From Dokdonella immobilis (GTDB taxonomy: Bacteria; Pseudomonadota; Gammaproteobacteria; Xanthomonadales; Rhodanobacteraceae): a stretch of 64,000 nucleotides of DNA. Each line of letters begins with the position of its first letter. Position 1 is the first letter of the stretch. The notes below the pieces were generated by a model. That model saw only the letters and a program-made list of their open reading frames with translations, had not been told where the DNA came from and ran no database searches. The position numbers and the translations under genes were made by a program. Shown here piece after piece: positions 1 to 64,000 of this stretch. The stretch covers positions 1 through 64,000 of the forward strand of contig NZ_FOVF01000003.1 in the NCBI RefSeq assembly GCF_900115085.1, in the 5' to 3' direction.

Positions 1-649
1 CCGTTGATGATCGCATTGGCGCTGTTGAGCTTGAGTGACTTTCCGGCCGGGCATAGGCAGGTGCCGTTCTCTGGATCGAAGGTGAAATCCCGTGGCAGGA
101 AGGTCTTGGCCGTGCTCGGGCGCTTGTGCACGCTCGGCCCGGCGTAGCGCGGGTCGCGCTGGCGCATCTGGCCATCGGCGATATAGCCGTCAATCCCGTC
201 CTCGGCCAGCGCCTTCAGGCCGCGTTCGCTGTGGTAGCCGGCGTCGGCCAGGTAGGCCGCGCCATCGGCGCTGCCCGCTTCACCGATGGCGGCCAAGTGT
301 CCGCGCAGGCCATCGATCACCGGCTTGAGCAGGTCGTGGTCCTGTGGGCTGCCATGAGCCTGCGCCTCCACAATCACCTGATGGGCGCCATCGACGGCGG
401 CGACACCGATATAGCCTTGCACGACACCGTGGCCGCTCTTGAGGGTGGCGCTGTCGGCATCAGGGCCGGATCGTAGGGCGGCGCACCGGTCTCGTCGTTC
501 TTGAAGCGTGCAGCAAAGCGCCCGAGATCGATCTCGTTGTCGATCAGGTAGCTCAGCGCATGCTCGAAGATCCCGGGCAGCAATTGTCGGCCGTAGAACA
601 CCGCGATCATCCTGGTCTGCTCAGGGTCGCAGTGCCCGTATTGCACCAT
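1..649 (-). pseudogene. IS1182-family transposase remnant with internal deletion, cut by window edge
   Basis: Reading leftwards from 649, the first 63 codons match the N-terminus of IS1182-type transposases (motif MVQYGHCDPEQTRMIAVFYG, then NDETGAPPYDPAL). At about 461 the frame changes. A second frame then encodes the central catalytic part (DADSATLKSGHGVVQGYIG, later YLADAGYHSERG, which holds one acidic DDE residue) and stays open to base 1. In intact family members well over 100 residues normally separate these blocks, so a deletion has fused them out of frame. The element cannot be active from this copy. Its other end lies outside the window. Confidence 0.85.
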
Positions 650-747
650 GGCTGCTTCGCCCCATTTTTCGCTTTGTTGCGGACAGGACGAATGATAGGC
701 TGTGGGGATTTTCTTCTACAGCTACGTTAGCCCGCGCAGGAGCTAGT

Positions 748-1158
748 ATGGGCAGTCGCAAGTCGCCTTTGGCAGATTCCGTCGCCGACTACATTTCCGG
801 CCTTGAACCGCCGCTGCGGGAGGATGTCGAGGCATTGCGCCGCGCAATCCTTGCGTCAGCCCGCGGGATCGGGGAAGAGATCAAGTGGAACGCTCCTAGC
901 TTTTTTACCGGCGAGCACTTCGCCACCATGCGGCTGAACGGCAAGGTTCCGCTTCAGCTCATCCTGCACCTCGGCGTTAAGAAGAGTTCCATCGCCCGCG
1001 ATTCGATTGAGGATCCGGACGGTCTGCTGCAATGGTTGGGGCCGGATCGCGCTTGCATCAGCTTTCCAGCCTCCGGCACCGTTGCAACGCGGATTGCTTC
1101 GGTGCAACACATCGTCCGCCAGTGGGTGCAACATGTACCGGCTCGGGTCGCGGGCTAA
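748..1158 (+). CDS. DUF1801 family protein (136 aa)
   Basis: This small soluble protein has the features of the DUF1801/YdhG-like fold: an N-terminal helix (SVADYISGLEPPLREDVEAL), a central EEIKWNAPSFF block and a C-terminal segment with a conserved phenylalanine. The biochemical role of the family is unknown. The frame stays open far upstream, but the ATG at 748 has an AGGAG ribosome-binding site 6 bases ahead, so I use it. It lies just outside the right end of the transposase remnant and is followed by a gap before a cytochrome gene on the same strand. Confidence 0.75.
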   Translation: MGSRKSPLADSVADYISGLEPPLREDVEALRRAILASARGIGEEIKWNAPSFFTGEHFATMRLNGKVPLQLILHLGVKKSSIARDSIEDPDGLLQWLGPDRACISFPASGTVATRIASVQHIVRQWVQHVPARVAG

Positions 1159-1269
1159 GCCTTGCAGCACTGAAGCCCGGTAGCCATACGGGAAAGGGCC
1201 CCGTTGGCAAATCGCGATTGCCAGGCTCTAGACTGCGCCACCGGGTGTTGGGTCCATAGGGGGAGCGAC

Positions 1270-2166
1270 ATGCGCAGGCTGGTGAAGTGGCTGGTCCGTA
1301 TTGTGGTGGTCGTCGTCGTGGTGGTCGGGGTATTGCTCGCTGCGGTCTACGTGCTGAGCGAGCAGCGGATGGCGAAGGTCTATGCGATCGAGCCTGCGGT
1401 TCCCCCCGTTTCGAGCGATCCGGGCGCGGTCGAACGTGGTGCGCATGTCGCGGCGATCCGCGGTTGCCGGGATTGCCATGGCAGCGATATGGGCGGCGCG
1501 ACTTTCATCGATGATCCGCTGTTTGCGCGACTTTCCGGACCGAATCTGACGCCGGCGGGGCCTGGCGGAAAATTCAGCGACATGGACCTGGTTCGTGCCA
1601 TCCGTCATGGCGTCGGCAAGGAAGGGCGCCCGCTACTGTTCATGCCCTCGCAGGAATTCAGCCACCTGAGCGATCAGGACATGGGCGACCTGCTGGCCTA
1701 CCTGCACAGCGTGCCGGCAGTCGACAAGACGCCACCTGCGAACCGGGTGGGCCCCATTGGTCGCGCGTTGTTCGTGGCCGGGAAGGTGCCCCTGCTGCCA
1801 GCGGAAATCGTCGATCACGAAGCCAGGCCCGATCAACCCGTGGCCGGACCGACAGCAGCCTATGGCGCCTACCTTTCGTCGGCCTGCGTCGGTTGCCACG
1901 GCAAGGGACTTTCCGGCGGCCATATTCCGGGAACGCCGCCGTCCTGGCCGGATGCGGCAAACCTTACCCCGCACTCGAGCGGCCTGGCGGACTGGAGCGA
2001 AGCCGACTTCCGCACTGCGCTGCGCGAAGGTATAGCCCGCGGCGGACGCAAACTGCAGACGCAGTTCATGCCCGTCTCGGCGACCAAACACATGTCCGAT
2101 GAGGAGATCAGCGCGCTCTATGCGTTTCTGCACAGCCTGCCGTCCAAGCCGCACGGCCAGCACTGA
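1270..2166 (+). CDS. Membrane-anchored dihaem c-type cytochrome (298 aa)
   Basis: A hydrophobic valine-rich segment near residues 8-30 looks like an uncleaved signal anchor. The exported part carries two class I cytochrome c domains, each with one CXXCH haem site (CRDCH in the first half, CVGCH in the second) and later methionines as likely axial ligands. Such dihaem cytochromes pass electrons in the periplasm, often from alcohol or aldehyde dehydrogenases or to terminal oxidases. No dehydrogenase partner is adjacent, so the donor is unknown. The ATG at 1270 follows a GGGAG sequence. Confidence 0.85.
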   Translation: MRRLVKWLVRIVVVVVVVVGVLLAAVYVLSEQRMAKVYAIEPAVPPVSSDPGAVERGAHVAAIRGCRDCHGSDMGGATFIDDPLFARLSGPNLTPAGPGGKFSDMDLVRAIRHGVGKEGRPLLFMPSQEFSHLSDQDMGDLLAYLHSVPAVDKTPPANRVGPIGRALFVAGKVPLLPAEIVDHEARPDQPVAGPTAAYGAYLSSACVGCHGKGLSGGHIPGTPPSWPDAANLTPHSSGLADWSEADFRTALREGIARGGRKLQTQFMPVSATKHMSDEEISALYAFLHSLPSKPHGQH

Positions 2167-2292
2167 TTGCGGGTGCACCACGACCGGAGCACCATTGGCA
2201 GACCGTGCCGTGCCGCAGTAGCGGTCGGTCCATTGCCCGACGGCCCGGACCACGCATAGTCGCTACATTTCGAAATGAGAAGGAGCTTGCGC

Positions 2293-2769
2293 ATGAAATC
2301 CGCGATTCGTTCGTTCCTGTTCGTATTTGTTGCTTTACTTGCCGCGCACGCTGTGGCCGCGAAGCCGGTGGACGGTACCTATCGTGCCAATGGCCAGGAC
2401 GGCAAACTGGCCTTCGCGCTGGCCCTGGCCGGTGAACCATTCTCGGGCAACCCGACTACCAAGCTGGTCTTTACCGAGAAGGATGCCAGCGCTGACAAAC
2501 AGCCGGACTTCCACGCGGCTTTCGGCGATTTCGGCAATGCCCTGGTCATCACCCTGATGAAGGACAGCGATGGCTACAGCGTGATCGGCGCCGAGTTCGG
2601 GCACACCGCGCTCAAACACATGGGCGCCAGCGCGACCGGCATTCTCGAGGTGAAGAACGTCAAGATCGCCAATGGCCGGATCAGCGGCAAACTGGTTTCA
2701 GGGGCCGACGCCGACATCTTCGACGAGCCGATCAAGGTCGACCTCGCTTTCGATGTGAAACTGCCGTAA
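2293..2769 (+). CDS. Secreted hypothetical protein (158 aa)
   Basis: I do not recognise a named family. The N-terminus is a clear Sec signal peptide (a lysine/arginine start, a FLFVFVALLAA core and an AVAA cleavage region). The mature part has beta-rich, repeated short-strand character with no cysteines, and is probably a small periplasmic beta-sandwich or barrel. Two in-frame ATGs exist at 2275 and 2293. The AAGGAG at 2279-2284 sits correctly for the second, so I use 2293. Neighbours are a cytochrome upstream and a convergent acetyltransferase; neither suggests a function. Confidence 0.6.
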   Translation: MKSAIRSFLFVFVALLAAHAVAAKPVDGTYRANGQDGKLAFALALAGEPFSGNPTTKLVFTEKDASADKQPDFHAAFGDFGNALVITLMKDSDGYSVIGAEFGHTALKHMGASATGILEVKNVKIANGRISGKLVSGADADIFDEPIKVDLAFDVKLP

Positions 2770-2825
2770 GACCCGAAAGACAATCGACATGAGCGACCGG
2801 CCCGGATGCGGTGCCGCCCAGGCTC

Positions 2826-3578
2826 CTAGGCGTCGGCTGACTTTCGTCGCAGCGACCAGAAGTCGATGTTGCGGCGATGCGTGTAGCCGATGCGTTCGTA
2901 CAGCGAGATCGCGTGCGTGTTCTGGCGGCTGACATGCAGGAAGGGCGTGCGTCCGCGCCGCAGGTTGTCGTTGGTGAGCATGCCGAGCAGGCGTTGCGCC
3001 AGGCCCTGGCAGGTGAAGTCCGGATGCGTGCAGACCGCGCTGATTTCCTGGAACTCGTCGGTACCGAGTCGCTCGCCGATCATGGCTGCGAGGCGACCGT
3101 CCCGATAGATGCCGAAGTAGCGGCCCAGTTCCATGGTCCTGGAACGAAAAAAGTGCGGATAGACGAGGGCGGTCAAGGCCATGGCATCCTCGCGATGCGC
3201 GAGGCCGAGTTCGATGATGTCGGTTCCCTCGTCTAAATCGATCGGCGAGGTACGGATCATCTGGGTCAGGGGCTGGTCGATCTCGAGCTGCCATGCATCG
3301 GAGAGCGAAGCTGCCACGCCGAGCAGGTAGACGGTTTCGCCGCTGCCGACCAGCGCCTGGAGGTCGGCCTCGGCAACGCCCGCCGTGTCCGCGACGCCGA
3401 GAAAGGGTGCGTAGTCAGGCGGATAGCGTGCAGCCTTGCCGCTGCGAATCGAGATGTCGCGATGGCGGGACGCAAGCGAGGACCAGAATGGATTATCAAG
3501 TGCGTGTGTCAGCGTCGATTTCCTCTCGTGGTTGGCCGATTGAAATCCATCTGCGTGCTCGTTGCAAGCGATGGCCAA
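2826..3578 (-). CDS. GNAT family N-acetyltransferase (FR47-like)
   Basis: The C-terminal half has the GNAT core: a strand of the EISAVCTHPDF type followed by the acetyl-CoA loop QGLAQRLLG, then LHVSRQNTHAISLYERIGY, the usual C-terminal alpha/beta unit. The N-terminal half resembles the FR47-like GNAT subgroup, whose substrates are mostly unknown. The frame opens at a TTG at 3578 with no good ribosome-binding site. A GAGAGGAAA sequence lies just before an in-frame CTG near 3512, so translation may start there and the protein would be about 22 residues shorter. Confidence 0.75.
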   Translation of the reverse strand: MAIACNEHADGFQSANHERKSTLTHALDNPFWSSLASRHRDISIRSGKAARYPPDYAPFLGVADTAGVAEADLQALVGSGETVYLLGVAASLSDAWQLEIDQPLTQMIRTSPIDLDEGTDIIELGLAHREDAMALTALVYPHFFRSRTMELGRYFGIYRDGRLAAMIGERLGTDEFQEISAVCTHPDFTCQGLAQRLLGMLTNDNLRRGRTPFLHVSRQNTHAISLYERIGYTHRRNIDFWSLRRKSADA

Positions 3579-3716
3579 AGCATGGCATTTGCCGTCGCCA
3601 CGGCCGCTGCCATGCCTAACGATGCGTGCGAGCCGGGCCGGTCGGGGGCCGCATCCATCGGTCCGGTTCGGAGCCGTGCCCGGCGATTCCCCGAGGCATG
3701 CGCAGGGCAGGTTCGC

Positions 3717-4181
3717 TCAGGCCGGCCACTTGAGCACCATCATCGCCACGGCGAGCGACAAGGGCAGCAGGGCCAGCCAGCCCAGCACGTGCCATCGGCG
3801 CAACATCGCTTGCGTCGCCTGAAAGTCGGCGTTCGCGTCGGTGGCAGCAACGATTTGCCGTTGCAGCGGCGACAGGGCCATGCCGAACAAGAGCCCGGAC
3901 AGGCCGAACATCAAGATCGCGCCGAGGATCCAGCCGACTGACAGCATCTTGAGGCCGCCGCTGACCGCCGCAGCCACGCCACCGCCGACGATCAGCACGA
4001 TGCCGGGCATCGTGAACCATCGATCGGCGCGGATGATGCCGCGCATGGCATGGCCGATCATTCGCGCGTCGCCGGTGCTTTCCGCGTGCGCCACCCAGAA
4101 CAGGCCGAGCGAGGCATTGCCGAGGAACACGACCACGGCCACGACCTGGAGGAGCTTGAACAGCGCATAAATCGCAATCAT
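3717..4181 (-). CDS. DUF2269-like integral membrane protein (154 aa)
   Basis: Four hydrophobic segments (about residues 5-27, 55-75, 83-105 and 130-150) make this a small inner-membrane protein. The pattern of an N-terminal helix with FLGN, an HAMRGIIRADRWFTMPG loop and a GWILGAILMFGLSG helix fits the DUF2269 family, whose role is unknown. A GGGGAA ribosome-binding site lies about 7 bases before the ATG at 4181. It sits alone between the GNAT gene and the IS630 remnant. Confidence 0.7.
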   Translation of the reverse strand: MIAIYALFKLLQVVAVVVFLGNASLGLFWVAHAESTGDARMIGHAMRGIIRADRWFTMPGIVLIVGGGVAAAVSGGLKMLSVGWILGAILMFGLSGLLFGMALSPLQRQIVAATDANADFQATQAMLRRWHVLGWLALLPLSLAVAMMVLKWPA

Positions 4182-4361
4182 CGAAATTCCCCGGGTTGGC
4201 AGGATTTCACTCTAGTCCGCCGGGTTGCGCGGCAAGAAGATGCCGGTCGTCACCCATTTCGGCGAATCGACGGTCGCGTGCCAGCTGTTGGTCTACCGAT
4301 CTGCCCGACCCTCAGCGAGGACGATCGCTGGCAAGGCTATTGCGGTGTCTCAAGAGTAAGG

Positions 4362-4745
4362 CTAACGAATCTTGGCCGCTGCCCGCGCCACGGAAGCCGG
4401 GATGGCGTCTGCACTCTTGGGCCAAATGAAAGACTTGGGTTCGGCGTTGTTTTCGATGTAGAACTAGTGGACTGCTCCAGCCCTGATACGCTGATGTGCG
4501 TGCCGCGCTTGATCCACTTCTCGCTGATTTCTCCGAAGAACCGCTCGACCAGATTGAGCCATGAAGCCGAGGTCGGCGTGAAGTGCACGTGGTAGCGCGG
4601 TCGTGCGGCGAACCAGGCGCGCATTTTGTCGGTTTCATGTGTTCCGTAGTTGTCCATGATCAGGTGGATATCCTGTTCTGCCGGGACTTGCGCATCGATG
4701 GTCTTGAGGAACTGCAGGAACTCCGCCCTCCGATGCCGTCGCTTG
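4362..4745 (-). pseudogene. IS630-family transposase remnant, 5'-truncated and frameshifted
   Basis: The segment encodes the C-terminal catalytic part of an IS630/Tc1-type transposase: [12 protein letters not shown], then [12 protein letters not shown] (second Asp of the DDE triad), then [19 protein letters not shown] (final Glu). Near 4460 the frame breaks after SVSGLEQ. The normal tail continues in another frame ([20 protein letters not shown]) to a stop at 4362-4364. The N-terminal DNA-binding half and first catalytic Asp are missing upstream of about 4745. The 240 bases beyond, up to 4984, hold no gene I recognise. Confidence 0.8.
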
Positions 4746-4983
4746 AGCAGCCCGAGGAACGGTACGCGCAATGCGTTTGCTGTTCCGCAGCAGTTCAAGC
4801 CACATTTTGCCGCGTTTGTCGACACGTCCAAACCGGAGTTGCCAGGAAACCGACGCTGCACATTCGCAATGAATGCCGAGGGTCAGAAAAACCGTGGCTT
4901 TCGCGCCGCGCCAGTGGCAGCGGACGCGATACCGGTCTGGACGATGCACCTGCAGCAAGGAGCCCGGGTCGGTTGGTCTGTCA

Positions 4984-6273
4984 TCAGCGTTCGGCGATCA
5001 TCTCCGCGGCGTCCAGTCCCCAGGCGGGGATCTTGCCGTCGTTGGCGAAGAACAGGTCGCGGTAGCGCATCTTCAGGAAATACGGCACGCGGCCGAGCTT
5101 GAGCTTCTGGATGTCGCCGCCGAACCAGCTGTTGGAGTGGATCCAGAATGCCTTGCCATCGCCCATGTCGCCGATGCACAGCACCTCGGGCTTCAGCGGC
5201 TGGTCCGCTTTTTCCGGGTCGACCTTGCCGAAGGCCTTGCCCAGCTGCAGTCCGACGATGTCCGATTGCTGGTGTCCGATCGCGCCGAGCTTGGGCACCG
5301 TGACCGCCGCGCAGTCGCCGCAGGCGAAGACTTCCGGGTAGTCGGGATTCTGCATGCACAGGTTGGTGCGGATGAAGCCTTCGGAATCGCTGACCGGCAG
5401 GCCCTTGAGGAAATCGTGGGCGCGCCAGTCGGGGAAGATGATCTTCAGTTCGGCCTGCAGGAAACGGCCATCGGCGAACTCGATGCCTTCGGCGGTGAGC
5501 CGCGTGATGTCCTGCGTGTCGTGCCAGTAGTTCAAGCCCATCCTGGTGGCCAGATCGAGCAGTTGCTTGACCACTTCCTCGCCGGCGTCCTCGGCGATCA
5601 TCTTTCCCGGCGTGAACACGGTGATCTTGTTCGGCTCGCCCTTGTCATTGTCCTTGAGCCAGGTCGCCATCGACATCATCACTTCCACCGGCGGCCCCTC
5701 GCAGGCAGCCAGCGCACGCGGGATCGAGCCGCCCGGATAAGGGACCAGGCCGTCGGCGCCGTCGCCTTGGTGGAAGCGCGCCGAGCCGATCGCGATCGGC
5801 CCGCCGCGGTATTCGCGCTTCAGGTACTGGCGCAGCTTTTCGCCGTGGTAGATGTCGGTGACGGTATGCCCGAAATCGACGAATCCTTCGATCCTGTCGA
5901 AGGCGAGCCGGTTGCCCAGCGCGAAGACCACGTAGTCGTAGGCTTCGACATGCGCCTCCGCGCCGCCACGCTCGGCCGGAACGAAGGTCACGGTCCGCTT
6001 GTCGACATCGACGCCAGTGACCTCGCCATGGATGAAGTCGATGTCCTCCCTGGCCAGGACGGGGACGATATCCAGGCGCTGGTGGAGTGCCGGGTTCCGA
6101 TCCTCGAACACGTCGGAGGAAATGTTGGGGATGTAGAGCAGGTAGCTCTTCTTGTCGATCACCGTGATGCGCGCGGCGTCACCGAGGTAATGGCGGATCT
6201 TCTGCGCGCAAGCGAGGCCCGCGAAATTCCCGCCAAGGACGAGGACGTGTGGTTTTTTGTCGAACATGGGCAT
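4984..6273 (-). CDS. FAD-dependent pyridine nucleotide-disulphide oxidoreductase, sulfide:quinone reductase-like
   Basis: This 429-residue flavoprotein has an N-terminal dinucleotide-binding turn (VLVLGGNFAGLACAQ), the mid-domain YDYVVFALGN strand and the C-terminal FAD motif FACGDCAAV. Together these place it in the NDH-2/sulfide:quinone oxidoreductase superfamily. Such enzymes are peripheral membrane proteins that reduce quinone. Its place at the end of a persulfide-detoxification cluster favours sulfide as substrate. The classical SQR active-site cysteine pattern is not obvious, though, so an NADH dehydrogenase-like role remains possible. A GGAG site precedes the ATG at 6273, three bases after the end of the broken 5'-nucleotidase gene, which suggests coupling. 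Confidence 0.75.
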   Translation of the reverse strand: MPMFDKKPHVLVLGGNFAGLACAQKIRHYLGDAARITVIDKKSYLLYIPNISSDVFEDRNPALHQRLDIVPVLAREDIDFIHGEVTGVDVDKRTVTFVPAERGGAEAHVEAYDYVVFALGNRLAFDRIEGFVDFGHTVTDIYHGEKLRQYLKREYRGGPIAIGSARFHQGDGADGLVPYPGGSIPRALAACEGPPVEVMMSMATWLKDNDKGEPNKITVFTPGKMIAEDAGEEVVKQLLDLATRMGLNYWHDTQDITRLTAEGIEFADGRFLQAELKIIFPDWRAHDFLKGLPVSDSEGFIRTNLCMQNPDYPEVFACGDCAAVTVPKLGAIGHQQSDIVGLQLGKAFGKVDPEKADQPLKPEVLCIGDMGDGKAFWIHSNSWFGGDIQKLKLGRVPYFLKMRYRDLFFANDGKIPAWGLDAAEMIAER

Positions 6274-6276
6274 TGA

Positions 6277-7739
6277 TCATTCTCCGGTATTTGGGCTTTC
6301 CTGGATTTCCAGGACGGATTCGGCCGTGCGCGGCCCCCCGCCACGGACGCTCGAGAAGCGCACGCAGCGCGTCGATCGCATGCACGCCAAGTCGCTTGCG
6401 ATGTCGGCCAAGGCGCCCTCACGCCCTGTTCGGTGACAAAGGCGCAGCGGTAGACGCGCTCTTCCGCGACGGGCTCGCCTTAGACGAACAGGCGGTCGAT
6501 GCGATGATCCTGCGGATTCTCCGCCCCGAGATAGACCTGCACGCCCGCCATTCGTTCCACGTAGCCGCCCATCTGCTGGTAGGGGTCGGCGGCGAAGGTG
6601 CGCTCGAGGTTGGCCTCGATCATCTGGCGGATCTCCGCGCCGGTCAGCTCGGTGGTGGAGATCGGCGGATTCATCGGCACGATGTTCCAAAGGTCGCCGA
6701 GCATGATCGAGCCGACCGGGATCGGCGCACCGTAGCGCCAGTCGTTGGAGAACGCGACCTTGGTCACGGCGGCCTCGGCGATGGCCGCCACCAGCAGGTC
6801 ATCCATCGGCGCGTGCGACATGGCGTAGCGATGCAGCGGCACGTCGGTTCGACCGATCGCTTCCGCCATGGCGTTGCGTTCGGCGTCGAGTGTGGCATCG
6901 ACCAGTGCTGCGACATGGCGGTTGGGATCGATCGACTGGTCGATCGCCACCAGTGAGTGGTGATGGTTGACGATGCGTCCCGCCTCCACCTCGACGTCGA
7001 GGCGGCCAACGAACGCCCAATGGTGCCAGGACTGGAGAATGATCGCGCCGTTGACCACGATCGCCCTATCCATGCGGTTGTGGGTATGCCCGCTGACCAG
7101 GATGTCGATGCCGGCGACCTCGCCTGCAAGCTTCACGTCCTGCGGGAAACCGAGATGCGAAAGCACGATGACCAGTTCGGCGCCTTCCTCCTCGCGCACG
7201 TGGCGGATCCAGCGCGGCAGTTCGACGTTGCCGATGGTGAAATAAAGGCCCTCGCTGAACGACGGCGGCATGGACTTGTCGATGATCGGGCAGGCCAGCC
7301 CGATCATCGGGATGCGCAATCCGGCGCGGGTCACCATGCGCCAGGGCGGCAGGAAGAGCTGGTCGTCGTGCTTGCGGTGGCAGTTGACCGCCACCATCGG
7401 ATTGTCGAGATGCTCGGCGATCCGCTGCACGCCGTCCGGTTCATAGGCGAACTCCCAATGCACTGCCATCGCATCGAAGGCGAGTGCGTTCATTGTGGGC
7501 ACCAGCGCCAAGCCTTTGCTGGCCACCGCCACGTGGGTGCCATGGATGGTGTCGCCGTTGTCCAGGGTCACCACCGTGCCAGGCCGCTCCGCGCGGACGC
7601 GGTCGAACAGGCCAGCGATGCGCGCCCGGCCGCCCAGCGTCGCGAACCGTCATTCGCCGTTCTCGCCGCGCACCATTTCCGGATGCGGCTCGAGATACCT
7701 GTGGAGATCGTTGAGTTGAAGCACGGTCAGGCAGGGCAT
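6277..7739 (-). pseudogene. Bifunctional metallophosphatase/5'-nucleotidase gene broken by several frame changes
   Basis: The start (ATG at 7739, GGAG site 5 bases before) encodes MPCLTVLQLNDLHRYLEPHP, with the metal-binding ND-x-H motif of 5'-nucleotidases. That frame stops at about 7650. The next frame continues at once with RFATLGGRARIAGLFDRV and runs through NGDTIHG, SHLGFPQD and SGHTHNRMD, all metallophosphatase landmarks, into the 5_nucleotid_C domain. An in-frame TAA lies after DRLFV (about 6480). The sequence continues with GEPVAEERVYRCAFVTEQGV and then shifts again to LGVHAIDALRALLERPWRG. Either this is a decaying gene or the assembly carries several errors here. Confidence 0.8.
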
Positions 7740-7842
7740 GGCGTCTCCAGTCGGTTGTGCCGGCATCTGGCGACACGCCGTGCTGGTCCCTATTCGTGCA
7801 CTGCGCGGGAGGTCGCTGCCTGCGCAACCCATGCGCAAGCGC

Positions 7843-8055
7843 TCAGGTGCGTTCGCTCCGGGGGCACGAGGAGATCCCCAGTAGCGCATATGCCGGGCAC
7901 ATGCCGATCAGGCTGGTCAGCAGGAATGCGACGGCGACGATGCCCAGCACGATCGCCAGCGTGCCACTCATCAGACCCGTGAAATATGCGACGACGATCC
8001 CGATGGCAATGATGACGCGAATGGTCCTGTCGACCGTACCCATATTTTTTTTCAT
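7843..8055 (-). CDS. DUF2892 (YgaP-type) small membrane protein (70 aa)
   Basis: A short protein with a DRTIRVIIAIGIVVAYFTG helix and a second GIVAVAFLLTSLIGMCPAYALLG helix. This is the two-helix DUF2892 domain, also found as the membrane tail of the sulfurtransferase YgaP. It commonly accompanies rhodanese, persulfide-dioxygenase and peroxiredoxin genes in sulfur-stress operons, which fits its place here. Conserved cysteines follow the second helix (CPAYALLGISSC). The ATG at 8055 lies downstream of the peroxiredoxin gene on the same strand. Confidence 0.85.
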   Translation of the reverse strand: MKKNMGTVDRTIRVIIAIGIVVAYFTGLMSGTLAIVLGIVAVAFLLTSLIGMCPAYALLGISSCPRSERT

Positions 8056-8202
8056 GAAAGTTGCTCCGCTGAGGGTTGCTGGTCACTGGCTGCTTTCAGC
8101 AAATGAAACAGTGAGACATGCCGCGGCTGAATGCAGCGTGATATTCAACGGCGGGTCGGCGAAGGCCGAGGGTTGCCCTGACCTTCGCACAGCCCCCCGG
8201 GC

Positions 8203-8829
8203 TTATAGCGAAGTCATGCGCAGGTAGGAGCGGATCTCGTCCCACCCTTGCGGGAACAACGTCTTGGCCTCGTCATTGCTGATCGACGGCGGGATGATCA
8301 CCTTGTCGCCCGGGCGCCAGTCGGCCGGGGTGGCAACGCGGCTTTTGTCCGAGGTCTGCAGCGCATCGATCACGCGCAGGATCTCGTCGAAATTGCGCCC
8401 CACCGACATCGGATAGGTCATGGTTAGTCGGATCTTCTTCTGCGGATCGATGATGAACACCGAACGCACCGCGGCGGTGTCGCTCTGCCCCGGATGGATC
8501 ATGCCGTACAGCTCGGCGACCTTGCGGTCGGCATCGGCGACGATCGGGAACTCCAGCGTAGTGTTCTGGGTGGCGTCGACGTCCTTGATCCATTTCAGGT
8601 GCTCTTCGACCGAGTCGGTCGACAGGCCCAGCGGCTTGACATTGCGCCTGGCGAACTCCGGGGCCAGCTGCGCGGTGCGTCCCATCTCGGTGGTGCACAC
8701 CGGCGTGAAGTCCGCCGGATGACTGAAAAAGAATACCCAGGAATCGCCGGCCCACTGGTGGAAATCGATGTCGCCGGTGGTCGTCGCGATCTGGAAGTTC
8801 GGTGCGGTGTCGCTGAGTTTCAGGCTCAT
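8203..8829 (-). CDS. 1-Cys peroxiredoxin (Prx6/AhpC-TSA family)
   Basis: The 208-residue protein has the Prx6-type peroxidatic site (SHPADFTPVCTTEMG) and the catalytic arginine region DATQNTTLEFPIV. Its long C-terminal domain (ATPADWRPGDKVIIPP) is typical of the Prx6 branch, which keeps only one redox cysteine. It reduces hydroperoxides, or possibly polysulfides in this setting, in the cytoplasm. Two ATGs lie six bases apart. The AAAGGA sequence is correctly spaced only for the second, so I start at 8829. It belongs to the leftward BigR-controlled cluster. Confidence 0.9.
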   Translation of the reverse strand: MSLKLSDTAPNFQIATTTGDIDFHQWAGDSWVFFFSHPADFTPVCTTEMGRTAQLAPEFARRNVKPLGLSTDSVEEHLKWIKDVDATQNTTLEFPIVADADRKVAELYGMIHPGQSDTAAVRSVFIIDPQKKIRLTMTYPMSVGRNFDEILRVIDALQTSDKSRVATPADWRPGDKVIIPPSISNDEAKTLFPQGWDEIRSYLRMTSL

Positions 8830-8961
8830 TTGCATTTCCTTTGGTTGGTGGTGAAGGGAAAGTTGTGTTTCAAGGCAATCGCCGGCTCGATGGCGGGACA
8901 GAGAATCGAACCTTTCGATGGCTTCGATCGTGCTCTACATCGTAGGATCGCGACGAAAGCA

Positions 8962-9021
8962 TCAGGATGGCTGCCAGCATGGCCATGCCGCCGATCTTGA
9001 AGTGGGGAACGCGTGTGTCAT
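8962..9021 (-). other. Possible 19-codon ORF with a strong ribosome-binding site
   Basis: A near-perfect Shine-Dalgarno sequence (GAGGAGG, 9025-9031) stands just before an ATG at 9021 that opens a 19-codon frame. The peptide looks featureless. In another frame the same bases encode a hydrophobic stretch (KIGGMAMLAAILMLSS), so this may be the frameshifted remnant of a small membrane-protein gene between the persulfide dioxygenase and peroxiredoxin genes. A leader peptide is the other reading. Confidence 0.3.
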
Positions 9022-9060
9022 GGGACCTCCTCGTGCAATGGTCTGTTCCGGGTCATCCGT

Positions 9061-9810
9061 TCAGCCTTGCCGGCTTGCGGCCATGTCGCTGCAGTACTCG
9101 CGCAGGTGCTCGGGCAGGTCGTCGGGACACACGCCACAGCGCTTGTTGCCGGGAACCGCATAATCGATGAACTTCGGGTAAGGCAGGTCCAGGTTTTCCA
9201 TCAGCCGCACGAAATCCTCCAGCGTGCGGTCCCCGCCCAGGCGCGGATTGCGCTGCTTCTCCTGCGCGATGCTTGAGACCCGGCGTTCCTTGTAATCATG
9301 TGCCGGATAAACGAGGGTATCGCCAGGCAGCGCGAACAACCGGCCGCGCACGCTCTCGTACAGCGCGCGCGAATCGCCGCTCTGGAAATCGGTACGCCCG
9401 CAACCGTCGATCAACAGCGCATCACCGGTGAACACGCGGTCGCCCGCGCCGATGGCGAAATGATTGTCGGTGTGGCCGGGCGTGTGCATCGGGTCGAGCC
9501 GCAGTCCACCAATCTGCAGCGGCACTCCATCCTCGAAGCCGACATCGGTGCATGGCAGCGCATCGAGCGCGGGCGTGGCGATGCGGCTGCCGACCTCACG
9601 CTTGAGCAGCGAGGCGGAAGTGATGTGGTCGGCGTGGATATGCGTGTCGATGGTCATCACCAGCCGCAGGCCGAGACCGTTGACCACATCGAGGTCGCGC
9701 TGCCACGTGGGCATGACCGGGTCGATTAGCACAGCTTCGCCCGTGTCGGCGCAGCCGAGCAGATAGGTGTAGGTCGAGGATACGGGCTCGAACATCTGGC
9801 GGAAAATCAT
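9061..9810 (-). CDS. MBL-fold persulfide dioxygenase, ETHE1/Blh-like (249 aa)
   Basis: The zinc/iron-binding metallo-beta-lactamase signature THIHADH lies at residues 56-62, followed by the HTPGHT and TGDALLIDGCGRTDFQ motifs diagnostic of ETHE1-type persulfide dioxygenases. These oxidise glutathione persulfide to sulfite and glutathione using non-haem iron. The start overlaps the end of the DUF442 gene by four bases (ATGA), so the two are translationally coupled. In other bacteria the two domains are fused as Blh. A sulfite exporter gene upstream completes a plausible pathway. Confidence 0.92.
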   Translation of the reverse strand: MIFRQMFEPVSSTYTYLLGCADTGEAVLIDPVMPTWQRDLDVVNGLGLRLVMTIDTHIHADHITSASLLKREVGSRIATPALDALPCTDVGFEDGVPLQIGGLRLDPMHTPGHTDNHFAIGAGDRVFTGDALLIDGCGRTDFQSGDSRALYESVRGRLFALPGDTLVYPAHDYKERRVSSIAQEKQRNPRLGGDRTLEDFVRLMENLDLPYPKFIDYAVPGNKRCGVCPDDLPEHLREYCSDMAASRQG

Positions 9811-10247
9811 CGCTGCGCTCCATCGTGCTGGGCGAGCATGACTACCGCCGGTTCCAGCGCCTTCAGGCCGGCCTCGCGGCCGCGTTCAAGCGCGCTGTGC
9901 AGCGGGCAACCGCGGTTGAACACCTCGTCCAGAGCGACAATCGCGCCCACCCGGTTGGCACTGGCGCAGTGGATCAGTACGCCGCCCGCCCGGCGCGCCT
10001 CATCGAGCGCTCGCCCAAATTGGCGCACGCGCTCGCGGTCGAGGTCGGCAGCGCCGGTGATCGGCAGTGGCACGTAGTGCAACCCGAGCCGGGCGGCTTC
10101 CGCGGCTTCATCGTACTCCACGGGCTCGTCTGGTGCGCGCAGGTTGATCACGGTGCGCACGCCTGCGCGCGCGAGCCCGGCAAGTTGCGCAGGCGTTGGC
10201 TGTCCGCCCGCGTAATGGCCGTCAGCGTAGGGGAAAGGTGCGTCCAT
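9807..10247 (-). CDS. DUF442 protein-tyrosine-phosphatase-like protein (Blh N-terminal domain type)
   Basis: This 146-residue protein has a cysteine-phosphatase loop, HCASANRVGA (Cys94 to Arg99, C-x5-R-like but shortened), and the early GGQPTPAQL motif of the DUF442/Blh family. In Blh proteins this domain precedes an ETHE1-type domain. Here it is separate, but the genes overlap by four bases and are probably made in equal amounts. It may act on persulfidated proteins or act as a sulfurtransferase-like partner; the exact reaction is not established. AAAGGAGA precedes the ATG. Confidence 0.88.
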   Translation of the reverse strand: MDAPFPYADGHYAGGQPTPAQLAGLARAGVRTVINLRAPDEPVEYDEAAEAARLGLHYVPLPITGAADLDRERVRQFGRALDEARRAGGVLIHCASANRVGAIVALDEVFNRGCPLHSALERGREAGLKALEPAVVMLAQHDGAQR

Positions 10248-10288
10248 GGGAGTCTCCTTTGAAAGATGGTGTGGTGGAGAACGACGGG

Positions 10289-11074
10289 TCAGATCCAGCC
10301 GAGCTCGCCTGCGGTGCGATACAGCATGTAAAGCGCGACGGCGATGATCAGGCCGGCGAACACCACGTTGAGCGCGCCCTTGCGGCCGGCCAGGTGCGTG
10401 GCCAAGCGGGTGCCGAACAGGCTGCCGACCGCACCGCCGCCGATGAATACCGCCGCGAGCGACCAGGCGACCAGCCCGGAGCTCGCGTAGCTCAACGCGG
10501 TGGTCAGCCCGAAGGCCGTCACCGCGAGCAACGACGAGCCGACCGCGAAAAGGATCGGCATGCCGGTCGACGCAATAAGCCCCGGCACCACCAGGAAGCC
10601 GCCGCCGATACCGAAAAAACCCGACAGCAGGCCGGTAGCCGCGCCCGACCCCAGCAGTTTCGGCGCGTTGCCGCGGTTTAGAACCACCGTCGGATCACCT
10701 TCGCGCCCGCGCGAGCGGAACATCATGCCGGCAACCACGAGCATCAACAGCGCGAACAGTGCAAGCAGTTTCTGTCCGTCTATCGCCTTGCCGAGCATTG
10801 CCCCGAACCATGCTCCGAGCACGCCGGTAGTGGCGAACGCTGCGGCGCAACGCCACTTCACGTTGCGTTTGCGGGCATGGTTGGTCAGACCGATCAGTGC
10901 GTTGGCTGCGACCGCGAGTGCACTGGTGCCGATCGCAACATGCGGGTCGTGAATGCCGACCAGGTAGACCATGAGGGGCACCGCGAGGATGGAGCCGCCG
11001 CCGCCGACCAGCCCGAGGGTAAAGCCGACGACGCCGCCGGACAGGGCGCCCATCACGAACTGGAGCGCGGTCAT
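10289..11074 (-). CDS. TauE/SafE family sulfite/sulfonate exporter (261 aa)
   Basis: The protein is almost entirely hydrophobic, with about eight predicted membrane helices. It has the two glycine-rich repeats typical of TauE/SafE (GLVGGGGSILAVPLMVYLVG near the N-terminus and SGFFGIGGGFLVVPGL in the middle). It probably exports sulfite or another sulfur oxyanion made by the downstream persulfide dioxygenase. The ATG at 11074 overlaps the repressor's stop codon (ATGA), with a GGAGG site 8 bases upstream inside the repressor gene. It is the second gene of the operon. Confidence 0.9.
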   Translation of the reverse strand: MTALQFVMGALSGGVVGFTLGLVGGGGSILAVPLMVYLVGIHDPHVAIGTSALAVAANALIGLTNHARKRNVKWRCAAAFATTGVLGAWFGAMLGKAIDGQKLLALFALLMLVVAGMMFRSRGREGDPTVVLNRGNAPKLLGSGAATGLLSGFFGIGGGFLVVPGLIASTGMPILFAVGSSLLAVTAFGLTTALSYASSGLVAWSLAAVFIGGGAVGSLFGTRLATHLAGRKGALNVVFAGLIIAVALYMLYRTAGELGWI

Positions 11075-11418
11075 CGATCGGCCTCCGGGTCGCCGCAGTA
11101 GGTACCATAGAGCACGGCGAGCACGCTGGCCGCCGGACCCTCCGCCAGCGAATAGTGGATCGTCTGTGCCTCGCGGCGTGTGCTCACGAGATTCCTCTCG
11201 CGCAGCACCGCCAGATGCTGCGACAGCGCGGACATGCTCAAGCCGGTCAGCGGCTGCAGCTCGCCGACCGAGGCTTCCCCCTCGACCAGCTGGCACAGCA
11301 CCAGCAGGCGCGCTGGATGGGCCAGCGTTTTGAGTAGCGTCGCGGCTTCATCGGCGTGGCTTGCCATGTCCTCTGGCGAGGGCAGGGCGCGGGCGGTCTT
11401 CTTTGTTGCGTGGGTCAT
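11071..11418 (-). CDS. bigR: ArsR-family persulfide-responsive repressor, BigR/SqrR-like
   Basis: The winged-helix ArsR core includes the recognition helix MSALSQHLAVLRERNLV and wing TRREAQTIHYSL. Counted from the ATG at 11418, cysteines fall at positions 42 (LLVLCQLVEGE) and 108 (YGTYCGDPE). These are the positions of the dithiol pair that forms a polysulfide bridge in BigR/SqrR regulators. The frame opens further upstream at 11505, but that segment overlaps the promoter and does not look like protein. The gene heads the sulfur operon and probably represses itself and the genes below until persulfide is present. Confidence 0.9.
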   Translation of the reverse strand: MTHATKKTARALPSPEDMASHADEAATLLKTLAHPARLLVLCQLVEGEASVGELQPLTGLSMSALSQHLAVLRERNLVSTRREAQTIHYSLAEGPAASVLAVLYGTYCGDPEADR

Positions 11419-11464
11419 GAAAGTGTGGCCTGGGGAATGCCAGATGAAGAATCGCGGGAATTTT

Positions 11465-11493
11465 ATATTAGAAAGATCTAAACTAAACTGCAA
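11465..11493 (-). promoter_or_regulatory. Promoter with overlapping inverted-repeat operator for the bigR-led operon
   Basis: Reading leftwards, TTGCAG (11493-11488) and TAATAT (11470-11465) are separated by exactly 17 bases, a good sigma-70 arrangement. Between and overlapping them lies an AT-rich inverted repeat, TTAGA-N4-TCTAA (11468-11481), in an otherwise GC-rich region. That is where an ArsR-family dimer would block polymerase. The predicted transcript starts about 40 bases before the repressor ATG. Confidence 0.65.
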
Positions 11494-11561
11494 TGGGCTA
11501 AGCATGAGCCCGCAAGTCCAGCCGCGGCCACGCTGATATCTATTGATCCAGTCCTTAACCC

Positions 11562-11683
11562 GGACTCTTCATGACATACACGCGCGCTCGCTTGCGCCTT
11601 GAATCCACGTGACTTTCCGCTCATTCGGCGATGGGGACCGCTACCCCCCCTCAATCGCAAAAAACCGCGTGGATCCAAGGTCC
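11562..11683. repeat. Copy 1 of a ~121-bp hairpin-forming intergenic repeat
   Basis: This segment aligns along its whole length with 17933-18053. Its outer arms, 11597-11611 and 11666-11680, are inverted repeats (15 bases, two mismatches) that flank a shared interior containing CCGCTCATTCGGCGAT and CCTCAATCGC. It lies in the 300-base space between the bigR promoter and the gene-remnant scar. I see no gene in that space. Confidence 0.75.
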
Positions 11684-11813
11684 TGCGCGATCATCACGCG
11701 TATTCCTGAATCGCCCGGGCTAGCAGTTTCAGGCAGCATTTGGCACGCGCGGGTTGGGGAAACAGGTTTTGACGCAGTCCGGTTCATTGCGGGCGCACTA
11801 GCCCACGGGCTTC

Positions 11814-11945
11814 ATCGGGAAGTACCAGTCGGTGGTATCCAGTCCTTCTTGCATTCGTGCTTTCAGCTAGTCGGCGGACTTCGCTGCCCCGACCAACACC
11901 TTTTCGCCCGGCTGCCATCCCTCCGGTGTCGAACTGACTGCCATC
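11814..11945 (-). pseudogene. C-terminal fragment of an AhpC/TSA peroxiredoxin with an internal stop
   Basis: One frame encodes TPEGWQPGEKVLVGAAKSAD, a TAG stop, then LKARMQEGLDTTDWYFPMKP. This is the last ~45 residues of a two-domain peroxiredoxin of the kind that ends in a TDWYF motif. The rest of the gene is missing. At about 11945 the sequence switches directly into a metallo-beta-lactamase remnant, so a deletion joined two neighbouring genes. The intact peroxiredoxin at 8203-8829 has a different C-terminus and is not the source of this piece. Confidence 0.75.
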
Positions 11946-12326
11946 GCGCTGAAACTCGGTGCCTTCCTCAAGCACCTTGCCAATGGTCTGCTGGACTTCG
12001 ACGATTCGTTCGCCAATGCCGATCCGGCCACCCAACTGCTGCTGCAAATAGGGTGGTGCCGAGAGGTGATCGGCGTGGACGTGGGTCTCGAACAGCCTGT
12101 CGACCTCCAGACCGCGATCCGCCACGTGCCGGATGAGCCGCCCGGCATGATCGAATGAAGTACGGCCGCCGGCGCAGTCCAGATCGATTACCGGATCGAT
12201 GATGGCGCAAGCCTTGCTAGCCGGGTCCTCCACGACATGGCTGTTGGTGTTGGTGGATTGATCGAAGCGGCCCGGCACCAATGGCTGGTTGACTGAAGGT
12301 TTGTCACGGGATGGTGTCGGATGCAT
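11940..12326 (-). pseudogene. N-terminal fragment of an MBL-fold hydrolase (persulfide dioxygenase-like)
   Basis: From about 12326 leftwards the frame encodes RFDQSTNTNSHVVEDPASKA, then the metal-binding LFETHVHADHLSAPPYLQ motif, then IVEVQQTIGKVLEEGTEFQ. This matches the first ~125 residues of MBL-fold hydrolases of the ETHE1-like group that accompany peroxiredoxins and LysR regulators. The homology stops at GSQFD and the peroxiredoxin tail follows. All later metal ligands (HTPGHT, the second Asp and His) are lost, so the product cannot be functional. Confidence 0.8.
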
Positions 12327-12522
12327 CGAAGACCTCGGCTTGCAGTTTTTTCGTGGTCCACAGTGCGCCGGTTTGCTGAACATGTAAAACGAATTAATCT
12401 TATTGCTGTGATCGATTTATCCTATATATTTGCATGGGGTCCAGGCTCCCGCCCGGCGCACCCTCCACCGGACAGGTCACGCAGAAGCGCCCCCCGTTTG
12501 TTCCGCCCAATGGAAGTCTGGA

Positions 12523-13440
12523 ATGCCTCAGCTCCCCAACCTCCGCCACCTGAGGTTTCTGGTTGCCCTGCTGGAGCATCAGCATTTCGGCAAAGCCGCG
12601 GCTGCCTGCTTCGTCACTCAGTCGACGCTGAGCGCGGGTATTCGCGAACTGGAGTCGGCATTGGGAGTCAGCGTGGCCGAACGAACCAAGCGCTGCGTGG
12701 TCATCACGCCCTCGGGCCGCCGCATCGGCGAATACGCGCGCAAATTGCTCAAGGATGCAGAAGCCCTTGTGCAGGCTGCGAACGAAGAAGGCCTCCCGAT
12801 GTCGGGCACCTTCGATTTGGGGGTGATCCCCACCATAGCTCCGTTCCTGCTACCCCGCCTGGTGCCGGCTATCGGCAGGCGATTTCCTCGCTTGCGCCTG
12901 AATCTGCGTGAAGACACCACACAAAACCTGCTGGAGCGGATCAGCGACGGACGCCTGGACATAGCGCTGATGGCGTTTCCGTATGAAACCGGGGCGCTCA
13001 AGACCTTCATGCTGTTCGAGGACGCCTACCGGTATGCCTCGGCAAATGCGCCGCGCAGCTGCCAGCGTGTCACGGCGTCCGATCTTGATGCGCAGAACCT
13101 GCTGCTGCTGGAACACAGCCACTGCCTGCATAGCCACGCCCTTCCGTTGTTGGAGCAGGCGGCACGGTCCGAGGGAGCAAGCTTCACCTCCACCAGCCTG
13201 CACACGTTGGCGGCCATGGTCGGCGAAGGCTTGGGCGCGACCCTGCTTCCCGACCTGGCGATCAACGGCGGCATACTTCAGGGCCATGATGTGGTGGTGA
13301 AGCCGCTGCGCGATGCGAACGCGCGGACGATCGGCCTGTGTTGGCGCAACGCCTCGGCACGCTCCGAATCGTTCAGCGTCTTCGGAGAGTTTCTGCGTGG
13401 ATGGGCGCTTGAGACAATCAAGCCTTGGTCAGAAGCATGA
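12523..13440 (+). CDS. OxyR-like LysR-family regulator lacking the resolving cysteine
   Basis: The 305-residue protein has a LysR helix-turn-helix (HFGKAAAACFVTQSTLSAGI, residues 21-40) and an OxyR-type effector domain (GVIPTIAPFLLPRL near 100). The peroxidatic cysteine is present in LLLEHSHCLHSHAL (Cys201). The resolving cysteine expected nine residues later is a leucine, so peroxide sensing by an intramolecular disulphide is not possible. It may sense differently or act as a constitutive regulator of the neighbouring redox genes. The ATG at 12523 has only a weak GGA site. The AT-rich 12390-12430 region upstream probably holds its promoter. Confidence 0.85.
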   Translation: MPQLPNLRHLRFLVALLEHQHFGKAAAACFVTQSTLSAGIRELESALGVSVAERTKRCVVITPSGRRIGEYARKLLKDAEALVQAANEEGLPMSGTFDLGVIPTIAPFLLPRLVPAIGRRFPRLRLNLREDTTQNLLERISDGRLDIALMAFPYETGALKTFMLFEDAYRYASANAPRSCQRVTASDLDAQNLLLLEHSHCLHSHALPLLEQAARSEGASFTSTSLHTLAAMVGEGLGATLLPDLAINGGILQGHDVVVKPLRDANARTIGLCWRNASARSESFSVFGEFLRGWALETIKPWSEA

Positions 13441-13671
13441 GCAGCGCAGCGCTGTCGGTTTGGTTCTGCGTCAGTCCGAGCGTGGCGACTGAAGGGCCTG
13501 GAGGGCGAGGTTAGCGCGCCAATCGCCTCGGGCCGATCGCAGCGCGGTTGTCAACCCACCGCATTGCACCGCGGAACGCAAGCGAGAGGGCCCCTGAACC
13601 ACCCGTGGTTGAGCAGCTACGTGCAGCATGGACGCGACGGTGCCGACCGGCACGACGGCGTGAGGACTGCA

Positions 13672-14250
13672 CTACCGACCCAATTCCAGCCACAGACTGA
13701 CCCGATCCCAGGTGTGCACATCCTCCATGGCCAGGATGCCCTCAAGCATGCGCCGGACGGTCGGGTTGTCGTTGCCGAGATACGCGATCATTTCGCGGCA
13801 GCTGTGGATGGCGGCACGCTCGGCGACCAGGTTCTGCTTGATCATGTCGAGCAGGCCCGATCCTTCGACGTACTCCGAATGGCTGCGCGACAGCAAGCAG
13901 TCCTTCGGGAGGCGGGTTCGGCTCGCCCCCGAGTGCACGATGTGTTGCGCAACCTGGTCGGCGCGCAACTGCGCTTCGTTGGCGTGCCGCAGAAACACCT
14001 GCGCGACGCCCTGGGCATTGATCCCGGTCGCCATGAAGAAGTGCCGCTTGTAGCGCGGCACGGAGAAGATCTCGGTGGCAAGCGCCTCGTTCAGGATGCC
14101 AACCACCGCCTTCCGGTCGGCGGCATAGCCCGGCGTAACGGCAGCTTGTCCGATGTGCCGCCTCGCTCGTTCCCGCAATGCTTTCACGTCTGTAAGAGAG
14201 CGCTTGCTTGCCCCTGGTTCCACCTCATGGCCCGGGTGCTCGTGAGTCAA
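13672..14250 (-). CDS. Ferritin-like (bacterioferritin-type) protein with altered metal site
   Basis: The 192-residue sequence follows a bacterioferritin-like family (AVTPGYAADRKAVVGILNEALATE ... SRSHSEYVEG ... MIKQNLVAERAAIHS ... GILAMEDVHTWD). Glu60 and the C-terminal E-x2-H are kept. The second-helix motif that is normally EEQGH reads EAQLR (92-96), so one Glu and the His ligand are replaced. Iron oxidation is therefore doubtful, and storage, shell formation or DNA binding remain possible. The apparent start is a TTG at 14250 with a weak site. It is in the same orientation as katG and about 100 bases downstream of it. Confidence 0.75.
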   Translation of the reverse strand: MTHEHPGHEVEPGASKRSLTDVKALRERARRHIGQAAVTPGYAADRKAVVGILNEALATEIFSVPRYKRHFFMATGINAQGVAQVFLRHANEAQLRADQVAQHIVHSGASRTRLPKDCLLSRSHSEYVEGSGLLDMIKQNLVAERAAIHSCREMIAYLGNDNPTVRRMLEGILAMEDVHTWDRVSLWLELGR

Positions 14251-14349
14251 TCCGTAGACTCACCGTTAGGTGCATGGAAGTCGCCATTGCGTCTTGCGGC
14301 GCAATGACGACCGACGCTCGTCGCGAGTGGAATCTCTTGACCGACGGGA

Positions 14350-17562
<3,213 letters not shown>

Positions 17563-17621
17563 TTGGTTGGCATAATGATTTAATAATCTTTTGTCTGCTT
17601 TTACACGAATCGCTGCCGATC

Positions 17622-17936
17622 CTAGTATTGGACCGGGTCAGTTCGTCCTGGATCAGGCGGTACAGGGTCGGCACACAGCCCGGCGCAATGACCCACTCGG
17701 TACCGGCATCAAACGAAGAATGCGCCGAGATGAAGGTGGCCAGGAACGCCGGTGCCGGATTGTTCATGTACGCGCCGTTCCAATGCATCGCATTGGCGGC
17801 GCTTCTGGCGAGGGCGAGCAGGGCGCGGATGGCGAAACCGGTCGCCAGCCAGCCGTGGCGGTCGAATTGCGATCTGGCCAGGAACAGGGCGCTGGCGCCG
17901 AGGCCGATACAAATGACGGACGCCTGGACTACTCGG
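17622..17936 (-). pseudogene. Fragment of an integral membrane sensor gene
   Basis: One leftward frame is open over about 105 codons and reads like membrane helices: CIGLGASALFLARSQFDRHG, ATGFAIRALLALARSAAN, then MHWNGAYMNNPAPAFLATF and VPTLYRLIQDELTRSNTR. The final segment resembles the linker that precedes GGDEF domains in some membrane diguanylate cyclases. The frame has no start, and after SNTR no recognisable domain follows. It ends exactly where the hairpin repeat begins. I regard it as a gene remnant; its family is uncertain. Confidence 0.4.
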
Positions 17937-18053
17937 ACTATTCATGAATCCCACCCGCGCTCACTTGCCCCTTGATTCCACACGGCTTTCCGCTCATTCG
18001 GCGATAGAGCCCGCTATCCCTCAATCGCGAAGAGCCGTGTGAAACCAAGGTCC
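17933..18053. repeat. Copy 2 of the ~121-bp hairpin-forming intergenic repeat
   Basis: It aligns with 11562-11683, including CGGACTNTTCATGA at one end and CCAAGGTCC at the other. The inverted arms 17970-17987 and 18033-18050 pair over 18 positions with two mismatches. Several differences from copy 1 occur on both arms and keep pairing. The inner GATAG...CTATC may form a second small hairpin. Confidence 0.75.
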
Positions 18054-18410
18054 ACCCGTTCCCCCTCCGGGCCGGGCGGCATCCAGGGCCGCAGGTCTCG
18101 ATCCGGCGCTGTATCGCCTGTCCGCGGCGCGATTCGCTTCCGCATACCGGAGAGTAGATTGCCGGCCCCGGTTGGCGTCGGCCAGGTGAAGACAGGAAGC
18201 CAGTTCGCGGGTCCGTGAAAACGCCGCTGATCCACCCTGTTTGCAGGACTGTGAACGGCATCACATGCGGGTATGTCCCTGCAGGGTCAGCCTTGTCACT
18301 TGATGTCCATGTGTGTCGCGGGTCCAGTCGCCGCTGACGGCACTATCGCGATCCGGAGGTGGCGCGACCCTTGCATTGACGGGTGCGTCGACCTGAATCG
18401 ATGCACCCCT
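18054..18410. other. Intergenic stretch with no recognisable gene
   Basis: These 357 bases between the hairpin repeat and the GGDEF/EAL-like gene contain only short overlapping frames without family resemblance or good ribosome-binding sites. A frame open from 18273 joins the next gene, but its first 46 codons are cysteine- and arginine-rich in a way unlike protein. I see no RNA gene. Confidence 0.5.
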
Positions 18411-20018
18411 ATGAGAACGGAATCAGCCCAGCCGCAACTCGCCGAGGACGCTGAACGCAGCGACCTGCCCCTGCGCATGGCCGTGGACATGCGCAAGCGC
18501 AATGTCATCCTGCTGGTTCCACCCGCTGAAAAGCTTCCGGAGGGTTGGCAGTTGCCATGGGTCAACGCCGGTTGGCTGGTGACGAACTGCGGCAGTTCCG
18601 AGCGCATTCCCGCAGCGCTGCATGGCCCCGGAGCGTCGGCCCTGGTGGTCTCGCCCTGGGCCGAGATCGGCAAGCCGTCGCTCAGCGGCAGCGTTGCCCG
18701 CGGACTGACCCAGTTGCACGAAGCGCTCGGTCCGGCCAATGACGCCCGGCCGGGCCCGCCGAAAGTGCGCGGAGGCATGGTTCGCCGCGCCGTGTTTCTT
18801 TCCCACCTTGCTGCCGTGGCAGGTTCGGCTGCGGATGGTTGTTGCGCCCTGATGGCGGTGCAGGTCGATCAGGCCCCGAAGCTCAATGCCCAGCTGAGCA
18901 GGATCGCCGTGATCGATCTCGAGGAAAGGATCTGCGCCCGGATCGCCAGCGTCCTCGAAAAGCAGGATGTCACGACGATCTGGCTGGAGTTCGGATTCGG
19001 CGTACTGGTTCATCGCGAGACCAGCGAGGAAATCTGGGAACTGGCCGATCGGCTGCGCGCCAGCGTCGCCGATGAGCCGTTCGCGATCAATGACGAAGCC
19101 ATGAGCCTGTCCGTTTCGGTCGGCCTGGCGCTTTCGCCCAGCGAGAACCGCGACGACGTCGGCCAGCAATGGTTTGCCTCGGCGCACGCCGCCCAGGGCA
19201 TTGCCTGCCGGCACGGCGGCAATCGTTGCGAAGGCCTGCTGACCCGCGACTTCGAGCCGATGCCGGCCGAGCGCGTACTGATCATCCGCGAGTGGGTCGA
19301 GGAGGCCAAGACCGGCGGTAACGTGATGATCGAGTACCAGCCACTGATGCCCCTGCATTCCGCCGCCGCCGAGATCTATTCGGTGCATGCGAAGCTGCGC
19401 GATTACCGGGCTCCGCTCGGTGGCGTGTACCGCGACGAATACCTGCGTCTGGCCCGCGAGGCCGGGGCCATGGTCATGATCGACCGCATGAGCCTGTTTC
19501 ATGCATTCGAGACCCTCGAGCAGGAACATGCGCGTGGTCGTGGCACGCAGGTCATCGTGCCGATCGAACTCGATACCCTCAAGGACATTCCGTGGCGCTG
19601 GTTCGAGGCGGAACTGCGCAGGCGCCAGCATCTGCTCGGACGCCTGATCGTCGAACTGATGGCGGGACCGGTCCTGCTCGACAAGGACAGCGTGAAACGG
19701 ATCGTGCGCCTGCGTCATTACGGCGTGCGCATCGGCCTTTCGGACACCGGCGAGACGCTGGATGAGGTCGCCACCTGGTCGAAACTTCCGGCGGACTTCC
19801 TGCGCTTGCGGCATGCGGTCGCGGCTTCGGTTTCCGCTGATGAATTCCGCGCGGCGGTGGCCCCCTGGAAGTCGAAGGGGCGCAGCCTGATTGTCGACGC
19901 GGTCGAAGAGACCCGGGCGGTGGCCCTGCTCGGCAGCCTCGGCGTCGATCACCTGCGCGGCCACGCCCTCGGCGCGATCGGTCCGCGACTCGACCACGAC
20001 TTTTCCGTTTCGATCTGA
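18411..20018 (+). CDS. Degenerate GGDEF-EAL protein, probably a non-catalytic c-di-GMP effector (535 aa)
   Basis: The protein has the outline of a GGDEF domain (about residues 120-280) followed by an EAL domain (about 290-530). The GGDEF signature has become LEFGFG. In the EAL domain the EAL triplet is SVH after IEYQPLMPL, and the usual metal-binding DDFG is SDTG. It therefore should neither make nor break c-di-GMP and may bind it as a receptor, as FimX-type proteins do. An N-terminal ~110-residue region has no clear family. The ATG at 18411 has no strong ribosome-binding site and is chosen because upstream codons look non-coding. Confidence 0.75.
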   Translation: MRTESAQPQLAEDAERSDLPLRMAVDMRKRNVILLVPPAEKLPEGWQLPWVNAGWLVTNCGSSERIPAALHGPGASALVVSPWAEIGKPSLSGSVARGLTQLHEALGPANDARPGPPKVRGGMVRRAVFLSHLAAVAGSAADGCCALMAVQVDQAPKLNAQLSRIAVIDLEERICARIASVLEKQDVTTIWLEFGFGVLVHRETSEEIWELADRLRASVADEPFAINDEAMSLSVSVGLALSPSENRDDVGQQWFASAHAAQGIACRHGGNRCEGLLTRDFEPMPAERVLIIREWVEEAKTGGNVMIEYQPLMPLHSAAAEIYSVHAKLRDYRAPLGGVYRDEYLRLAREAGAMVMIDRMSLFHAFETLEQEHARGRGTQVIVPIELDTLKDIPWRWFEAELRRRQHLLGRLIVELMAGPVLLDKDSVKRIVRLRHYGVRIGLSDTGETLDEVATWSKLPADFLRLRHAVAASVSADEFRAAVAPWKSKGRSLIVDAVEETRAVALLGSLGVDHLRGHALGAIGPRLDHDFSVSI

Positions 20019-20088
20019 GTCGGACCCGAGCGCAGTCGCCGATCCTTACCTGGTCGCCTGCCTGTTGCGCGCCCGCAATGGGGCAGGC

Positions 20089-21432
20089 TCAGGTAATCGT
20101 GGCCAGCCGACGGCGCATCTGACCACGCAGGAGCAGCCAGCTGAGCGCGGCCTGCAAGGTCACCGTGGCCACCGAGAGGTACCAGACATGCTCGATCCGG
20201 AATCCGTCCTGGTGCGACAGCCAGAGCGCCGGGACGGCGAAGATCAACAGACGCGTGGTCGTGCTGAGCAAGGCAGGCCAGGTATTGCCGAGTGCCTGGA
20301 ACATGCCCGAACAGGTGAAGATGATGCCTTGGGCGACGAAGTTCAGCAAAATGATCCGGAGGAATTGGGCCCCTGTATCAATGACGTCGCGTTCGCTGGT
20401 GAACCGTGAGACCAGCCATGCCGGATTCCACTGGCAGAGCAGGGTCAGCGCGAGCATTACGACGCAACTCATCAGCACGGCCGTGCGGAACGTTTCACGA
20501 ACCCGTTCGGGCTTGCGTGCGCCGAAATTCTGTCCGGCAACGGCCGGCGTCGAGAAGGCGATGGCCATGGCTGGCAGGAAGATCGACTGCATGACCCGCC
20601 CGCCGACGCCGAATCCGGCCTGGGCGGCGGCGCCGAAATCGCGAATCACGGTGTAGATCACCGCCATGAAGACGAACATCAGGGCGAACTCGCCACCGGC
20701 CGGAAAGCCGATGCCGAGCATGCGTTTCCAGGTGTGCAGGCGCGGTCGCCACAGTTCGCCGTGGAAGGCGACGTACTTCTCCATGCGCAGGAAATAGACC
20801 GCCATCATGACTACGCCAATCGCTATCGAGATCGAGCTGGCGAGTCCGGCGCCGGCGACGCCGAGCGCATGACCGGTGCCCCAGCCGGCGATCAGGATCG
20901 GGGCGAGGACGATATTCAGCAGCAAGGTCAGCACCTGCACGATCATGGTCGGCTTGACGATACCGGTGCCGCGCAGTGCGGAGCCCATCGCGACCAGGGC
21001 GAACTGCAGGGCCAGTCCCGGCAAATAGAAGTGCAGGTAAGTCAATCCGGCTGCGGTGGTTTCCGCATCGGCACCGATGCTGCGCAGGTAGCTGTCGCCG
21101 AGTCCGTAGCCGAGCGCAAGCGTGAGCGCCGCGCATAGCGCGCTCAGTACCAGCGACTGGTTGAAAACGAGGTTGGCGTCATCGACATCCTTGCGGCCGA
21201 CGGCATGGGAGATCAGCGCGACCGTGCCGACGCCGAGCATCTGGGTCAGTCCGAGCACGATGTACATGACGGTGCCGCCCACGCTGACGCCGGCGATGGC
21301 CGAATCGCCGAGCTGGGCGACGAAATACAGGTCGACCAGGAAGTAGAGGGTCTGGATCAGCATGCCGACGGCCATTGGCACGGCCATTTGCACGATATGG
21401 CCGGCGATCGGGCCTTCGGTCAGGTCTTTCAT
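20089..21432 (-). CDS. MATE family efflux transporter (447 aa)
   Basis: Twelve hydrophobic segments and the MATE pattern are visible: an N-terminal PMAVGMLIQTLYFLVDLYFV helix, an early QLGDSAIAGVSVGG loop, then a second half with RDFGAAAQAGFGVGGRVMQ and QNFGARKPERV. These pumps expel cationic drugs or metabolites in exchange for Na+ or H+ across the inner membrane. I use the ATG at 21432 (MKDLTEGPI), the normal start for the family; the frame is open further upstream without protein-like sequence. It converges with the GGDEF/EAL-like gene. Confidence 0.9.
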   Translation of the reverse strand: MKDLTEGPIAGHIVQMAVPMAVGMLIQTLYFLVDLYFVAQLGDSAIAGVSVGGTVMYIVLGLTQMLGVGTVALISHAVGRKDVDDANLVFNQSLVLSALCAALTLALGYGLGDSYLRSIGADAETTAAGLTYLHFYLPGLALQFALVAMGSALRGTGIVKPTMIVQVLTLLLNIVLAPILIAGWGTGHALGVAGAGLASSISIAIGVVMMAVYFLRMEKYVAFHGELWRPRLHTWKRMLGIGFPAGGEFALMFVFMAVIYTVIRDFGAAAQAGFGVGGRVMQSIFLPAMAIAFSTPAVAGQNFGARKPERVRETFRTAVLMSCVVMLALTLLCQWNPAWLVSRFTSERDVIDTGAQFLRIILLNFVAQGIIFTCSGMFQALGNTWPALLSTTTRLLIFAVPALWLSHQDGFRIEHVWYLSVATVTLQAALSWLLLRGQMRRRLATIT

Positions 21433-21613
21433 GGGGTTCCACGAGTGAAATCGGGTCCGGCCGGACCCTTGGGTGAACGCCGCAGTTTGCACGACTCCAG
21501 GCAACTGTGGAAAGCGGATGAGCCCGGCCTGGCTCGCCGCTGATGCTTGAATAGTCCGGCGCTATCCTCACCTTGGACAGAGTAGGGTGCAGGTGCATCC
21601 GAAGGAGGCGAAC

Positions 21614-21880
21614 ATGGCAACCGGCTGGGCAGGCGATGGCGCCGTGCAGGACCAGATCGATGCGACCATCAAGGATGGCATCAAGCGGGCGCGCACCAAG
21701 CTGCGCAACGGCCCGGGTCTGAGCCATTGCGAGGAATGCGAGGCGCCGATTCCCGAAGCACGGCGCAAGGCCGTCGCTGGCGTGCGTCTGTGCGTGAATT
21801 GCCAGGAGGCGCGTGATCGCGAAGAGCGCGGTGTTGCCGGCATCAACCGGCGCGGCAGCAAGGACAGCCAGCTGCGTTGA
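21614..21880 (+). CDS. DksA/TraR-type C4 zinc-finger protein (88 aa)
   Basis: The C-terminal part contains the four-cysteine zinc finger CEECEAPIPEARRKAV...CVNCQE typical of short DksA/TraR-like proteins. The N-terminus is a charged helix. Such proteins bind the secondary channel of RNA polymerase and alter promoter response, but this one is about half the length of DksA and its N-terminal acidic tip is not obvious. A GAAGGAGG ribosome-binding site precedes the ATG at 21614. It is a lone gene, divergent from the MATE pump. Confidence 0.85.
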   Translation: MATGWAGDGAVQDQIDATIKDGIKRARTKLRNGPGLSHCEECEAPIPEARRKAVAGVRLCVNCQEARDREERGVAGINRRGSKDSQLR

Positions 21881-21917
21881 CTGGAAACTGATTCGGCACG
21901 GGTACTTCCCCGGGCAC

Positions 21918-21949
21918 AAAAAACGGCGGCCGGATCGCTCCGGCCGCCG
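21918..21949 (-). terminator. Rho-independent terminator for the PKD/PPC gene
   Basis: Reading leftwards, CGGCGGCCGG-AGCGAT-CCGGCCGCCG is followed by six T residues. The stem is ten G-C-rich pairs. It lies about 40 bases past the stop of the 1035-residue secreted protein gene. Confidence 0.85.
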
Positions 21950-21988
21950 CGGGGTGTTTCCTTCGGATCGGAAAATCGTCTTGACGAC

Positions 21989-24900
21989 TTACGGGGTGTA
22001 GCTGGCCGTCAGGCTGACTCCCGAGAAGGTGGCATAGGCACGGATCCGCACATAGTAGGTGCCGGCCGTCGGTGCCGCGAACGAACAGGTTTCGGTATTG
22101 CCTGACGTGTACGGACGGCAGGTGTAGCTGCTGGTCGTCGGCGCCGAGCCGAGACGGACATACAGGTCCGCATCGCCGGTTCCCCCGGACATGTTGAACG
22201 ACAGGTTGGTCGCACCTGCCGGAACCACCAGGGTGTAGGTCGACGTCCAGTTGTTCTTGGTTGCCGAGAGCCCGGTAATGACGGTGCCATTGCAGAGGAC
22301 CGTACCGGATGGCGTGCAGCCACCGCCGCTGCTGACCGTGACCGACTTGGTCGTGGCATTGCTGGCGCCATCGTTGTCGGTCACCGTCAGGGTGACGCTG
22401 TAGGTGCCCGCCGAGGCATAAGTATGGCTCGGATTGGTCGCCGTCGAAGTGCCACCGTCACCGAAGTTCCACGAGCGCGATGCGATCGTGCCGTCGCTGT
22501 CGCTCGAACTGTCGGTGAAGCTGGCCACGAGCGCGCTCGAGGAGAAGCTGAAATTCGCCGTTGGCGGATTGTTGCTTGCGATCGAGTAGCTGCCGGTCAG
22601 GGAGACGCCGGTGAAGCTGGCATAGGCCTTCACGCGCACGTAGTAGGTGCCGACCTGGGCGGTCGCGACCGGGCAGGACTCCGAGTTGCCATTGCTGTAC
22701 GGGCGGCAATCGTAGCTCGTATCGGTCGGTGCACTGCCGAACTTCACGTACAGGTCGGCATCGCCGGTACCGCCGGAGATGACGAAGTTCAGACCGGTCG
22801 CGCCGGCCGGCACGTCCATCGTGTAGTTGACGTCGTTGCCGGTGGTCGCGGCCAGGCCGCTGACGGTGACGCCGTTGACCAGCACGTTGCCGCCGCCGCT
22901 GACCGTGACCGACTTGGTCACCGCGTTGCTGGCGCCGCCGTTGTCGGTGACCGTCAGGGTCACGCTGTAGGTGCCTGAACTGGCGTAGGTGTGGCTCGGG
23001 TTGGTCGCCGTCGAGGTGGTGCTGTCACCGAAATTCCAGGAACGCGAGGCAATCGAACCATCGCTGTCGGTCGAGGTATCGGTGAAGCTTGCCACCAGGC
23101 CGCTGGTCGAGAAGCTGAAGTTGGCGACCGGCGGGTTGTTGCTGGCGGCGGTACCGGTGAAGTTCTGGCCACTGACGTTGGCCCCGCTCACGGTCACGCT
23201 GCGGCTGGTCGGGGAGAACGTGTAGCCACCGAGGCTCGGGGTCAGGGTGTAGCTGCCGTTGGCCAGGCTGGTCAGGGTGTAGGCGCCGCTCGAATTGGTC
23301 GTCGTGCTGACCGAGCCGGTGCTGACGGTGACCCCAGAGATGCCGACGCCGGAGCCGGTCGATACCGTTCCGGAAATCGAATACGTGCTCGGCGGCGCGC
23401 CGCAGTCGCTGAACTTGAAGTCCTGGATGCGCGTGTTCCAGCTGCCCGACGGGCGGTACATGCCGACCATCCAGAACGTGCAGTCGTCGCTCGGATCGAC
23501 CGCCATCTGGTAGTAGTCGCCCCAGCGCCCCGAGGTTTCGGCGGCCGCTCCGGATACGACGTTGTTCTCGCCGAGGGTCATGACGCCGGCTGGATCGGAC
23601 GCCATGCGACCGGTGTAGCCGAGGCTGGCGTAGACGGTCGGCGAGCTGGTCTTTGTATTGTTGTAACCGAGCGCGATGTTGCCCTTGTTGTCCGTGGCGA
23701 TCGTGCCGAGCAGGTGGTGCGTATTGGTGTCCCCCGGTGCGAACGTGCCTTCCTGCTGCAGGGTCCAGTTGCCGCTGCCGATGCGGCGCAGCTCGAACCA
23801 GCGGATACCGGCATTGACCACGGTGCCGGTGCGTGCCGCGTTCACGTTGGTGGCGAACTGGCCGACGATCGACTCGTAGCTGCCCAGGTTGCGGTAGACG
23901 AGCGAGTTGAGGATGACCTCGCGGATCGGGTCGAGCAGGGATGTGGATCCCGGCTGCGGCACGGTCGCGAACGTCGAGTAGTTGCGGAACCAGCTGTTGT
24001 ACTCGGTGATCGGGATGCGCGGCAGCGTGGTGATACCGCTGTTCGACGGCGTGTTCCAGTCGATGTTGATCGAGTACAGGTCGATGAAGTCGCGCGTGGT
24101 ATCGGCCGAGGTGCCGGCGTGGGCCTCGTCGTCGTTGTGGCGGGCCAGGATCTGCCGGGTCGATGCCGGTGGGGCATGCGAGGTGTCACCCATGAAGGTG
24201 GCCGGGGTCAGGGCCTGGAATCCGTAACCGGCCAGCTTCGGCACGCTGGCGAAGCGTTGCTGCGCGCGCGCTGTCGCGCCGTTGAGCATGTTGGCGCGAT
24301 CGTAGGCGTAGGCGGTGACGTTGCTCTGGCCTTCGTTGTCGGTACAGACATAGGCATCGTTCCAGACGCCGCAATGCGGGTAGTCGTTCTGCGTCGGGGT
24401 CGTGAATCCGTAAAACCACCAGCCGCCGGAAACCGGATCGGAAGTCTTGGATACGTAGATGCACATCTTGGCCGCCGAGGAGCTGCCGCCCATTTCGAGC
24501 AGGAACCAGCGGTTGGCGAGGCGATCGAACAGCACGATCGGGTCGCTGACCGAGGTGCGGCAGCCGTCGCCGGTCGGCGCGAGCGACGAGAACGTGGTCG
24601 GTCCTGCGAGCTTGGTACCGGACTTGTTGTAGATCGTGAAGGTGGTACCGCTGCTGCCGTTGACGCCGTAGATGATGTGGCTGGCGCTGACGTCGACCAC
24701 CGGATCGCCCGGCGAAACGCCGGTATTGCCGTTGTTGATGCTGACCCGGGTTTCCGAGCGGTACTGCGAGGTGAACGGCGACTTGTTGTCGTCCCAGAGT
24801 TTCTGCAGTTCGGGCAGGCGGTCGGGTTCGGTCAGCAGCCACGAGGGTGCTGCGGTGTTGATCCGGTCCGGCGGAAAGAACTGGCGCTTGTGCGCTTCCT

Positions 24901-25096
24901 TGATCGGCATTCCAGGCCGCCAGGCAGCGGCTACCGGAACGTCGCGCAGGTCGACGTCGATGCCGACGGCAGAGACCGGCTCGCCGACCTGGACGCCATT
25001 CGATACGCTTGTTTCGGCCGCTGCGAGGGTGGAGCCGCTGCAACCGAGCAGCAGCGCCAGCAGGATGCCGGCGTAGGTGCAATTACGGAAATTCAT
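21989..25096 (-). CDS. Secreted multidomain protein with duplicated PKD and PPC domains (1035 aa)
   Basis: An N-terminal signal peptide ends near LLGCSGSTLAAA; the cysteine could also be lipidated. A ~520-residue N-terminal domain follows (GDPVVDVSASHIIYGVNG ... RWFLLEMGG ... HCGVWNDAYVCTDN), resembling a beta-propeller-like region of unknown activity. Next comes a carboxypeptidase-regulatory-like fold (YSISGTVSTGSGVGISGV), then PKD, PPC, PKD, PPC. The PKD domains carry SWNFGD and the PPC domains end in GTYYVRVKAY and GTYYVRIRAY. PPC domains usually belong to secreted peptidases, but I see no peptidase catalytic motif. The ATG at 25096 follows GAGGA; a TTG one codon earlier is less likely. 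Confidence 0.8.
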   Translation of the reverse strand: MNFRNCTYAGILLALLLGCSGSTLAAAETSVSNGVQVGEPVSAVGIDVDLRDVPVAAAWRPGMPIKEAHKRQFFPPDRINTAAPSWLLTEPDRLPELQKLWDDNKSPFTSQYRSETRVSINNGNTGVSPGDPVVDVSASHIIYGVNGSSGTTFTIYNKSGTKLAGPTTFSSLAPTGDGCRTSVSDPIVLFDRLANRWFLLEMGGSSSAAKMCIYVSKTSDPVSGGWWFYGFTTPTQNDYPHCGVWNDAYVCTDNEGQSNVTAYAYDRANMLNGATARAQQRFASVPKLAGYGFQALTPATFMGDTSHAPPASTRQILARHNDDEAHAGTSADTTRDFIDLYSINIDWNTPSNSGITTLPRIPITEYNSWFRNYSTFATVPQPGSTSLLDPIREVILNSLVYRNLGSYESIVGQFATNVNAARTGTVVNAGIRWFELRRIGSGNWTLQQEGTFAPGDTNTHHLLGTIATDNKGNIALGYNNTKTSSPTVYASLGYTGRMASDPAGVMTLGENNVVSGAAAETSGRWGDYYQMAVDPSDDCTFWMVGMYRPSGSWNTRIQDFKFSDCGAPPSTYSISGTVSTGSGVGISGVTVSTGSVSTTTNSSGAYTLTSLANGSYTLTPSLGGYTFSPTSRSVTVSGANVSGQNFTGTAASNNPPVANFSFSTSGLVASFTDTSTDSDGSIASRSWNFGDSTTSTATNPSHTYASSGTYSVTLTVTDNGGASNAVTKSVTVSGGGNVLVNGVTVSGLAATTGNDVNYTMDVPAGATGLNFVISGGTGDADLYVKFGSAPTDTSYDCRPYSNGNSESCPVATAQVGTYYVRVKAYASFTGVSLTGSYSIASNNPPTANFSFSSSALVASFTDSSSDSDGTIASRSWNFGDGGTSTATNPSHTYASAGTYSVTLTVTDNDGASNATTKSVTVSSGGGCTPSGTVLCNGTVITGLSATKNNWTSTYTLVVPAGATNLSFNMSGGTGDADLYVRLGSAPTTSSYTCRPYTSGNTETCSFAAPTAGTYYVRIRAYATFSGVSLTASYTP
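21992..23140 (-). repeat. Tandem duplication of a PKD-PPC module inside one gene
   Basis: The coding segment 23140-22580 (PKD then PPC) is repeated as 22571-21992. The two PKD copies are nearly the same at both protein and base level (shared ASFTD...SDSDG, IASRSWNFGD, TATNPSHTYAS). The two PPC copies share GGTGDADLYV and the tail GTYYVR. The PKD copies look younger than the PPC copies, which have diverged more. Confidence 0.8.
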
Positions 25097-25178
25097 CAAT
25101 CTGTCCTCATACGGGAATCATTTGAAATCCGTGCGCTCGGTGCCGGCCCAGGCTGCGGCCGGGCAGGGAGCGCGTGCG

Positions 25179-26045
25179 TCAATCACTATCGCTATCCGCT
25201 TCCTCTTCGGTTTCCTCTTTCTGGCCGGATTCGGGGTCGGTCGACACGAATCCGCTCCGGCGCAACAGGCGGATCTCTCCGCGCCGGCTTTCCACAACGA
25301 TGCTTGCCCGGTCGTCGCCGACCAGGGCGCGGGCCTGCTTGTTCGGTTCCTGCCCCGGCAGATGGGTCACCTGCAGGGAGTACTCGGTGGCGAAGGCCGC
25401 CGAGGTGGCCAGTTCGAGATGGGCATCGAGGCCATCGTCGACGGCGAGAATGATGTTGCCGGTGCGGGTCGCAAGGCGTTGCCTTGAGCCGGCCGGAGCC
25501 TTGCCGAGGGAGGCTTCGATGGATCCCGGGCCTGTTTCCGCGTTGACGCTGCCCTGGGTGCCGCGCACGGCGATGTCGCCTGCCGTCGATCGCAGTTCGA
25601 TGTCGGCCCGAACGCCACGACTCTCGATCAGGCCGCGTTCGGTATGCACGCTGACCGCATGGCCGAGCGGGACGAGGATGACCATGTCGAGGCGTTGCCC
25701 CGGCGCAACCAGCGTGCCTTCCGGCAGGCGTGGTGCGATCCGATAGCGGTCGCCGTCCACCGAGGGTTGCAGTGCAATGGTCTTGCCGGCCGCGGGTTGC
25801 TGGGTCACTGCATGCAGTTCCAGCACGTTCTCATAGCCACCGAAGCGCAGGCGGACATCGCCATAGGGATTGTCGACGACCAGTGCCTGGCCAGCCGGCA
25901 GGGTGGACGACACATCCTGGCGCACGATCCTGATGTCGGATCCGTCGTCGCGGGCGGATGCCGACGCCGGGGTTTCGGTCCCGGCCCTTGCACACGCGCA
26001 CCCGCATATAGCCGCGAAAACGCCGCCGAACAGTATCGTTCGCAA
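25179..26045 (-). CDS. Secreted DUF4097-type beta-strand-repeat protein (288 aa)
   Basis: After a signal peptide (ILFGGVFAAICGCACARA) comes a long run of short alternating strands (LVVDNPYGDVRLRFGGYENV ... GLIESRGVRADIELRSTAGDIAVRGTQGSVNAETGPGSIEASL). This is the parallel-beta pattern of the DUF4097/DUF2807 putative adhesin group. The tail is highly acidic (EETEEEADSDSD). The function is unknown, probably at the cell surface or in the periplasm. No ATG fits. A TTG at 26045 has GGAG six bases ahead and puts the signal peptide at the N-terminus, so I use it. Confidence 0.65.
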   Translation of the reverse strand: MRTILFGGVFAAICGCACARAGTETPASASARDDGSDIRIVRQDVSSTLPAGQALVVDNPYGDVRLRFGGYENVLELHAVTQQPAAGKTIALQPSVDGDRYRIAPRLPEGTLVAPGQRLDMVILVPLGHAVSVHTERGLIESRGVRADIELRSTAGDIAVRGTQGSVNAETGPGSIEASLGKAPAGSRQRLATRTGNIILAVDDGLDAHLELATSAAFATEYSLQVTHLPGQEPNKQARALVGDDRASIVVESRRGEIRLLRRSGFVSTDPESGQKEETEEEADSDSD

Positions 26046-26367
26046 TGCTGTCTCCCAAGACGCGATGCACGCCAAGAAACGCAATGACCGGCAGTGCATG
26101 CACTTGCCGGTTCCCCCACTACGTCTCAAGCCCCAGTCGGAGCCATCCTCAAGAACGAGGGCGGCCCAGCCCGAGCCGGATCATGCATAAGTTGCCTGGT
26201 GCTTACAAGAGGCAATGGCGAGCTGTGTCTCATTTCAGTCTGACCGGTCCTGCCTTTCTGACCTTCAACAGGAGGTCGGCGACTAGCCATCAATAGCGCC
26301 CCGGGATTCGCGGATCGGAGTATCGTCGGCAGATTACCGTTCGCACTTTCGTGGAGGACGTTTTTCG
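26046..26367. other. Intergenic stretch with no recognisable gene
   Basis: The 322 bases between the divergent DUF4097 and VOC genes contain a 37-codon frame (26185-26298) with no family resemblance and no ribosome-binding site. An isolated AGGAGG near 26270 has no suitable start codon after it. Promoters for both flanking genes are expected here, but I cannot place them with confidence. Confidence 0.5.
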
Positions 26368-26754
26368 ATGATCGGCTATGTCACCCTGGGTACCTCCGAC
26401 CTCGCCCGCGCGGGGAATTTTTACGATGCGCTGCTCGCTGAAATCGGCGCGAAACGGCACATGGAGTCCGAGCGCTTCATCGCCTGGGCGGTGCGACCCG
26501 ACCAGCCTGCGCTCGGCGTCATACTTCCCCACGACGGTGCTCCGGCCAGTGTCGGCAATGGCACGATGGTCGCCCTCGTCGTCGACAGCCCGGAAAAGGT
26601 CGATCGGCTTTATGGCAAGGCGATCGAACTCGGCAGCCGCTGCGAAGGTCCGGCCGGGCCGCGTGGTCCCGGCTTCTACGCCGGCTACTTTCGCGACCTC
26701 GACGGCAACAAGCTCAACGTGTTCTGCATGATCGCCGCACCGGCATCCGCCTGA
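26368..26754 (+). CDS. VOC (glyoxalase/dioxygenase) superfamily protein (128 aa)
   Basis: A single vicinal-oxygen-chelate domain: an N-terminal MIGYVTLGTSDLARAGNFYD strand-helix, a central GNGTMVALVVDS strand and a C-terminal GYFRDLDGNKLNVFC strand. The last Glu ligand found in glyoxalase I is replaced by the LNVF context, so the metal site may be incomplete. Members of this branch are annotated as glyoxalase-like proteins of unknown substrate. GGAGGA precedes the ATG at 26368. The gene is followed by the DUF3297 gene on the same strand. Confidence 0.85.
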   Translation: MIGYVTLGTSDLARAGNFYDALLAEIGAKRHMESERFIAWAVRPDQPALGVILPHDGAPASVGNGTMVALVVDSPEKVDRLYGKAIELGSRCEGPAGPRGPGFYAGYFRDLDGNKLNVFCMIAAPASA

Positions 26755-26901
26755 TATCCGGCCGGCGCCGGCTGGCGCCCCGGAAGCATTGGTCGAAGTG
26801 CAACCGACCGCCATTCCAGCGGCCGGCTGGGCACGTCGGGTCGGCTTGCCTTAGGATTGCGGGCTGCCGAAACCGCACCTGGACCCGAGGAACCCTCTCG
26901 A

Positions 26902-27162
26902 ATGACCGATCAATTGCCCGACCGACTCTCGGTCGATCCAAAGAGCCCGTACCACGATGCCGACCTGCTCGCCCGCGGCGTCGGCATCCGCTTCAATGGC
27001 GAGGAGCGGACCACCGTCGAAGAGTATTGTGTCAGCGAGGGCTGGATCCGGGTCGCCGCGGGCCGCTCGCTGGACAGGCGCGGGCAACCGATCACGATCA
27101 AGGTCAAGGGCAAGGTCGAGCCCTACCTCCTGAATGCCGGCGATCCGGCCAAGGCGGACTGA
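26902..27162 (+). CDS. DUF3297 family small protein (86 aa)
   Basis: The whole sequence follows the DUF3297 family: PDRLSVDPKSPYHDADLLAR, then GVGIRFNGEERTTVEEYCVS, then VAAGRSLDRRGQPITIKVKG. These are short cytoplasmic proteins common in proteobacteria whose role has not been established. A GAGGAA site lies 9 bases before the ATG at 26902. The gap from the VOC gene is about 150 bases, so co-transcription is uncertain. Confidence 0.85.
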   Translation: MTDQLPDRLSVDPKSPYHDADLLARGVGIRFNGEERTTVEEYCVSEGWIRVAAGRSLDRRGQPITIKVKGKVEPYLLNAGDPAKAD

Positions 27163-27309
27163 CTCCGTCGATCGCGGCATTCGGCGACACCCGGTGCCGG
27201 GTCGCGGACTCCGTGCGTCGCGACGCCGGACGCCATGGCCCAATGACGGGGTCGTCTGCTTTCCTTGGGTCCGCGAGGGCGATCCGGGGCGCCAGCGGCG
27301 AATGGACGT

Positions 27310-28773
27310 TCAGGTCGCCGGGGAATCCGGTTTCCAGGCGCTCGCACTTTCTGGATCGGCCTGCGTTTCGTCGTCGACTATGGGCAAGGGTTCCGGTGAT
27401 GCCGGTTTCGGCGGCGCAGTCCTCGCATCGCTTGCCGCCTGCTCGTAGGCCTCGATGAGGTTGTCGGCCAGGGCCTTGTAAACGGGCTTGCGGCAGATCA
27501 GCGAGGAACTGGCCCGGGCGATCAGGCAGGCGGCCATGATTGGCAGGGCCATCTGCTGGTTCGCGGTCAGCTCCATCGAGATCACCGCGGCGGTCAGCGG
27601 CGCCTGGGTCACGCCGGCCAGGTATGCCGCCATCGCCAGCAGCACGACCGCAGACGGATCGGAGCCGGGCAGGAAGGCGCTGATGTTGGCACCGAGGCCG
27701 GCGCCGACCGCCAGCGCAGGAGAAAAGATTCCGCCCGGAATCCCGGCCCAGAACGAAGCAATGTTGCCGCAGAACTTGAGTACCCCGAACGCCTCGACGG
27801 CCTGTCCGTGTCCCTCGAGGATCGCTTTTGCCTGGGGGTAGCCGGTTCCGTAGAGGCCGGTGTCGGTGAGCTGGCTGAGCAGGACCAGGACCAGTCCGCA
27901 GACCGCCGCGAAAACGACCGGCTGGCGCTTGCGCAGGCGGCCGATGAAGCCGCGAAGACCGCCGGGATGGGGAATGATCAGCCGTGCGAACAGCCCGCCG
28001 GCGAGACCGCAGAGACCGCCGGTTGCGAGTACCGCAAACCAGGCCTTGCCGAGCGGCAGGCCGATGTCGAGGCGACCGAAGTAGGCGTAGTTGCCGAGGA
28101 TGCCGAGCGAGACCACACCAGCGATGATCACCGCGGTCAGCAGGATGCCGCTCATGCGGTGTTCGAACGCGCCGCTCATCTCCTCGATGGCGAACACGAC
28201 TCCGGCCAGCGGCGTATTGAAGGCTGCCGCGAGGCCGGCCGCGGAGCCGGCCAGGATGAAGCGGGCGCTGGCGGCCGGATCGTTGAAGCCGAAACGACGG
28301 CCGAGTGAATAGAGCAATCCCGCGCCGACGTGCACGGTGGGACCCTCGCGGCCGATCGAGGCACCGCCGACCAGGGCGGTCAGGGTCAGGGCCATCTTGC
28401 CAACGGCCATGCGCACGCTGAGCAGGCTGCGCCGGAACGGCTCGTCCTCAAGCTTCAGGGCCGCGATAGCCTGAGGGATGCCGGATCCGCGCGTCGGTTT
28501 CAGGGCGCCCTCGGTAACCCAGGCGAGCAGGGCGAAAACCAGTGGCGTAAGCAGGAACGGCCACCACGAACTGTGTGCGACGATGCTCTGGAAAAGACCG
28601 AAGGCATGGTCGGCCGCCTGGGCAAAACCGACTGCGGCGAGGCCGACCAGGATCGCACCCGACCAGAACAGGATCCGGCGTCGCCAGTGCACCGGTGAAA
28701 ACAGTTCCTCTGCGGCGGTGCGCCAGTGCGCCGTGGGCTTTTCCGCCGGATACCCGTTATCGCTGCCGCCCAT
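27310..28773 (-). CDS. clcA: CLC-family chloride channel/transporter (487 aa)
   Basis: The protein has the CLC signature set in order: GSGIPQ (residues ~103-108), GREGPTVHVGAG (~145-156), a glutamate gate in GREGP, and GIFSPALAVGAGLG (~355). About ten to twelve membrane segments are present, followed by a ~50-residue proline-rich cytoplasmic tail without CBS domains. The gating Glu in GREGP suggests an H+/Cl- exchanger, which in enteric bacteria supports extreme acid resistance. The ATG at 28773 has an AGGAG 13 bases upstream. Earlier in-frame codons are arginine-rich and unlikely to be protein. Confidence 0.9.
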   Translation of the reverse strand: MGGSDNGYPAEKPTAHWRTAAEELFSPVHWRRRILFWSGAILVGLAAVGFAQAADHAFGLFQSIVAHSSWWPFLLTPLVFALLAWVTEGALKPTRGSGIPQAIAALKLEDEPFRRSLLSVRMAVGKMALTLTALVGGASIGREGPTVHVGAGLLYSLGRRFGFNDPAASARFILAGSAAGLAAAFNTPLAGVVFAIEEMSGAFEHRMSGILLTAVIIAGVVSLGILGNYAYFGRLDIGLPLGKAWFAVLATGGLCGLAGGLFARLIIPHPGGLRGFIGRLRKRQPVVFAAVCGLVLVLLSQLTDTGLYGTGYPQAKAILEGHGQAVEAFGVLKFCGNIASFWAGIPGGIFSPALAVGAGLGANISAFLPGSDPSAVVLLAMAAYLAGVTQAPLTAAVISMELTANQQMALPIMAACLIARASSSLICRKPVYKALADNLIEAYEQAASDARTAPPKPASPEPLPIVDDETQADPESASAWKPDSPAT

Positions 28774-28916
28774 CGATGAAAGCAACTCCTGACCAGGGGG
28801 AGCGCCATGATACATGCCATGATTCGGGCGGCCGCCGATTCGGCTGCGCCCGCGGTTGCGCCGGGTACCGGCATTCACGTTAAAGTGACGCGGACTGCGC
28901 AAGCCGATGAAGCCCG

Positions 28917-29783
28917 ATGCGAACCTTCCTTCGATCTGACCTGAGTCTCGCCTCGCTGGCCGTCATGCTGCTGGGCCTGGCCTGGATGACGGCCGCGCGT
29001 GCCGACGAGCCGATGCCGGCCAATCTGACCTTGCGCGTTCCGTCGGCGCTGCTGGCGGAAACGCGCGTCGTCAATGTCTACGTGCCACCGGGCTACGACA
29101 GCAAGGCGGATCGGCGCTATCCGGTCCTGTACATGCTCGATGGCGGCGAGAAAGAGGACTTCCCGCATCTGGTCGAGGCCCTCGATGCGCTGATCAAATC
29201 AGCAGACATTCCGCCGATGCTGCTGGTCGGCATCGAGAACACCGAGCGTCGGCGCGACCTGACCGGACCCACCGATATCGCCTCGGACCGCGAAATCGCA
29301 GCGGTGGTTGGCGGGTCGGCCACGTTTCGCGCCTTCATAGAGCGCGAACTGATGCCCCTGATCGGAACTTTTTACAAGGTGTCCGAAGAGCGCTCGATCA
29401 TCGGCGAATCACTGGCCGGATTGTTCGTCATCGAGACGCTATTCGTACAGCCGGGCCTGTTCAACACCTATATCGCGCTCGACCCAAGCCTTTGGTGGAA
29501 TGCCGAACAATGGTGGCGCGAGGCGGGAAGCCGACTCAAGGCGAATGCCGGATTGCAGGCGCGCCTGATCCTCGCCGCCGCAGGCGACAGCGGCAACTCG
29601 GCCGCCCACCTGGTCGACGCGCTGTGTCGCAACCCGCTGCCCGGCCTGCACTGGACCCATGCGCCGCACCCCGAGCTGCGCCACGCGACCATCTTCCGTG
29701 GCCTCGAGCGCGACGTGCTGAGACAGGCGTTTTCCGGCGATGCGCTGGCCGAACCGGATTGTTCCGCGGCACGCGCGGACTAA
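28917..29783 (+). CDS. Secreted alpha/beta-hydrolase, esterase D/enterochelin esterase-like (288 aa)
   Basis: A signal peptide (residues 1-29, ending TAARA) is followed by an esterase fold of the PF00756 type. Visible landmarks are VVNVYVPPGYDSKADRRYPV, YMLDGGEKEDF and a nucleophile elbow GESLAG. Lysozyme-like or siderophore substrates are both known for the family, and nothing here distinguishes them. The C-terminal HATIFRGL provides a likely catalytic His. It is a periplasmic enzyme, probably the first gene of a rightward run that leads to the peroxiredoxin and glutaminase genes. Confidence 0.82.
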   Translation: MRTFLRSDLSLASLAVMLLGLAWMTAARADEPMPANLTLRVPSALLAETRVVNVYVPPGYDSKADRRYPVLYMLDGGEKEDFPHLVEALDALIKSADIPPMLLVGIENTERRRDLTGPTDIASDREIAAVVGGSATFRAFIERELMPLIGTFYKVSEERSIIGESLAGLFVIETLFVQPGLFNTYIALDPSLWWNAEQWWREAGSRLKANAGLQARLILAAAGDSGNSAAHLVDALCRNPLPGLHWTHAPHPELRHATIFRGLERDVLRQAFSGDALAEPDCSAARAD

Positions 29784-29902
29784 ACGACCGCAAGCAGCAA
29801 GGGCCATTGCGCGCCCGAGCACACGGATCGCCCAGGCTGTGTGAAAGAAATCTCGCTGTTGTCCCGTCCTTGACCGGGATCGGACTGAAATGGGAGATCC
29901 AT

Positions 29903-30550
29903 GTGCTTAGAGTCTTGTTGGTGACAGTGGTACTGATGGCGGCGTCTGCATCGGCCGCAGCGGTTGAACTTGCCGCGTCGGCCGAGCAGGTGCGTCCCCT
30001 TTTGCTCGGCTCGAAGATGCCGGAGGTTGCGTTGCGCACCATCGATGGCAAGCAGACGAGCTTGCGCACGCAGGTCGATGGCAAGCCCGCGATCCTGGTC
30101 TTCTACCGCGGGGGCTGGTGTCCCTACTGCAATCTGCAACTCAGCGACTTGCGCCTGATCGTCAAGGACGTCGAGGCGCTGGGCTACCGGCTCATCGCGA
30201 TCAGTCCCGATCGACCGGAGGAACTCTCGCGAACGATGAGCAAGGACAAGCTCGACTACATCCTGCTCTCCGACAGCAAGGCCGAGGCGCTGGCCGCGTT
30301 CGGCATCGGCTTTCGCGTCGACGATGCGACCCTCGAGAAGTATCACGGTTACGGTATCGACCTCGAAAAGGCTTCCGGCGAAGGACACCATGCCTTGCCG
30401 GTGCCCTCGGTCTTCATCGTCGATGCGCAAGGCATTCTTCAATTTTCCTACAGCCATCCGGACTACACGGTTCGCGTGCCGGGATCGGTCGTGCTTGCGG
30501 CGGCCAAGGCGATCGCGGGGCGCAAACAGTACCTGAAGCCGGAAAGCTGA
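29903..30550 (+). CDS. Periplasmic peroxiredoxin-like AhpC/TSA protein (215 aa)
   Basis: A cleavable signal peptide (LLVTVVLMAASASAAAV) leads to a thioredoxin-fold domain with the motif YRGGWCPYCNLQLSD, where two cysteines form a CxxC as in the PRX-like2 group. The following DRPEELSRTMSKDKLDY and PVPSVFIVDAQGILQF segments complete the fold. It probably reduces peroxides or disulphides in the periplasm. The start is a GTG at 29903 with GGGAG about 6 bases before it; no ATG fits. It precedes glutaminase by 65 bases. Confidence 0.85.
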   Translation: MLRVLLVTVVLMAASASAAAVELAASAEQVRPLLLGSKMPEVALRTIDGKQTSLRTQVDGKPAILVFYRGGWCPYCNLQLSDLRLIVKDVEALGYRLIAISPDRPEELSRTMSKDKLDYILLSDSKAEALAAFGIGFRVDDATLEKYHGYGIDLEKASGEGHHALPVPSVFIVDAQGILQFSYSHPDYTVRVPGSVVLAAAKAIAGRKQYLKPES

Positions 30551-30615
30551 ACCGCGGGGCCGGATACTGCTCGCGGGCGTTGGGACGATGCACCTGCGCA
30601 TGCGAACATGGCCCC

Positions 30616-31569
30616 ATGAATCCCGAGGAAAACACCGCGGACCTCGTAGCCCGGTTCGATTTTGCCGCCACGCTCGCCCGCATCGCCGAAGAGGTGCGGG
30701 ACCTGGTCGGCCAGGGCAAGGTGGCCGCCTACATCCCGCGCCTGGCCGAGGTTCCCGCGGATCGATTCGGCATGGCCGTGGCCACCCTGGACGGGCGCGT
30801 GTTCGAGGTCGGCGATGCGGCGACGCCGTTCTCGATCCAGAGCATCTCGAAGGTGTTCACGCTGACCCTGGCCCTGGAGGCCCTCGGCGGCGATCTCTGG
30901 AAGCGGGTCGGGCGCGAACCCTCGGGCAGTGCCTTCAATTCGCTGGTCCAGCTCGAGCGCGAGTCGGGCATCCCGCGCAATCCGCTGATCAACGCCGGCG
31001 CCCATGTAGTCGCCGACGTGATCCTTTCGAGCACGCCGACCGCGCAGGCCGATCTGCTCGAGTTCGTCCGTGCACGTGCCGACAATCGCGCCATCGTCAT
31101 GGACGAGGAGGTGGCCGCTTCGGAGCGCGATGCCGGCTTTCGCAATGCGGCCCTGGCCAATTTCATTCGCAGCTTCAGGAACCTCGACAACCCGGTCGAG
31201 CGCGTGCTCGATTTCTACTTCCATCAATGCGCGCTGCAGATGAGCTGCCTGGACCTGGCCCGAGCCTTTCTGTACCTGGCCAATCGCGGGCGCTGCCAGC
31301 GCAGCGGGCAGTCCGTGATCAGTGCCGAGCGGGCCAAGCGCATCAATGCACTGATGCTGACCTGCGGGACCTACGATGCGGCCGGTGAATTCGCCTTCCG
31401 CGTCGGCCTGCCGGCGAAAAGCGGCGTCGGGGGCGGCATCGTCGCCGTGGTGCCGAACGCCCTGACCCTCGCTGTCTGGTCGCCCGGGCTCGACGAAAAG
31501 GGCAACTCGCTGGCCGGGGCGGCGGCACTCGACCGCTTCACCGCGCTGACCGGTCTATCCATTTTCTGA
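30616..31569 (+). CDS. glsA: Glutaminase (317 aa)
   Basis: The serine-dependent glutaminase fold is clear: catalytic S-x-x-K (Ser76-Ile-Ser-Lys79 in PFSIQSISKVFTL), PRNPLINAGAHVV, the FRNLDNPVERVLDFYFHQ region and KSGVGGGIVAVVPN near the end. It converts glutamine to glutamate and ammonia in the cytoplasm. It is followed after 24 bases by an FNT transporter and then an APC permease, an arrangement like the ybaST acid-resistance pair. The released ammonia could buffer protons. Confidence 0.93.
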   Translation: MNPEENTADLVARFDFAATLARIAEEVRDLVGQGKVAAYIPRLAEVPADRFGMAVATLDGRVFEVGDAATPFSIQSISKVFTLTLALEALGGDLWKRVGREPSGSAFNSLVQLERESGIPRNPLINAGAHVVADVILSSTPTAQADLLEFVRARADNRAIVMDEEVAASERDAGFRNAALANFIRSFRNLDNPVERVLDFYFHQCALQMSCLDLARAFLYLANRGRCQRSGQSVISAERAKRINALMLTCGTYDAAGEFAFRVGLPAKSGVGGGIVAVVPNALTLAVWSPGLDEKGNSLAGAAALDRFTALTGLSIF

Positions 31570-31593
31570 GCTGCCTGCCGGGCAGGAATCTTC

Positions 31594-32472
31594 ATGTCGA
31601 CCAGAAAGCCAAGCACGAAGGGTCCGGGCCAAGCCGCAAAAGCGGAGACGGACGAAACGATCGGCGAATCCTTTGCCCTCTCTCCCGACGAGGCGAGCGA
31701 GGTCGAGGAGAGCCGGCCGCCACGCGTCCAGGTGCTGCACGAGACGATTCGCCGACAAGGCGAGGAGGAACTGCACCGGAGCGCGACAGCGCTCGCCTGG
31801 TCGGCGCTGGCAGCCGGGCTCTCGATGGGCTTCTCGATGCTCGCCCGGGCCCTTCTGCGCACGCACCTGCCGGAGGCGTCAGGCGGGTTCCTGATCGAGA
31901 ACTTCGGCTACACCATCGGCTTCCTGATCGTGATCCTCGCACGCCAGCAACTGTTCACCGAAAACACGATCACCGCGGTACTGCCGGTGATGACGGTGCC
32001 GAGCCTCGGCACGTTTGCCCGGCTGCTTCGGCTCTGGGGCATCGTGCTTGTCGGCAATCTCGTCGGTGTCGCGCTGTTCGCCTATGGCGTGCTGCACATG
32101 CAGGTGGTCGACGAGCCGGTCCGCACCAGCATCGCCGACCTGGGAACCGGGATCATGCACAACGTGCCGTGGCAGATGTTCACCAAGGGTATCGTCGCCG
32201 GCTGGCTGATCGCGACGATGGTCTGGCTGCTGCCGGGCGCCGGGACTTCCAGGGCACTGATCGTGCTGCTGGTCACCTATCTGGTCGGTATCGGCGGCTT
32301 TACCCACATCATCGTCGGCTCGACCGAAGTGCTCTACCTGGTCTTCCTGGGCCAGGCAACGTTTGCTTCCTATCTATTCGACTTCGCCTTGCCGACGCTG
32401 GCCGGGAACATCGTCGGCGGCAGCGTCATCTTCGCCCTCATCAGCCATGCCCAGGTGCGTAGTGATGATTGA
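31594..32472 (+). CDS. Formate/nitrite transporter family protein, YfdC-like (292 aa)
   Basis: A hydrophilic ~60-residue N-terminus precedes six membrane helices with the FNT pattern (ALAAGLSMGFSMLARALL, FTENTITAVLPVM, NVPWQMFTKGIVAGWLIAT, FTHIIVGSTEVLYLVFLG). The pore asparagine/histidine region (GFTHIIVGSTE) fits the YfdC subgroup, whose cargo is not firmly known; FNT channels carry small weak acids or ammonium-like ions. An AGGA site lies ahead of the ATG. It lies between glutaminase and permease genes with gaps of 24 and 27 bases, so all three are probably one transcript. Confidence 0.88.
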   Translation: MSTRKPSTKGPGQAAKAETDETIGESFALSPDEASEVEESRPPRVQVLHETIRRQGEEELHRSATALAWSALAAGLSMGFSMLARALLRTHLPEASGGFLIENFGYTIGFLIVILARQQLFTENTITAVLPVMTVPSLGTFARLLRLWGIVLVGNLVGVALFAYGVLHMQVVDEPVRTSIADLGTGIMHNVPWQMFTKGIVAGWLIATMVWLLPGAGTSRALIVLLVTYLVGIGGFTHIIVGSTEVLYLVFLGQATFASYLFDFALPTLAGNIVGGSVIFALISHAQVRSDD

Positions 32473-32499
32473 TCCCTGCTTGTGCGAAGAGTCGAAGCC

Positions 32500-33781
32500 A
32501 TGAGTGGCGCCGGCGAAAAGATGAGTTTCAACGCCACCTGGTCGATGGCCGTCGGCGGCATGGTCGGCGGCGGCATCTTCTCGACCCTGGGTGTCGTCAT
32601 CGGCATTTCGGGTGAGCTTGCCTGGCTCAGTTTCGTCGTGGCCGGGCTGATCGCGCTGGCCGCCGGCTACAGCTACGTGGAATTTGACCAAACACTATGG
32701 CAAGGGCGGTGGCGCCTTCACCTTCCTGCGCCAGATCGGCGCCATGCAGTCGGCCGGTACGCTGGCCTGGATCCTGATCATCGGCTACGTGCTGACGAAT
32801 GCCGTCTATGCCTACACGTTCGGGCAATATCTGGCACACGTGTTCGATCTCGGACCTCTGTTCGCGCGCTCGGCCGCGGTCTCGATCATGGCCGTGTTCA
32901 TCGGGCTCAACCTGCGCAGCATCGGCCAGTCCAGCACGGTCGAGATCGTCCTGGTCTGGTTCAAGATGGCGGTGCTGGTCGGTCTGGCGATCTACGGCCT
33001 CAGCCAATGGGACCCGCCGATGATGGCGCGCGGCGCGCCCGATGCGGGCATCGCCACGGCGCTGTTCGGCGCGGCCGCTGTGTTCATGGCCTATGAAGGC
33101 TTCCAGTTGCTCGCCTACGACTACGAGGACATCGAAAATCCGGGCCAGACTTTGCCGAGGGCCGTGCTATCGGCCATTGCCGTCGTCATCGTCGTCTACG
33201 TCATGGTCGCGATCGGCACGCCGATGCTGATCGGCGCCGATGGCGTCATCAACAACCAGGAGGTGGCCCTGGCCCTGGCTGGCGAAAAGGCCTTCGGTAC
33301 CGCGGGCCTGGTCATCGTGACCGTAGCCGCCGCGTTTTCGACCGGTTCGGCGATCAACTCCACGCTGTTCGCCACCGCGCGACTGGCCCGCGAAGTGACC
33401 CGGAAGGGCCAGCTTCCGCAGTCGGTCGACCATGAGAACCGCTTCGGCATTCCCGATCGCGCCGTGATCACGCTCGGTGTGCTGGCGGCGGCGTTCGCCG
33501 CGATCGGTACCCTGTCCGGACTGGTCGAAGCGGCAAGCCTGGCCTTCCTGTGCACGTTTTCGATCGTCTGCGCGCTGGCCTTTCATGCCCGGGCCGGCTG
33601 GCGCATCGTGACCGGCAGCGGTGCCCTGGCCAGCGCGGCCGCGGCGCTGGCCCTGGTCGACCGCCTGTGGCGGACGACGCCGACTGCCCTGGTCCTGTTC
33701 GGCGTCCTGCTCGTGGTCGCCGTGTTTGCGCGCCCCTGGCTGTTGCGTCATGCAAAAACCCGGGTGCCGAGCGAGGATTGA
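32500..33781 (+). pseudogene. APC-superfamily amino acid permease interrupted by a one-base frameshift
   Basis: The first frame encodes the start of an APC transporter (SFNATWSMAVGGMVGGGIFS with the family's GGGIF motif, then ALAAGYSYVEF). At about 32,682 an extra T in a TTT run (GAATTTGACC) moves the sense frame. It continues as LTKHYGKGGGAFTFLRQIGA through about ten more helices to 33781. Removing one T would give a normal ~426-residue permease. Glutamine, glutamate or a related amino acid is a reasonable cargo, given the glutaminase upstream. The break may be real or a homopolymer sequencing error. Confidence 0.85.
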
Positions 33782-33802
33782 TCGGCGCGCGACTGCCAGC
33801 AC

Positions 33803-34924
33803 CTACGCGGCAAGGGCGGGCAGGGCGACTTCGAGGATCTCGCAGGCCGACGAGGACTCAAGTCGACCCTCCCAGCGCGCTGGCAGCACGCAGGCGTCGT
33901 CGCTGCCCAGTTCAATCGTTTCGCCTGCGACCGGGCCGAGCTCAAGCCGTCCGGACAGCACGAAGAGAAAATGCACCGGAGCGGCGGCCATCGGCATGCC
34001 GGCCGGCTTGCCAGGCGATCCGTGCAGTCTCAATACCCGCACGCTCGCCATGCCGTTCGTGGCATCCGCGATACCCGTGTCGGCAAACCGCAGCGCGCCC
34101 TGCGCGGACGATTGCCAGAGCGCTTCCGAGGCGACGTGGCGGACGAAGCGCTGGCCGCCGAAGCGTCGTTTGCCGTCGACCTGCGGTGTGGGCAGTGCGA
34201 GTTCATGGTCGCGCCAGGTTTCATGTTGCGCGGGACTGCCGACTTCGATGACCTCGAGTCCCGCCGACGATTCCAGCACGCGGTGGCGGATCGTCGGCGG
34301 CTGCAGCACGCAGTCCCCGGGGCGCAGGACGAACGGCGCTCCCTGGTCCTCGTAAACGACGCGGACCCAGCCGCGCCGGCAGTAGATCAGCTGCACGCCG
34401 ACTTCATGGAAATGCACGTAGTCGGGGACGGGACCGCCTTCGGGGATGCGTATATGCGAAGCGATGACGTGGCCATCGACGCGGCCCGGAATCAGGTCGC
34501 GGTATTGCATGCCAGCACGGCCCGTGACCCAGGCCGACGCGCTGTCGGCCCGGCGCAGCAGGAATTCGCGCGATTCGGCGGGCGCCGCGACCGCCTGTTT
34601 TGGCTGTTGCCAGGCGATGCGCAAGCCGCCGGGCGCCGACGCGGGCAGATCGGCGGTCGCTATCGAGCCTCGCAGCGCGACGGGCAGGCGCAGTTCGGGC
34701 ATCGGCGGCTTCCCTTCGTCGCGCGTCGCCGATTGCAGGCGCAGGCTGATGCCGTGGCCGGAGATCACGGCGACGGTCGGCGCGTCGGCGGGCATGGTCA
34801 TGTCGAGTCGAAAGCCGAGCGTGTCGACGTAGAACGCGACAGCGGCATCGAGATCGCCGCAGGCGAGGACCAGTTCGGCACCCAGGCTGCGATCAGCGGG
34901 GCAGGAGCCAGCGGAATCTTTCAT
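33803..34924 (-). CDS. Fusion of a VOC (glyoxalase-like) domain and a bicupin (373 aa)
   Basis: Residues ~15-110 form a VOC domain (GAELVLACGDLDAAVAFYVD, TLGFRLDMTMP, GHGISLRLQ). Residues ~150-260 form a first cupin with metal ligands in DYVHFHEVGVQLIYCRRGWV and LRPGDCVLQPPTIRHRV. Residues ~290-370 form a second, weaker cupin (HFLFVLSGRLELGPV, LGSDDACVLPA). The reaction is unknown. Bicupins are often dioxygenases or isomerases, and the HxH...E...H pattern seems intact only in the first. The ATG at 34924 is the start of the recognisable domain. It converges with the permease gene. Confidence 0.8.
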   Translation of the reverse strand: MKDSAGSCPADRSLGAELVLACGDLDAAVAFYVDTLGFRLDMTMPADAPTVAVISGHGISLRLQSATRDEGKPPMPELRLPVALRGSIATADLPASAPGGLRIAWQQPKQAVAAPAESREFLLRRADSASAWVTGRAGMQYRDLIPGRVDGHVIASHIRIPEGGPVPDYVHFHEVGVQLIYCRRGWVRVVYEDQGAPFVLRPGDCVLQPPTIRHRVLESSAGLEVIEVGSPAQHETWRDHELALPTPQVDGKRRFGGQRFVRHVASEALWQSSAQGALRFADTGIADATNGMASVRVLRLHGSPGKPAGMPMAAAPVHFLFVLSGRLELGPVAGETIELGSDDACVLPARWEGRLESSSACEILEVALPALAA

Positions 34925-35332
34925 GCGGAGTCGTCGGATCAGGCTGTCCGGACAGTATGCCGATTCGCCCGGCGATGCGTGGCGCGGTCGCACCGATACC
35001 CCGCGCGATCGCTGCGAGGTGACGCATCGCATGCCGCGCGGATTGATCTTCGGCGCGGCTGTCCGGACCATGGAGCGGCTCCGGCGGCCGCTGCCACAAG
35101 GATTCGGGCGGCAGGATCCGGCCTCCGATCGCCGCCGCGATGCGGCGCTGCAGCACAAGTCCAATGGGATTCTGGAGCTGTTTGAGAGCCAAACTGAGTG
35201 GGACAATAGCGCTTATATATCATATGGATAGCACTCTATTTTCGTGTGCTTTCGAGATCGTGACTCACCGTGCTTGCCTTGACGTCGCCACGACAAGCGT
35301 CCAGTGTGAAAGCGCATCCTCAGGGAGATTTC
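34925..35332. other. Intergenic region with an AT-rich patch upstream of the ATP-grasp operon
   Basis: The 408 bases between the divergent bicupin and ATP-grasp genes hold no recognisable gene. An AT-rich patch at 35204-35240, with TATATATCATATGGATA, stands out from the GC-rich surroundings and probably contains the rightward promoter. I cannot assign -35 and -10 boxes with confidence. Confidence 0.45.
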
Positions 35333-36754
35333 ATGTCAGAGCCCGCCACGGTTTTCGACGAAATGGGTTGGCCCGACCAGATCCGGCCACCGTATGCGCT
35401 GGTCGATGCCTGGCTGAAATCGGTGCCTGCCGAGCAGCTCGCCCTCAAGCGCCGCGAGGCCGAAGTGCTGTTCCGGCGCATCGGCATCACCTTCGCCGTC
35501 TATACCGAGGGCGGTGACCCGGAACGGCTGATTCCTTTCGATCTGATTCCACGGGTGATGGCCCAGGCCGAGTGGCAGAGCCTGCGCAAGGGCCTGGAGC
35601 AGCGCGTGCGCGCCCTGAATGCCTTCATCCACGACGTCTACCACGATCGCGAGATCCTCAAGGCCGGCCGGATCCCCGAGCGCCTGGTCCTCAACAACCC
35701 GCAGTTCCGCCCCGAAATGGTCGGCCTGGACCTGCCGCACAACGTCTACACGCACATTGCCGGGATCGACATGGTGCGCACCGGCCCGGACGAGTACTAC
35801 GTGCTCGAGGACAACTGCCGGACCCCGTCCGGCGTTTCCTACATGGTCGAGAATCGCGAAGTCATGATGCGGCTGTTCCCGGAGCTGTTCCGTCGCGCCG
35901 GCGTCGCCCCGGTGGCGCACTACGGCGACGAACTGCTCGAAACCCTGCGCTCGGTCGCCCCGCCGAACTGCCAGGGTGAGCCGACCGTCGTGCTGCTGAC
36001 CCCGGGCATCCACAACAGCGCCTACTACGAGCACGCCTTCCTCGCCGACGAGATGGGCATCGACCTGGTCGAGGGCGCCGACCTGCTGGTAAGGAATGAA
36101 ATCTGCTACATGCGCAGCACCAGCGGCCTGACCCGGGTCGATGTGATCTACCGGCGCATCGACGACGACTACATCGACCCGCTCGTGTTTCGACCCGAAT
36201 CGATGCTCGGCGCGCCCGGCCTGCACTTCGCCACGCGCGCCGGCAACCTGACCCTGGCCAACGCGATCGGCGCCGGCATCGCCGACGACAAGGCGGTGTA
36301 CATCCACGTACCGGAAATGGTGCGCTTCTATCTCGGCGAGGAACCGCTGCTGCAGAACGTGCCGACCCACGACTGCAGCAAGCCCGACGACCTCGCCTAC
36401 ACCCTGGCCCACATCGACCAGCTCGTGGTCAAGGCCGTGCATGGATCGGGCGGCTACGGCATGCTGGTCGGTCCGCATGCGAGCAAGGCCGAGATCGAGA
36501 CCTTCGTCGCCCAGCTCAAGGCGCGGCCACATGACTACGTGGCCCAGCCCACGCTGGCCCTGTCGACCGTGCCGACCTTCGTCGAATCCGGCATCGCGCC
36601 GAGGCACGTCGACCTGCGTCCCTTCGTGCTCAGTGGCGAGCAGATCCGGATCGTCCCGGGCGGCCTGACCCGGGTCGCATTGCGCGATGGTTCGCTGGTG
36701 GTCAATTCATCACAGGGGGGTGGCACCAAGGACACCTGGGTGCTGGAACGCTGA
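35333..36754 (+). CDS. Circularly permuted ATP-grasp protein (DUF404/DUF407 type, 473 aa)
   Basis: The sequence matches the circularly permuted ATP-grasp family: RLIPFDLIPRVMAQAEW near the N-terminus, the HNVYTHIAGIDMVR and YYVLEDNCRTPSGVSYM core, and KAVHGSGGYGMLVGP nearer the C-terminus as the ATP-binding loop. Such enzymes are predicted peptide or amide ligases that use ATP to join an amino group to a carboxylate. The product is not known. GGGAG precedes the ATG at 35333. Its stop overlaps the next gene's start by one base (TGATG). Confidence 0.9.
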   Translation: MSEPATVFDEMGWPDQIRPPYALVDAWLKSVPAEQLALKRREAEVLFRRIGITFAVYTEGGDPERLIPFDLIPRVMAQAEWQSLRKGLEQRVRALNAFIHDVYHDREILKAGRIPERLVLNNPQFRPEMVGLDLPHNVYTHIAGIDMVRTGPDEYYVLEDNCRTPSGVSYMVENREVMMRLFPELFRRAGVAPVAHYGDELLETLRSVAPPNCQGEPTVVLLTPGIHNSAYYEHAFLADEMGIDLVEGADLLVRNEICYMRSTSGLTRVDVIYRRIDDDYIDPLVFRPESMLGAPGLHFATRAGNLTLANAIGAGIADDKAVYIHVPEMVRFYLGEEPLLQNVPTHDCSKPDDLAYTLAHIDQLVVKAVHGSGGYGMLVGPHASKAEIETFVAQLKARPHDYVAQPTLALSTVPTFVESGIAPRHVDLRPFVLSGEQIRIVPGGLTRVALRDGSLVVNSSQGGGTKDTWVLER

Positions 36755-37695
36755 TGCTTGCCCGTACCGCTTCCAATCTGTTCTGGCTGGCCCGCTATAT
36801 GGAGCGCGCCGACTACCTGGCGCGGCTGCTCCAGGTTGCAGGCCACATGAGCGCCGTACGCGTCGACGCGGACGGCAACAGCGAATGGGAATCGGCGATC
36901 GCCGCGGCCGGTTGCCACGAGGAGTTCTTCGGCAAGCACGAAGCGGCCACTGCCGGGAGCGTGATCGACTATCTCGCTTTCGATCGCGGCAATCCTTCTT
37001 CGATCTGCAACTGCATCGAGACCTCGCGTCGCAACGCGCGGGCCGTGCGCACCGCGCTGACCAGCGACATGTGGGAAGCGGTCAACACGAGCTGGATGGA
37101 ACTGCGCGATTTCGAATCCTCGGAAATGAACGAGGATCGCCTGACCGAATTCCTCGACTGGGTCAAGGCGCGCACCAGCCTCGTCCACGGCGTCTATGCA
37201 AACACGATGTTGCGCCGCGACGGTTTCCATTTCACCCGTATCGGCCAGTTCCTCGAGCGCGCCGACAACACGGCGCGACTGCTCGACGTGAAGTACCACG
37301 TGCGCCTGCCGACCGTGCAGGATGTCGGCGGCGTGGTCGACTACTACCAGTGGCTGGCGGTGCTGCGCGTGGTCGGTGCCCGGCGCGCCTATCGGGTCCT
37401 GTTCAAGGGCCACGTCGAGCCGGCCCAGGTTGCCGAACTGCTGATCCTGCGGCCCGAGTTTCCGCGCTCGCTGGTGTTCTGCTTCGAGCAGATCTGCCTC
37501 AACCTCGACGCCATCGAGAGCCACGACCCGCGCCTGAGTTCGGAGTGCAAGCGCATCGCGCATTCGCAATACGCGGCGCTGCGGTTCGGACAGATCGAGC
37601 CGATCATCGAACAGGGACTGCACGAATTCCTCAGCGAACTGGTCGACCGATGCGGCCTGCTCGGCGCCGAGATCGCCCGCGGCCACCTGTTCTGA
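36754..37695 (+). CDS. Alpha-E domain protein (DUF403, 313 aa)
   Basis: The protein begins LARTASNLFWLARYMERADY, the hallmark of the alpha-E family, and continues as an all-helical protein (RNARAVRTALTSDMWEAVN, RIGQFLERADNTARLLDVKY). The repeated E-R-A-D motif appears twice, consistent with an internal duplication. The family is found only with permuted ATP-grasp and transglutaminase-like genes and is thought to support the ligase reaction, but its role is unproven. It shares one base with each neighbouring gene, so all three are translationally coupled. Confidence 0.9.
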   Translation: MLARTASNLFWLARYMERADYLARLLQVAGHMSAVRVDADGNSEWESAIAAAGCHEEFFGKHEAATAGSVIDYLAFDRGNPSSICNCIETSRRNARAVRTALTSDMWEAVNTSWMELRDFESSEMNEDRLTEFLDWVKARTSLVHGVYANTMLRRDGFHFTRIGQFLERADNTARLLDVKYHVRLPTVQDVGGVVDYYQWLAVLRVVGARRAYRVLFKGHVEPAQVAELLILRPEFPRSLVFCFEQICLNLDAIESHDPRLSSECKRIAHSQYAALRFGQIEPIIEQGLHEFLSELVDRCGLLGAEIARGHLF

Positions 37696-38549
37696 TGCAC
37701 CTGTCGATCCAGCATCGAACCGTCTACCGCTATGCGGAACCGGCCTTGCGCGTGACCCAGGCATTGCGCCTCTGGCCTGCGGCCTGCAGCGGGCAGCGTG
37801 TGATCGGCTGGCAGGTCGACGTGGACGGCCGGGCGCTGCCTTACGCAACCACCGACGGATTCGGCAATCCGGTCGCCACGCATACGGCGGACGGTGCGGT
37901 CGACCAGGTGCGCATCGACGTCCACGGGCACGTCGAGACCGAAGACCTGCATGGCGTGGTCGGCGGCACGCTCGAACGCTTGCCGGCTCGCTTCTTCCTG
38001 TTCGAGACATCCTTGACCCACGTCGACGACTCGATCCGCGGACTGGCCGCACAGGTGCCGCCGATGAAGGACGCAATCGAGCGCATGCACCGGCTCTGCA
38101 ACCATGTCCGCGATCGTCTCGACTACGTCGCCGGCGAAACCGATTCGGCGACGACCGCGGCCGAGGCCCTGGCCAACGGCTCCGGGGTCTGCCAGGACCA
38201 TGCCCATCTGATGGCGGCGAGCGCACGCGCGCTTGGATTTCCGGCGCGCTATGTCAGCGGCTATCTGTGCGCGGGCGTCGAGGGCGCCGAAGCGGCCAGC
38301 CACGCCTGGGCCGAGATCCACATCGACGACTTCGGCTGGGTCGGTTTCGATGCGGCCAATCGCATCTGTCCGAACGAATACTACGTGCGCATAGCCTGCG
38401 GCCGTGATTATCACGATGCGGCGCCGGTGCGCGGCGTGCACCGCGGCGGGCGCTCGGAAACACTCGAAGTCAGCGTCAGCATCAGCGAAACGGCGGCAAT
38501 GCCGCCACCGGGTGGCTTGCCGGGCAATCGGGGCCAGTCGGCACAGTAA
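37695..38549 (+). CDS. Transglutaminase-like cysteine peptidase (284 aa)
   Basis: An N-terminal beta domain (LSIQHRTVYRYAEPALRVTQ) is followed by a transglutaminase-like core with all three catalytic residues: Cys in GSGVCQDHAHLM, His in ASHAWAEIHIDDFG and Asp in WVGFDAANRICPNEYYVRIA. There is no signal peptide, so it acts in the cytoplasm. It probably hydrolyses or transfers the amide bonds made by the ATP-grasp partner. It is the third gene of the coupled operon, and the ATG at 37695 overlaps the previous stop. Confidence 0.92.
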   Translation: MHLSIQHRTVYRYAEPALRVTQALRLWPAACSGQRVIGWQVDVDGRALPYATTDGFGNPVATHTADGAVDQVRIDVHGHVETEDLHGVVGGTLERLPARFFLFETSLTHVDDSIRGLAAQVPPMKDAIERMHRLCNHVRDRLDYVAGETDSATTAAEALANGSGVCQDHAHLMAASARALGFPARYVSGYLCAGVEGAEAASHAWAEIHIDDFGWVGFDAANRICPNEYYVRIACGRDYHDAAPVRGVHRGGRSETLEVSVSISETAAMPPPGGLPGNRGQSAQ

Positions 38550-38650
38550 TCGAGCCGCCCAATCGGGTCCCGAGGGAGCAGGGAGCCTGCAAGAAACCCT
38601 GCACTGCTGCGGTCCTCTGCACGACAGGCGCCGAGCGCCGAAATCCGTGG

Positions 38651-39454
38651 ATGAGCCTTATGCCTGTTCGAAGAGTGGCCTTGACATTGATGTGCGCAAG
38701 CGTCGCCTTGCCCGCAATGGCCGATGATGCATGCAAGCTGCGCAGTGGCGAGAGGATCGTGCCGCTGGTGGAGTTGTATACCTCGGAAGGCTGCAGCAGC
38801 TGTCCGCCCGCGGACCGCTGGCTGTCGGCGCAGCTTGCCGACACGCCGCTGAACTGGCTCGCGTTCCACGTCGACTATTGGGACTACATCGGCTGGGCCG
38901 ACCGCTTTGCCGATCCGCACTATTCGGAGCGCCAACGTCAGCGCGTCAATGCGACTGGCGCCAGCACCGTATACACGCCGCAGGTGATGGTCGGCGCGAA
39001 TGTGCGCGTAGCCTGGCAATCCGCAAGCGCATTCGACCATGCCGTCGAAGCGGGCGGAGGAATTGCGCCGGTCGATCTCGAACTGTCACTGGATGGTGGC
39101 CCGGAAGGAATCGAGGTCAGGCTTGCGGCACTCGACAAGCGCGCCACCGGGGCAAGGGCCGAGGTCTGGCTGGCTCGCTACGTGGACGACCAGCAGTCGC
39201 GGGTCAGGGCCGGCGAGAACAGCGGAGCGACCCTGCACCACGACCGCGTGGTGACCCGAGTCTGGGGGCCCTGGCAACTCGATGATTCCCGATTGGAGCG
39301 ATCACTGCACATCGCGCGGGATCCGGCGGACTGGGGTCTCGTTGCATTTGCCCAGGATGCGACAGGGCGAACCCTGCAGTCGCTGGGCCTGAGCTGGAAG
39401 GCCTGCGCGAGCGGCAGCGGGAAGGCTGCGCATCCGACTGCCAATTTACCTTAG
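38651..39454 (+). CDS. DUF1223 thioredoxin-fold secreted protein (267 aa)
   Basis: A signal peptide (ALTLMCASVALPAMA) leads to the DUF1223 domain. VELYTSEGCSSCPPADRWL holds the conserved C-x2-C pair, and FHVDYWDYIGWADRFADP and YTPQVMVGA follow. The family has a thioredoxin-like fold and is widespread in proteobacteria; its substrate is unknown, though the CSSC pair suggests a periplasmic thiol-redox role. It lies 100 bases after the transglutaminase gene on the same strand and may or may not share its transcript. Confidence 0.88.
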   Translation: MSLMPVRRVALTLMCASVALPAMADDACKLRSGERIVPLVELYTSEGCSSCPPADRWLSAQLADTPLNWLAFHVDYWDYIGWADRFADPHYSERQRQRVNATGASTVYTPQVMVGANVRVAWQSASAFDHAVEAGGGIAPVDLELSLDGGPEGIEVRLAALDKRATGARAEVWLARYVDDQQSRVRAGENSGATLHHDRVVTRVWGPWQLDDSRLERSLHIARDPADWGLVAFAQDATGRTLQSLGLSWKACASGSGKAAHPTANLP

Positions 39455-39510
39455 AAGAACGAAATAAGGCATTGACGTATATGGATATCGCGCGCTGATT
39501 CGACGCAGAA

Positions 39511-40287
39511 TCAAGGCTTGCGGTAGACCTGCACGAATCGATCGGTCTTGCCGCGGATGGCCTCGTCCGTGACATTCCGGGTGCGCTCGTCGTCCTTGTG
39601 GCGAAGCACGTCGCTGCCGGCGATCCACTTGAGTCCGTGCGCCTCGAAATCGCTTATGGCGAACGTCTCGTCGATGCGATGCAGGGTTTGCGCGGCCGAT
39701 TTGCCGGTTCCGGCCCTGGCCGAGTGATCGACGATCAGAAGCTTCCCTCCGGGTTTCAGGGCCTTGACGATCTGATCGATGAACTGGCCCGCGTCGATCG
39801 CCGGCCAGCCCTGGTCCGGGTCGGCGACATAGAGATCGTGGTAGGACATGATGATCATCGCGCCATCGAGCTTGCCCTCGCCGAGATCCATCGCTTCGTT
39901 GGATGCGATGCGGTAATCGACGTTGGCCAGTCGTCCGCCGGCAAGCCGGGCATCGAGGGCCTTTTTTGCATAGGCGTCATAGGGCGGATTGTTGATCAGC
40001 AAGACCCGACCCTGCGGGCCGACCAGGCCGGCGAGGATCTCGCTGTAGTAGCCGCCGCCGCCGAAGATGTCTGCGATTGTCATGCCGGGTCCGAACCCGG
40101 CCAGCTTGAGCACCGCTTCGGGCCTGTCGCGCGCGTCCCGTTCACGGTCGCGATCACTGCGGGCCGGATTGGCGATGGCGGCGGCGATCGGGTCAGGCCG
40201 CGGATGCGGCGCCGGCGCGGCATCGATCGCCGTAAAGCAGGTCATCGACAGCAGCAGTGAAAGGACCAGCGGGCGGGCGAAAGGCAT
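39511..40287 (-). CDS. Exported class I methyltransferase-like protein (COG4798 type, ~258 aa)
   Basis: A signal peptide (LVLSLLLSMTCFTAIDA) precedes a Rossmann-like methyltransferase domain: RDARDRPEAVLKLAGFGPGM, IADIFGGGGYYSEIL (the SAM-binding glycine loop), MIIMSYHDLY and LKPGGKLLIVDHS. An exported SAM-type fold is odd because SAM is cytoplasmic, yet this is a recurrent family in Xanthomonadales and others. Two ATGs (40296, 40287) are possible; AGGGA suits the second better. It converges with the DUF1223 gene. Confidence 0.8.
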   Translation of the reverse strand: MPFARPLVLSLLLSMTCFTAIDAAPAPHPRPDPIAAAIANPARSDRDRERDARDRPEAVLKLAGFGPGMTIADIFGGGGYYSEILAGLVGPQGRVLLINNPPYDAYAKKALDARLAGGRLANVDYRIASNEAMDLGEGKLDGAMIIMSYHDLYVADPDQGWPAIDAGQFIDQIVKALKPGGKLLIVDHSARAGTGKSAAQTLHRIDETFAISDFEAHGLKWIAGSDVLRHKDDERTRNVTDEAIRGKTDRFVQVYRKP

Positions 40288-40385
40288 GGCGGACATTCCC
40301 TGGGGCGTGAAGCGCCACTATGCGCGCCTGATGCCGATATGCACGCATCCCGAAAGTCATTTCGGAACATCCCGCCGGATCGGGG

Positions 40386-41267
40386 TCAAACGGCCTGGCC
40401 CGCTCCGAACGCCAGGTAGGCCGTGAACACCGATTCTGGCGCCTCGATCTGCGGATAGTGACCGATATCGGCGAGTTCACTGACGTCGGCATTCGGAATC
40501 AGCTGGCGATAGCGTTGCACCATGTGCGCCCCGGAAATCGGATCGGCGAGGCCATCGATCAGCTTGAGTGGCAACCGGGTGTTCTGCATCGCGCCGACCC
40601 AGCGCTGGCGGTGCTCGACACGTTCCCGCATGTATCCGATCAGGCCGGCCAGCGCACGCTTGCCCTTGTTGTGGCGGATCCCGTCCCAGAATTCGTCGAG
40701 CAGGTCCGGGTCGGGCTGGCTGCCGGCACCGAAGATCCGCTGCATGCTGGCGCCGAGGCTGCGCCTGCTCGAGAGCCGGGCGACCAGACCGCCGAGCGGC
40801 GACATCAGCAGGCGCTGGATCGCCAGCGGTCGGTGGGTTTCGGGAAACAGGCCGCCATTGAGAAAGCAGACGCTGCGCAAGCCCGCGGCCGATTCGGATG
40901 CGCCATGGCGCGCGAGCAACTCTTGCGCCACCGTGTCGCCATAATCGTGCGCGAGCACGTGCCAGCAATCGACGCGGAGATGGGCCAGCAGTGCTTCGAG
41001 AACATCGGCTTGCTCGCCGATCGAATAGCGGTGGGGCCATGGCTTCGCCGAATGACCGAAGCCGAGCAGGTCCGGGGCAATCAGACGGTAGTGGCGAGCC
41101 AGCCGTGGCCAGATCGCACGCCAATCGCTGGATGAGGTGGGAAAGCCGTGGATCAGCAACAAGGCGGGAGCCTGGTGGCTTCCTTGCTGGCGCCAGAAGA
41201 TCGCCCGGCCGGCGTGCCCGAAGGTCGAACCGGCTTGCCGCCATTCCGCGGCCGTGGCCGCCGGCAT
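40386..41267 (-). CDS. Alpha/beta hydrolase (293 aa)
   Basis: The hydrolase fold shows the oxyanion HGFPTSSSDWRA loop, LIAPDLLGFGHSAKP, a nucleophile strand VLAHDYGDTVAQEL in which Asp replaces Ser at the elbow, IDGLADPISGAHM and a C-terminal DIGHYPQIEAP carrying the catalytic His. The H-D-Y-G-D elbow is the haloalkane dehalogenase/epoxide-hydrolase type, where Asp is the nucleophile. The ATG at 41267 overlaps the stop of the DUF2254 gene by one base, so the two are translationally coupled. Confidence 0.85.
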   Translation of the reverse strand: MPAATAAEWRQAGSTFGHAGRAIFWRQQGSHQAPALLLIHGFPTSSSDWRAIWPRLARHYRLIAPDLLGFGHSAKPWPHRYSIGEQADVLEALLAHLRVDCWHVLAHDYGDTVAQELLARHGASESAAGLRSVCFLNGGLFPETHRPLAIQRLLMSPLGGLVARLSSRRSLGASMQRIFGAGSQPDPDLLDEFWDGIRHNKGKRALAGLIGYMRERVEHRQRWVGAMQNTRLPLKLIDGLADPISGAHMVQRYRQLIPNADVSELADIGHYPQIEAPESVFTAYLAFGAGQAV

Positions 41268-42553
41268 CAGGATTGCGCCGCCTTGGCCACGCGGGCCGCG
41301 GACTGCTGGATGCGTACGAGGTCGTCGGTCATCTTCAGTACCAGTTCTGCGCGCGCCAGTGCCTGGGAGGAATGGCGTGCCGCGGCCTTGCGGTAGCGTT
41401 CGTCCCCGAGGCAGGCCAGGGTCTGCAGCATCTTCTGCAGATGGATGCCGACCTCGACGAGTCCGGCACCGTCGCGGGCGATCGGTATGAAGAAGTCGTC
41501 GAACAGTTCCTCGAGCTCGACCGGGGGCACATGCACATTGGGGAAATGGATCTCTTCCTGGCGGCCAAGGTCCGACGAATCGGGATAGTGATCCGACCAT
41601 AGCGCCAGCATGCGTGCGCCGCGACTGAGTATGTCGATGGCCGTGCCGGGGTCGTTGACGGCCGGCGACAGGGCGCGTGAGGCGATCTCGGAGAGTACGC
41701 AGACGCCGAACCTGGGGTCCTGGTCGAAGCTGCGCGACGAGGCGATGCTGAATGCCTTGCGGATATCCTCCAGGCTGTCCTCTGGCAGTGCCTTCATCAC
41801 GCATGCCAGCGGCTGCGCGGCCCCGGCGTAGTGCCCCGGCAGGGCGGCCAGGTAGATCTCCACCTCCTGCTTCTCGGCGAGATCCTGCAGGGCTTGCATG
41901 TCGACATGCTCGACGAAGCCGAAGCTGTCGCCATGAATCGGCTGGGCACCTTCGGGGATGCCGGCGTCGCCCGCTTCGCGCGGCTGTCCGGCCAGATACG
42001 GGGCAGCCCGGCGCCGGCGGATGGCCTGGCTTGCTGCGGACTCGACTCGATCGCAGGTCGGGGCGACCCGACCGAGCCCGAGCACGTAGTCGCTCCAGCG
42101 CACCAGTGTCATGACCACGATGACGATCACGCCGAGGGTGACCGCATAAAGCACGACACGTCCGGTTTCGCCATACAGCCCGGTCTGCAGGGCAATGATG
42201 CCGACCAGGCTGAACAGGAACGAGCCAAGGAACGTAGCCAGGGCGTTCTGCGCAGTCGTGTCCTCGATCAGCAACTGGGTCGCCCGCGGTGTCGTGTTGC
42301 CGGTCGCCGAGGCATAGGCGCTGACCATCGTACTTAGCGAGAAGATCATCACCGAGAGCATGCTCGAAGCAATGATCTGGAGCAGGGTGTCGACCGATTC
42401 CGCACCGATCTTCGCCGGCAGGTCCCCGGGGATGTAGTGCTTGACCAGGACCGCGATCAGGGCGGTGACGATGGCGAGGACCGAGAACGCGGTCGTGCGC
42501 AACCAGAGCTTGCGCGAGAGCTGCAACATCAGCCACTGCAGTCGGGAAATCAT
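41267..42553 (-). CDS. DUF2254 membrane protein (428 aa)
   Basis: Four membrane helices occupy the first ~170 residues (LWLRTTAFSVLAIVTALIAV, LLQIIASSMLSVMIFSLSTM, LATFLGSFLFSLVGIIALQT, VVLYAVTLGVIVIVVMTLV). A long soluble C-terminal domain with SIASSRSFDQDPRFGVCVLS and LSPAVNDPGTA is characteristic of DUF2254. The role is unknown. I start at the ATG at 42553 (MISRLQWLML), though an earlier in-frame ATG at 42589 is also possible. It is coupled to the downstream hydrolase. Confidence 0.85.
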   Translation of the reverse strand: MISRLQWLMLQLSRKLWLRTTAFSVLAIVTALIAVLVKHYIPGDLPAKIGAESVDTLLQIIASSMLSVMIFSLSTMVSAYASATGNTTPRATQLLIEDTTAQNALATFLGSFLFSLVGIIALQTGLYGETGRVVLYAVTLGVIVIVVMTLVRWSDYVLGLGRVAPTCDRVESAASQAIRRRRAAPYLAGQPREAGDAGIPEGAQPIHGDSFGFVEHVDMQALQDLAEKQEVEIYLAALPGHYAGAAQPLACVMKALPEDSLEDIRKAFSIASSRSFDQDPRFGVCVLSEIASRALSPAVNDPGTAIDILSRGARMLALWSDHYPDSSDLGRQEEIHFPNVHVPPVELEELFDDFFIPIARDGAGLVEVGIHLQKMLQTLACLGDERYRKAAARHSSQALARAELVLKMTDDLVRIQQSAARVAKAAQS

Positions 42554-42776
42554 GATGGGCAACGGTCGGAAAGAGGCCGGGAACATCATGCCTCAGTAAT
42601 GCCCGACAGGCGACCGCGAAGCGGCGGACACATGCCGCAACTCCACGCTGCGCCGGGCTGCAATGGATGCCGCTCCTTGCCGGTCTGTTGCAATGTGATG
42701 GCGCAGCGGCAGGATCTTCCGCGGCGCCCCCTGCGGCCATGCACGCCGCCTGAACCAGGATCCGGGGGAAATCCGC

Positions 42777-43511
42777 ATGCGCATCTGCAAGGCCCTGCTG
42801 ATCGTTGTCGACATCAGCGGCTATACCCGATTCATCACCGAGCGATCGCTGACCCTCGAGCATGCCGAGCAGGTCATCAGCGACCTGCTGAATACGGTCC
42901 TCGACCAGTCGCGCCATCCGCTGACCCTGAACAAGCTCGAGGGCGATGCTGCGCTGCTCTATGCCGAGATCGATGAGGCCGACCCCGGGACGGCGCGGCC
43001 CATGCTTGGTCAGGTGCGCGCGTTTTTCCCGGCGTTCCGCGATCGTGTCAAAGCCCTGAGCGCACTGCGCCAGAACTGTAGCTGCGATGCCTGCCGCAAT
43101 ATCACCGCGCTGAGCCTCAAGGCATTCGTGCACTGCGGCGAGGTGCTGCTGAAAAAGATCCGGCAATTCGATGAACTCGCCGGGGAACCGGTGATACTGG
43201 TGCACCGCCTGATGAAGAACAGCATCGCCTCGAACGAATACGTGCTGCTGACCGATACGGTCGCCGAACTGGCCGGGCTCGACCGCTCCCGTTTGCGCAG
43301 CCATGTTGAAGAAGTCGACGGCATGGGCAGGCAGTCTCTGTGGCTGGCCAACGGGTCCGACCTGCCCGAGTGGACGCCGATGACGACATCGCAGGCCGGA
43401 TCGAAGGCTACGGCGAGGCGCAGCGGCGTGTTCCGCCACCTGCCGCTGGCGCAGGGTGGAGCCGGATGGCTGGCCGCGATGCGGAACTGGTGGACGGCGC
43501 GGCGCGCATGA
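42777..43511 (+). CDS. DUF2652 nucleotidyl-cyclase-fold protein (244 aa)
   Basis: The N-terminal ALLIVVDISGYTRFITERSL motif and LNKLEGDAALLYAE strand match the DUF2652 group, which shares the adenylate-cyclase-like fold. The middle section has a cysteine cluster (NCSCDACRNI) that could bind metal. Catalytic competence is uncertain because only one Asp of the two-metal site (VDISGY) is evident together with EGDAAL. It is transcribed away from the DUF2254 gene and is a single gene. Confidence 0.8.
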   Translation: MRICKALLIVVDISGYTRFITERSLTLEHAEQVISDLLNTVLDQSRHPLTLNKLEGDAALLYAEIDEADPGTARPMLGQVRAFFPAFRDRVKALSALRQNCSCDACRNITALSLKAFVHCGEVLLKKIRQFDELAGEPVILVHRLMKNSIASNEYVLLTDTVAELAGLDRSRLRSHVEEVDGMGRQSLWLANGSDLPEWTPMTTSQAGSKATARRSGVFRHLPLAQGGAGWLAAMRNWWTARRA

Positions 43512-43565
43512 GTCTGACCGGGCCGGCGAGGTTTTTTGCGTGCATCCATGAAGCTCGGGCGCTGC

Positions 43566-44144
43566 CTATTGCTGCGTCAGCGGACCCAGGGCCAGCAACT
43601 CATGCTCGATCGCGAAAACATGTGGATCTTCCTCGCCCATCGCGCGCAGTGCATCGGCAAGCTGCAACAGATAGTCGCGGTTGAGTCCGCTCGGCCCCCG
43701 GGCGCGGGCAATCTGGCGCGCGATCGCCGCGTCCGGCGCGTCGCCGAGGAAGGCTTCATTGTCGGGGCCGGCAATGTAGATCAGGCCTTCGCTGGCGCCG
43801 CCGGCGCAGAACTCGATCGGTACGACCTCGCGCAAGTAGCCATTCTTCTCGCGCAGGTCGAGATGGTCGAACACGGCCGGCGTGATCAGGTAGGCCATGC
43901 CGGAACATTGCGCACCGGGATCGGCCACCAGGGTCACGACCCGACCGGGCGCGGCAGCCGTTCCACGGTGGTCATGCGAACCCTGCCAGAAGCGCCGTGA
44001 CCAGCCGCGAATGCGTGCCGGTCGGCGTTCGATGAATTCGAAATCGGCCTTCCAGATCAGCGACCCGTAGCCGAACAGCCAGAGCTGTTCCTGGTCGTGG
44101 AAACGATGCAGGGTCCGGTTGATTGAAGTGGTATCGGCAGACAT
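43566..44144 (-). CDS. ChaC-type gamma-glutamylcyclotransferase (192 aa)
   Basis: The substrate-binding signature [11 protein letters not shown] lies at residues 22-32 and the catalytic Glu in [13 protein letters not shown] follows at about 98. [13 protein letters not shown] is the usual conserved block between. ChaC enzymes split glutathione into 5-oxoproline and Cys-Gly in the cytoplasm. The length fits the family. The start codon at 44144 lacks a strong ribosome-binding site but matches the family start. Confidence 0.92.
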
Positions 44145-44276
44145 CGGGCGGCGGCGTGGCAGGAGGTGCAGGATCGATCCTGTGCGGATTCTCCCATCGT
44201 GCGCGCCGGGTCTGCCAGCACCGGTTCAGGCCACGCGCCTGCTTGTGCGCAAACGCGGGCGGGTTATGCTTTTCCG

Positions 44277-44948
44277 ATGAACGCCATCAAGTCGATTCCG
44301 TTTTCCGCAGCGGCCAGCATCGAGCCCGCCGAAATGATTGCCCGCGCGCAGCGCTTTGCCAGCGCCGTGGCGAGCCGACGCACGGTCCGTGACTACTCCG
44401 GACAGGGTGTCCCGCGCGAGGTCATCGAAGCCTGCCTGCGCGCGGCCGGAACGGCGCCGAGCGGAGCCAACCAGCAGCCCTGGCACTTTGTCGCCATCGG
44501 CAACGCCGAAGTCAAGCGACGCATCCGCATCGCCGCGGAGGCCGAGGAACGCGAATTCTACGAGCGACGCGCGCCGGGTGAATGGCTCGATGCGCTGGCC
44601 GCTCTCGGGACCGACGCCAACAAGCCGTTCCTGGAGCAGGCCCCATGGCTGATCGCGGTGTTCTACGAACGTACCGGACCGCTGCTCGATGGCCACAAGG
44701 CCAAACGCTACTACCCGCACGAATCGACAGGCATCGCCACCGGCCTGCTGATCACGGCCCTGCATCACGCGGGACTGGCGACGCTCACGCACACGCCAAG
44801 TCCGATGGCGTTCCTCAACGAGATCCTCGAACGACCGAAGCACGAGGTGCCGTATCTGTTGCTCGTGGTTGGCCATCCGGCCGAGGGCTGCCGTGTGCCC
44901 GACATCGCCCGCAAGCCGCTGTCGGAAATCGCCGATTTCGTGGTCTGA
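44277..44948 (+). CDS. Nitroreductase family flavoprotein, iodotyrosine-deiodinase-like (223 aa)
   Basis: FMN-binding landmarks are clear: [43 protein letters not shown]-like [13 protein letters not shown], and VVGHPAEGC. The insertion between residues ~85 and 130 ([14 protein letters not shown]) resembles the lid of the IYD branch, which removes halogens or reduces other aromatics using NAD(P)H. It is divergent from ChaC across a 132-base gap. The substrate cannot be told from the sequence. Confidence 0.88.
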
Positions 44949-45202
44949 AGACATTGCGAGCTGCAAAAGGGCGGCTCACGCGTGCCTGAAACGCCCGATG
45001 CCTAAAATTGCGAAGTCTTGTTTTTTCACGCCGAAAGTCATGCAGGTTATTGAATCCAAAGCGTAACCCTTTCCTGCGCATCCCTTAGGGACGGCAAATC
45101 CAGGCTTGAATTGGCTTGTCCTGCGGCGCAGAATCGGTGCTGCGCATCCGCTCGCGATGCCTGCGGCTGCTGCTGGTTTCCACCCTGGGGAGAAAGCAGT
45201 CC

Positions 45203-46522
45203 ATGAACCGATCAAGGTTTCTATCCCGATTCCCGTGCGTCCCGCTGATTGCCGCGCTTGTGGCCTTGCCGGGCTTGGCCGCCGCCGGCCCGAAAGAGGA
45301 CGCGCTGGCCAGCATGCAGGCGCTGGCCGAGCAGATTCGTGAAGCCAAGGCAAGCGGGCAGGATCCCGCCGCCGCCATTGCCGAGCTCGACGCGATCAGC
45401 GCGAGCCTCGGTGGAGATCGTCCGAGCGATCCTGTCTTTGTCAACGGCCCGGTAGTCCGCGGTGCGGTGATGACACCACCCAACTGCACGGTAACTACGA
45501 CCACAGGCAACAGCACCGACACACCGATCGCCATCGTCGATAACGCCACGGCGGTATCCAACCTGAGCATCGCCGGTGCGCCGACCTTCACGCACTACGT
45601 CGAAGCCACGCTGACGATCAACCATACCTTCGCCGCCGACCTCGACGTCACGCTGACGTCGCCCGCCGGCACGGTGATCACCCTGACCACCGATAGTGGC
45701 GCAGGCAATGACGACGTCTTCGCTCCGGTCACGTTCACCGACCTCGCCGGGGTGCCCGTCACCGATGCGATCTACACCAATCTTGTGTCGATCGGTGCGG
45801 TCATTCCCGAATCGGCGATGGCCGCCGTTCGCGGCGAGGATCCGAATGGAACCTGGGTCCTCAGCGTCGGCGACGACGCGGCCGGCGACGTCGGCACGCT
45901 GCAATCCTGGTCGCTTACGGTCATTTCGGGCGACGTGGCGCCGACCGATACGGTCAGCAGTTTCTCCAGTACCAACGTGCCGGTGGCGATCGTCGACAAC
46001 ACGGTCGCCAATTCGACGCTGTCCGTCAGTGGTGCAGATGCCTTCACCTGTGCGATCCAGCTCAACACGAGCATCACCCATACCTTCGCGGCGGACCTGG
46101 ATGTATTCCTGATGTCGCCGGCCGCCACGAGTACGACCATCTCCACCGACAATGGCGCCGGCAATGACGATGTGTTCAATGGAACACAGTGGTACGACAA
46201 GGCCGGCTCGCCGGCCACGGACTTCACCTACACCAACCTGGTGACTGCGACACCCCTGGTTCCCGAAGGCGCCATGGGCGCATTTGCCGGTGGCGATCCG
46301 AATGGTAGCTGGACCCTGATGGTCGGCGACGACGCCGCCGGAGACATCGGCAGCCTGAGTGCCTGGTCACTCGACGTGACGACCTGCAGTTGCGCCGTAA
46401 CCGGCCCACCGCCGGTGGCCGTCACGGTGCCTTCAGGTTCATTGTGGTCCAGTGTGCTCCTGATCGGACTCGCGCTCGGAGTCGGACTGGTTGTCCTTCG
46501 CCGACGATTGCATCGAAGCTGA
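45203..46522 (+). CDS. Secreted protein with two P/Homo B domains and an IPTL-CTERM-like tail (439 aa)
   Basis: A signal peptide (residues 1-29) is followed by two proprotein-convertase P domains of ~150 residues. Each has HTFAADLDV, an SPA block, GAGNDDVF, an AM-x-A-x-x-GEDPNG or GGDPNG turn and VGDDAAGD near the end. The C-terminus is VPSGSLWSSVLLIGLALGVG plus an arginine cluster, the tripartite pattern of an IPTL-CTERM sorting signal processed by an exosortase. The protein therefore probably reaches the outer surface. No protease domain accompanies the P domains. A strong terminator follows. Confidence 0.85.
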   Translation: MNRSRFLSRFPCVPLIAALVALPGLAAAGPKEDALASMQALAEQIREAKASGQDPAAAIAELDAISASLGGDRPSDPVFVNGPVVRGAVMTPPNCTVTTTTGNSTDTPIAIVDNATAVSNLSIAGAPTFTHYVEATLTINHTFAADLDVTLTSPAGTVITLTTDSGAGNDDVFAPVTFTDLAGVPVTDAIYTNLVSIGAVIPESAMAAVRGEDPNGTWVLSVGDDAAGDVGTLQSWSLTVISGDVAPTDTVSSFSSTNVPVAIVDNTVANSTLSVSGADAFTCAIQLNTSITHTFAADLDVFLMSPAATSTTISTDNGAGNDDVFNGTQWYDKAGSPATDFTYTNLVTATPLVPEGAMGAFAGGDPNGSWTLMVGDDAAGDIGSLSAWSLDVTTCSCAVTGPPPVAVTVPSGSLWSSVLLIGLALGVGLVVLRRRLHRS

Positions 46523-46545
46523 GCAGCTCGGTGTGTGAATTGCAA

Positions 46546-46572
46546 AAGGGGCGCCCTCGGGCGCCCCTTCGT
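46546..46572 (+). terminator. Rho-independent terminator after the P-domain protein gene
   Basis: AAGGGGCGCC and GGCGCCCCTT pair over ten positions around a short CTCG loop. The T-rich tract after the stem is short (TTCGTCTTCC), so termination may be moderate. It begins 24 bases after the stop codon. Confidence 0.65.
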
Positions 46573-46686
46573 CTTCCAGGTGTAGCGGCGCGGCCCGATG
46601 CCGTCGATGGGTGATTGGATCGCCAACCCCGCTTTCATGCACACTGCGTTGCATTGCGGACATCCAACCTGCAGAGGGAACGAAAC

Positions 46687-48183
46687 ATGCGCAAGCCACT
46701 TCCGCTCGCGATGGCAACGGCATTGGTCGCCGGAACCGCCGCTGCCGAAACGCCCGATTACTCGCTGACCATCTACAGTTCGGCCCAGCCGGGCCAGATC
46801 AGCACCGACCGCCTGGCCAACTATGGCGCTTCACTGCCGGGTTATGCGCTGGTTCGCGATGGTCGCAAGATGGCCTTGCCGAGCGGCAGGGGCGAACTGC
46901 GCTTCACCGATGTGGCCACGCGCATCGATCCGACCACGGTTGCTTTCGAATCGCTGACCGACCCTGCCGGTACACGCGTGCTCGAGCAGAACTACCAGTA
47001 CGACCTCGTCAACCGCGACAAGCTGCTCGAGCGCTATGTTGGCGAAAAGATCACGGTCGAACAGTTGCGAGGCACGGAACTCGAAAGGATCTCCGGAACG
47101 CTGTTGTCGGCGGCCGGCGGCAGCCTGATCCTGCAGCGCGACAGCGGCGAGGTGGTGAGCCTTTCCAACTTCAGCAACGTGCTGTTTCCAAGCCTTCCGG
47201 GCGGCCTGATCACGCGACCAACCCTGGTCTGGCTGGTCGATGCAAAGCGCGCGGGAACACACGACACGCGGGTCTCCTACCAGACCCAGGGCATGACCTG
47301 GTGGACCGACTACAACATCGCGCTGCGCGAGTCGGGCGACAAGTGCACGATGGATCTGTCGTCCTGGGTCACCATCGTCAACCAGTCCGGAGGCAGCTTT
47401 CCGGCGGCGCAACTCAAGCTCGTCGCCGGTGAGGTCAACCGCGCGCCGGCCGCGGCGCAGCCGCAAGTGCGCATGATGAAGGCGGCGGGTGCGGCGCGTC
47501 TTGAAGAAGCCGACCAGGGCTTCGCCGAATCCTCTTTGTTCGAATACCACCTGTACACGCTCGGTCGGCGCAGCGACCTTCCCGACAATTCGACCAAACA
47601 GCTCGAATTGTTCCCGACCGCGGTCGACATTGCCTGCCGCAAGCAACTGGTGTTCACGGCAGCCCCTCGGCCATGGAGCTACTGGGCGCAGCCGATCGCC
47701 GACCAGGGCTATGGCGCCAGCAGCGACGGCACCGTCGGTGCCTACCTCGAGTTCGAGAACAAGGAGGCCAACCAGCTCGGCGTCCCGCTGCCGGCCGGGC
47801 GCATGCGCGTCAACCAGGCCTCGGGGGATGGTTCGTTGGAGTTCATCGGCGAGGACGTCATCAAGCACACGCCGCGCAACGAGACCGTGCGCATCAAGCT
47901 CGGCAATGCCTTCGATATTGTCGGCGAGCGACGGCAGACGGCGTTCACGATGGACAGTGCCGGCAAGATCATCGACGAGAGCTTCGAGATCAGCGTGCGC
48001 AACCGCAAGAAGTCGGCGGCGACCGTGGTCGTGCGCGAATACCTGTATCGCTGGAGCACCTGGAAGATCACGGCCAAGAACCACGATTACGAAAAGCGTG
48101 ACGCGCAGACCATCGATTTCCCGTTGGTCATTCCGGCTGATGGCGAGGCCAAGCTGACCTACAGCGTCCGCTACACATGGTAG
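46687..48183 (+). CDS. Secreted DUF4139 domain protein (498 aa)
   Basis: The signal peptide (LPLAMATALVAGTAAA) leads to a DUF4139-type protein: NYQYDLVNRDKLLERYVGEK, LIDAKRAG-like LVDAKRAGTHDTRVSYQTQG, MTWWTDYNIAL and SWVTIVNQSGGSFPAAQLKL, then a C-terminal KSAATVVVREYLYRWSTWKI domain. These are large beta-rich periplasmic or outer-membrane-associated proteins of unknown job. GAGGGA precedes the ATG at 46687. It follows the P-domain gene but lies past its terminator. Confidence 0.82.
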   Translation: MRKPLPLAMATALVAGTAAAETPDYSLTIYSSAQPGQISTDRLANYGASLPGYALVRDGRKMALPSGRGELRFTDVATRIDPTTVAFESLTDPAGTRVLEQNYQYDLVNRDKLLERYVGEKITVEQLRGTELERISGTLLSAAGGSLILQRDSGEVVSLSNFSNVLFPSLPGGLITRPTLVWLVDAKRAGTHDTRVSYQTQGMTWWTDYNIALRESGDKCTMDLSSWVTIVNQSGGSFPAAQLKLVAGEVNRAPAAAQPQVRMMKAAGAARLEEADQGFAESSLFEYHLYTLGRRSDLPDNSTKQLELFPTAVDIACRKQLVFTAAPRPWSYWAQPIADQGYGASSDGTVGAYLEFENKEANQLGVPLPAGRMRVNQASGDGSLEFIGEDVIKHTPRNETVRIKLGNAFDIVGERRQTAFTMDSAGKIIDESFEISVRNRKKSAATVVVREYLYRWSTWKITAKNHDYEKRDAQTIDFPLVIPADGEAKLTYSVRYTW

Positions 48184-48262
48184 CGACGGCAATCGCGACC
48201 GCCGGCGAGAGACTGGCGGCGGTCATGCCAACGCGGCCCGCCGGAACCTGCCGGTCCAGGCC

Positions 48263-48880
48263 ATGGACCTGATCCTCGTCACGATCGACTTCGTCGGTAC
48301 CTTCGTTTTCGCGATCAGCGGCGCAACAGTCGGCGTGCGTCATCGGCTGGATCTGTTCGGCGTGCTCGTGCTGGCCTTTGCCGCAGCGGTTTCCGGCGGT
48401 ATCGTGCGCGACGTGCTGATCGGCGCGACGCCGCCGACAGCGCTCGCCAGCTGGCATTATCTCGCAGTCAGTTGCCTGGCCGGCATCATCACGTTCTACC
48501 GCTGCGAGGATATCGAGAAGCTGCGCAATCCCGTGCAGATGTTCGATGCCCTCGGTCTTGCCCTGTTCGCCGCGACCGGCGCCAGCAAGGCCCTGGCCTT
48601 CGGCCTGCAACCCGCTTCTGCGATCCTGCTCGGCATGCTCAGCGGCATCGGTGGCGGCATCGTCCGCGACATGCTGGTGGCGCAGACGCCGGTGGTGCTG
48701 CGGTCCGAACTGTATGCCGTGGCTGCGCTGGCCGGCGCATCGGTAATCGTCGGCGGCAAGGTCTTCGAACTGCCGGATCTGCCGGTCCTGATCGCGGCCG
48801 TGACGATCTGCTTCGGCCTTCGCTTCATGGCAATCCGCTTCGGCTGGCGGCTCCCGGTCGCCCCGTCGCGGTCCGACTGA
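48263..48880 (+). CDS. Trimeric intracellular cation channel (TRIC/YicG) family protein (205 aa)
   Basis: Seven membrane helices show the internal duplication of UPF0126/TRIC proteins. Each half begins with a DFVGTFVFAISGATVGV or DALGLALFAATGASKAL helix and contains the glycine-rich GGIVRD motif (SGGIVRDVLIG and GGGIVRDMLVA). Prokaryotic TRIC channels conduct monovalent cations such as K+ and Na+ in the inner membrane. The ATG at 48263 lies 79 bases after the DUF4139 gene. A terminator region separates it from the convergent IPTL-CTERM gene. Confidence 0.9.
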   Translation: MDLILVTIDFVGTFVFAISGATVGVRHRLDLFGVLVLAFAAAVSGGIVRDVLIGATPPTALASWHYLAVSCLAGIITFYRCEDIEKLRNPVQMFDALGLALFAATGASKALAFGLQPASAILLGMLSGIGGGIVRDMLVAQTPVVLRSELYAVAALAGASVIVGGKVFELPDLPVLIAAVTICFGLRFMAIRFGWRLPVAPSRSD

Positions 48881-48890
48881 CGACGGCCCG

Positions 48891-48922
48891 CAAAAAGAGA
48901 AGGGCGGCCCTTGGCCGCCCCT
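48891..48922 (-). terminator. Rho-independent terminator for the leftward IPTL-CTERM gene
   Basis: Reading leftwards, GGGGCGGCC-AAG-GGCCGCCC is followed by TTCTCTTTTTG. It lies about 20 bases past the stop of the 48944-49594 gene. The stem could also slow transcription from the converging TRIC gene. Confidence 0.75.
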
Positions 48923-48943
48923 CGATTGCAGCGTCCAGACGAT

Positions 48944-49594
48944 TCAGGCGCGGCGTCGAATGGCCACGAAACCGAGCAGGCCGACCAGCATGCCGAGAAT
49001 GATCAGTGCATTCTGGCCAAGGGTCGGCAGCGTGGCTGGCGGCTCGAACGGCACGCCGCCTCCGCCTCCGCCTATCGTCACGTTGGCGACCGGGCAGGTG
49101 ATCGTATTGGTAAAGGTTCCTTCTTCGCCGGCCTCGAAACCGGTCGTGACGATCTGGTAGACCGTGCCGCCGGTCAGGGCGACGCCGTCGATGTCGGAGG
49201 TGCCGATTCCGCCAGCGCCGTCGTCATCGCCGGCGACGAAGTTGACGGTCTGGTTCAACGGGTCGAACGGATCGACGTAGATGAACAGGTAGCCATCCCA
49301 ACCATCCTGGACGCTCCTGACATTGCAGGTGTCGTTGGCGGAAATCGAGAATTGCTGGCTGTGCAGCACCACGGGGCCGAGCCCGGAACAGCAGGTACCG
49401 TCCGCGAACGGGCGATCCCAGGACGTGCCGCCGGTCGTGTCGGCCGAATAGGACTGCACGTCGTTCGGCGAGGCGATCGGGTTCGGGGTGTTTATTTCGG
49501 TGGCCTTGAGGGCGTATTCGTCAACCTGGCTCTGCTGTGCGCTGGCCGACGCACAGAAAAGGATGCCAAGCGATAGCAATGCAATTCGATTCAT
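48944..49594 (-). CDS. Secreted protein with IPTL-CTERM sorting signal (216 aa)
   Basis: The signal peptide (LLSLGILFCASASA) precedes a ~150-residue domain without a family I recognise (YSADTTGGTSWDRPFADGTC, DGWDGYLFIYVDPFDPLN, GGTVYQIVTTGFEAGEEGTF). This domain resembles short secreted beta-sandwich modules. A glycine run leads to LPTLGQNALIILGMLVGLLG and a final RRR: the proline-rich motif, helix and basic cluster of an IPTL-CTERM exosortase substrate. GGAG lies 8 bases before the ATG. Two such substrates in one region imply an exosortase (XrtH type) elsewhere in the genome. Confidence 0.8.
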   Translation of the reverse strand: MNRIALLSLGILFCASASAQQSQVDEYALKATEINTPNPIASPNDVQSYSADTTGGTSWDRPFADGTCCSGLGPVVLHSQQFSISANDTCNVRSVQDGWDGYLFIYVDPFDPLNQTVNFVAGDDDGAGGIGTSDIDGVALTGGTVYQIVTTGFEAGEEGTFTNTITCPVANVTIGGGGGGVPFEPPATLPTLGQNALIILGMLVGLLGFVAIRRRA

Positions 49595-49717
49595 GCGGCG
49601 ACTCCGGGCGAATGAAACCTGAACCAGTCTACACCTGTTGATGGAGCCAAACACCGGTCATCCAGTTTCGGTTGAAACCAATTCGCATGGCGATGCGTCT
49701 TCGCCGAAGTGCCTGGT

Positions 49718-50953
49718 TCAATAGAGGACCCGGGTCCTGAGGGTTCCGGGTATCGCCGCCAGCGCGTCTTTCAATGCCACCGCCTGTTCCTCGCTGGTCG
49801 AAACATCGGCGACGACGTAGCCGATGTTGGCGTTGGTCTGCAGGTATTGTCCGTCGATGTTGACGTTCTCGCGCGAGAAGATCTCGTTGATGCGCGAGAG
49901 CATGCCCGGCATGTTGCGATGGATATGCAGCAGGCGTCGGCTGTGCGGGTGCTCGGGCAGGGTCGCTTCGGGGAAGTTGACCGCGGAAAGGGTCGAGCCG
50001 TTGTCGCTGTAGCGGACCAGTTTGGCCGCAACCTCGACACCGATGTTGTCCTGCGCCTCGAGCGTGCTGCCGCCGATGTGCGGAGTCAGGATCACGTTGT
50101 CCATGCCGACCAGGGGCGAACTGAACGCTTCGCCGTTGGCCTTCGGTTCGACCGGAAAGACGTCGACCGCGGCACCGGACAGATGCCCCGAGCGCAGGCT
50201 GTCGGCGAGGGCGTCGATATCGACCACGGTGCCGCGCGAGGCGTTGATCAGGGCGCTGCCCTTGCGCATGCGGGAGAGTTCGGCAGGGCCGATCATCATC
50301 GCCGTCTGCGGCGTCTGCGGGACATGCAGGGTGACCACGTCGGCGCGCTGCAGCAGGTCATCGAGGCTCGCAGCCGCGCGGGCGTTGCCGAGGGTCAGCT
50401 TGGTTTCGATGTCGTGGAAGATCACGCGCATGCCGAGGCCTTCGGCGAGCAGCCCGACCTGGGTGCCGATGTGCCCATAGCCGACGATGCCGAGCACCTT
50501 GTCGCGAACCTCGAAACTGCCGGCCGCCGACTTCGACCACCCGCCACGGTGGCATTCCGCGTTCTTCTGCGGAATCCGGCGCATCAGCAGGATCGCCTCG
50601 GCGAGGACCAGTTCGGCGACGCTGCGCGTATTCGAGTACGGCGCATTGAAGACCGGGATGCCGTGTCCCTGGGCTGCGCCGAGATCGACCTGGTTGGTGC
50701 CGATGCAGAAGCAGCCGACCGCGATCAGCCGTTTCGCCTCGGCCAGCACCTCGGCGCTCAGCTGGGTGCGCGAACGGATGCCGATCAGGTGGGCGTCGGC
50801 GATGCGGCGCTTGAGCTCGTCTTCGGGCAGCGATTTCTCGTGCAGCTCGATCTGCGAATAGCCGGCCGCGGTGAAGGTGTCGATGGCGCTCTGGCTGACA
50901 CCTTCGAGCAGCAATACGCGGATGTCCTGCTTGGGGTAGGAAGTTTTCTTCAT
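49718..50953 (-). CDS. serA: D-3-phosphoglycerate dehydrogenase (411 aa)
   Basis: The NAD-binding loop VGYGHIGTQVG, catalytic Arg and Glu regions (NASRGTVVDIDAL, VFPVEPKANG) and the catalytic His in LTPHIGGSTLEAQ identify SerA. The C-terminus is an ACT domain (GMLSRINEIFSRENVNIDGQ) that binds serine as feedback inhibitor. It catalyses the first step of serine biosynthesis, and SerA of this type can also reduce 2-oxoglutarate to D-2-hydroxyglutarate. It is divergent from a D-2-hydroxyglutarate dehydrogenase gene, a meaningful pairing. Confidence 0.95.
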   Translation of the reverse strand: MKKTSYPKQDIRVLLLEGVSQSAIDTFTAAGYSQIELHEKSLPEDELKRRIADAHLIGIRSRTQLSAEVLAEAKRLIAVGCFCIGTNQVDLGAAQGHGIPVFNAPYSNTRSVAELVLAEAILLMRRIPQKNAECHRGGWSKSAAGSFEVRDKVLGIVGYGHIGTQVGLLAEGLGMRVIFHDIETKLTLGNARAAASLDDLLQRADVVTLHVPQTPQTAMMIGPAELSRMRKGSALINASRGTVVDIDALADSLRSGHLSGAAVDVFPVEPKANGEAFSSPLVGMDNVILTPHIGGSTLEAQDNIGVEVAAKLVRYSDNGSTLSAVNFPEATLPEHPHSRRLLHIHRNMPGMLSRINEIFSRENVNIDGQYLQTNANIGYVVADVSTSEEQAVALKDALAAIPGTLRTRVLY

Positions 50954-51171
50954 GGTCGGCCTTGAACGGGTCGATGGTTGCAGCGGATACCAATCGGGGC
51001 GCCGCCGAAAGAGGACTATGCCAGAACGCGCGGGTTTTGCGGCACTGCAACAGTGGACGCTTCGACGCATCGCTGGCAGGCTTGCCGGCAATGGATCAGC
51101 AGGCACGGATCGCCCGCCGGGCCATCGAGCTCGATCAAGCCGGTCCTTCCACGAAGACACGCAGGGAATCC

Positions 51172-52562
<1,391 letters not shown>

Positions 52563-52566
<4 letters not shown>

Positions 52567-52625
52567 GCGGACGAAAGCCACCTCATCGGGAGCCATTCGC
52601 CATTCGGCTTCGCGAATCGGGCTGA
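52563..52625 (+). other. Possible 20-codon overlapping ORF bridging two genes
   Basis: ATG at 52563 overlaps the stop of the dehydrogenase gene and the frame ends in TGA that overlaps the ATG of the GST gene (TGATG). The encoded peptide is arginine- and proline-rich without a family. It could let ribosomes pass from one gene to the next (coupling), or be chance. The same bases contain a short inverted repeat (ATTCGC and GCGAAT). Confidence 0.3.
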
Positions 52626-53281
52626 TGTCCGTGACGCTGCCCGTGCTCTATTCGTTTCGCCGATGCCCGTATGCGATCCGTGCGCGCATGGCGATCGTCG
52701 AGAGCAGGACACGCGTGGAACTGCGCGAGGTGTTGCTGGCCGACAAGCCGGCAGCGCTGCTTGCCTGTTCGCCAAAGGCGACCGTGCCCGTGCTCGTTTG
52801 CCATGCCGGCGCGATCATCGACGAGAGCCTCGACATCATGCTCTGGGCGCTGCGCCGGAACGATCCCTCGGACTGGCTGGGTGGCGAAGCCGCTTGCCTC
52901 GATGCGATGCTGGAACTTGTGGAATCGTGTGAGGCCGAATTCAAGCCGGCGCTCGACCGCTACAAGTATCCGCAGCGTTACGGCGATTGCGATCGCGAAC
53001 TCGCGAAAGAGCAGGGCATTGCCTACATCGACCTGCTCGAACGGCGCCTGGCGGCCGGGGGCTGGCTGTTCGGTCGTGTCCCTCGCCTGGCCGACTTCGC
53101 GATCATGCCGTTCGTGCGCCAGTTCGCCGGCGTCGAACCGCACTGGTTCGAGGAGCAGTCATGGAGCCGCTTGCGCGACTGGCTGCGGCAACTGCAGACA
53201 CACGCCGCCTTTGTCCAGGCCATGCACAGATACCGGCCCTGGTCCGGCACCGGCGCTGGCGCGATCTTCCCGGCTGCATGA
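52625..53281 (+). CDS. Glutathione S-transferase family protein (218 aa)
   Basis: The N-terminal thioredoxin-like domain starts VLYSFRRCPYAIRARMAI, with a cysteine in the catalytic position, and contains the glutathione-binding DESLDIMLWAL motif. The helical C-terminal domain includes LFGRVPRLADFAIMPFVRQF, the usual GST N-capping region. Cysteine-type members reduce or reductively dehalogenate glutathione conjugates in the cytoplasm. It lies 58 bases after the dehydrogenase gene and is probably co-transcribed with it. Confidence 0.88.
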   Translation: MSVTLPVLYSFRRCPYAIRARMAIVESRTRVELREVLLADKPAALLACSPKATVPVLVCHAGAIIDESLDIMLWALRRNDPSDWLGGEAACLDAMLELVESCEAEFKPALDRYKYPQRYGDCDRELAKEQGIAYIDLLERRLAAGGWLFGRVPRLADFAIMPFVRQFAGVEPHWFEEQSWSRLRDWLRQLQTHAAFVQAMHRYRPWSGTGAGAIFPAA

Positions 53282-53365
53282 GCGCCGCCGACGACTTGTA
53301 TCGATTGGCACGCGTCGCCATGTACGGCGGTAACAACCCCTCGACTCTGCGGGATTCGCACTGCC

Positions 53366-53812
53366 ATGAACGATCAGACCAGCCTGGTTCCCTGCCTGCA
53401 CTGCGCAACGATGAACCGGGTGCCGCGTCGCCGATTCGCCGAGAAGCCGGTTTGCGGGCGCTGCGGCAAGTCCCTGTTTCCGGGCCAGCCGATCGCGCTT
53501 GCCGAAGCCGATTTCGAGCCCAAGGCGCTGCGCGGCGAGGTGCCCTTGCTGGTCGATTTCTGGGCGCCCTGGTGCGGGCCCTGCCTGTCGATGACGCCCC
53601 ATTTTGCGGCGGCCGCGCAGGCACTGCAGGGACGGGTCCGCCTGGCCAAGGTCGACACCGAGGCCGAACCGGGACTGGGCGCCCGCTTTGCGATCCGCAG
53701 CATTCCCACCATGATCCTTTTCGAGAACGGCAAGGAGTTGGCGCGTCAGTCGGGCAGCATGACGACCGCGCAGATCCTGCAGTGGACAGAGAGCCAGAAA
53801 CGAAACGCGTGA
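53366..53812 (+). CDS. trxC: Thioredoxin 2 (148 aa)
   Basis: An N-terminal zinc ribbon with two C-x2-C pairs (Cys10/13 and Cys30/33) is followed by a thioredoxin domain with active site WAPWCGPC (Cys70/Cys73) and the conserved cis-proline in RSIPTMILFENG. TrxC keeps cytoplasmic proteins reduced and is usually induced by peroxide through OxyR. The stop codon overlaps the next gene by four bases (GTGA). Confidence 0.95.
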   Translation: MNDQTSLVPCLHCATMNRVPRRRFAEKPVCGRCGKSLFPGQPIALAEADFEPKALRGEVPLLVDFWAPWCGPCLSMTPHFAAAAQALQGRVRLAKVDTEAEPGLGARFAIRSIPTMILFENGKELARQSGSMTTAQILQWTESQKRNA

Positions 53813-53994
53813 GCGACGCAGCGGATCCCGAGCCGGTCAAGCCGCTCGAGCCGGATCCGTCGGAGTGCTGCGGATCGGGTTGCGTATGCTGCGTCTTCGA
53901 TGTCCATGAAGAGTCCCTGGCGCGCTACCGGACCGCCCACGCGGCCTGGCAGCAGCGTCAGGCCGGTCGGACGTCCGCCTCAAAGGACGCGTAG
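53809..53994 (+). CDS. Oxidoreductase-like cysteine-rich small protein (61 aa)
   Basis: The GTG at 53809 overlaps the trxC stop by four bases and opens a 61-codon frame. Its core, ECCGSGCVCCVFDVHEE, is the oxidoreductase-like N-terminal domain (PF09791), a short cysteine-rich motif thought to bind metal or act in redox. The flanks are acidic and proline-rich (PEPVKPLEPDP). Translational coupling to trxC suggests a shared redox job. Its end overlaps the converging YkgJ gene by 15 bases. Confidence 0.75.
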   Translation: MSDAADPEPVKPLEPDPSECCGSGCVCCVFDVHEESLARYRTAHAAWQQRQAGRTSASKDA

Positions 53995-54306
53995 GGAAAG
54001 GCCGCTGTTCGCGAACTTTGCCCGTTTGAAACGGCAATAGCCGCCTCCCATGGCGAATTTCCGGCATACCGACGGGCGCGTCGCATAGATGCCGCAACGC
54101 TTGTTGGCATGGTCCAGGGCCAGGCACCAGCCATCGCTGCCATGGGCCATGGTGTCGACGCCGTTGGGGCCACGCGCGATCAGATGCTCCGGCACCCGGT
54201 CGCTGGCGTCGATGACCACGGTGAGCCGGCAGCAGACGGCCTCGCAGGCCTCGCAGGTCACGCTCGGGTCGATCTTGCTGTCGTCGGGGAGAATGCCAAG
54301 GGCCAT
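53980..54306 (-). CDS. YkgJ family cysteine-cluster protein (108 aa)
   Basis: The family pattern C-x2-C...CC is seen in VTCEACEAVCCRLTVVID, followed by WCLALDHANKRCGIYATRPSVC, which supplies the later cysteines. These proteins probably bind an iron-sulfur cluster or zinc; their role is unknown. It lies 17 bases downstream of the methyltransferase gene on the same strand and probably shares its transcript. It converges with the small cysteine-rich gene after trxC. Confidence 0.85.
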   Translation of the reverse strand: MALGILPDDSKIDPSVTCEACEAVCCRLTVVIDASDRVPEHLIARGPNGVDTMAHGSDGWCLALDHANKRCGIYATRPSVCRKFAMGGGYCRFKRAKFANSGLSLRVL

Positions 54307-54323
54307 CTTGATCGGGTCCGCAA

Positions 54324-54974
54324 TCAGCGCTGGTAGCTCAGGAGTCGGCCGCGGAACGGCGGCAGGTCGCTCTCGTTGAAGCGGCTGCGAACTTCGCTGA
54401 CGTTGTAGCCCTGTGCAGCCAGGGCACGCGTGAACGGCGCGCTGTTGCCGCGACCGGGGTCGGTGAAGATGATCTGGGCACGCGCATTGGCATGACGATC
54501 GAGGACCCCGGCGAGCAGGTCGATATGGTCGCGTTCGTAGAGGATGTCGCTGCCGACGAGGAGATCGAAACGACCCAGTGTTTCGTGCGGGATCGCCCAG
54601 TGCAGATCCTGGTAGGGAACGCTTTCGAGTCCGTTCAGGCGCGAATTGCGGGCCAGGAACGATCTGGCCAGCGGGTGCTGGTCACTGGCCGTGATGTCGG
54701 CGCCTCGACGCTGCAGGACCAGGCTCGACAAGCCGAGACCGCAGCCGATCTCGAGGATGCGCCGGTGCCCGATCTCGACCGTGCACATGGCTTCGGCGAG
54801 GACCCGGCCGGATGGCCAGACCTGGCCGAACAGGCTCCACTGCGCCGACGATATGCCGAGGCGTTCGGCAAACCGGTGCGGATCCGAGAACTGCTGGAGG
54901 TCGCTCAGCGCGCGAATCTGGAAATCATGCCCGCCGATCCGGACGACCAGTTGGCGGGTACGGTAGCCCGGCAT
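54324..54974 (-). CDS. Class I SAM-dependent methyltransferase, protein-lysine type (216 aa)
   Basis: The SAM-binding motif ILEIGCGLGLSSLVLQRRGA is preceded by QVWPSGRVLAEAM, and followed by ITASDQHPLARSFLARN and DLLVGSDILYERDHI. This order fits the Methyltransf_16-like group, which includes lysine methyltransferases. The ATG at 54974 has CGGGAG about 7 bases before it. The frame is open upstream but the sequence there is not protein-like. Substrate unknown; the YkgJ protein encoded next door could be a partner or target, which is only a guess. Confidence 0.85.
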   Translation of the reverse strand: MPGYRTRQLVVRIGGHDFQIRALSDLQQFSDPHRFAERLGISSAQWSLFGQVWPSGRVLAEAMCTVEIGHRRILEIGCGLGLSSLVLQRRGADITASDQHPLARSFLARNSRLNGLESVPYQDLHWAIPHETLGRFDLLVGSDILYERDHIDLLAGVLDRHANARAQIIFTDPGRGNSAPFTRALAAQGYNVSEVRSRFNESDLPPFRGRLLSYQR

Positions 54975-55299
54975 GGGCACTCCCGTTGGGGCGTCATCGC
55001 AGAGGAGAGAGGTGACGGCGCGAAAGGGGCGTAACGGCGACGGGAAATCGGCCGATCGAGACGCGCTCAAAATACTGCAGGCGCCGACAGTCTACGCCAA
55101 TGCGATTGCGCCGGGCTGAATGTCCGCCGCACTGCGGCAGGCGGCTATCCGAACGGTCCGGACAGGCTGCAACCAGGGGTCCCGAGCCACGGCAGGAATG
55201 CCCCGCCGGCGCGGCCGCCGCTGCAATCGGCTATTCTCCGCGCCCGGCAATCCCAGCTGCGTACCGGCGCACAATCACCCGCACCCCAGATTTCCGCCG

Positions 55300-56160
55300 A
55301 TGAAGACCCCTCCCAGCCTGCAGGCACTGATAGACGATGGCGTGATCGATCGCGTGATCCGGCCGCTCAAGAGCGGCAAGGAAGCCTCGGTCTACGTGGT
55401 CGAGGCAGGGCAGGTCCTGTGCTGCGCCAAGGTCTACAAGGACATGGCCCAGCGCAGCTTCCAGCAGCGCGTGCAATACCAGGAGGGCCGCAAGGTGCGT
55501 GGCAGCCGCGAAGCGCGCGCGATCGGGCGGGCCAGCAAGTACGGTCGCAAGCAGCAGGAAACGGCCTGGAAGAACACTGAAGTCGAAGCCCTTTATCGCC
55601 TGTTGCAGGCCGGCGTCAGCGTGCCGCGACCGCACGGCTATTTTCATGGCGTGCTGGTCATGCAGTTGGTCACCGATGCCGATGGCCACTCGGCGCTGCG
55701 CCTCGGCGAAGTCGAACTTTCGGCCGAGCGGGCTCGCGAATATCACGCCTTCCTGATCCGCCAGATCGTCCTGATGCTCGGCGAGGGGCTCATCCACGGT
55801 GACCTTTCACCGTACAACGTGCTGGTCGGCGAGAACGGGCCGGTCATCATCGATTTCCCGCAGGTGGTCAGCGCCAGCGGCAACAACGCCGCGCGCAGCA
55901 TGCTGCAACGCGACGTCAACAACCTGACCGCCTATCTGGGCCGGTTTGCCCCGGAACTTCTCGACACCTGGTATGCGGAAGAGATCTGGGCCCTGTTCGA
56001 AGCCGGCGAACTGCGCGCGGACAGCGCACTGAGCGGGCAATTCGAGCATGACGAGAGCGAAGTCGATCTGGATGGGGTGCGCGCGGCGATCAACGATGCC
56101 CGCGAGGAAGCGCTGATTCGTCAGCAGGGCCGCGAAGCTGCGGCCGAAGCCGACCAGTAA
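55300..56160 (+). CDS. RIO1-family serine protein kinase (286 aa)
   Basis: The RIO kinase core is visible: an ATP loop in RPLKSGKEASVYVVEAG, catalytic lysine in LCCAKVYKD, the RKVRGSREARAIGRASKYGR helix, catalytic HGDLSPYNVLV (loop Asp and Asn) and the metal-binding IDFPQVVSA. The protein lacks the N-terminal winged helix of eukaryotic RIO2. Bacterial RIO kinases are cytoplasmic with largely unknown targets. The ATG at 55300 begins the recognised domain and has no strong ribosome-binding site. The gene is monocistronic, with long intergenic DNA following it. Confidence 0.92.
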   Translation: MKTPPSLQALIDDGVIDRVIRPLKSGKEASVYVVEAGQVLCCAKVYKDMAQRSFQQRVQYQEGRKVRGSREARAIGRASKYGRKQQETAWKNTEVEALYRLLQAGVSVPRPHGYFHGVLVMQLVTDADGHSALRLGEVELSAERAREYHAFLIRQIVLMLGEGLIHGDLSPYNVLVGENGPVIIDFPQVVSASGNNAARSMLQRDVNNLTAYLGRFAPELLDTWYAEEIWALFEAGELRADSALSGQFEHDESEVDLDGVRAAINDAREEALIRQQGREAAAEADQ

Positions 56161-56620
56161 CGCGGGCAGGCGCGGAACGGAGATCGGACGCAGCCTGAGG
56201 CGAACTCGCCCAGACTCCTGGCGCGCTGCTGCTCGGGCCGGAAAACAGCATCAAGCCACGAGGCAATTCCCACTCGCCTGGACAGGAGTAGCCCACCACG
56301 CCGCTGCATTTCGCGTCTTTTCCTTCTCCCGCTGGCGGGAGACCAAACGGCAGGACCGTCGTTTTGCGCAGCGTATGCTGCCCGGAGGGCGAGCACCATG
56401 GAGGGTGCGAGTTCAGGTGCCCGAAGGGTGGATGAGGGGCTCTTGATCTACGGCTTTTGGCGACTCCGCTCCGCCCGACCACCCTCACCAGCCTGTCGGC
56501 AGCCTCTCCCGCCAGCGGGAGAGGCATTCCATACTGCAGGCCTTCCGCTCGTGCAGGCCTTCCGCTCGTTAATTCTCCAGCGGGCCGGTGCAGCGCCGAA
56601 TTGATTTTTCACGGGCCCAA
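56161..56620. other. Intergenic region with palindromes and a small tandem repeat
   Basis: The 460 bases between the converging RIO kinase and glutamine-cyclotransferase genes contain no gene. They hold GCTGGCGGGAGA-type and CTCCCGCCAGCGGGAG-type palindromes (about 56330 and 56510), which resemble dispersed intergenic repeats of this group. An exact 17-base tandem repeat follows at 56536-56569. Confidence 0.6.
56536..56569. repeat. Exact two-copy 17-base tandem repeat
   Basis: GCAGGCCTTCCGCTCGT occurs twice back to back (56536-56552 and 56553-56569). It lies about 50 bases past the stop of the leftward glutamine-cyclotransferase gene. Confidence 0.85.
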
Positions 56621-57484
56621 TCAAGGGGCCAGCAAGGCGGTGGGCTTGAGGCGCAGTTCGAACAGCTTCGGCCAGAGCTTGCCGGTGACGAACAGGCGAT
56701 CATGCCTGGCGTCGTAGGCGATGCCGTTGAGCACGTCGACGCCGGGACCGCGGTCGGCGGTGCTGAGCAGGCCGGGCAGGTCGATCTGGGCGATGACCCG
56801 GCCGTTGAGCGGATCGATCACGACGATGCTGTTGCTCTGCCAGACATTGGCGAAGATCCGGCCGCGCACGTATTCCAGCTCGTTGAGATTGGCCAGCGGC
56901 TTGCCCTGGTAGGTCACTTCGAGGGTGCCGATCTGGGCAAAGGTCTTCGGATCCAGGAGGCGCAAAGTCGATGTGCCATCGCTCATGATCAGGCGCTTGC
57001 TGTCATGCGTGATGCCCCAGCCTTCGCCGGTGTAGCTGAAACCGCTGGTCGGCTTGAATGTCTTGAGGTCGTAGACGATGCCCCGTTTGGACTGCCAGGT
57101 GATCTGTATGAGCGAGTGCTTCCAGTCGGTCAGCCCCTCGGCGAAATACTCGGTGGCGACGTTTTCCCGCTGCACGACTTCGCCGCTCTCGAGGACGACC
57201 TTGCGCAGGCTCGAGCGTCCGTTCAGGCCGGTGCTCTCGTAGAGGAAGCCGTCACGGAATATCAGGCCCTGGGTGAACGCGCCGCGATCGTGCGGATAGG
57301 TGTTGACGATCTCGTACTCGAGCACGGCCGGCGGGCGCGCCGCCTCGGTGACCAGCGGCACGTCGCCGTCTGCCGAACAGTACGAACCGGCTACCAGCAG
57401 GATCGGGAACAGGGCGAGGCGGAGCAGACCGCGGGGAGCGGCAGGTTTGCCCGGGCCTGGGGCTGTGCTGGCTTTGGCAGGCAT
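56621..57484 (-). CDS. Glutaminyl-peptide cyclotransferase, beta-propeller type (287 aa)
   Basis: This is a secreted PF05096 protein: a signal peptide or membrane anchor (LLRLALFPILLVAGSYC) and then the propeller landmarks YPHDRGAFTQGLIFRDG, TEYFAEGLTDWKHSL, GEGWGITHDSKRLIMSDG and LNELEYVRGRIFANVW. It converts N-terminal glutamine of peptides to pyroglutamate in the periplasm, using a zinc-independent mechanism with a catalytic Glu in the propeller. Length and motif set are normal. A short lysine-rich gene lies upstream on the same strand. Confidence 0.9.
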   Translation of the reverse strand: MPAKASTAPGPGKPAAPRGLLRLALFPILLVAGSYCSADGDVPLVTEAARPPAVLEYEIVNTYPHDRGAFTQGLIFRDGFLYESTGLNGRSSLRKVVLESGEVVQRENVATEYFAEGLTDWKHSLIQITWQSKRGIVYDLKTFKPTSGFSYTGEGWGITHDSKRLIMSDGTSTLRLLDPKTFAQIGTLEVTYQGKPLANLNELEYVRGRIFANVWQSNSIVVIDPLNGRVIAQIDLPGLLSTADRGPGVDVLNGIAYDARHDRLFVTGKLWPKLFELRLKPTALLAP

Positions 57485-57577
57485 CGAAATCCGGAATAAG
57501 GGACGGGGCTCGTGGCAGGAGGCTCCGCGTTCGCTGCAAACCTTGCGATTGGCAGCGAAGCAGGCCGTGGCGGCAAC

Positions 57578-57679
57578 TTACTTGCTCTTCTTCTTCTCGT
57601 TCTTCTCGGCCCTTTTTTCCTTCAGGGTCTTTGCCGGCTTCTTCTTGTCGCTCTTCTTCTGATCCATACCCTTGGACAT
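57578..57679 (-). CDS. 33-residue lysine-rich small protein
   Basis: The ATG at 57679, with AGAGG 5 bases before it, opens a 33-codon frame. It reads MSKGMDQKKSDKKKPAKTLK followed by a short run rich in Lys, Glu and Arg and ending KKKSK. More than half of the residues are lysine, and the peptide has no hydrophobic segment. Very similar small proteins occur in gammaproteobacteria and may bind nucleic acid or ribosomes, but the role is not known. It is 93 bases upstream of the glutamine-cyclotransferase gene on the same strand. Confidence 0.75.
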   Translation of the reverse strand: MSKGMDQKKSDKKKPAKTLKEKRAEKNEKKKSK

Positions 57680-57830
57680 GACAGCCTCTCTTGCACGCTG
57701 GACGCGCTGGAATGCGACGGTTCCGCCGTCGCTCGGGAAGGTCTTTTTAGCGCTTAATGCCGGGCCTGCATAGGGGCGCCCGGGCCTTGCATGCGCGGCG
57801 GAGGCGCGGTGAATGCCCTAAAATGGGCGG

Positions 57831-58589
57831 ATGATCCTCAATATCGCCGCTTACAAATTCGTCGAAGTCGACGACCCGCAGGCTCTGCGTGAAACCCTGC
57901 ATGACGCAGCCGCCGGGGCCGAGCTGCTTGGCACGGTCCTGGTGGCCCGCGAGGGCCTCAATCTGTTCCTTGCCGGCAGCGAGAGCGGCATCGAATCCCT
58001 GCTGGAGGTGCTCCGGGCCGACCCGCGCTTCGCCGACATCGGCGTCAAGCGCAGCGTCAGCCAGAGCCCGCCGTTCGGTCGGCTCAAGGTCAAGCTCAAG
58101 GACGAAATCATCAGCTTCCGTCGGGATCATGCCGCGCCGCTGGGCGGTCGGGCCCCGGCGGTTGCGCCGCTCGACCTGGCGCGCTGGATCGAACGCGGCG
58201 AGGACGACAGCGGTCGGCGGCTGATCCTGCTCGATACGCGAAACCGCGAGGAGGTCGCGCACGGCACCTTTGCCGGCGCCCTGTGCCTGCCGATCGACCG
58301 CTTCACCGAGTTGCCGGGTGCCATCGCCGGCTGCCGCCAGGCCCTCGAGGGCGCGACCGTGGTCAGCTTCTGCACCGGCGGCATCCGCTGCGAAAAGGCG
58401 GCCCTGTGGATGCGCGCCGAGGGCATGGGGAACGTGCTCCAGCTCGACGGCGGTATCCTCGGCTATTTCGAGGCAGTCGGTGGCCATGGCTATGCCGGGA
58501 ACTGCTTCGTCTTCGACGAGCGCGTTGCGCTCGACGCCGAACTGAAGCCGACGGCGGGCGAACACGCCACGAATCTGCCGGCAAGCTGA
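57831..58589 (+). CDS. trhO: tRNA uridine(34) hydroxylase TrhO-like rhodanese protein (252 aa)
   Basis: The N-terminal half has the TrhO-type domain (MILNIAAYKFVEVDD, LLGTVLVAREGLNLFLAGS). The rhodanese domain follows with LILLDTRNREEVAHG and the active-site loop FCTGGIRCEKAALWM, where Cys is catalytic. TrhO makes the 5-hydroxyuridine at position 34 of some tRNAs. At 252 residues it lacks the ~60-80 residue C-terminal extension of E. coli TrhO. The divergent small lysine-rich gene lies 150 bases away. Confidence 0.88.
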   Translation: MILNIAAYKFVEVDDPQALRETLHDAAAGAELLGTVLVAREGLNLFLAGSESGIESLLEVLRADPRFADIGVKRSVSQSPPFGRLKVKLKDEIISFRRDHAAPLGGRAPAVAPLDLARWIERGEDDSGRRLILLDTRNREEVAHGTFAGALCLPIDRFTELPGAIAGCRQALEGATVVSFCTGGIRCEKAALWMRAEGMGNVLQLDGGILGYFEAVGGHGYAGNCFVFDERVALDAELKPTAGEHATNLPAS

Positions 58590-58626
58590 TCGCGCCTGGA
58601 CAGAACGGCCCCGACGCTGATTCAGC

Positions 58627-61600
58627 TCAGGCGGCCGTGCGTTTTGCCAGCGCCGTGATGATTTCGCGGGCCACGCGCAGGCGTTCAGCCGCGCCTTCCA
58701 GTTGCAGCTTGATGCGCAGCTTGTCCTGGCCGTCCAGCGCATAGACCTTGGGCAGGGTCTGGATCATGCGGATGATGGTCAGCGGGTCGACATTCGGCTT
58801 CGGCGTGAACAGGACCCGGCCGCCGTTGGCGCCGAGTTCGAGCTTGCGGATGCCGAGCGGGGTGGCCAGCAATTTCAGTTCGGTCACCGTGAACAGGTTC
58901 TTGACGGGATCGGGCAGCAGGCCGAAGCGATCGACCATTTCGACCTGCAGCTCGCGCAGCGCGTCCTCGTCGGCCGCGCTCGAAATGCGCTTGTACAGGG
59001 TCAGGCGCGCATTCACGTCGGCCAGGTAGTCGTCCGGAATCAGCGCGGCGAGGTGCAGCTCGATCTCGGCCTCGTGCTCGCTGCTCAGGTCGAAGTCCGG
59101 GACCTTGCCCGACTTCAGCGCGCGCACGGCGCGGTCGAGCATGTCGCGGTACATCGAGAAGCCGATTTCCTCGATCTGGCCGGACTGTTCCTCGCCGAGC
59201 AGTTCGCCGGCGCCTCGGATCTCGAGATCGTGCGTGGCCAGGGTGAAACCGGCACCGAGTTCCTCCAGCGAGGCCAGCGCTTCGAGGCGCTTTTCGGCAT
59301 CGGCGGTGATCGAACGCGTGTCGGGGACGATCAGGAAGGCGTAGGCGCGATGGTGCGAGCGGCCGACCCGTCCGCGCAGCTGGTGCAACTGGGCGAGGCC
59401 GAACTTGTCGGCGCGGTTGATCACGATCGTGTTGGCGCTCGGCACGTCGATGCCGGACTCGATGATGGTCGTGCAGACCATCACGTTGAAGCGCTGCCGG
59501 TAGAAGTCGAGCATGACCTGTTCGAGCTCGCGCTCGGGCATCTGGCCGTGGGCGATGCGGATGCGCGCGTCGGGCACCAGGGCCTCGAGTTCGCGCGCGG
59601 TCTTCTCGATCGTGTCGACTTCGTTGTGCAGGAAGTAGACCTGGCCGCCGCGCTGCAATTCGCGCTGGAAGGCTTCGCGGATCAGGGCCGAGTCCCAGGC
59701 GCCGATGAAGGTCTTCACGGCCAGGCGGTGCGCCGGCGGGGTGGCGATGATCGAAAGGTCGCGCAGGCCGGCCATGGCCATGTTCAGGGTGCGCGGGATC
59801 GGCGTCGCGGTCAGGGTCAGCAGGTCGACCTCGGCGCGCAGCTTCTTCAGCTGCTCCTTCTGGCGCACGCCGAAGCGCTGTTCCTCGTCGACGATGAGCA
59901 GGCCGAGGTCCCTGAAGCGGACATCGGCCTGGAGCAGCTTGTGGGTGCCGATCATGATGTCGATCTGGCCCGCGGCGAGCTTTTCCAGGGCTGCCGCGGT
60001 TTCCTTCTTCGACTTGAACCGCGACAGCACCTCGACGCGCAGCGGCCAGTCGGCCAGGCGATCGCGAAAGTTCTGGAAGTGCTGCTGGGCAAGCAGGGTG
60101 GTCGGGGCGAGGATGCCGACCTGCTTGCCGGCGATCGCGGTGACGAAGGCCGCGCGCAAGGCGACTTCGGTCTTGCCGAAGCCGACGTCGCCGCAGACCA
60201 CGCGGTCCATCGGCCGGGCGCGGGCCAGATCGGCGATGACCGCTTCGATGGCCTGCAACTGGTCCGGCGTTTCCTCGAACGGAAAGGCCGAGGCGAACTG
60301 GTCGTACATGAGCCGGTCGATGGCCAGCGCGGTGCCGGGCCGCGCCTCGCGCTGGGCATAGATCGCCAGCAGCTCCGCGGCGACGTCGCGGACCTTCTCC
60401 GCAGCGCGCTTCTTGGCCCGCTCCCAGGCGTCGCCACCGAGCGAGTGCAGCGGGGCCAGTTCGGGCGCGGTTCCCGAGTAGCGGCTGACCAGTTGCAGCT
60501 GCGACACCGGTACGTAGAGCTTGTCGCCCTTGGCGTATTCGATGGCCAGGAATTCGCCGTCGAGGCCGCCGACGTCGAGCTTGAGCAGGCCCTGGTAGCG
60601 ACCGACGCCGTGGTCGACATGGACGATCGGCGAACCGAGGGCGAGTTCGGTCAGGTCGCGAATGACTGCTTCGGGATCACGCGCCGCACGTTTGCGCCGG
60701 CGGCTTTGCTGGACCCGCTCGCCGAGCAGCTCGCGCTCGGTCAGCACGCTGATTGGCGGTTCGCTCAGGGCGAAGCCCTGTTCGAGCGCGGCCACGGTGA
60801 TCGCGAATCCGGGTCTCTCCGTGCCGCCGAGGAAATCGCGCCACGAGGCGACCGTGGCGATCTGCATGCCGGCCGCACTGACCTGTTCGATCAGCGCTTC
60901 GCGGCGTCCGGCTGACTCGGTTGCGATCAGCACGCGCCCGGGATAGCTGGCGACGAAGCGTTGCAATTCGGCGGCCGGCGCCTCGTCCTTGCGGTTGATC
61001 GGCAGCATCGGCACCGGCTGGGTGCCGAGTTCGATGCCGCGTTCGTCGGCGCCGGTGCCGACCAGATCGATGCGCAGTTGCTGGTTCAGCTGTTCACGCA
61101 GCTGTTGCGCCGACAGGTACAGCTCGGCGACCGGCAGGATCGGTCGCTCGATATCGTGGGCACGCTGCTCATGGCGCTCGCGGGCCTGCCGTTCGAACTG
61201 CTCGCCGGCCTCGAGGGCGCCTTCGGCAACGACGAACAGCGCGCCCGGCGCGAGATAGTCGAACAGCGTTTCGGGCTCGCCGAAGCCGGAGCCGGCGAAG
61301 AACAGCGGCAGGTAGTACTCGATGCCGGCCGGCGCCGTGCCTTCCTTGATGTCCTGATAGAGCGGGCAGCGGCGCGGGTCGATCGGAAAGCGCTCGCGCA
61401 GCGTGTTGCGGAAGTTGCGCGTCGTTTCGTCGGTCAGCGGGAACTCGCGGGCGGGCAGCAGGTGCACGCGCTCGACCTTGTTCGCCGAGCGCTGCGTTTC
61501 CGGATCGAAGGTGCGGATCGAATCGATCTCCTCGTCGAGCAGTTCGATGCGATACGGCTCGGCGCTGCCCATCGGAAAGATGTCGACGATCGCGCCGCGC

Positions 61601-62103
61601 ACGGCGAAATCGCCGGGCTCCTGTACCTGCGGCACATTGCGGTAGCCGGCGCCGCCGAGGCGGCGCTGCTCGGCGGCGAGGTCGAAGCGCTGGCCGTTTT
61701 CGAGAACGAGACTGGTGCCATTGATGTAGCTGCGCGGCGCCAGGCGCTGCATGAGCGTGGCAACCGGCACGACCAGCACGCCGCGGCTCAGGCCGGGCAG
61801 GCGATACAGGGCCGCGACGCGTTGCGAGACGATGTCCGGATGCGGCGCGAACAGGTCGTAGGGCAGGGTTTCCCAGTCGGGGAATTGCAGCACCTCAAGC
61901 CCGGCATCGGCGAATACGGCGATTTCGCCTTCGAGCGAATGCGCGCCGTGGGTATCGCGGGTGACCACGATGACAAGGCCCGGATGCCGGCCCGCGGCTT
62001 CGGCCAGGGCCAGGGCCAGCGAGGAGCCCTGCGGGGTGATCCACTGGCGACGCTGTTTCGCGGTCGCGGGTAGCGTGGTCTTGAAAAGGGTCGGTGGAGT
62101 CAT
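58627..62103 (-). CDS. mfd: Transcription-repair coupling factor (1158 aa)
   Basis: Mfd removes stalled RNA polymerase and recruits UvrA. The full domain order is present: a UvrB-like N-terminus (QFPDWETLPYDLFAPHPDIV), an RNA-polymerase-interacting domain (SPIVHVDHGVGRYQGLLKLD), and RecG-like helicase motifs including Walker A CGDVGFGKTEVALRA, DEEQRFG, TATPIPRTLNMAM and NRADKFGLAQLHQLRGRVGR. The C-terminal TRCF domain completes it. The length is normal. It is a cytoplasmic ATPase, read leftwards and convergent with the TrhO gene. Confidence 0.97.
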   Translation of the reverse strand: MTPPTLFKTTLPATAKQRRQWITPQGSSLALALAEAAGRHPGLVIVVTRDTHGAHSLEGEIAVFADAGLEVLQFPDWETLPYDLFAPHPDIVSQRVAALYRLPGLSRGVLVVPVATLMQRLAPRSYINGTSLVLENGQRFDLAAEQRRLGGAGYRNVPQVQEPGDFAVRGAIVDIFPMGSAEPYRIELLDEEIDSIRTFDPETQRSANKVERVHLLPAREFPLTDETTRNFRNTLRERFPIDPRRCPLYQDIKEGTAPAGIEYYLPLFFAGSGFGEPETLFDYLAPGALFVVAEGALEAGEQFERQARERHEQRAHDIERPILPVAELYLSAQQLREQLNQQLRIDLVGTGADERGIELGTQPVPMLPINRKDEAPAAELQRFVASYPGRVLIATESAGRREALIEQVSAAGMQIATVASWRDFLGGTERPGFAITVAALEQGFALSEPPISVLTERELLGERVQQSRRRKRAARDPEAVIRDLTELALGSPIVHVDHGVGRYQGLLKLDVGGLDGEFLAIEYAKGDKLYVPVSQLQLVSRYSGTAPELAPLHSLGGDAWERAKKRAAEKVRDVAAELLAIYAQREARPGTALAIDRLMYDQFASAFPFEETPDQLQAIEAVIADLARARPMDRVVCGDVGFGKTEVALRAAFVTAIAGKQVGILAPTTLLAQQHFQNFRDRLADWPLRVEVLSRFKSKKETAAALEKLAAGQIDIMIGTHKLLQADVRFRDLGLLIVDEEQRFGVRQKEQLKKLRAEVDLLTLTATPIPRTLNMAMAGLRDLSIIATPPAHRLAVKTFIGAWDSALIREAFQRELQRGGQVYFLHNEVDTIEKTARELEALVPDARIRIAHGQMPERELEQVMLDFYRQRFNVMVCTTIIESGIDVPSANTIVINRADKFGLAQLHQLRGRVGRSHHRAYAFLIVPDTRSITADAEKRLEALASLEELGAGFTLATHDLEIRGAGELLGEEQSGQIEEIGFSMYRDMLDRAVRALKSGKVPDFDLSSEHEAEIELHLAALIPDDYLADVNARLTLYKRISSAADEDALRELQVEMVDRFGLLPDPVKNLFTVTELKLLATPLGIRKLELGANGGRVLFTPKPNVDPLTIIRMIQTLPKVYALDGQDKLRIKLQLEGAAERLRVAREIITALAKRTAA

Positions 62104-62230
62104 GGAACCTGCAGAACGGCAGCGCCGGAAGCGACATGCGCCCGGCGCGGGGCGCGCAGTGTAACGCGACCCTCGGAATTGCGGTGCCGATCAGCCGCGG
62201 CCGATAGGCGCAGTCGCCAGAGTGGCCGAA

Positions 62231-62890
62231 TCAGGTGGTCGTGGCTTCGCCCGAACCATCCATCGGCGCAAGCGCCAGGCTCATGCGCACCAGCCCGGCA
62301 TCGTCGTTTTCCCGCCGCAGGGTGAATCCAAGCTCTTTCGCAAGGGCCAGCATGCGGTTGTTTTCGGCCTGTGTGTCGCCCCAGATTTCGCGCATGCCCG
62401 CGGCCCGGCTGGCTTCGGCCAGGCGCGAAACGAGAAGGCGGCCAAGGCCCTTGCCGGTGAAGTCCGGGTCGACGGCCAGGGCGAACTCGGCGCATTCGGT
62501 CGCCGGGTCGAGATGTACGCGGCCTTCACCGCGAATCTCGGCGCCGTCGGCATCGACCAGGACCAGGGCGATGGTCGCATCGGGGTCGACATCGCACATC
62601 CAGCGGGCGACCGGCTCGGGCAGCTCGGTCAGCGCGTGGAACACCCGCGAACGGACCTGTTCGGGAGTCATCCGACCGAACGCCCGCATCAGCGCCGGCG
62701 CGTCGTCGGGCCGGATCGGGCGCAGCAGCAGATCCTGGCCGTCGTCGGTGGAGACGCGCTCGCCCGACGCGCATGGGCCTGGGGCTTCGCGATACAGCGA
62801 ATGGCTGGGTTGCGGCGGTATGCGCTGGCGTGAACGGTACGGATTCATGCTGGGCCGACTGCGCAGGACGCTGGAGAGTATCGAAATCAT
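62231..62890 (-). CDS. GNAT family N-acetyltransferase (~219 aa)
   Basis: The GNAT core is clear: LLLRPIRPDDAPALMRAFGR at the start, EFALAVDPDFTGKGLGRLLV as the acetyl-CoA loop, and MREIWGDTQAENNRMLALAKELGF as the C-terminal unit. The ~45 residues before it are arginine- and proline-rich. The start is uncertain: ATGs at 62926-62890 and 62848 (MNPYRSRQ) all lack a good ribosome-binding site, and I use 62890. The domain resembles the acetyltransferase module of protein-acetylating enzymes such as PatZ, but without their CoA-synthetase part. Substrate unknown. Confidence 0.82.
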   Translation of the reverse strand: MISILSSVLRSRPSMNPYRSRQRIPPQPSHSLYREAPGPCASGERVSTDDGQDLLLRPIRPDDAPALMRAFGRMTPEQVRSRVFHALTELPEPVARWMCDVDPDATIALVLVDADGAEIRGEGRVHLDPATECAEFALAVDPDFTGKGLGRLLVSRLAEASRAAGMREIWGDTQAENNRMLALAKELGFTLRRENDDAGLVRMSLALAPMDGSGEATTT

Positions 62891-62968
62891 GCCGCCATCG
62901 TGGCCGGCACGATTGGAGCAGACCATCCAATCGCGTTTGCGGGTTGTGCGGTGTTCAGGTTTCCGCGT

Positions 62969-64000
62969 TCAGCCCGGCAAGCTATCCGCATGATTTGCAA
63001 AGGCTTGCAGGCGCTCGAGCACGTCGTCGACCTCGATCAGGTCCATCACGCCGCGGTATTCGAGCTTGCTGCCCCAGGCCAGCTTGTCGGCCGGCTTGCG
63101 CCGGTACTTGCGCGCCGCGGCATCGTAGCGGTCGACGCACCAGCGGCGATCGGAATACGGCCCGGACCGATGCGGATTGCTCGCCGCATGCAGCCCCAGC
63201 ACCGCTGTGCCGACGGCATTGGCCATGTGCATCGGGCCCGAATCGGGTGCCAGCACGAGATCGGCCCGACGCAGCAGGGCCAGCAATTGCTTGAGCGTGT
63301 CCTTGCCGGTCAGGTCGATACAGGGCGAGCGCATGTGCGAGAGGATTTCATCGGCGAATTCGCGCTCGAACTCGCTCGGACCACCACACAGGACGACCCG
63401 CCAGTCGAGTTCGTACATGGCGTGGTCGGCGACCGCGGCGTAGCGCTCCGGCCGCCAGTTGCGCAGCCGGTGGCTCGAGGTCGGGCTGATCAGCAGGGTC
63501 CGCCGCCCACGCGGCAAGTGGCGGTCGGCGAATTCCTCGGCCTCGGCGGGGATCGGGATGTCCCAGCGCACGTGCTCCTGCTTGAGCCCAAGCGGTTCGA
63601 GGAAGCTGGCCATCGCATCGAGCACGTGTTCGCCGCTGCGCGCCGGGATCCGGCAATTGATGAACAGCCGGTGCAGGTCCTTGGAGCGCGCCCAGTCGTA
63701 GCCGATCCGCAGCGGCGACTTCACGAGCAGGCTGAGCAGGTTCGAGCGCAAAGCCACCTGCATGTGCAGTAGCGCGTCGAAGCGCCGACCGCCCAGTTTC
63801 TCGCGCACTGCGCGAAAACCCTCGCGCTTGGCCGCCTTGTCGAAGACGATGAACTCGATGCCCGGCAGATCGCCGACGACACGGTGTTCGAGCTTGCCGA
63901 TGATCCAGGTGATCCGCGTGTCCGGCCAGGCGGCCTGCAAGGTATGCACGAGCGGGACCACGTGGGTGACGTCGCCGATGGCCGATGTGCGCAGGATGCA
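62969..64000 (-). CDS. Heptosyltransferase, glycosyltransferase family 9 (5'-incomplete)
   Basis: The frame is open from the right edge (64000), where it reads ILRTSAIGDVTHVVPLVHTL, the typical N-terminal start of ADP-heptose:LPS heptosyltransferases. It then gives LPRGRRTLLISPTSSHRLRN and DLVLAPDSGPMHMANAVGT near the donor-binding site. It transfers heptose from ADP-heptose to the lipopolysaccharide core in the cytoplasm, at the inner face of the membrane. WaaC/WaaF-type genes cannot be told apart from the visible part. Only a few N-terminal codons are missing. Confidence 0.88.
   Translation of the reverse strand, partial: CILRTSAIGDVTHVVPLVHTLQAAWPDTRITWIIGKLEHRVVGDLPGIEFIVFDKAAKREGFRAVREKLGGRRFDALLHMQVALRSNLLSLLVKSPLRIGYDWARSKDLHRLFINCRIPARSGEHVLDAMASFLEPLGLKQEHVRWDIPIPAEAEEFADRHLPRGRRTLLISPTSSHRLRNWRPERYAAVADHAMYELDWRVVLCGGPSEFEREFADEILSHMRSPCIDLTGKDTLKQLLALLRRADLVLAPDSGPMHMANAVGTAVLGLHAASNPHRSGPYSDRRWCVDRYDAAARKYRRKPADKLAWGSKLEYRGVMDLIEVDDVLERLQAFANHADSLPG

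Follow-up and report, generated by a model that had tools for sequence, protein, structure and literature searches.

The window, a 64,000-nucleotide stretch of the Dokdonella immobilis genome, carries near its start what we take, with a probability of roughly 70%, to be a BigR-controlled sulfide/persulfide detoxification cluster that was probably transferred, was built from modules, and contains one dead module. Eight genes follow one another on the minus strand from 11418 to 4984, namely, bigR, tauE, a DUF442 gene, a persulfide dioxygenase gene, a 1-Cys peroxiredoxin gene, a DUF2892 gene, a broken gene, and the gene of a flavoprotein resembling sulfide:quinone oxidoreductase (SQR) (Table 1). 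The surviving route, from sulfide through persulfide to sulfite export, is ordinary and already known; the main lead is not this route but the compact, poorly known SoxB-like clade in which the intact relatives of the broken gene fall.

Table 1. Features of the cluster and its surroundings (window coordinates)
Feature	Position	Strand	Basis
bigR, ArsR-family repressor, 115 aa	11071..11418	-	Cys42 and Cys108; NF040642 BigR, 7.2e-29; structure 3pqj
tauE, TauE/SafE sulfite exporter family	10289..11074	-	PF01925, 5.8e-49; 4-bp overlap with bigR
DUF442 sulfurtransferase, stand-alone N-half of Blh	9807..10247	-	PF04273, 2.9e-06; HCASANR loop
Persulfide dioxygenase, ETHE1 type, stand-alone C-half of Blh	9061..9810	-	PDB matches; motifs
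1-Cys peroxiredoxin, Prx6 type	8203..8835	-	PF00578, 7.5e-31; PF10417, 3.4e-14; NF009668
DUF2892/YgaP-like membrane protein, 70 aa	7843..8055	-	PF11127, 8.8e-22
soxB-like pseudogene (would be annotated 5'-nucleotidase)	6290..7739	-	TIGR04486 SoxB; 2wdc; alignment with intact relative
In-frame TGA, codon 30 of pseudogene	7650..7652	-	
In-frame TAA in pseudogene	6480..6482	-	
Frame change in pseudogene (approximate)	6414..6415	-	Similarity to intact relative shifts from frame -2 to -3
Type V-like SQR flavoprotein, 429 aa, Cys191/Cys366	4984..6273	-	phmmer to 3h8i/3h8l
Second Blh-type dioxygenase remnant, decayed, upstream of bigR	11784..12326	-	NF040641, 4.5e-31, positions 139-260 of 423 only
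Partial DDE transposase, downstream edge	4337..4861	-	PF13358 DDE_3, 1.1e-15, covering 39-142 of the 146 profile positions
Segment missing from one congener (L143) at the corresponding place, ~14 kb	4182..18359		Flanking DNA matches

The layout agrees with an earlier note on this DNA, which had described four-base overlaps between bigR and tauE and between the DUF442 and dioxygenase genes (both are exactly 4 bp) and a same-strand run of the remaining four genes. The other gaps measure 41 bp (tauE to DUF442), 225 bp (dioxygenase to peroxiredoxin), 147 bp (peroxiredoxin to DUF2892), 103 bp (DUF2892 to the broken gene), and 16 bp (broken gene to flavoprotein). Expression as one transcript is uncertain because the two longest gaps may hide separate promoters. 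A simple scan revealed no sigma-70-type promoter in positions 4200 to 12450 and placed no terminator-like site in the gaps, with counts (0 promoters and 4 terminator-like sites) no higher than in shuffled sequences (1.5 and 5.8); a repeat search upstream of bigR (11415 to 11560) found no inverted repeat of length at least 10. Two or three transcription units, with bigR, tauE, DUF442, and dioxygenase under the BigR-type regulator and the peroxiredoxin and/or DUF2892-flavoprotein genes under other control, are a serious alternative that we hold to be somewhat short of even odds: apart from the long gaps, the peroxiredoxin gene is divergent from the dioxygenase gene in two near-identical related loci, and orthologues of the flavoprotein keep company with other genes, whereas the common strand, the lack of a terminator-like site in the scanned gaps, and a flavoprotein start so close behind the pseudogene speak for a single unit.

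The regulator is named BigR-type rather than a BigR equivalog because its score against NF040642, 99.7 bits, is under the NCBI cut-off of 155. Its best solved structure is nonetheless BigR (6.5e-25), and Cys42 and Cys108 both align with the BigR cysteines, in line with the dithiol repressor that the earlier note had proposed. The DUF442 protein, with its HCASANR loop recognized by eye, scores above the PF04273 cut-off (28 bits against 26.1), even though the phosphatase-fold family PF22741 outscores that model (6.6e-09) and the matches to TIGR01244 (4e-09) and NF040641 (8.5e-11) are both under cut-off. PDB matches of the dioxygenase include 8zbd (2.5e-86), 4ysb (2.3e-69), 5ve3 (6.1e-66), and ETHE1 4chl (2.2e-64), and its sequence contains the metal-site motifs HIHADH, TPGHT, TGDALL, and PAHDY; the DUF442 and ETHE1 domains are thus both present, on two genes. 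The peroxiredoxin exceeds the NF009668 cut-off (232.5 bits against 211). The bigR operon whose function has been published for the Xylella/Agrobacterium type (PMC5823870, in part) likewise combines a BigR-type dithiol repressor, DUF442 and ETHE1 activities, and a sulfite exporter; here, however, DUF442 and dioxygenase are separate genes, and the SQR-like flavoprotein, the 1-Cys peroxiredoxin, and the dead SoxB-like gene are additional.

In the proposed pathway, the type V-like SQR would oxidize sulfide at the membrane, with Cys191 and Cys366 carrying the sulfane chain and the electrons passing to quinone; the sulfane sulfur would then be handed, with the help of DUF442, to a low-molecular thiol, the ETHE1-type dioxygenase would convert the persulfide to sulfite, and TauE would export it. 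Persulfide or polysulfide would link the cysteines of the BigR-type repressor and release the operon, and the peroxiredoxin and the DUF2892 membrane protein may serve as accessories. The suggestion of the earlier note that the whole run is a sulfide-to-sulfite pathway holds in part: the repressor, TauE, the DUF442-ETHE1 pair, and the SQR-like flavoprotein, which has the redox cysteines, fit together, but they do not form one conserved unit. TauE, DUF442, dioxygenase, and SoxB-like genes were found near none of the flavoprotein orthologues (0 of 10 loci, some on short contigs), where a single weak BigR-like match (35%) occurred. Because of this separation, the cluster is most likely a mosaic of separately moving modules, one of which has since been lost, and the role of the flavoprotein here could differ from that in the pathway.

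Residues 9 to 399 of the flavoprotein, nearly its full length, match Acidianus 3h8i/3h8l (phmmer, 8.6e-44), and the redox pair Cys191/Cys366, invariant in 11 of 11 sequences, corresponds to Cys178/Cys350, the pair named for the type V SQR of Acidianus ambivalens (3h8l; PMC8551704, in part). Unlike that enzyme, the window protein is bacterial, is diverged, has Thr aligned with Cys129, and lies in a bigR-type cluster. It has changes in 15 of 151 invariant columns, the most among 10 proteins compared (1 to 10 in the others), but only 1 is non-conservative. The flavoprotein thus resembles type V SQR, and that activity is predicted for it. It might instead be an SQR relative with another job, for example, one that works with sulfur oxygenase reductase in handling sulfur or polysulfide. 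The gene of that reductase immediately precedes 2 of 9 orthologues, DUF1641 was found in 2 of 4 tested downstream neighbors, and the protein reaches only 60 bits against the one NCBI SQR model that it matched (cut-off 525). Given the extent of the Acidianus similarity and the fully retained redox pair, we regard this other role as doubtful.

The broken gene, which the earlier note had called a frame-broken 5'-nucleotidase, is indeed broken, in three ways, but both the best NCBI model and the best solved structure identify it as SoxB-like. Its 364-aa open part matches TIGR04486 (SoxB) at 247 bits (2.8e-73), below the cut-off of 550, with the next model at 93 bits, and the closest structure is SoxB 2wdc (1.5e-30); the window sequence has the HWEF-type motif as AVHWEFAYEP. 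From the start codon at 7739, the portion aligned to an intact relative runs to 6347. For the first frame, identity to the intact Novosphingobium protein is 65%; the second frame contributes 23 residues, at 48%. Eight of the changes in 15 of 110 otherwise invariant columns are non-conservative, compared with 0 to 5 in the six intact sequences tested. Judged by its sequence, the gene is a pseudogene, with three lesions and eroded conserved residues. Recoding, by selenocysteine or readthrough, was rejected because the TGA is accompanied by the TAA and the frame change. That the gene is alive in some form, through read-through stops, a working product of the C-terminal 364 codons, or breaks that are assembly errors, is very unlikely: the open part is long and coding-like in base composition, and the TGA position is, by eye, a sense codon in the two nearest intact relatives, but three separate lesions would have to be explained, the clade's N-terminal ND.H motif is missing from the 364-aa part, and clade-invariant residues have changed non-conservatively.

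The intact relatives form a compact clade of ~480-aa, apparently leaderless proteins, about 42 residues short of SoxB and, in the tree, separate from it but neighboring. SoxB was the best model for all nine tested (301 to 342 bits), below the TIGR04486 cut-off, which a 409-aa piece of true SoxB passes with 662 bits. The first two motifs are 47 to 49 residues apart in the 7 measurable of 11 compact proteins, as opposed to 89 to 91 in SoxB (all 24 measurable of 29 loci; three more gave 89, 91, and 92). The first motif begins at residue 9 to 15 in 10 of 11, leaving no visible N-terminal leader of the SoxB kind, and the compact relatives are probably cytoplasmic. The HWEF motif shared with SoxB is present as HWEF or HWDF in 9 of 11, with NWDY/NWDF in the two Bacillota proteins. 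An AlphaFold2 model built from the intact Bacteriovorax relative together with its Verrucomicrobia counterpart had a mean pLDDT of 54.6, with most of residues 295 to 484 below 50, and PHROGs gave one unnamed family for a SoxB-like relative.

Sulfur or persulfide genes lie near 11 of 12 intact compact loci (the exception is L138), a count that is biased toward mobile clusters by the plasmid collection; in a small control set, they were found at 0 of 2 UshA-type loci and 2 of 3 loci of haloarchaeal distant relatives. SoxY and SoxZ were detected at none of the 12 compact loci and nowhere in the window, in contrast to both SoxB control loci, one of which was the source of the query. Family searches of the D. 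immobilis genome found no SoxY, which was recovered in 4 of 4 SoxB-bearing control genomes, and no SoxA or TsdA, with positive controls that covered SoxY only. Because its relatives sit near sulfur or persulfide genes, the SoxB-like gene is at home in the cluster and is not the out-of-place nucleotidase of the earlier note. The comparison of gene order in related genomes that the note had proposed gave a divided answer: BigR-like regulators occur near the SoxB-like gene in 3 of 12 loci (L016, where the intact Novosphingobium plasmid gene occupies 8836 to 10278, L017, and L018), with a close TauE in two of these, but the flavoprotein orthologues have other surroundings.

Erythrobacter flavus 21-3 has three comparable genes, D0Y83_01365, 01405, and 01435, likened here by name and description: they have a SoxB domain, belong to a thiosulfate cluster that also contains TsdA and a dioxygenase, and in two cases share the '5'-nucleotidase' annotation (PMC7608252, in part). 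Deletion of D0Y83_01365 nearly abolished thiosulfate-derived sulfur globules, whereas the other two were deleted without effect on them (PMC7608252, in part). The words "cytoplasm" and "signal peptide" are absent from the main text of that paper. An ordinary nucleotide-scavenging 5'-nucleotidase that landed here by chance, with a shared fold wrongly suggesting a sulfur role, would agree with the common superfamily, with PF02872 as the sole Pfam match, with L138, and with the two dispensable Erythrobacter genes. We consider it unlikely: SoxB, not a UshA/CD73-type 5'-nucleotidase, is the best family for the window fragment and all nine tested relatives, scoring about twice as many bits or more, and both the contrast with the UshA-type control loci and the Erythrobacter globule phenotype argue for a sulfur function.

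The segment around the cluster is missing from the one congener compared, in which the two flanking matches are separated by 3.2 kb of different sequence (window 3717 to 4169, 70% DNA identity, to 10088 to 10543; window 18360 to 24631 to 13765 to 19995). The left border depends on one match of 454 bp, and window positions 1 to 3716 had no match in the congener. No close orthologue was found for the flavoprotein among 98 relatives or for the SoxB-like gene among 59, and no dioxygenase orthologue above 52% among the 98. The segment has an unremarkable G+C content, and the G+C profile shows no sign of an island. The cluster was most likely acquired by lateral transfer.

The usual view is that SoxB acts on the SoxYZ carrier. 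Intact compact SoxB-type hydrolases would most likely split sulfate off thiosulfonate (S-SO3) groups, a step that would feed persulfide from thiosulfate or tetrathionate into the same route; in the present genome this branch is dead. A bolder and tentative idea, against which we would set the odds, is that the genes labeled '5'-nucleotidase' in plasmids and genomes of Pseudomonadota, Bacteroidota, Bacillota, Verrucomicrobia, and Bacteriovorax encode a cytoplasmic SoxB counterpart without SoxYZ that strips sulfate from thiosulfonates on DsrE/TusA cysteines or a small thiol, leaving persulfide for the dioxygenase, in an intracellular, carrier-swapped Sox-like cycle often found on mobile DNA, of which the window would hold a fossil. 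DsrE3A and TusA of one archaeon form Cys-S-thiosulfonates with tetrathionate (PMC4175335, in part), and the SoxB-like genes offer a way to test whether such carriers are served by a hydrolase, and by which one. Behind a common database label, "bifunctional metallophosphatase/5'-nucleotidase", lies a distinct SoxB-like clade, one that occurs without SoxYZ among persulfide and thiosulfate genes; if cytoplasmic thiosulfonate cleavage proves true, thiosulfate and tetrathionate use would be under-counted in genomes judged by soxB and soxYZ.

The gene run of the earlier note was borne out in its genes, their shared strand (the minus strand) and its two 4-bp overlaps (table), with families assigned against Pfam and NCBIfam. 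The regulator matches BigR in the PDB (6.5e-25) and keeps both cysteines, at 42 and 108, scoring 99.7 bits, below the NCBI BigR cut-off of 155. The dioxygenase matches solved persulfide dioxygenases, including ETHE1, and contains the metal-site motifs. The gene singled out in that note as an unusual nucleotidase is explained as a SoxB-like gene, dead by its lesions. Against the SoxB model TIGR04486 the open part of 364 codons reaches 247 bits, versus 93 for the next model, and its best solved structures are SoxB (1.5e-30), followed by nucleotidases (5.1e-17 and weaker).

Features of the sulfur gene run and its surroundings, and genes near intact compact SoxB-like genes in other fetched loci (L-numbers)
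Sequence	Feature	Position	Strand	Remark
Window	LysR, ferritin-like protein, catalase-peroxidase (KatG), second LysR	12430-17562		in segment missing from congener G004
Window	truncated Blh-type (DUF442-dioxygenase fusion) dioxygenase remnant	11784-12326	minus	profile positions 139-260 of 423; in ~14-kb segment
Window	bigR, ArsR-type dithiol repressor	11418-11071	minus	4-bp overlap with tauE
Window	tauE	11074-10289	minus	4-bp overlap with bigR
Window	DUF442	10247-9807	minus	4-bp overlap with dioxygenase
Window	dioxygenase	9810-9061	minus	4-bp overlap with DUF442
Window	peroxiredoxin	8835-8203	minus	225-bp gap before
Window	DUF2892	8055-7843	minus	147-bp gap before
Window	broken SoxB-like gene	7739 to about 6290	minus	103-bp gap before
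Window	in-frame TGA	7650-7652	minus	breaks first frame of SoxB-like gene
Window	in-frame TAA	6480-6482	minus	breaks first frame of SoxB-like gene
Window	flavoprotein	6273-4984	minus	16-bp gap before
Window	partial DDE_3 transposase	4337-4861	minus	downstream border of sulfur genes, inside ~14-kb segment
L014	DsrE nearby
L015	dioxygenase-like rhodanese fusion, sulfur transporter nearby
L016, L017	dioxygenase, YeeE/YedE, TauE, DsrE clusters
L018	pieces of BigR-like regulator and peroxiredoxin
L019	cytochrome c with SoxA/TsdA domain	10402-12011
L136	cytochrome c with SoxA/TsdA domain	7378-9125
L137	cytochrome c with SoxA/TsdA domain	1067-2119		DsrE too
L020	rhodanese, DsrE, YeeE, MBL-fold genes			by annotation
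L134, L135	MBL-fold, TusA, DsrE genes			by annotation

Similarity to an intact Novosphingobium plasmid protein runs through 7739-6414 in one frame (65% identity) and resumes at 6415-6347 in another (48%). At 110 columns invariant in six other sequences (one of two near-identical sphingomonad copies omitted), the window copy has 15 changes, 8 of them non-conservative, and the six intact sequences have 2-17, with 0-5 non-conservative; the test is indicative, since the dead copy is carried by one genome. The same approach applied to the flavoprotein, with nine other sequences (one truncated sequence omitted), found 15 of 151 invariant columns changed, one non-conservatively, and 1-10 changes, 0-5 non-conservative, in orthologues. 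The SoxB-like gene is thus a pseudogene on account of its lesions, its eroded columns agreeing with this, and the changes in the flavoprotein are nearly all mild.

Residues 9-399 of the flavoprotein match the Acidianus sulfide:quinone oxidoreductase (SQR; 8.6e-44), described as type V with redox pair C178 and C350 (PMC8551704), within a classification of SQRs into types I-VI (PMC9666304). Cys191 and Cys366 are the only cysteines invariant across the window protein and 10 orthologues (55-65% identity). These come from eight other genomes in a class sample of 369 (beyond E 1e-40), one further genome in a phylum sample of 398, and a Thioclava plasmid. In tblastn searches of the 10 loci, no TauE, DUF442, dioxygenase or SoxB-like gene was found, a partial absence given that three contigs span 8-12 kb and short proteins can escape tblastn. 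One locus, L092, has a peroxiredoxin near the orthologue, and another, L097, a weak BigR-like match. In two loci of the same class, the gene immediately upstream of the orthologue encodes a sulfur oxygenase reductase: L091 (8634-9608; PF07682, 2.8e-141) and L092 (8119-9108; 3.1e-142). DUF1641 proteins follow the orthologues in L095 and L098.

The sulfur genes probably arrived by transfer. Searches of 98 relatives gave long matches of at most 28% identity for the flavoprotein (up to 48% for short partial ones) and of at most 52% for the dioxygenase, the best being in other families of the order; the SoxB-like gene has matches in 8 of 59 relatives, at ≤32%. In the congener G004, the stretches corresponding to window 3717-4169 and 18360-24631 are separated by just 3.2 kb, which holds other genes, so about 14 kb is missing there. 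On the right the flank is secure, with 69-80% DNA identity extending for kilobases; the left border rests on one gene (match at 3717-4169), window 1-3716 having no match in the 20 kb of G004 fetched. That DUF2269 protein (3720-4181), searched in nine congeners, has a close copy in G004 only (62%), with two others at 34% and 27%. Within the segment, the tail of the 11784-12326 remnant resembles by eye, in other frames, the C-terminus of a 1-Cys peroxiredoxin, and the whole appears to be left over from a second persulfide module, fused by a deletion. Peroxide defense adjoins persulfide defense in the same segment. Twelve plasmid records match some part of window 4300-12200 at 80-95% DNA identity.

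The intact relatives of the broken gene were read at 12 loci, two from genome contigs and the ten best plasmid matches, of which L016 and L017 are 99% identical. SoxB was the best model for all nine tested, whose scores of 301-342 bits stay under the cut-off of 550; as a control, 409 aa of a true SoxB scored 662 bits with TIGR04486. A tree of 31 sequences recovers SoxB as a single clade (support 100/100) and a separate compact clade, supported at 99.8/100 without two Bacillota members and 85/90 with them; the closest companions of the window part are the genes from Novosphingobium and Bacteriovorax (100/100). In 10 of 11 compact proteins examined, the first motif (ND.H) starts at residue 9-15, so that no leader is seen; in the eleventh, L019, the annotated start lies further along the gene. 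A twin-arginine-like stretch opens many SoxB-locus proteins. ND.H lies 47-49 residues from the DNGD-type motif in the 7 of 11 compact proteins where a pattern picked up both, and 89-91 in the 24 SoxB loci, out of 29, that could be measured. In the 398-genome phylum sample, 59 genomes (the window's own included) match the Novosphingobium protein at E 1e-40, with ≤37% identity in all but the window's own; the close clade is therefore rare and patchy there. The compact protein at L016 8836-10278 also matches an unnamed PHROG family, phrog_19584 (7.4e-29).

Within the flanking sequence fetched, about 6-9 kb on each side, sulfur or persulfide genes occur at 11 of the 12 loci, and none was found at L138. 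DsrE is present in seven loci, BigR-like regulators in three, TusA in two and a close TauE (64%) in two. Among controls, sulfur genes occur at neither of two UshA-type loci and at two of three loci of distant haloarchaeal relatives; one true SoxB locus has SoxZ and DsrE. SoxY and SoxZ queries matched nothing in the window or at any of the 12 compact loci, and picked up the two SoxB loci serving as positive controls, one of which had supplied the queries. In sharp contrast to the compact clade, the SoxB genes of all four genomes tested (G740, G720, G550, G675) have a SoxY match about 2 kb away. The cytochromes with a SoxA/TsdA domain, at 3 of 12 compact loci, recall the TsdA-SoxB pairing described in Erythrobacter (PMC7608252) and are a possible thiosulfate dehydrogenase partner. 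A Pontibacter plasmid (L020, 4997-11926) carries one sulfur cluster with three nucleotidase-annotated genes, which share 28, 44 and 23% identity with the window part and resemble the three reported in Erythrobacter flavus. Two haloarchaeal plasmid "5'-nucleotidases" (L147, L150; 26% identical) likewise have DsrE, rhodanese, YeeE or TauE neighbors and are perhaps a further SoxB-like lineage.

By analogy, the window operon most likely works as the published bigR operon does, where persulfide or polysulfide is reported to form a disulfide between the repressor's two cysteines, DUF442 acts as a sulfurtransferase, and the ETHE1 domain converts glutathione persulfide to sulfite, which is exported (PMC5823870). 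The added SQR would supply persulfide from sulfide, and the dead SoxB-like gene would have given an extra branch for thiosulfonates. In E. flavus, deletion of one SoxB-like gene reportedly almost abolished sulfur globules, the authors inferring sulfate release from tetrathionate by its product, and deleting two others made no difference (PMC7608252). The substrate of SoxB itself is believed to be thiosulfonate bound to SoxYZ, on which the enzyme acts with two manganese ions (PMC5336275), and DsrE3A and TusA are described as forming Cys-S-thiosulfonates with tetrathionate (PMC4175335). Because the compact clade has no nearby SoxYZ and no leader, the natural guess is that it acts on a cytoplasmic carrier. 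The operon is a mosaic of ordinary function; what merits further attention is the compact SoxB-like clade.
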